Origin: Acidobacteriota bacterium
Lineage (GTDB): Bacteria; Acidobacteriota; Blastocatellia; Pyrinomonadales; Pyrinomonadaceae
Length of the DNA stretch: 45,127 bases
Reading direction: 5' to 3'
Assembly: GCA_003222845.1 (NCBI GenBank)
Contig: QHXG01000001.1
Coordinates: forward strand, 1 to 45,127
The notes beneath the pieces are model-generated. The model saw nothing but the letters and a program-made list of their open reading frames with translations. It had not been told where the DNA came from and searched no databases. The translations under genes and the position numbers were made by a program. How positions within the stretch are numbered: the stretch's first letter is position 1; the number at the start of each line of letters is the position of its first letter. Positions 1 to 45,127 of this stretch are shown in pieces.

Positions 1-1
1 A

Positions 2-43
2 GCCGATCAGCACCAAGAAAAGGATCCGTCCCCATGTCAGTAG
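2..43 (+). CDS. C-terminal end of an upstream gene (partial, product unknown)
   Basis: Frame 2 reads ADQHQEKDPSPCQ* with TAG at 41-43, overlapping the ATG at 34; this overlap suggests translational coupling. Confidence 0.45.
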   Translation, partial: ADQHQEKDPSPCQ

Positions 44-1170
44 CCGTCGTTGCCAAGGACCCACTTAAAGAGCTGGAAAACTTTCTTGCCTCGCAGGTGA
101 AGCTCGTAGAACGCCGTGGGGACTTCGATATGAATGATGAGCCGGAAGAGGGCGCGCTTGCTCCCTTTCCGGAACTCTACAGCGCGCTTTTGTTCCTGAA
201 AGAAACTCTCTGGGATCGATGGCGCAGAGCCGATCGGGAGGCCCTCAATTGTCAGAGGCGGCATCGTCGTTTGGCGCGTATCGCTATCGCGACCGGCACG
301 GCTGCTATCCTTCTAGCCATCCTGCAACTGTCGATCAAGTTGACGGCGCCAGGTCTGACCGTGGTTGGCCTCATGCTTGAAGCAATAGCCATCGCCGCTG
401 CCGTAGTCGCGGTTGCGGTTGGCTTTTGGGCTAAGTTTGATCGCCGCTGGCTGGCGCAACGCCATCTTGCTGAGCGCCTCCGTATGCTCAAATTCCGTGC
501 GCTGGAGCAACTTTGGTGCTACGAAACATCGACATGGCGTAGCTCGATTGAAAAGCAAATCTCCGACCTCAAAGGCATTGAGGATCCAAAGACGATCAAG
601 GAAAGGATCGAGAACTGGTCGACCGAAGAATTGATTGAGCCTGATCTCGCAACTTCTCTGACGTGCGAGCCTGAGCGCAGTTTGTTGGATGCGCTGACAC
701 TTTACTACCGCTTCAAACGGGTAGAATACCAAGCGGATTACTTCGACCGGCGGCGAAGAGATTTCAAAAGAGAAACAGGCCATTGGTTGAATCTGAGTCT
801 TCCCTTATTTCTCATCGGTGTCGGCTGTGTGATTGCCCACTTCGCGCTGGAATACGTCGCGAATCGCAGTGGGAGCGAGGCGCTGAAACAGCTATTAGAA
901 GACCTTGCCGTTTGGTTCGTGGCCCTGGCAGCCATGATTCCGGTCCTGAGTCTTGGTATCCGCGCGTGGTTCGCAGCCTTCGAGTTGCCGCGGAGCGCCA
1001 ACCTCTTTGGCGCTAAGCACAGGGCACTCAAGCATCTGATCAATCAGCTTGAGCAAGATTCGGGCAAAGTGTTGCCGACCCTTCATCACCTGGCCCAGAC
1101 TGAACATTTCCTCGAACATGAGCATCGCGAGTGGCTGCGGCTGCTTTCCGATACTGAGTGGTTTTTGTAA
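34..1170 (+). CDS. Membrane protein with two SLATT/DUF4231-like 2TM modules
   Basis: Two TM hairpins; the first is followed by WLAQRHLAERLRMLKFRAL, the second is preceded by KRVEYQADYFDRRRRDFKRETGHW; the C-terminus EHFLEHEHREWLRLLSDTEWFL resembles SLATT/DUF4231 family patterns. Confidence 0.6.
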   Translation: MSVAVVAKDPLKELENFLASQVKLVERRGDFDMNDEPEEGALAPFPELYSALLFLKETLWDRWRRADREALNCQRRHRRLARIAIATGTAAILLAILQLSIKLTAPGLTVVGLMLEAIAIAAAVVAVAVGFWAKFDRRWLAQRHLAERLRMLKFRALEQLWCYETSTWRSSIEKQISDLKGIEDPKTIKERIENWSTEELIEPDLATSLTCEPERSLLDALTLYYRFKRVEYQADYFDRRRRDFKRETGHWLNLSLPLFLIGVGCVIAHFALEYVANRSGSEALKQLLEDLAVWFVALAAMIPVLSLGIRAWFAAFELPRSANLFGAKHRALKHLINQLEQDSGKVLPTLHHLAQTEHFLEHEHREWLRLLSDTEWFL

Positions 1171-1332
1171 TTGTGGATGAGCCCGGTGCCGTGAGAATCA
1201 ACTGAGCGCAGCGCAAGAACTGATCCGTGAAGTAGGCAAGGAAGCTTTTGAAGAAAACGGCGACTGGTGAGCATGCGCCGCGAGCGAAGCATCGAAGTGC
1301 CGCGAGGATAGGCGCTTCCTTCTGAAGGTTCG

Positions 1333-1668
1333 ATGAGATTTTACAGAGGGCGCCTAACTCTGAATAACGATCGTGACGTGCTCGTTTATTTACCGCCGGG
1401 TTATGGTGCAAACGGGACGAGACATTTTCCGGTTTTCTACCTGCACGATGGGCAGAATTTGTTCGACGGCGCCAGTTCTTTTATTCCGGGCCAGGAATGG
1501 CGCGTCGATGAAGTCGCGCAGTCTTTGATCGCCTCGGGAAAGATCGAGCCGCTGATTATCGTCGGCATCTACAATGCTGGCGTGGAACGCGTCAACGAGT
1601 ACACCGCGGCGCAGGATCCGAAATACAAAGCTGGAGGTAAAGCTGATTTGTACGAATGGTATATATGA
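1333..1668 (+). pseudogene. Truncated putative esterase (enterochelin-esterase-like alpha/beta hydrolase), N-terminal fragment only
   Basis: NNDRDVLVYLPPGYGANGTRHFPVFYLHDGQNLFDG...IIVGIYNAGVERVNEYT is typical of the N-terminal half of the putative esterase family; the ORF stops after KAGGKADLY, before any nucleophile Ser motif. Confidence 0.75.
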
Positions 1669-3446
1669 TCCAACAAGCATCCGTCCGCCTCTGGTTGGCA
1701 ATCGCAATTCTGTTTGTGGCTCTTCCAAGTGCTAAAGCTCAACAGCCTACTCCAACGCCGCGCCCTGGACGTTCCTATAGCACTGAAGAATTGCCGAAGA
1801 CACCGCCGCCCGCTGGCCCAAAAGGGCAATCGCCGGTGACCTTCTCAAACATCACGGCCCAGACCAAGATCAATTTCAAACATCAAGGGTCGCCGACATC
1901 GGTCAAATATTTATTGGAAACTATGGGCGGCGGCGTGGCGATTTTTGATTACGATAACGATGGCCGCATGGATCTATTTTTCACGAACGGCGCCCTGCTG
2001 AAGGACCCAATGCCGAAGGTCGCCATGCCCGATAAGAATGATCCCAGCTTCTGGAATCGGCTTTATCACCAGAAAGCAGATGGCACGTTTGAAGACGTCA
2101 CTGACCGCGCTGGCTTGAAGGGCGACGCGTTCAGCATGGGAGTTGCCGCGGGCGATTACGATAATGATGGCTATGTCGATCTTTACGTCACGGGATATGG
2201 CGCGAACCATCTTTATCACAACAATGGCGATGGGACTTTCACCGACGTAACGGTGAAGCTGGGTGTTGGGTGCAATGGCTGGTCAACCAGCGCGGGATGG
2301 ATTGATTACGATCGCGATGGAAGACTGGATCTGTTCGTCGCGCGGTATCTCGACTGGAACTTTGAAAAGGGCGCGATCCTCTGCGGCGATAGCAGAGGAA
2401 CGCGTGCGTATTGTCATCCTGAAAATTTCAAAGGGACGACGAATGTTCTTTATCATCAAAAACCAGACGGCACTTTCGAAGACGTCAGCGTCAAGGCGGG
2501 AGTCTCCGATCCTGACGGCAAGGCCCTCGGCGTTGCTCTTGCCGACTTTGACAACGATGGCTGGCCCGATATCTTCGTCGCCAACGACAGCGTGCGTCAG
2601 TCGCTCTATCGCAACAAAGGCGATGGCACCTTTGAAGACATCGGCGTTTCAGCCGGCGCGGGTTATGACGAAGACGGGAAGACTTTTGCGGGCATGGGCG
2701 TCGACGTTGGCGATTATGACAACGATGGCTACCCGGACGTGTTCATCACAACTCTTTCATATCAAACGTATGCGCTCTATCACAACAACGGGGACCTGAG
2801 CTTCACTTACGCGACGAAGGCTTCAGGCGTGGGCCAGATCACGCTGCTAAATTCGGGTTGGGGAACACACTTTATCGATGCGGACAATGATGGGCTGCGC
2901 GATATTTTTGTGGCCCAGAGTCACGTGCTGGATACAATCGAGAAGTCGACAGGCTATCTGAAGTACAAGCAGACGGCGCTCTTGATGCGAAATGCGGGTA
3001 AGGGGTTTGTCGACGTGTCGGCGACGGCAGGGCCCGGGTTCGACCTGCCGATCGTGGCGCGCGGAGCAGGCTTCGGAGATCTGAACAACGACGGACAAGT
3101 GGACATCGTGCTTGGAGTGCTCAGCAGCTCGCCCGTTATCTTGCGCAATAATGGAACCAAAAATCATTGGCTGGGAATTCGACTGGTTGGCAGCAAATCA
3201 AATCGCGACGGTATCGGAGCGCGCGTGGTGGTTACAGACACGCATGATCGCCGTCAGATTTTCGACGTCTCGACCGCCGGCAGCTACCTTTCATCGAGCG
3301 ATTCGCGAATTATCGCCGGGCTTGGAACAGCAACAGTCAAGAACATCGAAGTGCATTGGCCCAGCGGACTCAACCAAAGACTTACGCCCGCCGAGATCGA
3401 TAGCTACTTGACTATTTATGAACGCGACGCAAAGAACGGAAAGTGA
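1656..3446 (+). CDS. CRTAC1 family protein (FG-GAP/VCBS repeats, ASPIC/UnbV C-terminus), secreted
   Basis: Signal peptide; repeated DYDNDGxxDLF/Y motifs; C-terminal NHWLGIRLVGSKSNRDGIGARVVV...GLGTATVKNIEVHWPSG. Confidence 0.9.
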   Translation: MVYMIQQASVRLWLAIAILFVALPSAKAQQPTPTPRPGRSYSTEELPKTPPPAGPKGQSPVTFSNITAQTKINFKHQGSPTSVKYLLETMGGGVAIFDYDNDGRMDLFFTNGALLKDPMPKVAMPDKNDPSFWNRLYHQKADGTFEDVTDRAGLKGDAFSMGVAAGDYDNDGYVDLYVTGYGANHLYHNNGDGTFTDVTVKLGVGCNGWSTSAGWIDYDRDGRLDLFVARYLDWNFEKGAILCGDSRGTRAYCHPENFKGTTNVLYHQKPDGTFEDVSVKAGVSDPDGKALGVALADFDNDGWPDIFVANDSVRQSLYRNKGDGTFEDIGVSAGAGYDEDGKTFAGMGVDVGDYDNDGYPDVFITTLSYQTYALYHNNGDLSFTYATKASGVGQITLLNSGWGTHFIDADNDGLRDIFVAQSHVLDTIEKSTGYLKYKQTALLMRNAGKGFVDVSATAGPGFDLPIVARGAGFGDLNNDGQVDIVLGVLSSSPVILRNNGTKNHWLGIRLVGSKSNRDGIGARVVVTDTHDRRQIFDVSTAGSYLSSSDSRIIAGLGTATVKNIEVHWPSGLNQRLTPAEIDSYLTIYERDAKNGK

Positions 3447-3496
3447 TAAGATCACCATCCTGCATTAATATTCGAATCAATCACTCGTTAACCAAA

Positions 3497-5347
3497 ATGA
3501 TTAAGATCACCTTTCATCTAATTCGTACTCAAACGCTCGGCGTATCTATCATTCTCTGTCTATTGTCATCTATCGCGCTTTTCGGACAGACGCCGCCGAA
3601 GAAGCCTGAGCCGCAACAACCCATGGGCGGAGTTTCAACGGGCGCGGCCCTGAATTACACCTCGCGACGAACGGTGGGCATCGTTGATCCCAAAGCGCCG
3701 ATGGTTTTCGAAGACGCGACTGATAAGACGGCCTTGGCGAATTTCAAACATCACGCAGGATCGCCGGCCAAGGAATACATTTTTGAAGTGCCGTCAGGCG
3801 GCGTGGCAATTTTTGATTACGACGGTGATGGGCTGCCGGATATTTACCTTCTCAACGGCTCTACAGTTCCGGCCCTGCAGGGAAAGGAAAAGCCGCCGCG
3901 CGCCGCGCTTTATCACAATCTCGGCAATTGGAAGTTTGAAGATGTGACTGATAAGGCCGGCGTCGCCAACGAACGCTGGGGCATGGGCGTGGCGGTGGGC
4001 GATTACGATAACGATGGCCGGCCTGATGTATTCGTTAGCAACTTCGGAGTTTCGCGGCTGTATCACAATAACGGCGACGGCACGTTTGCAGACGTCGCTG
4101 AGAAGGTCGGCGTGGCGCGTAAGGGCTGGAGCACCGGCGCCACCTGGGGCGATTATGATGGCGACGGACGGCTGGATCTTTTCGTTCCCGGTTACCTCGA
4201 CATTGATTTGAATAATCTGCCTCCGAGTCCGAAAGATGCCAACAAACCCGGCGGCGTGGGACAGAACTTCTGCCAATTTCGCGGGACGCCCGTGATGTGT
4301 GGACCGCGAAGTCTGACGGGAGAGAGCGATACGCTTTATCATCAGAAACCCGATGGCACTTTTGAAGACACCAGCGTCAAAGCCGGCGTCAATGATCCGC
4401 AAAAGTATTACGGCTTCTCTGCCGCGTTCGTGCATGCTAACGAAGACAACTTGCTGGATCTGATCGTCGTCAACGATTCAACTCCGAAACTGTTCTACAT
4501 AAACAAAGGCGATGGAACTTTCGAAGAGGTCGGCTACCCGTCGGGGGTTGCTTTGAACGAGAACGGACGAGAGCAAGCGGGAATGGGAATCGCGATCGGC
4601 GATTATGACAACTCTGGCCGTGTCAGTTTCCACATTACAAACTTTTCGGACGACTCGAACGTGCTCTATCACAACGACGGCGATGCTAATTTTACCGATG
4701 TAACTTTTCTGGCCGGACTCGGCGAGATCACGCTTCCGTTTCTTGGTTGGGGCACTAGCTTTATCGATTTTGACAACGATGGCTGGTTGGATCTGATCGT
4801 TGCCAACGGCCATGTCTACCCGACAGTTGACGAGCACCAATGGGGCACCAGTTATGCGCAGCAGGCTTTGCTGTTTCGAAACCTGCGCAACGGAAAATTT
4901 GAGCGCGTAGGGGCCGCACCGAACAGCGGGCTGGCCGCAGCGTGGTGCGGGCGAGGTTTGGCGGTCGCGGACCTCGACGGCGATGGCAGACTCGACGCCG
5001 TCATTAACAACGCCGACTCAAAGCCGACCGTTTTGAAGAATGTTGCTTCGCCGGTCGGTCATTGGCTCGCGCTTCGTTTGGTTGGTGACACCGCTAAGAA
5101 GAGTCCGCGCGACGCAATCGGCGCGATCGCCTACGTGACCACCGGCAAAGTCCGTCAACGGCGGGACGTAATCAGCGGCGGAAGTTACGCTTCACAAAAC
5201 GATATGACTTTGCACTTCGGTCTCGGAGCGGCGACGACCGTGGATAAGGTCGAGATTAAGTGGCCGGATGGATCGTCAGAAACAGTAAACATCTCCGGGA
5301 TCGATCGAAAACTCACCATAACTGAAGGTAAAGGCGTCACTAAGTAG
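3497..5347 (+). CDS. CRTAC1 family protein (FG-GAP/VCBS repeats, ASPIC/UnbV C-terminus), secreted
   Basis: Same architecture as the preceding gene. The ORF opens at 3443, but the signal peptide MIKITFHLIRTQTLGVSIILCLLSSIALFGQ begins at 3497. Confidence 0.9.
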   Translation: MIKITFHLIRTQTLGVSIILCLLSSIALFGQTPPKKPEPQQPMGGVSTGAALNYTSRRTVGIVDPKAPMVFEDATDKTALANFKHHAGSPAKEYIFEVPSGGVAIFDYDGDGLPDIYLLNGSTVPALQGKEKPPRAALYHNLGNWKFEDVTDKAGVANERWGMGVAVGDYDNDGRPDVFVSNFGVSRLYHNNGDGTFADVAEKVGVARKGWSTGATWGDYDGDGRLDLFVPGYLDIDLNNLPPSPKDANKPGGVGQNFCQFRGTPVMCGPRSLTGESDTLYHQKPDGTFEDTSVKAGVNDPQKYYGFSAAFVHANEDNLLDLIVVNDSTPKLFYINKGDGTFEEVGYPSGVALNENGREQAGMGIAIGDYDNSGRVSFHITNFSDDSNVLYHNDGDANFTDVTFLAGLGEITLPFLGWGTSFIDFDNDGWLDLIVANGHVYPTVDEHQWGTSYAQQALLFRNLRNGKFERVGAAPNSGLAAAWCGRGLAVADLDGDGRLDAVINNADSKPTVLKNVASPVGHWLALRLVGDTAKKSPRDAIGAIAYVTTGKVRQRRDVISGGSYASQNDMTLHFGLGAATTVDKVEIKWPDGSSETVNISGIDRKLTITEGKGVTK

Positions 5348-5550
5348 CTTCGTCGGCGCCCGGCTGCGGCCTCCGATCTGTCCCGGATTCTCAAAACGTT
5401 TCCAGCATAGACGTTGACTCCCTCGCCCCGTATATACTATATAAGGCCACATTCTACATACGGATTTCATAAGACAGATCTTCATAGGCCTTCAAGCTTT
5501 TCTTTTTTCTTTCAGGCAGCGGGACTAAGTCTTTCGCAAAGGGCGGTAAC

Positions 5551-6744
5551 GTGCGACGGCTCGATTTAAAGAAGGCTCAAGCTGCGCGCTTGGGCACGAT
5601 TCGCGATATCAATCGGCAGATTGTATTGAACTATGTGCGCGAACGCGAACCAATCTCGCGCGCGGAAATCGCAAGAGAAACCGAATTACAAAGATCGACT
5701 GTCTCGGCAATTGTCGATTGTTTAATCGGAGAAGGTTTGGTCGAGGAGATTGGCGCGGGCGAATCGACAGGCGGCCGCCGTCCAACGCTGTTGCGCCTGC
5801 GCACGGCTGGGGCAATCGCTATCGGCGTGGCGCTAACGCCAAGCTCTACAACGATCGCAACAAGCGATCTCGCCGGGCGGGTTCTCCGCCAGCAATCATT
5901 CCCAACCGATCCCGATCCTGATCGAATCTTTGGCCGCGTGATTGATTGTATCCAGGTTTTCCTGGAACAGAAGGACGGCGCAATCGAAGGTATCGGAGTC
6001 AACCTGCCAGGTTTAATCGATCCCTCAACTGGCGTCGCAATATATATCCCCTATTTTAAATGGCGCGATCTGCGAATCGCTGAAATGATCTCATCGCGTA
6101 TCGGCTTGCCCGTATCGGTTGACAACGACGCAAACTCTGTTGCGCTCGCAGAGCTTTGGTTCGGCCGGCCGGAAGTTAGCAATGCCCGTGATTTCATACT
6201 CGTGTTGGCGGCCGACGGTGTCGGCACCGGAATCGTCTTCGATGGTCAGATTTATCGTGGCGAACGTGGCGCAGCAGGAGAATTCGGACACATGATTATC
6301 GGCACACACGCGCCGGTTCCTTGTTCGTGTGGCAACCGCGACTGCTGGGAGGCCTTTTCATCAGAACGCGCGACAATTGCTCGGTACCTGAAATTATCTG
6401 GCGAGACGGATGAAGCGCGCATTAATTTCAAAGAACTCGTAGATCGAGCATTGGCGGGCGAAGCTAACGCCGGAAAGTCGCTCGTAGACATGGCGCTGTG
6501 TCTGGGCATAGGCATATCGAATCTGATTGTCGGCTTTAGTCCCGAAGTGGTGGTCGTGAGCGGAGAAATAACCAGGGCCTGGCGCCTGATCGAAGATTCC
6601 CTGAAGCAAACCATCGAACATAGTATTCGTCGAGGGCTTCCTTCGGCTCGAATTCTACCTTCGACGCTTGGCGAAGACCCGACCCTGATGGGTGCCTTGA
6701 GTTTGGTTTTGGCGAGCAAGTTCGGTTCGACCGTGGCCGCGTGA
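5551..6744 (+). CDS. ROK family transcriptional regulator (NagC/XylR type)
   Basis: N-terminal HTH (NRQIVLNYVREREPISRAEIARETELQRSTVSAIVDCLIGEGLV) plus ROK domain with GEFGHMIIG and CSCGNRDCWEAFSS zinc motif. Confidence 0.93.
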   Translation: MRRLDLKKAQAARLGTIRDINRQIVLNYVREREPISRAEIARETELQRSTVSAIVDCLIGEGLVEEIGAGESTGGRRPTLLRLRTAGAIAIGVALTPSSTTIATSDLAGRVLRQQSFPTDPDPDRIFGRVIDCIQVFLEQKDGAIEGIGVNLPGLIDPSTGVAIYIPYFKWRDLRIAEMISSRIGLPVSVDNDANSVALAELWFGRPEVSNARDFILVLAADGVGTGIVFDGQIYRGERGAAGEFGHMIIGTHAPVPCSCGNRDCWEAFSSERATIARYLKLSGETDEARINFKELVDRALAGEANAGKSLVDMALCLGIGISNLIVGFSPEVVVVSGEITRAWRLIEDSLKQTIEHSIRRGLPSARILPSTLGEDPTLMGALSLVLASKFGSTVAA

Positions 6745-6846
6745 TCGGCGAACCCGTGGATTGATCGGCTTTCGAGATGAAAAGCGCCGTCCCAACACTT
6801 CCAAAAATAAATCCTGAAAAAAATTTTCATAAGGCGACAAAAGGTC

Positions 6847-6875
6847 TTGACAGGCCCGGAAAACTGTATTAAATA
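6847..6875 (+). promoter_or_regulatory. Putative sigma-70-type promoter for the TonB-dependent receptor gene
   Basis: TTGACA (6847-6852), 17-nt spacer, TAAATA (6870-6875), about 185 nt upstream of the ATG at 7060. Confidence 0.55.
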
Positions 6876-6903
6876 CTTCGTTGGTTCTGGCAACAAACTC
6901 TTG

Positions 6904-6930
6904 ACGCGCATTCGCAGGCGCGTTTTCTTT
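6904..6930 (+). terminator. Hairpin plus T-rich tract in the leader of the TonB receptor gene (candidate attenuator)
   Basis: ACGCGC-ATTCGCAG-GCGCGT followed by TTTCTTT, between the putative promoter and the start codon. Confidence 0.4.
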
Positions 6931-7059
6931 AAGACGTTCGCGTAAACACGCTGCTGAAGCCAAGCGGCTTTGCAGTCCTGCAATAAGGATATGAATTGGC
7001 TCGTTGCCTGCGGGTTACGAGTGCATTCGTTCATTTTCTGGTCGCATGCGAGGTTAATT

Positions 7060-10000
7060 ATGTCTTCGATACGAAATGTCGCTCACCTGCTGGTGCGCGT
7101 TGTCATTTTTACTTTCCTGGTCGCGATCTTTGCTCTTCCAACGATGGCCCAAACTAACAAGGCCGACATTGTCGGGACAGTCACGGATACCAATGGCGCG
7201 GCAGTGCAAGGAGCGACTGTGACTATAACCAAAGTCGATACCAACAGTACGCGCACGGTGACCAGTGGCGACTCTGGCCAGTACGAAGCGCCCTTGCTGG
7301 AGATTGGAACGTACAAGGTCACGGCTACGAAGCAGGGTTTTCAAACCGTCACACAGGAGAATGTCGTTTTACAGACAAACGACAGGTTGAGAATCGATCT
7401 CACGCTTCCTCCCGGGAATGTCTCCGGAGTGGTGACCGTGACGGCGGGAGCGCCGTTGGTGGAAACCGAAACGAGTGATCGGGGAACTGTAGTTACCGGA
7501 CGTGAAGTTACCGAGCTGCCACTTTCTGGACGCAACTTTACTCAGCTGGCGACGCTTACGCCCGGCGTGGCTCGTTCTGGCGGTGTTGGCAGCGTTGGTG
7601 GAACTGGTCCGGATGCTCGGCAATTCAATAATGGCGACCCGCGGGCAGGAAGTGGCGGGCCTGGCTCCAGCAATGAAAATGGCGGCACTGAGACGTCTCG
7701 CTTTGCTCGCTCAGGCGGCGGTGGATTAATAGTCAACGGTCAGCGCCCAACAAATAATAATTTCTCTCTCGACGGAGTTGACAATAACGAGCCGCAGTTT
7801 GGGACCATTGGCGTATTTCCAAATCCTGATGCGATCGCCGAGTTCAAGGTCACCACCAGTATTCCGCCGGCAGAAGTAGGGCGTGCCTCTGGTGCGGTCA
7901 TTAGCACGACGATTCTGTCAGGTACAAATCAATTTCACGGTTCGGGATATTACTACGGACAAAATTCGGCACTGAATGCTTATCACCCGATACTCAAGCG
8001 GAATCGTGGTGACGCGATCGCGCGAGGCGTCACAAACCTGGCGCCATTTACAAAAGCCGTTCAGCAAATCCACGAATTTGGTGGCACCCTTGGTGGACCA
8101 ATAATCAAGAACAAGACCTTTTTCTTCTTCGACTATCTGGGACAGCGTAACCACTTACCGTTTCCGGCTTCCTCGACAGTTCCCACGGCCGGATCACGTA
8201 ACGGCAACTTCACTGGCTTTGCTAATCACGATTGTGATGGCGACGGCAGCAGTACCGGGGCGAATGATGGTCCGGTATGTAATCCTTTTACCGGGAAAGC
8301 GTTTCCTAATGCCACTATCCCGGACAATTTAATCAGTCCGATCTCAAAGAAGTTGTTCAATCTCTTTCCGCAGCCGACGATAAATGTTTTCAATCCCGAC
8401 CAGGGTAACAATAACTTCTTCACGCAACGCAAAAACCAGGAAAGAATCAACAACTACGAATTCAAGATCGATCACAAGCTAACCCAAAAGAACTCGTTGA
8501 CGGGTCGCTTCAGCAATCAGGATCTCAAGACCAATCGCGCGAATCTGCTGCCTGGCCTGCCGACCGCAGGATTCGGAGCCGGCGATGAGATTGGTAACAC
8601 GCGGCAGGTGTCTGTTAGCGACACCCATACATTCAGTCCGACGATACTCAACGAGTTTCGTTTCGGCCTGACAAAGATCGACATTGGAATTTTCAACTGT
8701 GGAGTCGGCGGGGCTTGCGGAACCAGCGCGACATTCGCTAACGATATTGGATATCCGAATGCGAACGATGGCTCGCTCGAGGCTTCGGGTGGTCCCGGAC
8801 TGGGAAATTTCGGTAGTGGTTTCACTGAATACCTCGGCGACGGTGGGCTGTTTCGGGTGAAGAGCAAGAATCCGTATTTTGCGGATTCATTAACGATTGT
8901 TCACGGAGCCCATGTTGCCAAAATCGGCGGCGAACTTCGCGTTCGTTACTTGAATACAATTGACGGCGGCCGCTCGGGCTTCCTGAAAGGCAACATGCAG
9001 TACGCCGACGATGCGCCGGCGTCAAATCCGTTAATTACGGGCCAGGTTTGTCCGGCAGCTTCGACCAGGATCGTATTGGTTGGCGATCCACCCGTGCCCC
9101 AGACGCAGTGCTATGTTGATAAGAATGGCATTCCTTACGGTGGGACGGCCAACGCTCAGGCCAACGAGTTGATGAGTTTGCCGGCATTTCAGGTTGACAG
9201 AGGCAAAGTGTTCGGTGGTCCCTTCAACCTGCGCACGCGGGAATACGGTTTGTTTGTGCAAGACGATTGGAAAGCAAGTCCCAGGCTGACCTTGAATTTC
9301 GGTCTTCGATACGATCTGTTTACACCGCCAACCGAGAAATCGGGTAGGACTAGCTACTACTTCCCCAACGTGAGTAAGGTGGTGGTGGCCAGTGGCGCGG
9401 GCGATCGGATTATTTCGACGGACAAGAACAACTTTGGTCCCCGATTCGGATTTGCCTACGCAGTTAACAAAGAAAAAACGATGGTGCTTCGCGGTGGCTA
9501 CGGCTTGCTGTATACGCTCGACGGCACGGACTATCCGCCTTCAATTCGCAATGTTCCGTTCACGAACACAATCCACTTCTCCCAGTTCAACAGTCAGCAA
9601 CCGACGAGCGCCAGAACATACTTCAGCGTGAACACCGGTCCGCGATCGGTGACCACTCAGGTTGATCCGGCGAATGTTCCGACCTCCGTGTCTGTGTTTA
9701 GCGTCGATCGGAATCAAAAGATTGGCTACGTCCATCAATTCCAGATTAGCTATCAGTGGCAGTTCTCGCGCGACTGGTCGCTGGATGTCGGCTACGTGGG
9801 TAATCGTTCACGCAACCTTCTGACGACTTTCAATATTGGTACTGGCAATGGTGGCGGTACTGCTGCGGCCAAGAATGCGGCCGGAGGTTTTATCGGAAAT
9901 GCCTTGCTCTATAGCAATGCCGCAAGGTCTTCCTATGACGGCCTCCAGACGCAATTGCAGAAACGCCTTTCGAAGAATATTCAGGGCCAGATCTCGTATA

Positions 10001-10701
10001 CCTACAGCCGGACAATCGACAACGCGATCGGTGTGCTCAGTTCGTTGGGGGACAGCCGTAATAATGGTGGTGGCCGCGGCGGCCCAGTCAATCCATTCAA
10101 TCTGGATGCAGATAAGGGCCGATCATCGCTTGATTATCCGCACCTGCTCTCAGCAGACGCGATCATCGATCTGCCGTTTGGCAAAGGACAGCGGTTCTGG
10201 AATAGCGGGCATGGCGATCGGTTTGTCAGCGGTTGGCAGTTGAACATTATTCAGAGCGCACAATCCGGTTACCCGTTCAGCGTGGTCTGCAACTGCTCAG
10301 TCATTCGTCCCTCAGTGGTTGGTGATCCCTTTTCAGGCGCACCGCCTGGATATTTCTTGAATATCAAAGCTTTCTCAAACACGACGGGATTAACGACGTT
10401 GCCGGCTAACCCTGCGGGTCAGGTCATCCAGTATGGCAACCAGCCTCGAAACGCCTTTCGGGGTCCGGCCATTTGGAATACCGATGTGTCATTGTTCAAG
10501 ACGACCAGGATTACTGAGCGCGCAAAGTTCCAGATCGGCCTTGAGGCCTTCAACTTCTGGAACCATTTGAAGCGGACGGTGCCGAACAACAACGTAGGAG
10601 ACACTACTAATCCGAACCGGGGCGAGATTCAGTCTTTCGGGCGGTTCGATGGCACCTACCCGGGACGCGTAATCCAATACCGGGCTAAGTTGATTTTCTA
10701 G
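7060..10701 (+). CDS. Oar-like TonB-dependent receptor with N-terminal carboxypeptidase-regulatory-like domain
   Basis: Signal peptide, then ADIVGTVTDTNGAAVQGATVTITKVDTNSTRTVTSGDSGQYEAPLLEIGTYKVTATKQGF; plug and barrel features; terminal aromatic F. The ORF opens at 6970; 7060 is the likelier start. Confidence 0.93.
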   Translation: MSSIRNVAHLLVRVVIFTFLVAIFALPTMAQTNKADIVGTVTDTNGAAVQGATVTITKVDTNSTRTVTSGDSGQYEAPLLEIGTYKVTATKQGFQTVTQENVVLQTNDRLRIDLTLPPGNVSGVVTVTAGAPLVETETSDRGTVVTGREVTELPLSGRNFTQLATLTPGVARSGGVGSVGGTGPDARQFNNGDPRAGSGGPGSSNENGGTETSRFARSGGGGLIVNGQRPTNNNFSLDGVDNNEPQFGTIGVFPNPDAIAEFKVTTSIPPAEVGRASGAVISTTILSGTNQFHGSGYYYGQNSALNAYHPILKRNRGDAIARGVTNLAPFTKAVQQIHEFGGTLGGPIIKNKTFFFFDYLGQRNHLPFPASSTVPTAGSRNGNFTGFANHDCDGDGSSTGANDGPVCNPFTGKAFPNATIPDNLISPISKKLFNLFPQPTINVFNPDQGNNNFFTQRKNQERINNYEFKIDHKLTQKNSLTGRFSNQDLKTNRANLLPGLPTAGFGAGDEIGNTRQVSVSDTHTFSPTILNEFRFGLTKIDIGIFNCGVGGACGTSATFANDIGYPNANDGSLEASGGPGLGNFGSGFTEYLGDGGLFRVKSKNPYFADSLTIVHGAHVAKIGGELRVRYLNTIDGGRSGFLKGNMQYADDAPASNPLITGQVCPAASTRIVLVGDPPVPQTQCYVDKNGIPYGGTANAQANELMSLPAFQVDRGKVFGGPFNLRTREYGLFVQDDWKASPRLTLNFGLRYDLFTPPTEKSGRTSYYFPNVSKVVVASGAGDRIISTDKNNFGPRFGFAYAVNKEKTMVLRGGYGLLYTLDGTDYPPSIRNVPFTNTIHFSQFNSQQPTSARTYFSVNTGPRSVTTQVDPANVPTSVSVFSVDRNQKIGYVHQFQISYQWQFSRDWSLDVGYVGNRSRNLLTTFNIGTGNGGGTAAAKNAAGGFIGNALLYSNAARSSYDGLQTQLQKRLSKNIQGQISYTYSRTIDNAIGVLSSLGDSRNNGGGRGGPVNPFNLDADKGRSSLDYPHLLSADAIIDLPFGKGQRFWNSGHGDRFVSGWQLNIIQSAQSGYPFSVVCNCSVIRPSVVGDPFSGAPPGYFLNIKAFSNTTGLTTLPANPAGQVIQYGNQPRNAFRGPAIWNTDVSLFKTTRITERAKFQIGLEAFNFWNHLKRTVPNNNVGDTTNPNRGEIQSFGRFDGTYPGRVIQYRAKLIF

Positions 10702-10708
10702 TTATGCG

Positions 10709-10887
10709 TTTGGAGTCCGCCGGCAGAGCGAAGCGGCGACGGCGCTTTGGATTCACTGTCCGATAAACTTAAGTTTGTCGTCTTGCTGGAATTCATCAGG
10801 GGTTCAATTCGCGAAGCAAACGACAAGCTAAAGTTTATCGGAGACCCAAAGCGCCGGCGCCGCTTCGCTCTGCCGGCGCACTCCAAA
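10709..10887. repeat. MITE/REP-like element with ~65-75 bp imperfect terminal inverted repeats
   Basis: Left arm TTTGGAGTCCGCCGGCAGAGCGAAGCGGCGACGGCGCTTTGG...CGATAAACTTAAGTTTGTCG matches the reverse complement of the right arm TTTGGAGTGCGCCGGCAGAGCGAAGCGGCGCCGGCGCTTTGG...CGATAAACTTTAGCTTGTCG. Confidence 0.85.
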
Positions 10888-10958
10888 TGAAACTCGCGCG
10901 CGCGGTCGTCTTTTGTTAGAATCCTCGGTCGTTTCCCCAGCAGTCCTGCTTTAAGTCA

Positions 10959-12500
10959 ATGGTTAATCGGTCAAAGTTAGTTGTTCTTTCGACGTTGGTC
11001 CTTCTCAGCGGGGCGGCGTCGGTTCCTGCGCAACAGCCCAAAGAACGATCGCACGTTGAGCGGTTCAGCACGCCCGAAGCGAAGGCGGGGCGCGAAGAGT
11101 CCGAGGCCAGCGCGAAACTTGCCGCGAATCCAAACGACGATCAGGCGCTCAACGCGCGAGCGATTGCACGCATACGCCTCGGCCGCTACCACGAAGCCTT
11201 TGAAGACGCACGTCGCGCAGTCAGCCTCAAGCCTGCTGATTCAGATTATCAAGCCAACCTGGGCTACGTTCTATGGAAATTGGGTCGTCCCGAAGAAGCA
11301 ATCAATGCCGAACGAACGGCACTTAAGCTCAATCCGAAAAATACCACCGCGCACTATCAATTGGGTCGGTTTCTACTTCGCCTCGGCCAGCAAAAGGATC
11401 TTAACGAGGCCGTCGGGGAATTACGGAAAGCGCTGGAATTGGATCCGCGGCAATATGAAGTTCGATTCGAGTTGATCGGCGCGTATCGCGAACTCGGCAA
11501 TCTGGCCGAAGCTGCAGCGCAGTTAGATGTCTTGCAGGACTCACGGCCCACCGATCCGCGCGTCTTCTATGTAACGGGTTTGCTGGACACGGACCGCAAT
11601 GATCTGAATTCGGCACTCAAGAATTTCAACGAAGCCATCACTCGCGACCCGACTATGTTTGCTGCCTGGCAGGATCTTGGTCTTGCTTACATGAAAGCGA
11701 ATCGCTGGACTGACGCGATGAATGCTTTCGCTGAGTTGGTACGCCGCCAGCCCAATTCTGTCGAGGCCGCGTATTTTCATGCGTTGGCTCTCTATAACTC
11801 AGACAAGACGAGTGAGGCCGAGTCGGAGGCGCGGCGGACCTTGCGTCTCGATGCCGGCGCGGTCGAGGCGCACACTCTGCTGGGAATCATTTTAGCGTCG
11901 CGGGGCAATGCCAACAGTGAAGCGGCAGATGCTCTTTCGCAGGCGATCGCGTTGAATCCTAACAGCTTTGATGCCCAATTGTATTTGGGCCGCGTTCAAT
12001 ACTCGATGAAAGACTACGCTGGCGCAGCCAAGAGTTTTCGGGCCGCAGTGACGCTCAATCCGCGTCATGCCGAAGCAAGATTCTTCCTGGGCACAACGTT
12101 GGAACTCGCGGGTGACTCGAATGCAGCGATGTCGGAATACCAGGAGCTGATAAAGGCCCAGCCTGATTCGGCGATGGGCCAGCTTGGATTGGGCGCGTTG
12201 CTGGTAAAGCAGGGCAGATTCGATGAAGCGGTTGTAGCCTTAAGACGTGCGGTCGCCCTCAACCCGAAAGAGTTCGAAGCGCACTGGGCTCTGGGCCGAG
12301 CGCTGGCGTTGAAGGAACGTTATGCGGAGGCCGTACAATCGTTTCAAACAGCCATATCGCTTGCCCCTAATCGCTCTGATGCTCACTACCAATTGGGACT
12401 AGCGTTGAGGAGGCTCGGTCGAACGGAAGAAGCTAACCGCGAGTTCGGAATTGTTGAGCGATTGAATACCGAGTTTCGCACGAGCACGAAGCCGCTATGA
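10959..12500 (+). CDS. Secreted tetratricopeptide-repeat protein
   Basis: Signal peptide and consecutive TPRs (e.g. AHYQLGRFLLRLGQQKDLNEAVGELRKALELDPR). Confidence 0.88.
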   Translation: MVNRSKLVVLSTLVLLSGAASVPAQQPKERSHVERFSTPEAKAGREESEASAKLAANPNDDQALNARAIARIRLGRYHEAFEDARRAVSLKPADSDYQANLGYVLWKLGRPEEAINAERTALKLNPKNTTAHYQLGRFLLRLGQQKDLNEAVGELRKALELDPRQYEVRFELIGAYRELGNLAEAAAQLDVLQDSRPTDPRVFYVTGLLDTDRNDLNSALKNFNEAITRDPTMFAAWQDLGLAYMKANRWTDAMNAFAELVRRQPNSVEAAYFHALALYNSDKTSEAESEARRTLRLDAGAVEAHTLLGIILASRGNANSEAADALSQAIALNPNSFDAQLYLGRVQYSMKDYAGAAKSFRAAVTLNPRHAEARFFLGTTLELAGDSNAAMSEYQELIKAQPDSAMGQLGLGALLVKQGRFDEAVVALRRAVALNPKEFEAHWALGRALALKERYAEAVQSFQTAISLAPNRSDAHYQLGLALRRLGRTEEANREFGIVERLNTEFRTSTKPL

Positions 12501-12551
12501 GATCTTCGCAACAATTTCGTTTTTAATGGGCACAAGAAGAAGGGTTCCGTT

Positions 12552-12801
12552 TGAGCGCCAACAACCGCAAGGCGGTTGCAACCTTCAGCCCAGGGTTGGC
12601 GCTTCGGCTACCCTGGGAAAGGATTTTATTAATTATTATTCCAACCCTGTAAGGGTTGGCGCGCCCGAGTCAACGATGAATCTGAAATGTAATCGTCGGC
12701 GACGCAACCGCGTTGCGGTTGGATTGTCTAATGGCGAATCCTTTTCCCAACGTAGCCGCAACGGCAACGTTGGGCTGGAGGGTGCAACCGCTTTGCGGTT
12801 A
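12552..12801. repeat. Cluster of six short palindromes (modular intergenic repeat)
   Basis: AACCGC-AAG-GCGGTT (12563-12577), CCCAGGGT...ACCCTGGG (12589-12617), CCAACCCT-GTA-AGGGTTGG (12641-12659), CAACCGC-GTT-GCGGTTG (12705-12721), CCCAACGT...ACGTTGGG (12746-12774), AACCGC-TTT-GCGGTT (12786-12800). Confidence 0.85.
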
Positions 12802-14442
12802 ATTGCGCCGTGCTGGCTCTTGCTCGCAGTTTTTTTCACCTTAAGCCTTTCAGCGTCCATTAAGGCTCAACGAACATCGACTCGAGGACAGAGCGCAACC
12901 CAGCGTGCTTCCGCTTCGGACGTTAACGATTTGAGTCCTGTTGCGAAAACCTCGCTGGATGCGGCAGTCGCGGCATTGCAATCGAATGCTCTGGTCGAAG
13001 CTGAACGCCAAGCCAGGGCTGCGGTGACGGCCTCGCCGCGTTCCGCCATCACCCATAACGTGCTCGGCGTTGTGCTGGACCGTTCAGGTCGAAGCGACGA
13101 GGCATTAAAAGAATTTACGGCTGCCATCAGGCTCGATCCAAACTTCATTAGCGCCCGAAATAATTTAGGACGCATGCTTGCGGAACATGGCAAGCGAGTC
13201 GAAGCGATCGCCGAATTCGAGCGCGTCTTGAAGACCGATTCAAATTACGTTCAAGCGCATTACAACCTCGGCGCGCTTTACGCTGATTCAGGAGATTTTG
13301 CAAAGGCCGCCGCACACTTTGCGAGTGCCCGCCAGGCCGACCCAAACGATCCCCAACTGGCTCTTGCCTTTTTGAATGTGGCCTATCGCGCGAATCGTCT
13401 ACAGGAAGCGGATACGGCTGCGGAGTTGGTGGAACGCGCGGCCGGCTCAGATGGGAAGTCGCTTTTCACACTGGCTACGGTGCTGGCGGAGGCGAAGCAA
13501 TATGAGCGGGCGGCTCGTCTGTTTGCCCGAGTGAATGAATTGACGCCCCACACGTTCGAAGTGCTTTACGATCTGGGAATCGCGCTTTACAACCTGGAGC
13601 GCAATCAGGAAGCCGAACGCTATCTAGCCGAAGCCGCAGATCTGAATCCAGGACCGCCCGAGACGCACTTTCGGTTGGCGCTCATTGCCAGCGCGCTGAA
13701 CGATACGGCGAACTCAGTGCTCGAATTCAAGCACGCGATTCAGCGCGATCCGAAAAATCCCAACTTTCATTTTATGCTGGCGCGCGAGTATTCGCGCATC
13801 GGATATTGGGACGGCGCGATCGAAGAGAATACGAAGGCGATTGAAGTCAATCCAAAGGAAGCGGCCTACGTTTACGCGCGCGCCAATGCTAATTATCGGA
13901 AAGGTGAGTGGACGGCGGCAGCCGTGGATTTCGACCGCGCCGCGGAACTCGATCCGAAGATTGAAAATATCGAATACCTGCGTGGGTATGCGCACCGCGC
14001 CGCCGGAGATTTTGAGAAGGCGCGAGAAATTCTCGAACGGTTTGTGGCCACTCATCCGGATCACATCGATGCTCTCTCCAGTCTCGGCTACGTCGCCATC
14101 GAACAGGGCCGCCTGGACGACGCGGAGGCGCCCCTCAAACACGCTCTACAATTGGCGCCCGACGAAGTGCCGGTCCTTTATGACTATGCTAGACTCGCGC
14201 TGAAGCGACGCGATTACACGGAAGCAATCGCGCGGCTGGAGAAGGTGATTAGTAAATTGCCGACGTTGACGCAGGCTCACTATCAATTGTTTCTCGCGTA
14301 TTCCAGACTCAAGCAGACAGACAAAGCCCAGGCTGAGCTGGCAGAATTCAAAAGACTCGAGGCACTCGAGAAACAAGTTGAGCGGGAGCGCATACTTGAC
14401 GAAAAACTGCGCACTCAGCAGTTGCTCGGCCAGTCCCCATGA
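12793..14442 (+). CDS. Secreted tetratricopeptide-repeat protein; start uncertain, probably TTG at 12793
   Basis: The ORF is open from 12526, but residues encoded by 12526-12792 are repeat-derived. In-frame TTG at 12793 yields signal peptide MRLIAPCWLLLAVFFTLSLSASIKAQ, with GGAGGG at 12777-12782. TPR repeats follow. Confidence 0.8.
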   Translation: MRLIAPCWLLLAVFFTLSLSASIKAQRTSTRGQSATQRASASDVNDLSPVAKTSLDAAVAALQSNALVEAERQARAAVTASPRSAITHNVLGVVLDRSGRSDEALKEFTAAIRLDPNFISARNNLGRMLAEHGKRVEAIAEFERVLKTDSNYVQAHYNLGALYADSGDFAKAAAHFASARQADPNDPQLALAFLNVAYRANRLQEADTAAELVERAAGSDGKSLFTLATVLAEAKQYERAARLFARVNELTPHTFEVLYDLGIALYNLERNQEAERYLAEAADLNPGPPETHFRLALIASALNDTANSVLEFKHAIQRDPKNPNFHFMLAREYSRIGYWDGAIEENTKAIEVNPKEAAYVYARANANYRKGEWTAAAVDFDRAAELDPKIENIEYLRGYAHRAAGDFEKAREILERFVATHPDHIDALSSLGYVAIEQGRLDDAEAPLKHALQLAPDEVPVLYDYARLALKRRDYTEAIARLEKVISKLPTLTQAHYQLFLAYSRLKQTDKAQAELAEFKRLEALEKQVERERILDEKLRTQQLLGQSP

Positions 14443-14458
14443 AGTGAGTGGTATAGAG

Positions 14459-15232
14459 ATGATTTACAATTTAAGAACATTGATTGGTTTGATAGCCAGT
14501 ATAGGTACTTTGATTGCTTTCGTATACGCACAGGATAAATTGCCGACGAAACCATTTACTCAATGGTCCCGAAGCGAGGCGGAAGCGATATTGAACAATC
14601 CACCCTGGGTAATCCGGAACGAAGTCCGAATAAAGTTCGATAAAGAGACGCAGGTTGCCGCCGGCTCATATTCCGGTGTCTCCAGCGCCGCCGCCGCCCA
14701 AGCGCAGACTGAAGTGACAAGTCAGGTTCCCGTCGATTTCATTTTTACACTGCGACTGCGTTCGGCTTTACCGGTGCGTCAGGCTTTAGTCAGGCTCAGA
14801 CAGCTACAGAGCGATGTGAAGATGAGCGACCAGGAGCGCGCGTCCTACGAGGCGCGGACCAAGGGGCTGCTCGAGTGTCCCGCCTGCGCGAACAATTACG
14901 TAATCACCTTGAGTTCCAAATCAACGAATAGTCCGGGCGCCGATGCGGTCTACACACTATTCAAAGGAGGCCGGCTGGCGGACCTGCAGCGTTATGTTTA
15001 TCTTGCGAACGAGCGCGGAGAGCGGCGGCAGTTGATCCATTTCGTCCCGCCTAAGGCGTCTGGAGACGAAGCGACATTCTATTTTCCACGCTTGGATGGC
15101 CGAGGGGCGCCGCTGCTGAGTCCTGAGAACAAGCAGCTCGTGATCAACCTGACTGACAATCAGATAAATCCGATTACGAACTTCAGGATAGATGTATCAA
15201 GATTGGTCCTAAACGGCAAAGTTGAATTTTAA
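14459..15232 (+). CDS. Secreted hypothetical protein
   Basis: ATG at 14459 with signal peptide MIYNLRTLIGLIASIGTLIAFVYAQ; contains a CPAC motif; no family recognised. Confidence 0.7.
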   Translation: MIYNLRTLIGLIASIGTLIAFVYAQDKLPTKPFTQWSRSEAEAILNNPPWVIRNEVRIKFDKETQVAAGSYSGVSSAAAAQAQTEVTSQVPVDFIFTLRLRSALPVRQALVRLRQLQSDVKMSDQERASYEARTKGLLECPACANNYVITLSSKSTNSPGADAVYTLFKGGRLADLQRYVYLANERGERRQLIHFVPPKASGDEATFYFPRLDGRGAPLLSPENKQLVINLTDNQINPITNFRIDVSRLVLNGKVEF

Positions 15233-15235
15233 CCT

Positions 15236-15561
15236 CGCGGGCGCCCAAGTGCGCGTTCTAAACGGCGCGCCAATTGTGGGCCGTCAGAACACCGCGATGC
15301 GGCGCGTGCGCGAGCAGCTTCACGACGAGATCGAACAGCACAAGTTCTGGCAATTTCTCTTCTTCAAATATTGGTTCGTGCTCAAGACATATTGCAATGA
15401 GCGCGGCTTGAAGTTGATCGACGACGCATGAATCTGCCCAACAGTACTGAGGGCAATTGGAGTCGGCGATTTGCGAAAGCAACTGGGAGAGAAATTCGCG
15501 GTGAGCGACTCCGTGACTTAACCGATACGTGCGGCCGCACGCCGAAGCGTGAACTTGATAA
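15236..15561 (+). pseudogene. malQ: Relic of malQ-type 4-alpha-glucanotransferase (GH77): internal fragment joined to C-terminal fragment
   Basis: Frame of ORF 15222-15431: LHDEIEQHKFWQFLFFKYWFVLKTYCNERGLKLIDD (cf. MalQ EIEFHKFLQYLFFRQWRALKAYANERGIRIIGD). Frame of ORF 15428: NLPNSTEGNWSRRFAKATGREIRGERLRDLTDTCGR (cf. MalQ C-terminus NLPGTTEGNWxWR...LRxLTxxYGR). Confidence 0.78.
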
Positions 15562-15586
15562 CATCCATATTGGAGCAGGACAAAGA

Positions 15587-17494
15587 ATGAAGCGACGTTT
15601 ATATTTTGCGCTGCTCTTGTTTTTTGGCGCTATTGCCTTGATGGCCAGCACGTCGTCAGTTCGCGCGGAAGCACCTGAAGTTCTAAAAGTCGAGCCCCCC
15701 GGTTGGTGGGCCGGACATTCGATCAATCCGGTTCGAGTTCTGATTCGCGGGCGAAATCTGAGCAATGCACGCGTAGAAATCCGGGGCGAAGGGCTGCGAG
15801 TGGGCGCGGTCACACCTAACTCGACGGGAACATGCCTGTTCGTCGATGTTGAGATTAGCCGGCTCGCCAAACCGGGAAATCGACGATTGCGGATAACAAC
15901 TGGAACGGAATCGACGGAAGCTAACTTTGAAATCTTGAATCTGTTGGCGCGCGCCGGCCGATTTCAAGGTTTTTCGACTGACGACGTGATCTACTTGATC
16001 ATGACCGATCGTTTCAGTGACGGCGATCCTTCGAACAACGATCCGCCGGGATCGAAAGGTCTATACGACCGTTCAAAACCGCGCTATTACCACGGCGGCG
16101 ACTTTGAAGGCATTATCGAGCATCTGCCTTATCTGAAAGATCTCGGCGTAACGGCGATTTGGCTGACACCGTGGTACGACAACGTCAATCATCTTAACGA
16201 GCGCGAGCAGTATCCCGATCAACCGAACGGCCCGAGGCGAAGGATTACCGATTATCACGGTTACGGCGCAGTGGATTTCTACGGCGTCGAAGAACATTTT
16301 GGGACGCTCGCCAAACTGCGCGAACTCGTGGATAAGGCACATCAAATCGGCCTCAAAGTCATCCAGGATCAAGTCGCGAATCACACTGGACCATATCATC
16401 CCTGGGTAAACGATCCGCCGACACCGACCTGGTTTAACGGCACCGCGCAGAAACATCTCGCGAACGTGTGGCAGACGTGGTCGGTTCGCGATCCTCACTC
16501 AACGCCTCAAGTTCAGCGCGAAACTCTCGATGGTTGGTTCGTCGACATCTTGCCGGATTTGAATCAGAACGATCCGGAAGTTGCGCGGTACGAAATCCAA
16601 AACACCCTTTGGTGGATCGGCGTCACCGGGATCGACGCCATTCGGCAGGATACTTTTCAATATGTGCCGCGAACTTTCTGGCGCGACTGGATGGCGGCTA
16701 TTAAGCGTGAGTATCCGAAAGTGAATGTCGTCGGCGAAGTTCTGGACGGCGATGTTGCGCACACTTCATTTTTTCAAGGAGGGCGCGCGCGTTATGACGG
16801 CGTGGATGACGCGCTCGATACGCTGTTTGATTTTCCTCTGATGTATCCGTTGCGGCGGGCGTTTGCGGCAGGCAAGGACATTCGCGAGCTGCCAAGAATT
16901 CTCGCCAGCGATCCTCTGTATCCAAACGCAAATGTTTTAGTCCCGCTCATCGGAAATCATGACTTGAAGCGATTCATGAACGAGCCCAGCGCCACCATAG
17001 AAGGGTTGAAGATGGCGCAGACTTTGATTATGACGATGCGCGGCACGCCACAGCTTTATTACGGTGACGAGATTGCAATGCAGGGCGGCGACGATCCTGA
17101 CAACCGGCGAGATTTTCCGGGCGGCTTTCCGGCAGACGGCATTAACGCCTTCACGACACGCAATGAAAAACAGAGATCCGTTTTCGACCATCAGAAATTG
17201 TTGGGCCAATTGCGCGCTGAGTTCGAACCTCTGCGACGCGGCAACTTGCTGAATTTGTTTGCGACCGAACATCAGTACGTTTATGCGCGCAACACCGCGA
17301 AGGATTCGGTCGTCGTGGCTTTCAATAACGATACCAAGCCGGCGAGCGCGGAATTCAATGTGGCCGAAACGAAGTTGGCGAATGGCGCGACTCTGAAGGA
17401 TCGACTGGGTAGCGTGCCGGACGTTCAGGTTCGGAATGAAAGAATAAAGTTTGAATTGCCGGCGCATTCGTCTGCGATTCTCGTGCGAAAGTAG
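15587..17494 (+). CDS. Secreted GH13 alpha-amylase / cyclomaltodextrinase-like enzyme
   Basis: Signal peptide MKRRLYFALLLFFGAIALMASTSSVRAEA; N-terminal EPPGWWAGHSINPVRVLIRGRNL domain; GH13 motifs QDQVANH, GIDAIRQDTFQYV, VVGEVLDG, LIGNHDLKRF. Confidence 0.92.
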   Translation: MKRRLYFALLLFFGAIALMASTSSVRAEAPEVLKVEPPGWWAGHSINPVRVLIRGRNLSNARVEIRGEGLRVGAVTPNSTGTCLFVDVEISRLAKPGNRRLRITTGTESTEANFEILNLLARAGRFQGFSTDDVIYLIMTDRFSDGDPSNNDPPGSKGLYDRSKPRYYHGGDFEGIIEHLPYLKDLGVTAIWLTPWYDNVNHLNEREQYPDQPNGPRRRITDYHGYGAVDFYGVEEHFGTLAKLRELVDKAHQIGLKVIQDQVANHTGPYHPWVNDPPTPTWFNGTAQKHLANVWQTWSVRDPHSTPQVQRETLDGWFVDILPDLNQNDPEVARYEIQNTLWWIGVTGIDAIRQDTFQYVPRTFWRDWMAAIKREYPKVNVVGEVLDGDVAHTSFFQGGRARYDGVDDALDTLFDFPLMYPLRRAFAAGKDIRELPRILASDPLYPNANVLVPLIGNHDLKRFMNEPSATIEGLKMAQTLIMTMRGTPQLYYGDEIAMQGGDDPDNRRDFPGGFPADGINAFTTRNEKQRSVFDHQKLLGQLRAEFEPLRRGNLLNLFATEHQYVYARNTAKDSVVVAFNNDTKPASAEFNVAETKLANGATLKDRLGSVPDVQVRNERIKFELPAHSSAILVRK

Positions 17495-17566
17495 CGTGTT
17501 CAAGCTAAAGCCTTTCACAGATCAAGTAGCTACTATGCGAGGTAGAATAAATTCTGGATCCGTTTA

Positions 17567-17592
17567 GACTGCAGGCGGACACGTCCGCAGTC
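17567..17592. repeat. Palindrome just upstream of the MFS transporter gene
   Basis: GACTGCAGGCGGAC-AC-GTCCGCAGTC, imperfect dyad with a bulge, 30 bp upstream of the ATG. Confidence 0.6.
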
Positions 17593-17621
17593 GAAACGAT
17601 GGGTGGGGGAGCGATCAGACA

Positions 17622-19055
17622 ATGCAAAAACCACGCTTGAGTTTCTGGCAGATCTGGAACATGAGTTTTGGGTTTCTCGGCATTCAATTCGGCTGGGGAT
17701 TGCAGCTTGCGAACATGAGCGGCATTTACACTTACCTGGGCGCAAGGCCGGAGCAGGTGCCGATTCTGTGGTTAGCTGGTCCGGTCACTGGTTTGCTCGT
17801 GCAGCCAATTATCGGATCGATGAGTGATCGGACATGGAATCGCCTGGGCCGTCGCCGTCCTTACTTTCTCACTGGCGCGATCCTCGCCAGCATTGCGCTT
17901 TTCTTCATGCCGGATTCCTCGGTGTTATGGATGGCCGCGGGACTGCTTTGGATTCTCGACGCCAACATTAACGTGAGCATGGAACCTTTTCGCGCTTTCG
18001 TAGCGGATAAGCTCAGCGTCGACCAGCGAACAGCAGGGTTTGCAATGCAGAGTTTTTTCATCGGCGTTGGTGCAACGCTCGCGAATATTTTGCCTTACAT
18101 CTTCCGGCGTATGCATGTCGATGACCGAGCCGTCAACGCTGGTTCGTCAAGTGCTCCGGTTATTCCGGCCAGCGTTAGCTATTCGTTCAAGATTGGCGCG
18201 GTGACGTTTTTGATTTGCGTGCTCTGGACAGTGATCACTACTAAAGAATTTCCGCCAGAGAACATGGCTGAGTTCGACCGCAAGCGGAAAGAACGTAAAG
18301 GTATAAGCGCGACCGTTTCCGAAGTCGCGTCCGCGCTGCGCGAAATGCCTGTCACGATGAAACAACTGGCGGTCGTGCAGTTTTTCACCTGGCTTGGCCT
18401 CTTCTGTATGTGGATGTTTTTTGGCTTGATGACTTCATATCACGTGTTTGGCGCGACGAGTGAAAAGGATCCGCGCTTTACTGATGGTCAGGCGTGGGGC
18501 GGCAATGCCTTTGCGATCTACTCGATCACTTGTTTCGCGGTGGCCTTCTTGCTGCCGCCTTTGGCCAAGCTCACAAGCAGAAAGATCGTACATGCGATCT
18601 CGCTTCTTTGTGGCGCGATTGGATTGCTCTCAGTTTATTTCATTCATGACAAGAGCATTCTGCTGTTAACGATGGTCGGCGTGGGCGTTGCCTGGGCTTC
18701 GATTCTGGCCATGCCTTACGCGATTCTTTCCGGCGCGATACCGGGAGCGCGGATGGGCGTTTATATGGGTATCTTTAACTTCTTCATCGTCATTCCGGAA
18801 ATAATAGCTTCATTCGCTTTTGGCCCAGTCATTCGCGCAGCCTTCGGATCGGACAATCCCAACTCAGCGATCTATGTGGTGATGGCCGGCGGAGTTTTCC
18901 TGACGCTGGCGGCGATCAGTGTCCTCCTAGTTAAGGATGTCGCGGATAAGAATGTTCCGGAAGCAGCCGTAATCGCGGGCGATGAAGAAGAACTGCTTAC
19001 CCTGCCGGAATCCGCACAGCCGGTGCCGAGTACTGGTTTGATTGATGAAAAGTGA
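17622..19055 (+). CDS. MFS sugar transporter (SLC45/sucrose-maltose symporter-like)
   Basis: [36 protein letters not shown]...[26 protein letters not shown]; multiple TM segments; position among amylase genes. Confidence 0.88.
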
Positions 19056-19091
19056 ATTAAATCGCAGTAGAATGAGTCTCTCAGAAACTCG

Positions 19092-19517
19092 ATGAGCACC
19101 GCAGACATCCGGTGGATTCAACGATTCAACCACTTCAACAAGGCGCTTTCGCAATTGAGCGAAGCGGCGGCGCTGGCCAAAGAGCGTCCGCTGTCGAAAC
19201 TCGAAGAACAGGGCTTGATTCAGGCGTTCGAATTTACCCATGAACTAGCCTGGAACACGCTGAAGGATTTTCTCGAAGGCCGCGGCGTCCAAAATTTATA
19301 TGGCTCAAAGGACGTCACACGCGCTGCCTTCACGGCCGAATTAATTGAAAACGGCCAGGCCTGGATGGACATGATCAGCAGCCGGAATCTGACCTCTCAC
19401 GCGTATGATGAAGCGACCGCGGCCCAGATCGTTTCCGCCATTCGCAACACTTACGTCGCAGAGTTCGAGGTCCTCCGTCTCAAGCTGGAACAGCTAGGAC
19501 AGGAGGCGCAGCAATGA
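19092..19517 (+). CDS. Nucleotidyltransferase substrate-binding protein (HI0074/HepT-like HEPN domain)
   Basis: EEQGLIQAFEFTHELAWNTLKDFLEGRG and HEPN R-X4-H motif in SSRNLTSHAYDE. Confidence 0.9.
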   Translation: MSTADIRWIQRFNHFNKALSQLSEAAALAKERPLSKLEEQGLIQAFEFTHELAWNTLKDFLEGRGVQNLYGSKDVTRAAFTAELIENGQAWMDMISSRNLTSHAYDEATAAQIVSAIRNTYVAEFEVLRLKLEQLGQEAQQ

Positions 19518-19831
19518 AGCACGGGCTGCCAGATAGTGCCGTCCAGAAAATTTGCGGCGTCCTGAATCGTTACCCGGAGGTAAAACAAGCGATTCTCTAT
19601 GGCTCGCGCGCCAAAGGGAATTTTAAGAACGGCTCCGACATTGACCTGGCGTTACGCGGGGGCGCGGATTTGACAATGAACGTCGTCTACAAAATCCTGG
19701 ATGATCTCGATGACCTTCTCCTGCCATACACAATAGACCTGTCCATCTTGAACGGCATTGGTGAACCTGAACTAATAGAGCATATTCAACGCGTGGGCAC
19801 GGTCTTTTGCGACAAACAGACCAGGCAGTAG
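19514..19831 (+). CDS. Minimal nucleotidyltransferase (MntA-like MNT domain)
   Basis: GSRAKGNFKNGSDIDLAL (GS-X10-DxD); overlaps the upstream HEPN gene by ATGA. Confidence 0.9.
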   Translation: MKHGLPDSAVQKICGVLNRYPEVKQAILYGSRAKGNFKNGSDIDLALRGGADLTMNVVYKILDDLDDLLLPYTIDLSILNGIGEPELIEHIQRVGTVFCDKQTRQ

Positions 19832-19872
19832 TGAATCGCGACTCAGCTAAACAGCCAATCTTTCGGAAGATC

Positions 19873-21303
19873 ATGAATTCAAGAATCTGTCATTCCACCC
19901 TTTGGATCTTAACGTTGATATGCGTAACGTTTTGCTTTTGCATTGGAATTTCGTGGTCTCAAAAGTCGGCGTTGCCTGACTTTTCAAAAGAGTCCGCGCG
20001 GCCGATTCACGATTGGGTGCGCGACGGCGTCATCTACGAAATCTATCCGCGTGACTTTTCGGCGGCAGGAAATTTCAACGGTATCACTGCTCAACTCGAT
20101 CGTTTGAAAGATCTTGGGGTAACGATTCTCTGGCTGATGCCAATTCATCCCATCGGTCAGGAGAAGAAGAAGGGAACTATCGGCAGTCCTTACGCCGTCC
20201 GCGATTACTATGCGATCAATCCTGATTACGGTACCAAAGATGATTTGAAGCGGCTGATTGCCGAAGCGCACAAGCGCCGGATGAGAGTCATCATCGACAT
20301 CGTTGCGAACCATACTTCGTGGGACAGCGTGATGATGAAGTGGCCGGACTTTTACGAACATGATGCAACTGGGAAAATTACTTATCCACATGACTGGTTC
20401 GATGTCGCCAAACTGAATTACGCGAATCCTAAATTGCGCGAGTACATGACGGACATGCTCAAGTATTGGATTCGCGAATACGACCTCGACGGGTTTCGCT
20501 GCGACGTTGCGGAAGATGTGCCAACTGAATTTTGGGACCATGCACGCGCCGAGCTGGACAAAATCAAGCCCGACATTTTTATGCTGGCCGAAGGTCACAA
20601 GCCCGATCTGGAAGTCAAAGCTTTTGAGCTTGATTACTCGTGGCCGCTGCACAACGCATTGACTGACGCGTTGCAAGGCCGCGGCCGCGCGTCCGACTTG
20701 CGGGCCGCGCAGGAAGAAGAGATAAGGCGCTGGCCGCGTGGCGCGTTGCACATGCGCTTCTCGGACAATCACGACGAGCGTCGGGCGATTGCGCGATTCG
20801 GCGAGCCGGCAGCGCTCGCAGCCTCGGCGTTGATGTTTACGCTTGACGGGGTGCCGTTGATTTACAATGGAATGGAAGTCGGGGACACAACCGAGTCTGG
20901 CGCGCCGGCATTGTTTGAGAAGCTGCCGGTTTTCTGGCCGACTGCCGAGCGCAGGCCGGAATTTCCGCGCTTCTATAGACAAATGAGTGCGTTGCGAAAA
21001 GCGAACGATGCGTTGCGACGCGGTTCGCTTGAGTGGTTGCGTAATTCCGACGAGGCTCGCGTCGCCACCTATCTTCGACGCAGCAACGATGAAGAGGTTT
21101 TGATCGCGATCAATTTTTCCAATCGGCCTTTTAATGGATCGATCGAGATTGCCAACGGCGCAGGCTTCACCGACATCACTCCCGATGTCGGTCCGCCATT
21201 GCCGCCGGATGGCCCTGCGCCTGAACGCATGGCGCGCGCTCGTATCAATGCGTTGCCAACTTTATTTCTGGATGCATGGGGCTATCGTATTTTTCATCGG
21301 TGA
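19873..21303 (+). CDS. Secreted GH13 alpha-amylase family enzyme
   Basis: Signal peptide MNSRICHSTLWILTLICVTFCFCIGISWS; VIYEIYPRDFSAAG, IDIVANHTSWDS, DGFRCDVAEDVP, FMLAEG, FSDNHDERR. The ORF opens at 19807, overlapping the MNT gene. Confidence 0.92.
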   Translation: MNSRICHSTLWILTLICVTFCFCIGISWSQKSALPDFSKESARPIHDWVRDGVIYEIYPRDFSAAGNFNGITAQLDRLKDLGVTILWLMPIHPIGQEKKKGTIGSPYAVRDYYAINPDYGTKDDLKRLIAEAHKRRMRVIIDIVANHTSWDSVMMKWPDFYEHDATGKITYPHDWFDVAKLNYANPKLREYMTDMLKYWIREYDLDGFRCDVAEDVPTEFWDHARAELDKIKPDIFMLAEGHKPDLEVKAFELDYSWPLHNALTDALQGRGRASDLRAAQEEEIRRWPRGALHMRFSDNHDERRAIARFGEPAALAASALMFTLDGVPLIYNGMEVGDTTESGAPALFEKLPVFWPTAERRPEFPRFYRQMSALRKANDALRRGSLEWLRNSDEARVATYLRRSNDEEVLIAINFSNRPFNGSIEIANGAGFTDITPDVGPPLPPDGPAPERMARARINALPTLFLDAWGYRIFHR

Positions 21304-21388
21304 CTTAAGTGAATAAGCGGCGCGGCGCGATTGGGATTTTGTGAAAACTCTCAATGCTAACCGTATCTCGAAGAGCGTTGGAAACATC

Positions 21389-23884
21389 ATGGTCTTTACG
21401 TTGAGGACACTTGCAACGGCCTTTCTTTTTTTATTGACGCTTGCCTCGGTCATCCCGGCTCAGGAGATTGACGTTTCGAGCCTGGAAAAGATCGGCCCCG
21501 TTACTGGATTTACCAAAACAGAGAAAGGCATCACGCTCAACTGTCGAGATAGTTCACAGGTTCAGTTGACGGTGCTCGCGCCTGATTTGGTTCGCGTGCG
21601 CGCATCGTTCACCAAAGCAATCCCCGCCAGAGATCATTCCTGGGCCATCGCTAAAGAAAATTGGGCGACGCCGCAGTGGACGGTAACCGAGTCTGCCGAG
21701 GTGGTCACGATTGCGACCAGTGAACTCGAAGTCGTCGTGCATCGGTCACCGTTGCTGATCGATTTTCGAGACGCGCGAACTCACCAAACGATTAATGCTG
21801 ATCAGCAGCCCATGGCGTATGACGGGAAGGGAATTCTCCAAAAGATTCAGTTCGATCCGGCAGCGGGAATGTTCGTAGCGGCGGCGAAGAAACTGGGGTT
21901 CGAAGAACATTTTTATGGCCTCGGCGAGAAGGCGGCGCGACTAGACAAGCGTCGCGGCTTTTTCGTCAACTGGAATTCCGACACGCCCGGCTATACCGAG
22001 GGGCGCGATCCTATCTACCAAACAATTCCTTTTTATATTGGGTTGCAGAATGGCGCGGCCTACGGAATCTTCTTTGATAACAGCTATCGCAGCTACTTCG
22101 AGTTCGGCCGCTGGTCTCAGGAACGCATTTGGTTCGGAGCGGAGGGCGGGGAACTTAACTACTATCTTTTCTATGGCCCATCGATCAAAAAGATTCTCGG
22201 CCGCTATGCTGATCTGACCGGCCATATGCCGATGACGCCGCTTTGGTCGCTGGGCGTGCAGCAGTGTCGCTACAGCTACTATCCGGAATCGGTCGTCGAA
22301 GAAGTAGTGCGGCAGTATCGCGAGCGTGAGCTTCCGCTGGACGTCATCTACCTCGACATTCATTACATGAATGGATATCGCGTGTTCACGTTCGACCCGA
22401 GTCGATTTCCCGATCCGAAAGGCTTGATCGAAAGACTAGACAAGCAGGGCGTCAAGACCGTGGTGATTGTCGATCCGGGCGTTAAGTATCAACCCTCGTC
22501 GCCGCTTACTATAAGTCGCGGCCGCGCATCGCCGAACCCGGAACTCGATCGGCAAGATCAACGCTACTACGTTTTCGATCAAGGCACGGAAAATAATTAC
22601 TTTCAGCGTCGCAAGAACGGTCAACTATTCATCCCCAGAGTCTGGCCCGGCGACAGTGTCTTTGTCGACTTCACTCTTCCTGATGCGCGACGCTGGTGGG
22701 GCGATCTTCATCGCGCGTACACGGACAACGGAGTCGCGGGTATTTGGAACGACATGAACGAGCCGGCCGATTTCATCGATCAAACCGGCAAGAACCAGAT
22801 CGATGTGGTCAGCTATGACGAAGGCGAAAACTCGACACATGCGAAGAATCGTAATGTGTTTGCCCTGCTGATGTCGCGGGCAACATACGAAGGTCTCGCG
22901 CAATTGCAGCCCGAGCGCCGGCCTTTCGTTGTCACCCGCGCGGCGTACGCCGGCATTCAACGATACTCGACTATGTGGACGGGCGACTCGAATAGCACTT
23001 GGGACTCGCTGGCGCTCAATGTGCCGATGTTTACCACCCTCGGACTTTCAGGCGAACCATTTGTCGGCAGCGATGTGGGCGGCTTCATCGGCCGGGCGAA
23101 CGGCGAGCTTTTGGTGCGTTCTTATCAGATTGGGTTTCTCGCGCCGTTTTTTCGCAATCATCACGCCATCGACGGCTACGATCAGGAGCCGTGGCGCTTC
23201 GGAAAGTATTACGAAGACATCATTCGAAAATACTTGAAGCTGAGATATCAATTGCTGCCCTTCCTCTATACGACGCTCGAAGCAGCGCATCGTACGGGCG
23301 TGCCGCTATTTCGGCCTTTGATGCTGAACTATCAGGATGATTCGAACACCTACAATCTCGATGATCAGTTCATGATTGGCGATGACCTTTTGGTTGCGCC
23401 GATTGTAAAACCTGATTTGACCTCCCGTCTGGTGTATCTGCCGAAAGGCATCTGGTATGACTTCTGGACCAACAAGAAATATGACGGCGACAAGATGATT
23501 CGGGTCGATGCGCCACTTGAAACCGTGCCGATGTTTGTGCGCGGAGGGGCAGTAATCCCTATGGGGCCAGAGATGAGGCATGTCGGCGAACGGCCTTTCG
23601 ACCCGATAACGTTCGCAATTTATCCGGATGAAAAAGGCTTTGCGTCCGCGACTCTTTACGAAGACGATGGAAACAGCCTCGCCTATCAGCGCAGAGGGTT
23701 TCGTCGCACAAAACTTGAGGTGCGCCATGTCGCTCAAGCATACGTAGTGAAAACCAGCGCTCCCGAAGGCGATTACAAACCCGGCGCGCGAAACTTTGTA
23801 TTTCTGATCAAGCCCATGGCAACAGCCAAGACAGTTTCCGTCGCCGACGAAGGGACAGCGCGAGCAATCGAGATTAGATATTGA
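21389..23884 (+). CDS. Secreted GH31 alpha-glucosidase
   Basis: GLGEKAARLDKRRGFFVNWNSD, GVAGIWNDMNEPADF (nucleophile region), YSTMWTGDSNSTWDSL, PFVGSDVGGF; C-terminal DUF5110-like tail. The ORF opens at GTG 21341; ATG 21389 precedes the signal peptide. Confidence 0.95.
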   Translation: MVFTLRTLATAFLFLLTLASVIPAQEIDVSSLEKIGPVTGFTKTEKGITLNCRDSSQVQLTVLAPDLVRVRASFTKAIPARDHSWAIAKENWATPQWTVTESAEVVTIATSELEVVVHRSPLLIDFRDARTHQTINADQQPMAYDGKGILQKIQFDPAAGMFVAAAKKLGFEEHFYGLGEKAARLDKRRGFFVNWNSDTPGYTEGRDPIYQTIPFYIGLQNGAAYGIFFDNSYRSYFEFGRWSQERIWFGAEGGELNYYLFYGPSIKKILGRYADLTGHMPMTPLWSLGVQQCRYSYYPESVVEEVVRQYRERELPLDVIYLDIHYMNGYRVFTFDPSRFPDPKGLIERLDKQGVKTVVIVDPGVKYQPSSPLTISRGRASPNPELDRQDQRYYVFDQGTENNYFQRRKNGQLFIPRVWPGDSVFVDFTLPDARRWWGDLHRAYTDNGVAGIWNDMNEPADFIDQTGKNQIDVVSYDEGENSTHAKNRNVFALLMSRATYEGLAQLQPERRPFVVTRAAYAGIQRYSTMWTGDSNSTWDSLALNVPMFTTLGLSGEPFVGSDVGGFIGRANGELLVRSYQIGFLAPFFRNHHAIDGYDQEPWRFGKYYEDIIRKYLKLRYQLLPFLYTTLEAAHRTGVPLFRPLMLNYQDDSNTYNLDDQFMIGDDLLVAPIVKPDLTSRLVYLPKGIWYDFWTNKKYDGDKMIRVDAPLETVPMFVRGGAVIPMGPEMRHVGERPFDPITFAIYPDEKGFASATLYEDDGNSLAYQRRGFRRTKLEVRHVAQAYVVKTSAPEGDYKPGARNFVFLIKPMATAKTVSVADEGTARAIEIRY

Positions 23885-24095
23885 ACAGCTATTGAGGCCC
23901 ACTTTACTGCCGCATTGATGCCGAAAGCGAGACGATGCTAGTCAGTGCGGTGCAGTCTATCGTTAAGTAAATAGAATAAGTTTGAAATAGAAAACGATAC
24001 TCACCATAGGTTGATCGTCCACAAGCAACCCCCCCTCTAAAATGCGGCAAGTTGCAGTTCCCCCTTGGATGCAAATCAAAACAGGGAGGAATGCG

Positions 24096-25154
24096 ATGCG
24101 TAAACTGGCTCTTGGGCTTGTCATCATTGGCCTGCTCTGCTCCGAGGTGTTAGCTGATCAGGTCACGATGAAGAACGGTGATCGGCTGACCGGAACGATC
24201 GTCAAGTTTGACGGGGAAAAACTGACGATGAAATCTGAATTTGCAGGCGAAGTGCAGATCCCCTGGACCGCCATAGAGAAAGCGACATCTGACAAAGCGG
24301 TCTATGTCACGTCGAAAGACGGCCGGGTGCTGATTGGCACGTTGACGATCACCGAAAGAGGGATCGAAGTTCAAACCAGCCAGGCCGGAACGGTCTTTCT
24401 GGGGAAGGATGCAATTCAGCTTATCCGATCAAAAGATGAACAGTCAGCCTACGAAGCTGAACTGGCCAGGCAGCGCCTGGCCATGTGGAGTGGTTCGGCA
24501 GACGCCGGTCTCAGCGCCACGCGCGGCAATTCGGATACTCTGCTGATTAGCCTGGGGACGCAGGCAGCGCGCGCCACGCAGAGAGACAAGTTAAGCTTAT
24601 ATGCCGCCGCGCTCTTTGCCCGCAACAGCACGACCGGCGTCTCGATCACAACCGCAGAAGCGATCCGCGGCGGCGCCCGTTATGACCGCGACATCAGCAA
24701 GCGCCTCTTCGGCTTCGGCCTGACTGATCTTGAGCATGATAAGTTTCAACAACTTAAACTACGTTTGGTGCTGGGCGGAGGGCTCGGCTATCATGCGCGA
24801 AAAACTGAGAGGATGCGTCTGGATCTATTTGGAGGCGGGTCATATAATCGGGAAAAATTCTCAACCGGACTTACACGAAACTCGGCGGAGGCGCTCTTCG
24901 GTGAAGAATTGTCTTATAAGTTGTCAGCAGTCACTTCTCTGTCGCAAAGAGCGGTGCTCTTTCCTAATCTCAGCGACTTTGGTAAGTATCGTTTTGCCTT
25001 CGACCTGACAGGTGTGACTAAGTTGACCAGACAACTTGGGCTGCAGGCCACCATTAGCGACCGCTATCAGAGCAACCCGCTTCCGGGAATAAAGAAGAAC
25101 GATCTGCTACTGACCACCGGTATCCGCTGGACTTTTGGCAGTACTAAGAAATGA
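24096..25154 (+). CDS. DUF481 family (YdiY-like) outer-membrane protein
   Basis: Signal peptide MRKLALGLVIIGLLCSEVLA; DQVTMKNGDRLTGTIVKFDGEKLTMKSEFAG; C-terminal barrel-like SADAGLSATRGNSDT...LLLTTGIRWTFG. Confidence 0.88.
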   Translation: MRKLALGLVIIGLLCSEVLADQVTMKNGDRLTGTIVKFDGEKLTMKSEFAGEVQIPWTAIEKATSDKAVYVTSKDGRVLIGTLTITERGIEVQTSQAGTVFLGKDAIQLIRSKDEQSAYEAELARQRLAMWSGSADAGLSATRGNSDTLLISLGTQAARATQRDKLSLYAAALFARNSTTGVSITTAEAIRGGARYDRDISKRLFGFGLTDLEHDKFQQLKLRLVLGGGLGYHARKTERMRLDLFGGGSYNREKFSTGLTRNSAEALFGEELSYKLSAVTSLSQRAVLFPNLSDFGKYRFAFDLTGVTKLTRQLGLQATISDRYQSNPLPGIKKNDLLLTTGIRWTFGSTKK

Positions 25155-25507
25155 CAGGAGAACCCTCAGTGAATGCCCGAGACGCTGGCGGAATGTGCCC
25201 CTCTATCTTTTGGTTCATATCGAGCGAATCTGCAAAACAAAACCTCTTCTAGGCAGTACACCTTCAGGAAAATATTGACTTTTGCAAGCAGTCGAACTAT
25301 CGTGCGCCTGCAAAGTTTAGCGTGCTCAACTGAATATAGGGTGAATCCCGGAGCCGGCGATTTTTGCCGTGCTCGTCGAGTCCAGCCGATGAAACAGGAG
25401 CGCCCATAATACCAGCCCTAATAGGATAGTCGTGTGGACAAAGAATATCGAAAAGGCTTCTATTGCGCTACAGCTTCTTAGGAAGATAGACGAAGGAGCG
25501 AAACCCC

Positions 25508-28102
25508 ATGAGGAAACGAAAGCAGAGGTATCTTGTCGGGATCATCATTGTCCTGCTGGCCCTGGGCGGCTTCATGATCTATCAGTGGTGGCCCAGGGGG
25601 CCACAGCCTGGCACCGTGCTCGATGAAGCACGGCAGGCGAATCGGCCGGCGAGCTCCTTTCCCGCTGCGGACGAAGACTACTTTCACGACATGGACCAAA
25701 ACCATGACGGTGTAATCACCTTGACGCCCGAGGAAGTCAAAGGGCGGAACACCTGGGTGGTCTGGACCGGCGGCAACGATCGGCTCTGGGACAACCTCAG
25801 TGTCGCGAGTTTCGGGGCACTTGATCTGGTCAAAACGATTTCGTCTTATCCAAATCCCGTCTCCTCAGACCCCAACGACAAGATGAAGTTTAGCCGTGAT
25901 AATCGATGGACCTATTTGGGGCTGGTGAACGAACCTTGCTTTGAAAAAGTGCCGGGCCCTGATCCCGAACGCTTCGGATTGTGGGTCGACAAAAGGAGGC
26001 CCGACTGTCCTCCCGATCCTTTTGAGAATGAATCGAAGTATCCCGGCGTAAAAGTCGGTGCTCGCGGCACGACCTTCGCCGACGGTAAGAGGCTGCCGGT
26101 CGGATCTTTCTATGGTTACGCCACCGGAATTGTCGGGTTAAGGTTGTTTCCCAATCCCGATTTTGATGAAGCAGCGGAAAAGAGATGGGATCCCGAGAGG
26201 TATTACAACGATCCGAACTACTATCAACAGAAAGATCTGGTCCGGCCATTTCGCGTCGGCATGTCATGTGCATTCTGCCACGTTGGACCAAATCCAATGA
26301 AGCCACCGCAGGATTCGGAAAACCCGAAGTGGGAGAATCTCTCGAACAACGTGGGCGCGCAGTACTTTTGGATCGACCGCATCTTCGATTGGAACGCCGA
26401 CCCGTCGAATTACATCTTTCAGATGTTCCATAGCTCGCGCCCGGGGACGCTGGATACATCGCTGGTCTCGACGGACAACATCAATAACCCGCGCACGATG
26501 AACGCTATCTATAATCTGTGGCCGCGTCTGGATCAGGCAACACGCTTCGGCAGGGAGACGTTGGCTCCGCCCGGCACCGGCAGCGGCAATAACAAACAAC
26601 TTAATGACTACGTGCCGCCGAATTCACCCCTGGCCCAATTCTTCACGCCGCCGTCAACCGTGTTGTCGCCGCGCGTGCTCAAGGACGCTGCCGATTCGGT
26701 CGGTGCGTTGGGGGCGCTCAATCGCGTCTACCTTAACATCGGTCTCTTTAGCGAAGAATGGCTCTTGCATTTCAGGCCGCTAATCGGCGGAAAGAAAATC
26801 TCGCCAATTGAAATAGCGGTAGCGCGCAAGAACTCCGGTTACTGGGAAGCGACGGAGGCGCAAACTCCGAACATGGCGCTCTTCTTTCTGCGGACCACCG
26901 ACCCGCATAAATTGAAAGACGCACCCGGCGGCGACGCGTATCTAACCAAGAATACTGCCCAGCTCGAACGAGGTAAAACCGTCTTTGCCGAAAATTGCGC
27001 GCGCTGTCATTCGAGCAAATTGCCCAGGCCGGATCAGCAAAAAAAGATTTTTGACGCAATCGGCTGCGCGGGCCCTGATTATCTCCAATGCTGGGGCGAA
27101 TACTGGGCCTGGACCAAGACCGACGAATTCAAGTCAAAAATGCGCGCAATCGTCAGCGCGCCGGATTTTCTCGACCGCAATTATCTCTCGGCCGAGTTCC
27201 GCGTTCCGGTGACGCTCCTGCAAACAAACGCGTGCAGCCCGTTGGCGACAAACGCGCTTCGGGACAACATCTGGGACAACTTTTCTTCCGAGACTTATAA
27301 GAATTTACCTTCAGTAGGTACGATCAAAGTCTACGATCCAGTCACCGGCGAGGCGAAAGATTACGCGATGCGCGGTGGCGGTCGAGGTTACACGCGCCCG
27401 GCGTCGCTGATTAGTCTTTGGTCCACCGCGCCGTTTCTTTTGAACAACTCAGTCGGGCGTTGTTTGAATCCAACCGCGCCGAATGACGACTACAATCCCG
27501 CGCCGTCGGTCGAGAAGCGTTTGGCTGCGTTTCAAGACGGTATCGAGAAAATGCTCTGGCCCGCAAAGCGAGAAAAGGATTCCGTCTTAGGCGATAAAGT
27601 ACCGGGTGTTATCGATCGCACGACGCAGATTTCGTACATCAGCATCCCAGCCGGTTATTTACCTGAAAGCCTGCAGCAGGGCTGGCTGTCCTGGCTGTTT
27701 CCGCGTTTGTTCCCGCGTTTGTTTGACGAGGACAACGGACTGCGACTTGGTCCAATTCCGCGTGGGGCGCCGGTCAGTCTGATCGCGAATCTGATGGTCC
27801 GGCCCGAAGAGATGGGCTTCTGGGCCCGCCTTGAGCACGATAAAGAGTTGAAGAGGGTAATCTTTGGAATCAGAGGCGATCTGATGAAGCTGGGCAAACA
27901 ACGTCCGAACGAGAGCGAAGACGATTACAACAACCGCGCTCGAGAAGTTTTCAAGCCGCTCGCATCGCAATTGATGACCTTGAGTAAATGTCCGGATTAT
28001 ATCGTCAACCGCGGGCACTACTTCGGGACGGGCTATGACAATGAAGCGGCGCTTAGCGATGAGGATAAGAAAGCGCTGATCGAGTTCCTGAAAACCTTCT
28101 AA
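25508..28102 (+). CDS. Membrane-anchored di-haem c-type cytochrome (possibly RoxA/di-haem peroxidase-related) with N-terminal EF-hand-like motif
   Basis: N-terminal TM (YLVGIIIVLLALGGFMIYQWW); two CXXCH sites (CAFCH near 26269, CARCH near 26998); DMDQNHDGVITLTPEE at residues 61-76. The RoxA relation is tentative. Confidence 0.8.
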   Translation: MRKRKQRYLVGIIIVLLALGGFMIYQWWPRGPQPGTVLDEARQANRPASSFPAADEDYFHDMDQNHDGVITLTPEEVKGRNTWVVWTGGNDRLWDNLSVASFGALDLVKTISSYPNPVSSDPNDKMKFSRDNRWTYLGLVNEPCFEKVPGPDPERFGLWVDKRRPDCPPDPFENESKYPGVKVGARGTTFADGKRLPVGSFYGYATGIVGLRLFPNPDFDEAAEKRWDPERYYNDPNYYQQKDLVRPFRVGMSCAFCHVGPNPMKPPQDSENPKWENLSNNVGAQYFWIDRIFDWNADPSNYIFQMFHSSRPGTLDTSLVSTDNINNPRTMNAIYNLWPRLDQATRFGRETLAPPGTGSGNNKQLNDYVPPNSPLAQFFTPPSTVLSPRVLKDAADSVGALGALNRVYLNIGLFSEEWLLHFRPLIGGKKISPIEIAVARKNSGYWEATEAQTPNMALFFLRTTDPHKLKDAPGGDAYLTKNTAQLERGKTVFAENCARCHSSKLPRPDQQKKIFDAIGCAGPDYLQCWGEYWAWTKTDEFKSKMRAIVSAPDFLDRNYLSAEFRVPVTLLQTNACSPLATNALRDNIWDNFSSETYKNLPSVGTIKVYDPVTGEAKDYAMRGGGRGYTRPASLISLWSTAPFLLNNSVGRCLNPTAPNDDYNPAPSVEKRLAAFQDGIEKMLWPAKREKDSVLGDKVPGVIDRTTQISYISIPAGYLPESLQQGWLSWLFPRLFPRLFDEDNGLRLGPIPRGAPVSLIANLMVRPEEMGFWARLEHDKELKRVIFGIRGDLMKLGKQRPNESEDDYNNRAREVFKPLASQLMTLSKCPDYIVNRGHYFGTGYDNEAALSDEDKKALIEFLKTF

Positions 28103-28154
28103 TTACCGAGATTCTTCGGAAGAGTCTTGACTAAGCTACGGAAAGGGGACCTTC

Positions 28155-29723
28155 ATGGCCGACCACAACGATCCCAACGCGGTCAATTCGATCTTCTCGG
28201 ACATCGATGTCAGCGCCGCTGACCTTTACGATCTCTTCGGATTTCCGAGCGCCGACACAAATGGCGGCGAAAAGGTCGTAATTGCGTTGACGTTCGCTTC
28301 GGTACCCGAGCCCGGGCTGCTGGACCACGACATGCTTTACCGAATTCAGATCTGCGCCGAGCCGCGCGTCGGACCGCCCGCGCAGGAAGACCACAGCTTG
28401 AAAGCCTTGCTGCGTTACTTCGACGCCCTCAAAGACAAATACCTTGGCCCACTGCGGCCTGCCGAAATTCGCGTTACTACCGATCAATCAAATCGAGCTA
28501 CGATCAGATTTATTGATTTTCCCGGCGGCAGCTTCTCGACGGAAGTTGAGGTCGATAAGGTTCTGACCATCAATACGCCCGATGGCTTTGCGATCAAAAC
28601 ATTCATCGGCGGCCGCGACGATGCTTTCTTCAACGACCTGACCGGATTCTTTCGCTCGATAAATTACGCGCCGCAGTTTTATCACGTGCCCCACACCATG
28701 ACGGAAGCGCGCGAGCTGAAAATTCCGAAGACTTTGCTCGAGCTGGAGGGCAACGATCTTTTTAACTTTGACGCAGCCGATCCTGAATGGGGATATCACG
28801 GTAAGAAACGCAACCTGCCGCCCGGTCCGCTGGCCTGGAACGGCGACAAGTTCCGCAAAGACGAGAATGGCAATTATCGTTTTGTTTACAGCGGCGTTGA
28901 CTGCCAGGCGGGGAAGAACGTCAACGCAATCATTCTGGAAATTCCTCTGGCATTCATTACAAAGTCGCCGTCGGAGCACAGAGTTGTCAACACGTGGGGC
29001 GAAAGCTGGGTGCTGAAGGCCGCCAACAAAGTCGAGACCATACCGGATCACCCGTTCTGGCTGGAACATCCGTTAGTTTTGCTTGACGCTTTCAAGCTCG
29101 ACGCGGAGTTGAAGAAGTATAAGCTGGTCGACACTGATGGGCAGCCATTCGCAGACGCGGCTTTGAGCGAGCGCGAAGACAACCGCCAACTCGGTGCGAA
29201 TAACTTCTGGCTGGCGCCGCATTTCATCAAGCGGCTGGCCCACCTCGGCTGGGGTTTTGGACCATCGATCAGCGCGTTGGGTTTGCAGACCTCGTTCGAT
29301 CACGACAACTCGCCGGTTTCGGTGCACAAGACCTACACTCTGGTAGCCGAAGCATTTTCCCGCGTCAGGAAGACACTTTTTCAGCGACTGAATATGCCCG
29401 ACGATTCCTGGAACCCAAAAGGCTTGAACATTCCTTTGCGACGGCCCATCGAGATCTTCGTGCCGAATGTCTGTGCCATCGACATGGACACGACCGGCAC
29501 CTGGCCCTTCGGACGAAGACCAGAAGATCAGGTCGCGACGCGCTTCCTCTCGATGTTTCTCGACATGGAGGCTGAGTTTAACGGCAAGAAATATCATCTC
29601 GAATTGCTGAACGATCAGTCGTTGTGGGATGCCGCGCCGATTGAGCCGAAAACGCCGCCCAATCCCTTGAAGAATGATAAGGAATTTCTTCCTGACTTTC
29701 CGTACTTGGCGGAACCCTGGTGA
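28155..29723 (+). CDS. DUF4331 family protein
   Basis: DVSAADLYDLFGFPSADTNGGEKVVIALTFASVPEPG...DHDMLYRIQI and CQAGKNVNAIILEIPLAFI pattern. Confidence 0.82.
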   Translation: MADHNDPNAVNSIFSDIDVSAADLYDLFGFPSADTNGGEKVVIALTFASVPEPGLLDHDMLYRIQICAEPRVGPPAQEDHSLKALLRYFDALKDKYLGPLRPAEIRVTTDQSNRATIRFIDFPGGSFSTEVEVDKVLTINTPDGFAIKTFIGGRDDAFFNDLTGFFRSINYAPQFYHVPHTMTEARELKIPKTLLELEGNDLFNFDAADPEWGYHGKKRNLPPGPLAWNGDKFRKDENGNYRFVYSGVDCQAGKNVNAIILEIPLAFITKSPSEHRVVNTWGESWVLKAANKVETIPDHPFWLEHPLVLLDAFKLDAELKKYKLVDTDGQPFADAALSEREDNRQLGANNFWLAPHFIKRLAHLGWGFGPSISALGLQTSFDHDNSPVSVHKTYTLVAEAFSRVRKTLFQRLNMPDDSWNPKGLNIPLRRPIEIFVPNVCAIDMDTTGTWPFGRRPEDQVATRFLSMFLDMEAEFNGKKYHLELLNDQSLWDAAPIEPKTPPNPLKNDKEFLPDFPYLAEPW

Positions 29724-29771
29724 TAGACCGGTCTTCAAAACGTTCGTGTCATTTGTAATTGAGGCTGGAAG

Positions 29772-30947
29772 ATGGACCAACTAACTGACTTTGAAGTCGA
29801 GCTGGACAGGATCGACAAAGCTATCGCCGACATCCCTGACCCACTGGCGTGTCCGATGGACGGCGAAAGAGCGACAAAGTTCGTCTATCTGGTTTATCAG
29901 CGCGCCTCGCTCACGGGAAACTTTCGCGAGCTCGAAGATGCCGAGGCGGCCCTCAACACGGCCATTCAGCATCTCGGTCCAGCCGGCGATCTTTATTTTC
30001 TTAAGGCCAATATTGATTTCAAGTTTCATCGGCTTGCGGCTGTGAGACTCGATCTCGAGACGGGCCGGGATCTCCGAGACAGCCCGCAAGGCCGAGCGTT
30101 GCTCTGTGACCTCGGTTTTCAAGAGGGCCGGTACGACGACGCCAGAAAGGGATATGAAGCGCTCATCGACGAAGAGCGAACCTGGGACAATCTGGCTCGC
30201 CTGGGATATCTCAAGTGGAAATTGGGCGACGCTGCGGGCGCCGACCAGTTGTATCTCGAAGCCGAAGATGAACTCACGGCGAAGGAAATGCGGCACTACG
30301 CCTGGGTCGAGCTGCAGAGAGGAGTTTTGAAACTGCGGAGTGGTCGCTACGAAGATGCGTGGACACATTATGATCGCGCCGGCCGTGCTTACTCTGGCCA
30401 TTGGCTTGTTGACGATCACAAAGCTGAATGCTTAGGAGCACAAGGGAAGTTTGCGGAAGCCGCCGTGCTTTACGAACAATGCATCGAGCGCGTGCCGCGG
30501 CCTGAATTTCAACAAGCGCTCGGTGAACTCTACCAGCTTCTCGGCCAGCCTGATCGCGCCGAGTCGTGGAATCAAAAAGCCCTGGCTGCTTATCTGGAAG
30601 CAGCCGAGCGCGGCGGCGTTCACTACTATCATCATCTGGTTGATTTCTATGCGGACGTGCGGGAGGACGGCCCGGAGGCGGTGAAGTGGGCCCGCAAGGA
30701 CATCGAGTTGCGTCGAAACTTCGCAACGCTCGCGGCGCTGGCGTGGGCCTTATATCGCGCGGGCGAGTATGCGGCGGCCCGCGACATGATGGATCAGGCG
30801 CTCGACTCGGGTGCAGCGGATGCGCATCTGTTTTTTCAGGCGGCGACGATTCACCAGGCGGCGCCAACCAACGGCCAGGGCGAGCAGTATTTGCGTATGG
30901 CTGTCGAGCTAAACCCGCATTACCGAAGTTTCCACGTGCACCGATGA
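29772..30947 (+). CDS. TPR-repeat protein
   Basis: Repeating helical units (e.g. AAVLYEQCIERVPRPEFQQALGELYQLLGQPDRAESWNQKALAAYLEA). Confidence 0.85.
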   Translation: MDQLTDFEVELDRIDKAIADIPDPLACPMDGERATKFVYLVYQRASLTGNFRELEDAEAALNTAIQHLGPAGDLYFLKANIDFKFHRLAAVRLDLETGRDLRDSPQGRALLCDLGFQEGRYDDARKGYEALIDEERTWDNLARLGYLKWKLGDAAGADQLYLEAEDELTAKEMRHYAWVELQRGVLKLRSGRYEDAWTHYDRAGRAYSGHWLVDDHKAECLGAQGKFAEAAVLYEQCIERVPRPEFQQALGELYQLLGQPDRAESWNQKALAAYLEAAERGGVHYYHHLVDFYADVREDGPEAVKWARKDIELRRNFATLAALAWALYRAGEYAAARDMMDQALDSGAADAHLFFQAATIHQAAPTNGQGEQYLRMAVELNPHYRSFHVHR

Positions 30948-30953
30948 AGATCT

Positions 30954-32846
30954 ATGAGCGATCCAGAATTCGATTACATAGTAGTCGGCTCGGGTGCAGG
31001 CGGTGGTCCACTTGCCGCGCGCCTCGCGGAAGCTAAAGAAGGATACAAGGTCCTGCTTTTAGAGGCCGGTGGTGAGGAAGAGCCCTGGACTTATCAGGTG
31101 CCCGTGTTCCACGGCAGTGCTACCGAGGACGAAGAACTGCGCCTCGACCACTATGTGCGGCACTACGAAGACGAGGCGCGTCAGGAGTTGGATCCAAAGT
31201 ATCTTGTGGAGCGAAACGCAGGGCGGCATGGTGTTTACTATCCCCGCGCTCGCACGCTCGGCGGTTGCACTGCGCATTACGCGATGATCATTATCCGCCC
31301 ACACGATAGTGATTGGCGGGCTATCCAGGAGGCTACTGGTGATGCGAGTTGGGCGCCGCGTGAAATGGACAAGTACTTTGCGCGCGTCGAACGCTGGCAA
31401 CAGACTTCCGCCGCTTCCTCCGGCCACGGCAAGGATGGTTGGTTGCCGACCCGCTTTGCGGACGTGATCGAGCTGGCGCGCGAAGCAATCACCCATTTTG
31501 ATCCCGCGATCGGCGAGATCGTCGCCGAAGCCGTGGAGGCCAATCACAAGTTTATGCCGATCCATGTTTGGAATCGGCCTTACTTTCCGATCACGGCGCA
31601 CCTCGAAGCGAAGTTTGATCCGAATGATCTTCGATCTCTCAAACGCCACGGCTTCGGCGCGATCGCGGTGCCGATGGCAATTGACGAAAAGGGGCGTCGC
31701 GCCGGCACGCGCGAACGCATCAACGCCGCCAAGGCGACCGGGCAACTCGAGGTGCGCCTGCATTGCCACGTCACCGAACTCGTGTTCGATGAAAACGACC
31801 CGCTACGCGTCGTCGGCGTTCGCTACCTTCCGGGTGAACGTCTCTATCGCGCCGATCGCGATCCAGATCGGTTTGGACAAGTGACCGGTCCGGCTCAGGA
31901 GGTGCGGGCGAAACGCGAGGTCATCATCTCGGCCGGAGCGTACATCACGCCGCAGTTGCTGATGCTCTCCGGCATCGGACCGCGAGCAGAATTGGAGCGG
32001 CCCGAAATCGATATTCCGGTGCGGGCCGATCTTCCCGGGGTTGGCAAGAATCTGCAAGACCGCTACGAGGTTGGGGTCGTCGCGCAAACCAGGAAGCCAT
32101 TTTCGCTGCTGAAGGTGGCGACGTTTGGCGGGCCAGTACCGAGCGGGACGGACGGCGACGAGTTCTTTGAAGAGTGGCGCAACCACGGCAAAGGGCTCTA
32201 CGCCACGAACGGCGCGGTCATCGGCTTTACGGCAAAGTCCAGTGTCGCGGAGGACGACGAGCCTGATCTCTTCATCTTCGGCGTCCCCGGCGCATTCGTC
32301 GGCTACTACACCGGCTGGTCCATTGACGCAGTCAAACCGCCTCACGACACGTGGACCTGGCTGTTGCTCAAAGCGCACGCGCGTTTTCGCGGCCAGGTCA
32401 CGCTGACTTCAAACAATCCGCTTGACCCGCCGCACGTCGATTTCAAGTATTTCGAGCGCGACCAAAGCGGCAAGCTCACGCGTGAGGCCGAACTGGATCT
32501 CCAGGCGATGCGCGATGGCATCGGCATCATCAACAAGCTGCTAAGAGGATCGACACACGAATTGAAATTGCATCCGAGAATAATGGAAAACGTCGACCTG
32601 GAAACAGAAGCAGGGGTAGATAAATTCGTCGAGGATCGCGCTTGGGGCCACCACGCTTCCTGCACCTGCAAGATTGGCGGTGACAATGACAAGGAGGCCG
32701 TGCTCGATTCTGCTTTTCGCGTGCGCGGCGTGACGGGACTCAGGGTAGTTGACGCATCGGTGTTCCCGAGAATTCCTGGATTCTTCGTGGTCATGCCGAT
32801 CTATATGATCGCTGAGAAAGCAGCGGACGTTATCCTTCGTGAATGA
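30954..32846 (+). CDS. GMC family FAD-dependent oxidoreductase
   Basis: FDYIVVGSGAGGGPLAARLAE...VLLLEAGG; YITPQLLMLSGIGP; C-terminal HHASCTCKIG...LRVVDASVFPRIPGFFVVMPIYMIAEKAADVI. Confidence 0.95.
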   Translation: MSDPEFDYIVVGSGAGGGPLAARLAEAKEGYKVLLLEAGGEEEPWTYQVPVFHGSATEDEELRLDHYVRHYEDEARQELDPKYLVERNAGRHGVYYPRARTLGGCTAHYAMIIIRPHDSDWRAIQEATGDASWAPREMDKYFARVERWQQTSAASSGHGKDGWLPTRFADVIELAREAITHFDPAIGEIVAEAVEANHKFMPIHVWNRPYFPITAHLEAKFDPNDLRSLKRHGFGAIAVPMAIDEKGRRAGTRERINAAKATGQLEVRLHCHVTELVFDENDPLRVVGVRYLPGERLYRADRDPDRFGQVTGPAQEVRAKREVIISAGAYITPQLLMLSGIGPRAELERPEIDIPVRADLPGVGKNLQDRYEVGVVAQTRKPFSLLKVATFGGPVPSGTDGDEFFEEWRNHGKGLYATNGAVIGFTAKSSVAEDDEPDLFIFGVPGAFVGYYTGWSIDAVKPPHDTWTWLLLKAHARFRGQVTLTSNNPLDPPHVDFKYFERDQSGKLTREAELDLQAMRDGIGIINKLLRGSTHELKLHPRIMENVDLETEAGVDKFVEDRAWGHHASCTCKIGGDNDKEAVLDSAFRVRGVTGLRVVDASVFPRIPGFFVVMPIYMIAEKAADVILRE

Positions 32847-32888
32847 GCGCAAGGTGCGTTGATTGATGTAGCCGGCGGACGGATGTTT

Positions 32889-32942
32889 GGTTCAAACTTT
32901 AGTTTGGCGTTTCGTGGAAGAAGCAACCTAAAGGTTGAACTC
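32889..32942. repeat. Short inverted repeat (REP-like hairpin) between GMC and protease genes
   Basis: GTTCAAACTTTAGTTTG ... CAACCTAAAGGTTGAAC, two mismatches across 17 bp. Confidence 0.65.
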
Positions 32943-32980
32943 TATACACCGTGGGAAGCAATAGATGAATGGAGGCTATC

Positions 32981-35900
32981 ATGGCAAGCTCGAATCGTAT
33001 CCTGGTAAAGCTCAGGCCAACGGTCGGGTTGGCGGCTGCTGCACCGCGCGCGAATCTGCGACCGCTTCACGCAAGCGCTCCACAGACACAAGCGTTTGGA
33101 CTCTCGTCCGAGCCGTCGTGGTTCCTGGCGGATTTGCCCGATACTGGCGGACCGAATCCCTGGGACTTGGCCCATGCGCGAGTGGCGGATCAGCTAGGCA
33201 TTGACGAGTCCGCGGTGCTATTCGCTGAGCCCGATTTGGATCAGCGTTTCGATGATGGTAGTGAGGCGACTCCCATCGGCGGCGTTGGTCAGGCGGCAGC
33301 GGCCGCGGCGGGAAGTCACACTCCGCAGGATTCAGGTCACAACAAAGCGGTCGGCCCATCGGTCGCTTGGCACTTGGAAGATTCTTTTTCGCAACTCAAA
33401 GGGGCGCGCAACGCAGTTCAATTTTCGAATCCGCTCACGCGCATCGCGCACATCGACACGGGTTACGATCGCAGGCACGTGGCGAAGCCGGATCACATCG
33501 TGCTCGAGCATAGCTTCGTTGAAGGTGATCCCGATCCTAACAGGGCAGAGTCTCGGGCTGCACTTGGATTATTACCGCAGAACCTTGATCACGGCACCGG
33601 CACGATTGGAATTCTGGCGGGCCGTGCCGTTCCGCTAGGTCTAGGTGAGTTTTCAGGTGGAGCACCGGATGCCGAAATTGTGACGCTGCGGATCGCTGAC
33701 TCGGTCATCCTTTTCAAAACAAGCGCGTTTGCTCAGGCGCTGCAATTTGCCATCGACAACAACTGCGACGTCGTGTCGATCAGCATGGGTGGTCTGCCTT
33801 CGAAAGCGTGGAGCGAGCTGGTGAATAAGGCATACGAGGCCGGCATCTGCATCTGCGCCGCCGCGGGCAACAACATTGGCGGATTTCCCACGCACCACGT
33901 CGTTTACCCAGCGCGATACCATCGCACGATCGCGGTGTGCGGCGTCATGGCAAATGGGCAACCTTATTACAACATTACTGATCGGCAGCTCGAGGGAAGT
34001 TGGGGGCCTGATAGTTCGATGACGGCGGCGATTGCCGCCTACACGCCAAATATTCCATGGCCTGTTTTCCGTCAAAGCCCTGAGATCCGTGAGAACGGTG
34101 AAGGCACATCGGCAGCTACTCCGCAGGTGGCAGCAGCCGTCGCGCTTTGGATCGAGAAGCACAAAGATTTTCTGAAGCGCGATTGGCGCCGCGTTGAAGC
34201 TGTGCGCAACGCGCTCTTCTCTTCTGCCAAAGGCGCGGACCGGCAGCATTTCGGCAACGGCATCCTGCAAGCCAACGCGGCGTTGGCAATCGCGCCAAAT
34301 CTCAATCTGCCGCAGACGCCGCCCGATAACGATTCGTTCTCGTTCCTGCGCGTGCTCACCGGCTTGGGTGTCGCGGACGCGCCGCCGCGCGAGCATATGT
34401 TCAATCTGGAACTCACGCAGCTCTATTTAACGAGTCCTGAATTGCAGAAGATCGTGCCGGACCCGGAGAGAGAAGTGAAGGACGCTGACGTGCGCAAATT
34501 CATGGAAGCCGTGGTCCATGACGACAAAGCGTCGCTGGCGCTACGAAAACAGATCGCAAATCGATATTCACTGGTTGTCGGGGCTGCGGTTCAGGGGGCG
34601 CCGAAAGAAGTCGTTGCGCCACCGCAAGCGGCCTGCAATCCGAAGGTCAGTATGTCGAATCCGCCCTTCCGCCGCATCCGCACTTACGCTGTGGATCCGA
34701 GTTTGTCGACCCAACTCGCGACTGCCGGGATCAATGAAGTCGCGCTGAAAGTACGATGGGAAAAACTCGAGCCCGGACCGAAAGGCGAATACCTCGAAGT
34801 CGCGGACACCGATGCTACGGGCGTCACTTACGATCCCGTCAACCTGGATGAGCCCTGGCTGCTGGCGCAGGATGGCTGTCCCCCTACCGAAGGTAATCCA
34901 TGGTTTCATCAACAGATGGTTTACGCAGTTGCCATGAATACGATTCAGCATTTTGAGCGGTCGTTGGGCCGGCCAGTCCTTTGGCGGCCGCAAATCAATC
35001 CCAACAACGAGTTTGACGATAGTCAGTTCGTGCGCCGCTTGAGCGTGCGCCCGCACGCTCTGCGTCAGGCAAATGCTTTTTACAGCCCGCAAGACATCGC
35101 GTTGTTGTTTGGCTACTTTGAGGCGGGGCCGGACGATCCCGGCGATCATGTTCCCGGCAGCACGGTTTACGCGTGTCTGTCGCATGACATCGTGGCCCAC
35201 GAGACGACGCACGCGATACTCGATGGCATGCACCGACGTTTCAACGAACCGACCAACCCTGACGCGTTGGCCTTGCACGAAGGGTTCGCGGATATCGTGG
35301 CGCTGATGCAGCATTTCACTATCGCTGAAATTCTGGAAAACGAAATTAGGAGGACCCGCGGTGACCTCGAGGCAGAATCAATTCTCGGCAGTTTGGCGGT
35401 GCAGTTTGGCCATGCGACCGGAGAGCGCGGGGGTCTGCGCGACGCAATCGGCAAGTTTGATGAGAACGGCAAGTGGACGCGGCTCAAACCCGATCCGGCG
35501 GATTACAAAAACGTGATGCCGCCGCACTCTCGCGGCGCGATTCTGGTGGCTGCGGTATTCGACGCCTTCCTTGCGATCTATGAGACCCGCACGGCGGACC
35601 TGCTGCGGATTTACACGGGCGGTAGCAGCGTCTTGCCCGAGGGAGCGATTCATCCCGACTTGGTCCGTCGTTTAGCTGCCGAGGCGGTGAAATCCGCGAC
35701 GCACATTTTGAACATGTGCATCCGCGCCCTGGACTATATTCCGCCGGTTGATATTACTTTTGGCGAATATTTGCGCGGCCTGATCACGGCTGATTCCGAT
35801 CTGGTTGAGGACGATCGTTACAACTATCGCGTGGCGTTCGTCGAGGCCTTTCGCCGGCGCGGGATTTACCCGCTGGACCTGCCGACGCTGTCCGTCGATA

Positions 35901-36487
35901 CGCTGCGATGGCAGGGAGCCGATCTCTTAACCATGACTCGGAAGCATCCAAAGATGGCCAAGGAAATGAAGCTCATCATCGAGCAGTTGAAGAGTTATGC
36001 GGATGCGTGCTTGTACATTTCAGATCGCGAGATCCTATTTAAGGAAACCAGAAAACAGCGGGCCCTGCTCCATAAAACTCTGAAGGATGTTTTTGCGGCG
36101 CTGCCGCGAGCAGCGGCCGCTGAATTTGGCTCGATGCTGGGCGTTGACCCAAAGCTTGATTTCGAGGTTCACGAACTCCGGCGTTCGTTGCGCGTAGGTC
36201 CAGACGGCCAACACATTCCGCAAATCATCGTCGCGTTGACGCAGGCGACTACGATTGACATCGATTCGACGCCCCACACTTTTCGGGGCGGTTCAACGCT
36301 GGTCGTCGATCTCTCAAAGCCTGGAGTTGATTACGCGATCAGAAAGGACATCAAGAGCGAGAAGCGCCAGGAGCGAACCGCGGCCTTTGTCGGCAACGCG
36401 CTGCGCGACCCGCTGCAAGCACTTCTGATCCGTAAGAACCGGGAGCCCTTTGCCGCGTTACACGCGTTTGCGGATGTGGCTTCGTGA
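32981..36487 (+). CDS. Dual-protease protein: N-terminal S8 subtilisin domain plus HETTH gluzincin-like metalloprotease domain
   Basis: S8 triad IAHIDTGYD, DHGTGTIGILAG, GEGTSAATPQVAAAVALW; then DIVAHETTHAILDGMHRRF...ALHEGFADIVALM. ORF opens at ATG 32969; ATG 32981 sits 5 nt after GGAGG. Confidence 0.88.
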   Translation: MASSNRILVKLRPTVGLAAAAPRANLRPLHASAPQTQAFGLSSEPSWFLADLPDTGGPNPWDLAHARVADQLGIDESAVLFAEPDLDQRFDDGSEATPIGGVGQAAAAAAGSHTPQDSGHNKAVGPSVAWHLEDSFSQLKGARNAVQFSNPLTRIAHIDTGYDRRHVAKPDHIVLEHSFVEGDPDPNRAESRAALGLLPQNLDHGTGTIGILAGRAVPLGLGEFSGGAPDAEIVTLRIADSVILFKTSAFAQALQFAIDNNCDVVSISMGGLPSKAWSELVNKAYEAGICICAAAGNNIGGFPTHHVVYPARYHRTIAVCGVMANGQPYYNITDRQLEGSWGPDSSMTAAIAAYTPNIPWPVFRQSPEIRENGEGTSAATPQVAAAVALWIEKHKDFLKRDWRRVEAVRNALFSSAKGADRQHFGNGILQANAALAIAPNLNLPQTPPDNDSFSFLRVLTGLGVADAPPREHMFNLELTQLYLTSPELQKIVPDPEREVKDADVRKFMEAVVHDDKASLALRKQIANRYSLVVGAAVQGAPKEVVAPPQAACNPKVSMSNPPFRRIRTYAVDPSLSTQLATAGINEVALKVRWEKLEPGPKGEYLEVADTDATGVTYDPVNLDEPWLLAQDGCPPTEGNPWFHQQMVYAVAMNTIQHFERSLGRPVLWRPQINPNNEFDDSQFVRRLSVRPHALRQANAFYSPQDIALLFGYFEAGPDDPGDHVPGSTVYACLSHDIVAHETTHAILDGMHRRFNEPTNPDALALHEGFADIVALMQHFTIAEILENEIRRTRGDLEAESILGSLAVQFGHATGERGGLRDAIGKFDENGKWTRLKPDPADYKNVMPPHSRGAILVAAVFDAFLAIYETRTADLLRIYTGGSSVLPEGAIHPDLVRRLAAEAVKSATHILNMCIRALDYIPPVDITFGEYLRGLITADSDLVEDDRYNYRVAFVEAFRRRGIYPLDLPTLSVDTLRWQGADLLTMTRKHPKMAKEMKLIIEQLKSYADACLYISDREILFKETRKQRALLHKTLKDVFAALPRAAAAEFGSMLGVDPKLDFEVHELRRSLRVGPDGQHIPQIIVALTQATTIDIDSTPHTFRGGSTLVVDLSKPGVDYAIRKDIKSEKRQERTAAFVGNALRDPLQALLIRKNREPFAALHAFADVAS

Positions 36488-36744
36488 GATTCAGTTCTCG
36501 CTGAACTGGATGAGATAGAGCTGGCCATACAGCGCCTATGGAGACGCAGTCCTTGCCCAGCCTGTCGCTGCTCTTATCGCGAGAATCCTTCCGGTTGCGA
36601 TCCGTCCGACTAGATCGTTGGCAACGATTTCCGATGACACCGCGTTATCTGGAGATTGAACTGAGGTCCGGTGTCTGGACTTGTCAGCACCCACTTATGA
36701 TCGGATACTAAAACGGCACAGCAGATACCCGAGTACGGGAACAA

Positions 36745-37323
36745 GTGGCCGAAAGCGAAACCGAGACACCGCGAACTTCGGATTACGAACTGGCGCAGCG
36801 AGCCGCTGAGGGCGACCGGACGGCCTTCGAGGAGCTTTACCAGCGTCATAATCGCCGCGTATATTCGCTGTGTTTGCGCATGACGCAAAACGTTACTGAA
36901 GCCGAGGACCTGGCGCAGGAAGTCTTTATCCAACTCTTCCGGAAGATAGGCAGCTTCCGTGGCGAATCGGCATTTACGACCTGGCTGCATCGCTTGACGG
37001 TCAATCAGGTGCTCATGCATTTTCGGAAGCGCGGCGTGCGGCTCGAGCAGACGACCGAAGAGGGCGAGGTACCCGTCCAAATCGTCAAGGGGACGGAAAA
37101 CCCGAACGCCATGCCGGTGGTGGATCGCATTGCGCTCGATAAGGCTATAGGGCAGTTGCCGCCCGGTTATCGCTCGGTTTTCACCCTTCACGACATCGAG
37201 GGGCACGAGCATGAGGAGATAGCCCGAATGCTGGGCGTCTCCGTCGGCACATCAAAGTCGCAATTACACAAGGCCAGAATGAAATTGCGTGGATTGCTCA
37301 GGCAACAGAATAAGCCGAAGTAG
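36745..37323 (+). CDS. ECF-type RNA polymerase sigma factor
   Basis: [64 protein letters not shown] (region 2) and [34 protein letters not shown] (region 4); GTG start. Confidence 0.95.
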
Positions 37324-37504
37324 CAACCAAGCAGGTGGCCGCTTTTCAGCCCGACACACACGAAAACGGGCCACTTTGACATCGCAGCGGCCAATCGCTG
37401 CCGATTAGAGAGAACGCAGTCTCCCCTTTGTTGCTTTGAGACCGCGAGAGTCGCGTAGTCCGAGGCTATACGAAAAGATGCGCGACGCATCAGAGGTTAC
37501 GACA

Positions 37505-38221
37505 ATGAACTGCGAGAAATATCAGGATTTGCTAAGCGACTTTATTGACGGGTCGCTGGCTTCTCAAGATCATCACAGCATCGAGGCGCATCTGAGCGCT
37601 TGTGGCGTGTGCGCCGAAGTGCGCGGCGACCTGGATGCGATAGTTACTTACTGTCATGAACATCGCGGCGAGTACGACGCCGTTCCGAATGAGCGCGCGC
37701 TGTGGCTTCGGATCAGCAATCTCATCGAAGCGGGCGACCTGGAACTGGCGACCGACTTGCGGACAGAAATTCCGCAGAATGCCGGCTGGTGGTTTCGCTT
37801 GATGAATCGAAGTTGGCAAATGTCTCTTCCGCAGCTTGCTGCTTCCATGATTGCCGTTGCGATAATCGTCTCGGTGGCTACGATGATTGGCCTGCGTCGC
37901 TTTGGCTCTGGTGGTGAGAGCGCCGGGCTTCGTTCGTCAGGTGTGACGACGGTCGCCGCGAACGGCCTACCTTTGGCGGAACGCTATCGCCAGCAGCAGC
38001 AGACGATCGATTACTGGAATCAACGAGTTGAGTTGAATAAGGCGCGCTGGAATCCTCAAATGCGCGAAACGTTTGAGCGCAACTTGAACGTGATCGATGC
38101 GGCGGTCAACGATTCCCTAAGCCACTTGAATCAGAATCCGCACGATGAAGTCTCGGAAGAGGTACTCAACGCCGCCCTGAACGACAAGGTTGAATTGTTA
38201 AGAGAATTCGCAGAACTGTAG
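37505..38221 (+). CDS. Anti-sigma factor with N-terminal zinc-finger (ZAS)
   Basis: MNCEKYQDLLSDFIDGSLASQDHHSIEAHLSACGVCAEV (HxxxCxxC) plus one TM segment (LAASMIAVAIIVSVATMIGL); adjacent to the ECF sigma gene. Confidence 0.9.
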   Translation: MNCEKYQDLLSDFIDGSLASQDHHSIEAHLSACGVCAEVRGDLDAIVTYCHEHRGEYDAVPNERALWLRISNLIEAGDLELATDLRTEIPQNAGWWFRLMNRSWQMSLPQLAASMIAVAIIVSVATMIGLRRFGSGGESAGLRSSGVTTVAANGLPLAERYRQQQQTIDYWNQRVELNKARWNPQMRETFERNLNVIDAAVNDSLSHLNQNPHDEVSEEVLNAALNDKVELLREFAEL

Positions 38222-38248
38222 ATTGAAAGGCCCTAAATTTAGTATCCG

Positions 38249-39013
38249 ATGAGTTTCTTTTTGCCCGTCACCAGGAACCGTGTTAGCAGTTTCATCACGT
38301 TGCTCCCATTTTTCCTCGTTCTGATCGTCTCGACAAGCGCGTCTGCTCAGCAGCGTGTGTCGCGCCAGTTTCCCGCCGGCAAGAACGTACGGCTGGAGTT
38401 GAAAAACCTGTCCGGTACGATCACGGTCGAGTCCTGGGCACGCGATGAGATCAAGATCACTGCTACGATGGAAGCTCCTGCCGTTCATTTTAATCCACGG
38501 CAGACAGATCTGGGTTTGATCATCGACATCGTTGCCGATAATCGAGATCGCCGAGATGTCGGCGATGTGAATTTCAAAGTTCAGGTTCCCATAAGGTCGT
38601 CGTTGGATTTGGAGACTCGCAGCGGCCAGATCACTGTTAGCAATGTTCAAGGCGAGCTGCTCCGCGCGCACGTCTCGACTTCCGGCGACATCACGCTCTC
38701 CGGAATCAGCGCCGCGCGAGTGTTCGCCTCGAACACGACCGGAAACATCTATTTCGACGGCGACTTTGCCTCCGGAGGAACCTATGAGTTCAAGTCCGGC
38801 CGCGGCACGATCACGCTGCGTCTGCCTGCGAATTGCGGATTTCATCTGGTGGCCACGGCGCCTGCTGCTGAGAAAATTAAGATGGGTGAATTCTGGCATA
38901 GTGGGTTGAAGAAGATGGGCGAAGGTCGCAGGATTATTGGCGATGTCGGCGACGGTCGCGCATCAGTTACGATCATGAATTACCAGGGCGACATCCACTT
39001 CCTCCGCCGCTAG
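38249..39013 (+). CDS. DUF4097-family beta-helix repeat protein, secreted
   Basis: VRLELKNLSGTITVESWARDEIKITATME...LETRSGQITVSNVQGELLRAHVSTSGDITLSGI. Confidence 0.85.
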   Translation: MSFFLPVTRNRVSSFITLLPFFLVLIVSTSASAQQRVSRQFPAGKNVRLELKNLSGTITVESWARDEIKITATMEAPAVHFNPRQTDLGLIIDIVADNRDRRDVGDVNFKVQVPIRSSLDLETRSGQITVSNVQGELLRAHVSTSGDITLSGISAARVFASNTTGNIYFDGDFASGGTYEFKSGRGTITLRLPANCGFHLVATAPAAEKIKMGEFWHSGLKKMGEGRRIIGDVGDGRASVTIMNYQGDIHFLRR

Positions 39014-39059
39014 CCCAGGCGGCAATTGTCCGATAGACTTCAGTGCGCAGTAGCATAGA

Positions 39060-39119
39060 CTTCAGTCTGTGATCTCCGGCGATCGGCGATTCCGATCGCC
39101 TAGAGAATCACAGACGAAG
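39060..39119. repeat. Long hairpin (REP-like inverted repeat) between DUF4097 genes
   Basis: CTTCAGTCTGTGATCTCCGGCGATCGG / CCGATCGCCTAGAGAATCACAGACGAAG: about 25-bp imperfect stem. Confidence 0.8.
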
Positions 39120-39168
39120 GAACATCTAGGATCTAAGACCGCGAGTTCATCGGAAGCATTGCTTTCAG

Positions 39169-40062
39169 GTGAGAATAATTAAGAACCTAACTTCGACTTT
39201 CTACTTCTACTTGTCGGTCATTTCAGTTCTCTTTCTTTCCACATCCGTCTCCGCACAAAAAGAAAAGCAGTCGAACCGATCTGCCACGACATCGTTGACG
39301 CGCATGACACCGCGGCACGAGAACTTCCGCCTTGCTTATGGCGGCAGCGTCACAATCGTAGGCGCGCCGGCAGGCTCGATAACTATCGAAGGGTGGCAGC
39401 GCAATGAAGTCGACGTCAGCGCCGAAATTGAATTGCATGGCGGCAGCGCGCAGGATCTCGATCGGCTGGCTGCCGTGAACACTTTCGTAGCTGATGAGGA
39501 CACCAATCACATACGAATTCTGACCACCGGCACACATGATCGAAATTTCATGAAAAGCGTAGCGAAGGACTTTCCCAAGGCCCTGATTGGTTTGCCCTGG
39601 AAGATTGATTATTACATCAAGGTGCCGGCGCTCACCGACTTGGAGATTAGCGCCGGTAATGGGCCAATCACACTGTCTGGCGTCGAGGGGACGATTCGGC
39701 TCAACGCCTTTGAATCAAACGCGAATCTGTCGCTGACTGGAGGGCTGGTGGCGACTACGATTCAAAGTGGCAGGGTCAACGTTACCGTTCCGACGCGCGG
39801 CTGGCATGGACTCGGTGCTGAAATACGTCTCGCCAGCGGCGCTCTTAAGGTGGAACTCGCGCCGAGTTTTAGTGGCGATATTAACGCGGAAGTCTTGCGC
39901 AACGGCGAGATCAAAAATAGCTTCCCGAACCTCGCGCCGCGCGAACGCAACAGTATTGGACCGCATTCGCTGCGCGCGCGCGCCGGCAGCGGGGGCGCGA
40001 CACTCACATTCATTTTGGGCGATGGAATAATTCAGATTCAGCAAGCCGGGGCTCAGCGGTAG
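39169..40062 (+). CDS. Second DUF4097-like secreted protein (GTG start)
   Basis: GGSVTIVGAPAGSITIEGWQRNEVDVSAEIELHG...LEISAGNGPITLSGVEGTIRLNAF. Confidence 0.75.
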   Translation: MRIIKNLTSTFYFYLSVISVLFLSTSVSAQKEKQSNRSATTSLTRMTPRHENFRLAYGGSVTIVGAPAGSITIEGWQRNEVDVSAEIELHGGSAQDLDRLAAVNTFVADEDTNHIRILTTGTHDRNFMKSVAKDFPKALIGLPWKIDYYIKVPALTDLEISAGNGPITLSGVEGTIRLNAFESNANLSLTGGLVATTIQSGRVNVTVPTRGWHGLGAEIRLASGALKVELAPSFSGDINAEVLRNGEIKNSFPNLAPRERNSIGPHSLRARAGSGGATLTFILGDGIIQIQQAGAQR

Positions 40063-40078
40063 ACTAAGAAATCACCAC

Positions 40079-40822
40079 ATGGCGGAAGGAACTCAACTCG
40101 ACGTGCTCGCAGTCTTCTCGCATCCTGACGATGCTGAGTTGGCGATGGCGGGCACGTTGCTAAAGTTGAAATCGCTCGGTTATCGCACCGGCGTGCTGGA
40201 CATGACCCGCGGCGAGATGGGTACGCGCGGGACGTCTGAGGTACGCGCCAAGGAATCGCTTGACGCGGCGCGCGTGATGGGATTGGATGCGCGGCTAAAC
40301 CTCGAGTTACCGGATGGGCAGGTCTCGGTGAATGACGAGGCACGCTCCGCGATGGTGCGTGTGCTGCGCGCGCATCGACCAAAAGTGCTGTTCACTTCAC
40401 ACTGGGACGATCCACATCCGGATCATGCAGCAACCTGCCGCATCGTGCGTGAGGCCGCGCGGTTGGCCACGATGAAACGATACGATGAAGCGGCTGGCCT
40501 TGAAGCGGTGAAAATGCCCAGTATCGCGCACGCAGTCTATTCACGTTTAGTCGTGCCGTCGTTCATTATTGACGTTTCGGATTTTATCGAGGGAAAGATG
40601 AATGCAATTCGCGCGCATGCCTCGCAGTTCTACAGCGTTGAATCGAAAGAGCCAACGACGCGCATCGCCGAAAAAGGATTTCTGCAAGATCTCGAGTGGC
40701 GTCTGCGTTACTACGGATCCTTGATTGGAGTTAGGGCTGGCGAACCCTTCTATGTGCGCGAGGCCTTGAATGTTGACGATCCAGTCGCGCTACTAACGCG
40801 GCCGATGAATATTTATTCCTAA
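40079..40822 (+). CDS. bshB1: Bacillithiol biosynthesis deacetylase BshB1 (PIG-L family)
   Basis: LDVLAVFSHPDDAELAMAGTLLKLKSLGYRTGVLDMTRGEMGTRGT; LFTSHWDDPHPDHAA; RAHASQF. Confidence 0.93.
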   Translation: MAEGTQLDVLAVFSHPDDAELAMAGTLLKLKSLGYRTGVLDMTRGEMGTRGTSEVRAKESLDAARVMGLDARLNLELPDGQVSVNDEARSAMVRVLRAHRPKVLFTSHWDDPHPDHAATCRIVREAARLATMKRYDEAAGLEAVKMPSIAHAVYSRLVVPSFIIDVSDFIEGKMNAIRAHASQFYSVESKEPTTRIAEKGFLQDLEWRLRYYGSLIGVRAGEPFYVREALNVDDPVALLTRPMNIYS

Positions 40823-40828
40823 TCAATT

Positions 40829-40911
40829 GCCAGTTGTCCGTTGTTGGTTGTCAGTTGTTCCCACCAACACGGGCGGCAACAACAAACCACTGACAACTGA
40901 CCACCGACAAT
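40829..40911. terminator. Imperfect inverted repeat between convergent genes (candidate bidirectional terminator)
   Basis: TTGTTGGTTGTCAGTTG ... CAACAACAAACCACTGACAACTGACC between the ends of bshB1 and the minus-strand gene. Confidence 0.4.
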
Positions 40912-42821
40912 TATTTCTTCTTTTCTTCCAAAACCGCTCTCGCAATCGCGATCGTGGCGCTGGCTCGCGGCGCTTCACGCTCAAACAGGCGCGCCAGCTC
41001 CACGGCGCGGTTGTAGTCATCGTGGGCCAGTTCACCGAAGATAGGCGCAATGTCAAAGTCGCGCGTCGAAGAACTTCGAATCGAAGACGTGCCTTTAGTA
41101 ATCAAGCTAACCCTTATCACACCGTCTTCGCCCGTAAAGGTCTCAGCGGAATTCGCGCCCTTCGCGGCATCGAATAGCGCATCCCAGGCTTTGGGGCGAT
41201 CGATAATCAGATAAGCGCTCGCCACGGCGATCAAGGCGCGCGGGCGATCGGCGTCGGATGCGTCAATACGGCGAGCCTCCGCGGTCGCGTCATCGAGCAG
41301 CATTAGCGCTTTTTCCTGATCGGTCTTGCCAATCAACTTTGCGCCTTGCGTCAAAGCCCAGGCCTTTTGCGCGTGCGTCAGTTCTCCGTTTCGCGCCAAT
41401 TCTAAAATCCGATCGATCTCCTTCTTATCGACCGCTCGCAGCATCATGGTGCCGTCGATGTAAGCGCGCACCTGATTGCGCAGGTCGGTATCTTCGATCT
41501 TGGCCACGTAATCCTTGGCACGGGCATCGCCAGAGTCTGCATATAGCCGCGCCAATTGAATATAGAGCTGATCCCGCTCCGCGGACGTCTTCGCGCGATC
41601 GATTCGATCAACCAACGCCTTCTCTCGATCCTCAGTTGATTGCGGCGGACGTATTCCCAAACGCATGGAATCGTCGTCCCGCTGACGCAAGTTTTCGGGC
41701 AGACCCGAAGCCAGCGCCTCCATCTCTGCGCGCACTGCGTCGGCCGTTTCCTTCGGAGCGTATTGCTCAAAAAGGGGCAACAGCCGTTTGAGCATCAAAT
41801 ACTTAGCGTCAATTGCCGGCGCGGTTTGATCTTGCCCGGGAGGAGCCATTGGCCGCAGGAGTATCTCCACGGCAGCGCGAAAGAAAGCTTGGCGCAATTC
41901 GGACGGGGCTTCCGGCGCGACGTTGTTTCGCGAAGTCGACTGAGTACTAGTGCCGCCATTGCGTGAGAAAGTCACGAACAGGTGTGGCGTAAAAAGATAT
42001 GACGAGAGCAGGGAGACAGTGTTGGCGTCGGATAGCAAATTGCCTGCAGCCATCCCCAGCATCGCCGCGTATCGGCGATCGGCGGCGGCTGCATCTCGGT
42101 CTCGCAAGTAAGAAAGAAAATCAAGCGCGTCGATCGTAATACTTCCCAAGGCCGGATCGGCGAACTGAAGCGCGCGCTCAACGTCGGTGTCCAGGAGTTG
42201 CCGCGCGAGGCTTAACCTCTGACTCTGTGTCTCGGAGGCATTCAATGGATTGGATTTGAGTTTGTCGGCGCCTTCAGTCGATTCCTGCAGCTTTTCACTC
42301 TTGAGTTTTCCGAGAAACTCTTCGCCAAGAGCACGGTCGCGTCGCGCGGCCAGTCGCAGCACTTCGCCCCGCAAATCTGGCGGTCCGCTAACGGCAACGT
42401 TCCCGCCGGTTTTGGCCTTTTGTTGTTGAATCTCTTCCTGCAATCGCTGCTGACTCTCTTTATCACCAGTTTCAGCAGCGTCCCATGCCCTGCGAAATAG
42501 CGTACGGCCTCGTTCAGGATCGGTGTCCCAGAGAGCGTCGGCAACTCGCGCCAGCGTTCGCGCGCGTAACCTTTGATCCTTGAAACTGCCCGCGTCAGAG
42601 GCGAGCGACATCAGGAGCGACTGAGCATTTGCGCGGCGCTCCCTAATAATTCTTGCGGCTTCGGCATCTTCCTTCGGCTCGCTTTTAGCAGTGGTGCTAT
42701 TGACCGGGATGATGTTCTTCGGCTCAGTAGCCTTTGCGCCGGGGCCTGTTTGGGCGTAGGCAACCCAAGTGAGCGAGATTAGCAAGCAGAGAGCTGCGAC
42801 GCAGAAAAAGGAATGGCGCAT
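40911..42821 (-). CDS. Secreted protein of unknown function, paralogue of the next gene
   Basis: Signal peptide; RIIRERRANAQSLLMSLASDAGSFKD...TVSLLSSYLFTPHLFVTF...REAPRASATIAIARAVLEEKKK. Confidence 0.85.
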   Translation of the reverse strand: MRHSFFCVAALCLLISLTWVAYAQTGPGAKATEPKNIIPVNSTTAKSEPKEDAEAARIIRERRANAQSLLMSLASDAGSFKDQRLRARTLARVADALWDTDPERGRTLFRRAWDAAETGDKESQQRLQEEIQQQKAKTGGNVAVSGPPDLRGEVLRLAARRDRALGEEFLGKLKSEKLQESTEGADKLKSNPLNASETQSQRLSLARQLLDTDVERALQFADPALGSITIDALDFLSYLRDRDAAAADRRYAAMLGMAAGNLLSDANTVSLLSSYLFTPHLFVTFSRNGGTSTQSTSRNNVAPEAPSELRQAFFRAAVEILLRPMAPPGQDQTAPAIDAKYLMLKRLLPLFEQYAPKETADAVRAEMEALASGLPENLRQRDDDSMRLGIRPPQSTEDREKALVDRIDRAKTSAERDQLYIQLARLYADSGDARAKDYVAKIEDTDLRNQVRAYIDGTMMLRAVDKKEIDRILELARNGELTHAQKAWALTQGAKLIGKTDQEKALMLLDDATAEARRIDASDADRPRALIAVASAYLIIDRPKAWDALFDAAKGANSAETFTGEDGVIRVSLITKGTSSIRSSSTRDFDIAPIFGELAHDDYNRAVELARLFEREAPRASATIAIARAVLEEKKK

Positions 42822-42960
42822 GATTCCTAAACCTCCGGAGACTGGATGGACTACTTGGCTTCAACAACGCGCGAACTGGCGAATAGTTCCGGGAAATTTG
42901 CAGTGTAGACTTCAGCCTGCGACTTTGCGACGGCCTTCGGCGCGCCCGCCGCAAGGTCGT

Positions 42961-44877
42961 TTACTTCTTCTTTTCTTCCAAGACGGCTCGCGCGATCGCT
43001 AATGTTGCGTTGGCGCGTGGGGCCTCACGAGTAAAACCGCGTGCTAATTCAACCGACCGATCGTAGTCGTTCTGCGTGAGTGTTTCAAAAATTCCTGTCA
43101 CATCAAAGTCCGGCGCCGGATGCTGCTCGATCGATCTCATGCCCTTGGCAATCATGCGGAATGTCAATTGGCCGTCTTCGCCGCTAAAATTGTCGGCTGA
43201 ATTCGCCGCCCTGATGGCGTCGGAAATCGCATCCCACGCAGCCGAGCGATTAACGGCAAGCAGGGCATTGGCCACCGCAAAAAATGCACCGGGACGATCC
43301 AGGTCCGAGCCTTCAATGCGGCGAGCTTCTACCGCTGCCTCGTCAATCAAGCCAAGCGCCTTTTCACGATCAGACCTGCCCAGCAATTTCGCGGTTTGCG
43401 ACAGGACCCAGACGCGCTGAAGGTGAGTCAGCTCGCCGGTCTTAGCGATCTCCAGGGCGCGATCGGTCTCCTTCTTATTGATCGCCCGGGCCGCCATCGA
43501 AGCATCGATGTAAGCGCGAGCTTCGTGGCGCATCTCACTGTCGTCGATTTTGGCTACATAATCGCGCGCGCGCAGCTCACCCCTGCCGGCAAAAAAAAGC
43601 GCGAGTTCCAAATTGAGTTGGTCGCGTTCGGCTGATGTCTTGGCATGATCGAGCTGATCCAAGAGTGATTGCTCCCAGTTCTCCTCGAAGTTATCCGGAC
43701 GAATTCCTTTCCGTACCCAATCGTCGTCGTCGCGGTCGCGGGTGCTCTTGCTGGCGAGTGATGATAAAGCCTCGAACTGCGCCCGCAGAGCGGTTGTCAT
43801 TTCCGGCGGCGCATATTGTTCAAAGAGCGGTAACAGGCGCTTGATGACCAGGTAATGCCCGTCATGGCTGGCTGAGGTCTGCTCCTGTCCGGGCGGCGCC
43901 AATGGCCTCAACAGAATGCTCGACGCCGCGCGAAAGAAGGCAAAGCGCAATTCGGGGCCGACAGCCGGCGGTGTGTTCGACCCTTCCGAACCGGTAACGT
44001 AAGTACCGCCGCTTACAAAAGAGATGAAGGTGTGCGGAGTGAATATATATGAAGAGAGTAGAGATACAGTGTTGGCGTCGGACTGAGGGCTCGTGGCTGC
44101 GTTTGCCAACATAGCGGCGTAGCGCTGATCGGCAGCCGCTGGATTCTTCTCGCGTAGGTACGACAGAAAATCAACCACCGGCGAGCCGATAAGGCTGAGG
44201 ACTGGTTCAGCAAACTGCATGGCTCGCTCGGTATCGCCGGCGTTGAGTAGTTGCCTGGCCAGATCCAATCTTTGACGAACCTCGTCGTCTGAGTTGCCGA
44301 ATGGACCAGGCCGTGTCTTTCTTGCGTCTGTCGCCTCCTGTTCTTTCTGTTCTTTGAATTTGTTCAATAGCTCTTCGCCAAGCTCGCGATCGTGCTTGGC
44401 GGCGAGCCGCAACACTTCTCTTCGCAGGTCTGGAGGAGTCGCGGCAACCCAAGCGCCATTTCCTGTCTGTGCCTGCTGCTGCCGAATGTCTTCGCGCACT
44501 CGCTCCCAGGCTTTCTGATCGGCGAGCACGGCCGCGTCCCAAGCCGTCCGAAACATCGCGCGGGCTCGTTCGCGATCCAGGCTCCACAGGAAATCGGCGA
44601 TCCGCGCTTGCGTGCGCGCCCTTAAACCAGTGTCGGTAAACTTGCCCGCATCGGCGGCCAGCGCAATCAAGAGCGATTGAGCATTGGCGCGTCGCTCCCT
44701 GATGATTCTCTCGGCTTCGGGATCTTCGGTTGGTTTGCTGTTGCTTGGCGCGTCCTTCGCTGGGCCGGTGCGCTTCGGTTCATTCTTTTGGACACTTGCG
44801 CCCGATTGAGCACGTACGCCGCATGAGGCAATCAACAAAAAGAAAACTGCTAAGTGGGTAAGGGGAAAGCGCGTCAT
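42961..44877 (-). CDS. Secreted protein of unknown function, paralogue of the previous gene
   Basis: Signal peptide; RIIRERRANAQSLLIALAADAGKFTD...TVSLLSSYIFTPHTFISF...REAPRANATLAIARAVLEEKKK. Confidence 0.85.
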   Translation of the reverse strand: MTRFPLTHLAVFFLLIASCGVRAQSGASVQKNEPKRTGPAKDAPSNSKPTEDPEAERIIRERRANAQSLLIALAADAGKFTDTGLRARTQARIADFLWSLDRERARAMFRTAWDAAVLADQKAWERVREDIRQQQAQTGNGAWVAATPPDLRREVLRLAAKHDRELGEELLNKFKEQKEQEATDARKTRPGPFGNSDDEVRQRLDLARQLLNAGDTERAMQFAEPVLSLIGSPVVDFLSYLREKNPAAADQRYAAMLANAATSPQSDANTVSLLSSYIFTPHTFISFVSGGTYVTGSEGSNTPPAVGPELRFAFFRAASSILLRPLAPPGQEQTSASHDGHYLVIKRLLPLFEQYAPPEMTTALRAQFEALSSLASKSTRDRDDDDWVRKGIRPDNFEENWEQSLLDQLDHAKTSAERDQLNLELALFFAGRGELRARDYVAKIDDSEMRHEARAYIDASMAARAINKKETDRALEIAKTGELTHLQRVWVLSQTAKLLGRSDREKALGLIDEAAVEARRIEGSDLDRPGAFFAVANALLAVNRSAAWDAISDAIRAANSADNFSGEDGQLTFRMIAKGMRSIEQHPAPDFDVTGIFETLTQNDYDRSVELARGFTREAPRANATLAIARAVLEEKKK

Positions 44878-44901
44878 CGAATCCTCAAGTTGGGTCTAAA
44901 G

Positions 44902-45127
44902 CTAAACTGCGATGACTTCAAGTTCCGGATCGACTTCCTGCTTTAACATTCCCTCGATGGCCATCAACGTGCCGCTAAGCGAGCTGGGACAACTGCCGCA
45001 CGCGCCCTGATAACGAATTTTTAGAGTGTGATCCTGGAGATCGAGAATTTCGAGATAACCACCATCGCCCATCAGATAGGGCCGGACTTTTTCGTCAAGG
45101 ATTTCGTTAATGCGCAGGAGTCGTGGA
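44902..45127 (-). CDS. NifU-like C-terminal (Fe-S scaffold) protein, partial, 5' end outside window
   Basis: Reverse translation: [72 protein letters not shown]. Absent from the ORF track because no start lies in the window. Confidence 0.9.

Follow-up and report, generated by a model that had tools for sequence, protein, structure and literature searches.

Five large genes run in one direction through positions 25508 to 36487 of the window, by which we mean the whole 45,127-nucleotide stretch of DNA analysed here, and they raise the question of whether such different proteins belong to one system, and what that system would do. The source is an uncultured soil-type acidobacterium. All five ORFs are open and on the same strand (Table 1), separated by gaps of 52, 48 and 6 bp and then, if the protease is read from its earliest ATG (32969), by 122 bp; the last gap is 134 bp if the protease starts at the second and better ATG (32981), which is preceded by GGAGG. 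The layout described in an earlier note (five co-directional genes with gaps of 52, 48, 6 and about 130 bp) is thereby borne out, and domain calls confirm the content it had read from the locus (di-haem cytochrome, DUF4331, TPR, GMC oxidoreductase and dual protease). GC content and GC3 are even across the five genes. Because promoter and terminator scans of the locus did not rise above shuffled controls, co-transcription is something that we infer, and the five genes probably form one operon.

Table 1. Features of the five-gene locus, in window coordinates.
Feature	Position	Strand	Remark
CYT, 864-aa membrane-anchored di-haem c-type cytochrome	25508..28102	+	core enzyme candidate
CYT N-terminal transmembrane anchor	25532..25591	+	about residues 9-28
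CYT haem 1 site CAFCH	26267..26281	+	residues 254-258; CxxCH invariant, 81 sequences
CYT haem 2 site CARCH	26996..27010	+	residues 497-501; CxxCH invariant, 81 sequences
CYT APFLLNNSVG	27428..27457	+	residues 641-650; at the place of MauG/RoxA motif PYxHNGSVP, His to Leu
CYT NRGHYFGT	28007..28030	+	residues 834-841; invariant His837
DUF4331-subtype protein, 522 aa	28155..29723	+	
TPR protein, 391 aa	29772..30947	+	
GMC-family FAD oxidoreductase, 630 aa	30954..32846	+	core partner of CYT
GMC His567	32652..32654	+	aligns with choline oxidase His466 (catalytic)
GMC Phe611	32784..32786	+	aligns with choline oxidase Asn510 (catalytic)
Protease: S8 subtilase with a further, fused domain that carries a gluzincin-type HExxH	32969..36487	+	probable start 32981
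Protease peptidase S8 domain	33443..34261	+	residues 159-431; Asp/His/Ser motifs kept
Protease zinc-site motif HETTH	35198..35212	+	residues 744-748; HEGFADIVAL shortly downstream (Glu771)

Relatives of CYT occur at least 408 times in named genomes. The earlier note had named a neighbourhood not conserved in related genomes as the outcome that would tell against it; instead, 67 of the 80 best of these 408 or more relatives have a GMC of the window's subfamily nearby, and the neighbourhood is kept, with shuffled gene order, in Acidobacteriota, Pseudomonadota, Nitrospirota and Myxococcota. The GMC gene follows CYT immediately 3' on the same strand in 46 of the 80 closest loci (36 of these 46 at 0-100 bp). 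Among 144 relatives, a count that leaves out the window's own genome, six possess both CYT and the GMC subfamily, two only CYT, one only the GMC and 135 neither (Fisher 2e-8), and the presence of DUF4331 tracks that of CYT over the same set (1e-4). The association is far beyond chance, and its core is CYT plus GMC. That unrelated genes simply came to stand together in the source genome is extremely improbable: the protease and DUF4331 are optional, as such an accident would allow, but the linkage kept across phyla under shuffled order and the co-occurrence statistics already contradict it for CYT, GMC, DUF4331 and TPR, and it may hold for the protease. Literature searches found no description of the CYT-GMC cluster. 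Of the earlier suggestion of an undescribed oxidative degradation or modification system, the conserved neighbourhood stands, whereas the five-gene core gives way to CYT and GMC.

DUF4331 and TPR form an optional paired add-on to this core. All six genomes matched in the search with the DUF4331 subtype have it within a few kb of CYT with a TPR gene as neighbour, the order of the genes taking at least three forms, and in the genomes searched the subtype is met only together with CYT; a TPR gene partners it in every DUF4331-bearing cluster that is not cut by a contig end. The window protein scores 46.3 bits (Pfam cut-off 27), but by a partial profile match only, and represents a divergent subtype, at 29% to a canonical DUF4331 copy elsewhere in the same genome, which also adjoins a TPR gene (L083). 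It has no signal peptide; relatives in L150 and L154 possess one that ends just before ADHNDPN, and the signal peptide of the subtype is lost in Acidobacteriota. Our literature searches found no paper naming DUF4331, and the cluster context is a clue to its role.

The S8/HExxH protease is less tightly tied to the core. It lies directly after GMC in L089 and L091 and adjoins in several acidobacterial loci, yet also occurs beside a different GMC. The cultured acidobacterial strain KBS 96 possesses CYT, GMC and the protease. The joint occurrence of protease, DUF4331 and di-haem cytochrome proposed earlier as a check is seen for DUF4331 and only loosely for the protease. The S8 domain (92 bits) has conserved Asp, His and Ser motifs, while HETTHA and HE[GA]FADIVAL in the second half are kept in nine of nine aligned sequences, giving the HExxH and downstream Glu of gluzincins. 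As this half has no Pfam match, we did not assign it to a metallopeptidase family. The window protease carries no recognisable export signal, and libraries of defence systems and phage proteins returned only generic subtilase/protease matches.

CYT combines two CxxCH motifs with an N-terminal membrane anchor, at the position of which several relatives have a lipobox-like GC. The sole invariant histidines across 81 aligned sequences are His258, His501 and His837, and these fit the ligand set of RoxA (195/394/641; PMC10837239); by likeness to RoxA His641, His837 is a candidate second axial ligand of haem 2. CYT and RoxA-like proteins have in common haem 1, haem 2 and a C-terminal motif, GH..GT..L..DK.AL.EFLKTF (hhalign 4e-8 overall, 8e-11 C-terminal), in an alignment that is reliable only at the haem and C-terminal motifs, and the resemblance is distant. 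The MauG motif PYxHNGSVP is absent from the window CYT, where PFLLNNSVG has lost the His; among eight aligned CYTs, the divergent L080-L082 group alone retains this His. Against the NCBIfam profiles, CYT reaches 13.1 bits for RoxB (cut-off 900), is not listed for RoxA and RoxC, and scores 43 bits for the di-haem-cytochrome c peroxidase family NF040606, below the cut-off of 150, which is passed by CYT2 and CYT3, neighbours of CYT in L155. With scores under the family cut-offs and the motif His gone, we rejected RoxA, RoxB and FadCcp as identities for CYT.

An AlphaFold model of CYT built from 81 sequences is confident (pLDDT 87); it has no PDB fold match at E<=0.001, solved RoxA included, and nothing significant in the viral library. 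The structural comparison with RoxA/RoxB and di-haem peroxidases proposed earlier thus gave a likeness in motifs and in the three histidines but no significant fold match, and for this reason a RoxA-like active site in CYT is not established. PDB searches with the single CYT sequence and with an 8-sequence profile returned only short cytochrome-c matches, and an earlier model, built on 20 sequences, was of low quality (pLDDT 69) and gave a meaningless fold search. The only meaningful Foldseek matches of the confident model were MauG complexes, weak and not significant (E 6-8, probability 0.02 or less). They could be taken, together with the fixed DUF4331 and TPR neighbour of a di-haem enzyme in one cluster type, to suggest protein modification of the MauG/MbnH kind, in which CYT would oxidise DUF4331 side chains, TPR would serve as scaffold and the protease would mature DUF4331. 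We consider this very unlikely, since DUF4331 and the protease are missing from most CYT clusters, the window CYT is devoid of the MauG-motif His and the window DUF4331 has no export signal.

In the window GMC, both Pfam domains exceed their cut-offs (GMC_oxred_N 76.6 bits, GMC_oxred_C 94.8 bits) and the catalytic His is retained, but the canonical alcohol/choline oxidase or dehydrogenase site (His plus a second His/Asn) is altered: the second residue is Phe, invariant in 20 of 20 cluster GMCs. The protein scores 200 bits against betA (cut-off 732) and bears no recognisable export signal. Rhizobium leguminosarum GmcA (PMC7105596) was considered as a cluster GMC; no position for gmcA was found in that source, and we claim no link.

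No lipase adjoins the five-gene set in the window itself; the lipase link is drawn from neighbours in other genomes. A patatin-like protein of ~900 aa is found in 18 CYT loci, mostly just downstream; a short patatin is present in four loci, patatin-DUF3376 in one and a class-3 lipase in two. On pRL11 of Rhizobium johnstonii 3841 (RL_RS32270-RL_RS32240), old yellow enzyme is followed by RoxA-like, small membrane protein, RoxA-like, CYT (RL_RS32250), GMC (RL_RS32245) and patatin (RL_RS32240), and no gap exceeds 35 bp (pRL110443, tried as a cluster gene, is thiM instead). Tandem RoxA-like pairs, named di-haem cytochrome c peroxidases by NCBIfam, adjoin CYT in several clusters including this one. 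True DyP peroxidases (PDB match 8re3, E 8e-60) and catalase-like proteins appear in about 25 of 80 clusters; the sole PDB match of the latter, coral allene oxide synthase, is a hint only and not significant (E 0.16).

These redox partners, the NCBIfam name of the RoxA-like proteins and the alcohol-oxidising GMCs that are close sequence relatives of the cluster GMC would also suit an oxidase-peroxidase system for aromatic or recalcitrant material, in which alcohol oxidation by GMC supplies H2O2 to CYT and DyP as peroxidases and catalase-like proteins limit the damage. We hold this to be unlikely: Phe replaces the catalytic Asn/His of choline oxidase-type enzymes, aromatic polymers would not call for patatins and lipases, and cluster GMCs mostly have no export signals. 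Defence against oxidised lipids or peroxides, with lipid hydroperoxides reduced or cleared and damaged protein removed by the protease, seems less probable still. Patatin, DyP, catalase-like and old yellow enzyme neighbours would equally suit repair, and the accessory genes are patchily distributed, but mere detoxification would hardly call for two to four haem/FAD enzymes in each cluster, and no stress regulator was seen within the cluster.

Many unrelated bacteria share a gene set in which an uncharacterised two-haem enzyme stands with a flavin enzyme, and often also with a lipase; the set probably oxidises lipids, its presumed substrate. We explain the five genes as one form of a CYT-GMC cassette that is widespread and undescribed and has a lipid-oxidation mechanism, a tentative proposal to which we give somewhat less than even chances; our best guess is a periplasmic pathway of the oxylipin type. 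The anchor would hold CYT in the periplasm, where haem 2, bis-histidine ligated (His501/His837), would pass electrons and haem 1 (His258), open on one side, would activate O2 or a (hydro)peroxide. CYT may then oxygenate an unsaturated lipid-type substrate, releasable by patatin or class-3 lipases, and the GMC flavoprotein may next oxidise the hydroxylated product or exchange electrons with CYT. Direct exchange is doubtful in the window, because GMC has no recognisable export signal and CYT must be periplasmic for haem attachment. DUF4331 with TPR and the two-domain protease would be optional additions that may help to handle the substrate or to turn over oxidised protein.

A bolder version, which we regard as doubtful, is that soil and plant-associated bacteria, Rhizobium among them, widely share an oxylipin pathway that does not depend on lipoxygenase. 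CYT would represent a new di-haem oxygenase family, acting with the unusual-site GMC and with lipases, old yellow enzyme, RoxA-like di-haem enzymes and catalase-like proteins, either to produce signals from lipids or to degrade lipids, and the DUF4331/TPR/protease arrangement of the window would be an acidobacterial specialisation. If the lipid reading is true, a periplasmic pathway for lipid oxidation, which annotation labels as no more than 'hypothetical protein' or 'cytochrome c', is present in many bacteria of soils and plants, di-haem oxygenase chemistry reaches past rubber and oleate, and a concrete gene set can be tested in a tractable sequenced rhizobium.

Among known systems, the rubber oxygenases RoxA, RoxB and RoxC (PMC10837239, PMC6797691) resemble CYT in being di-haem proteins with a three-histidine ligand set and a similar C-terminal motif, whereas CYT is below their cut-offs, is devoid of PYxHNGSVP and has no significant structural match. 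The window GMC resembles choline dehydrogenase/oxidase and fatty acid photodecarboxylase in its two GMC Pfam domains and its catalytic His; it differs by the invariant Phe at the Asn510 position and by falling far under the betA cut-off. Compared with DUF4331 (PF14224), the window protein is over the Pfam cut-off but of a divergent subtype. In its working the cassette may resemble, though it is not the same as, the di-haem dioxygenase pair that acts on fatty acids in Pseudomonas aeruginosa, FadCcp PA2077/PA2078, an oleate 10S-dioxygenase and 7,10-diol synthase reported to be encoded by a two-gene diol synthase operon (PMC4496055, PMC5155153). Like CYT, these are exported di-haem cytochromes of more than 60 kDa, and they too combine two CxxCH motifs with an axial His in the C-terminal part; CYT is ~200 residues longer, without the MauG-motif His and paired with GMC, and would resemble the operon-encoded FadCcp proteins in acting on lipids.

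The five same-direction open reading frames at 25508-36487 were recovered with exactly the coordinates that the earlier note had given, and Pfam upheld their domain assignments; the genes encode a di-haem cytochrome of 864 aa (hereafter CYT), a divergent DUF4331 subtype, a TPR protein, an FAD oxidoreductase of 630 aa in the GMC superfamily, and an S8/HExxH protease. The gaps of 52, 48 and 6 bp also hold, while the last one, previously put at about 130 bp, is 122 bp, or 134 bp to a second protease ATG at 32981 that stands immediately 3' of GGAGG. Promoter and terminator scans of the cluster did no better than shuffled sequence, hence its operon structure rests on gene spacing. Upstream lie a malto-oligosaccharide-type locus and a DUF481 gene, and the neighbours on both sides look unrelated to the cluster (Table). 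The source genome comprises 6.05 Mb in 851 contigs, and its CYT clusters with Pyrinomonadaceae sequences (Acidobacteriota).

When 84,980 species genomes were scanned, at least 408 CYT relatives emerged. The best 80 of these loci, skewed to the closest relatives and including about nine from Variovorax so that locus counts are not independent, are spread over Acidobacteriota, Pseudomonadota, Nitrospirota, Myxococcota and Binatota. Of the 80, 67 have a GMC gene of the same subfamily (>150 bits) near CYT, compared with a rough expectation of about 0.02 per 22-kb stretch if GMC genes number a handful in every 5 Mb. GMC is immediately 3' of CYT on the same strand at 46 of the 80, in 36 cases at 0-100 bp; in five cases the genes seem to overlap, which is probably an artefact of ORF-start choice.

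Among 145 relatives, CYT is carried by nine genomes, the GMC subfamily by eight and the DUF4331 subtype by four. Leaving out the window's own genome, six possess both CYT and GMC, two CYT only, one GMC only and 135 neither (Fisher 2e-8), and the DUF4331 subtype likewise co-occurs with CYT (Fisher 1e-4). In the single GMC-only genome (G003), the gene is on a 3.7-kb contig starting inside a TPR gene. All six genomes retrieved with the DUF4331 protein as query have CYT close by on the same contig. The neighbourhood conservation that the earlier note proposed as a check was thus found, with shuffled order: CYT-DUF4331-TPR-GMC in the window, DUF4331-TPR-CYT-GMC-patatin-small protein-catalase-like protein-protease in genome G005, DUF4331-TPR-CYT in G083 (where one contig ends at CYT and another begins at GMC), DUF4331-TPR-CYT-GMC in G071, and CYT-GMC...DUF4331-TPR in Bryobacterales (L127), Thalassomonas (L150), Methylococcaceae (L154), G192 and G429. 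That the partners stay together while their order changes speaks for a common function and not for common descent of one segment.

Table. Location of features and frequency of recurrent additions at the best 80 of at least 408 CYT loci
Feature	Location	Loci of 80	Context
FG-GAP/ASPIC proteins, ROK regulator, TonB-type barrel, TPR proteins, MFS, alpha-amylases	window 1656-21303		resembles a malto-oligosaccharide utilisation locus
Sigma-70-family (ECF-like) factor, zinc-finger anti-sigma, DUF4097 protein	window 36745-39013		directly 3' of cluster
435-aa membrane protein, conserved	L079:7376-8683; L109:7107-8402; 24 more loci	26	almost always adjoins DyP peroxidase gene
DyP peroxidase		25
Catalase-like protein		23
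Tandem RoxA-like di-haem cytochromes		10
DUF4331		5
TPR		4
S8/HExxH protease		2	immediately 3' of GMC
Second, possibly catalase-like protein	L072:5296-6366; L127:14500-15600; L188:13266-14447; L190:9451-10497		beside GMC/CYT in Acidobacteriota
Canonical exported DUF4331 of window genome	G000:C788 (L083:9202-12177)		directly 5' of TPR gene, without CYT
S8/HExxH proteases or HExxH half	L085:8063-13504; L086:2277-8814; L192:3951-7018; L076:2168-5733		by second GMC type and/or MBL-fold protein
Seven-gene pRL11 run, R. johnstonii 3841	L193:7035-19387; also L194		every gap <=35 bp

Several accessory genes recur around the CYT-GMC pair. The 435-aa membrane protein matches nothing in Pfam or NCBIfam and nothing significantly in the PDB, and the second possibly catalase-like protein is very divergent (~20% identity to the first). 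Gammaproteobacterial relatives of the DUF4331 subtype seem to be exported, their signal peptide stopping just ahead of ADHNDPN; acidobacterial ones begin with Met at that end point, indicating that export was lost or another route is used. DUF4331 and TPR may form a general pair. Both catalytic motif sets of the protease are conserved, its full-length relatives in genomes G039 and G057 adjoin a different GMC, and the HExxH half exists alone next to an MBL-fold protein, including in the window's genome.

A patatin-like phospholipase of ~900 aa is found at 18 CYT loci, in most directly downstream. It is replaced by a short patatin in L072, L074, L084 and L127, by patatin-DUF3376 in L080 and by a class-3 lipase in L081 and L082, and a lipid substrate is best supported by this repeated non-homologous swap between lipase types. 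The run on plasmid pRL11 consists of old yellow enzyme, RoxA-like cytochrome, small membrane protein, RoxA-like cytochrome, CYT, GMC and patatin; in Sinorhizobium fredii it is kept through GMC, the next protein being annotated only as hypothetical. The pRL11 genes, mostly annotated as hypothetical, belong to a tractable symbiont.

In the window GMC, His567 aligns to His466 of choline oxidase, with residues counted on the alignment, and Phe611, invariant in 20/20 aligned cluster GMCs, occupies the position of the partner residue Asn510. The enzyme may plausibly catalyse something other than simple alcohol oxidation, or act on a strongly hydrophobic substrate. Beside the linkage, distribution and motifs observed for the CYT-GMC cluster, we infer a localisation, an electron path and a substrate: CYT would perform periplasmic oxygenation or peroxidation of unsaturated lipid, a lipase would supply this lipid, and GMC would process the product. 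A compartment problem arises, since the window GMC carries no export signal while in a Nitrospira relative (L103) it bears a lipoprotein/Tat-like leader; lipid, not electrons, may cross the membrane. In the literature searched, which is short of most subscription journals, we found neither a description of the CYT-GMC cluster nor any mention of DUF4331.

CYT is membrane-anchored and carries two CxxCH sites, and only the two haem-site His and His837 are invariant His across 81 sequences, corresponding to the RoxA haem ligands His195/His394/His641 (PMC10837239). When its profile is compared with the RoxA-like cytochromes encoded nearby, only haem 1, haem 2 and the C-terminal motif align; CYT scores 43 bits against the di-haem peroxidase family cut-off of 150 and 13 bits against RoxB, and the MauG-motif His is Leu in the window protein. 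The structure prediction suggested earlier gave a confident AlphaFold model (81 sequences; pLDDT 87.3, pTM 0.91) but, compared haem-free, no PDB entry at E<=0.001 in a Foldseek search, which can miss low-regularity folds; the sole meaningful names listed were MauG complexes, at chance level. Taken together, the motif-only alignment, failed cut-offs, Leu substitution and missing fold match place CYT outside described families; it is related to the di-haem oxygenase/peroxidase class, but distantly or in highly elaborated form. The best functional parallel is the oleate di-haem dioxygenase pair of P. aeruginosa (PMC4496055, PMC5155153); CYT itself is not of that kind, while the tandem RoxA-like proteins adjoining it may be enzymes of this type.
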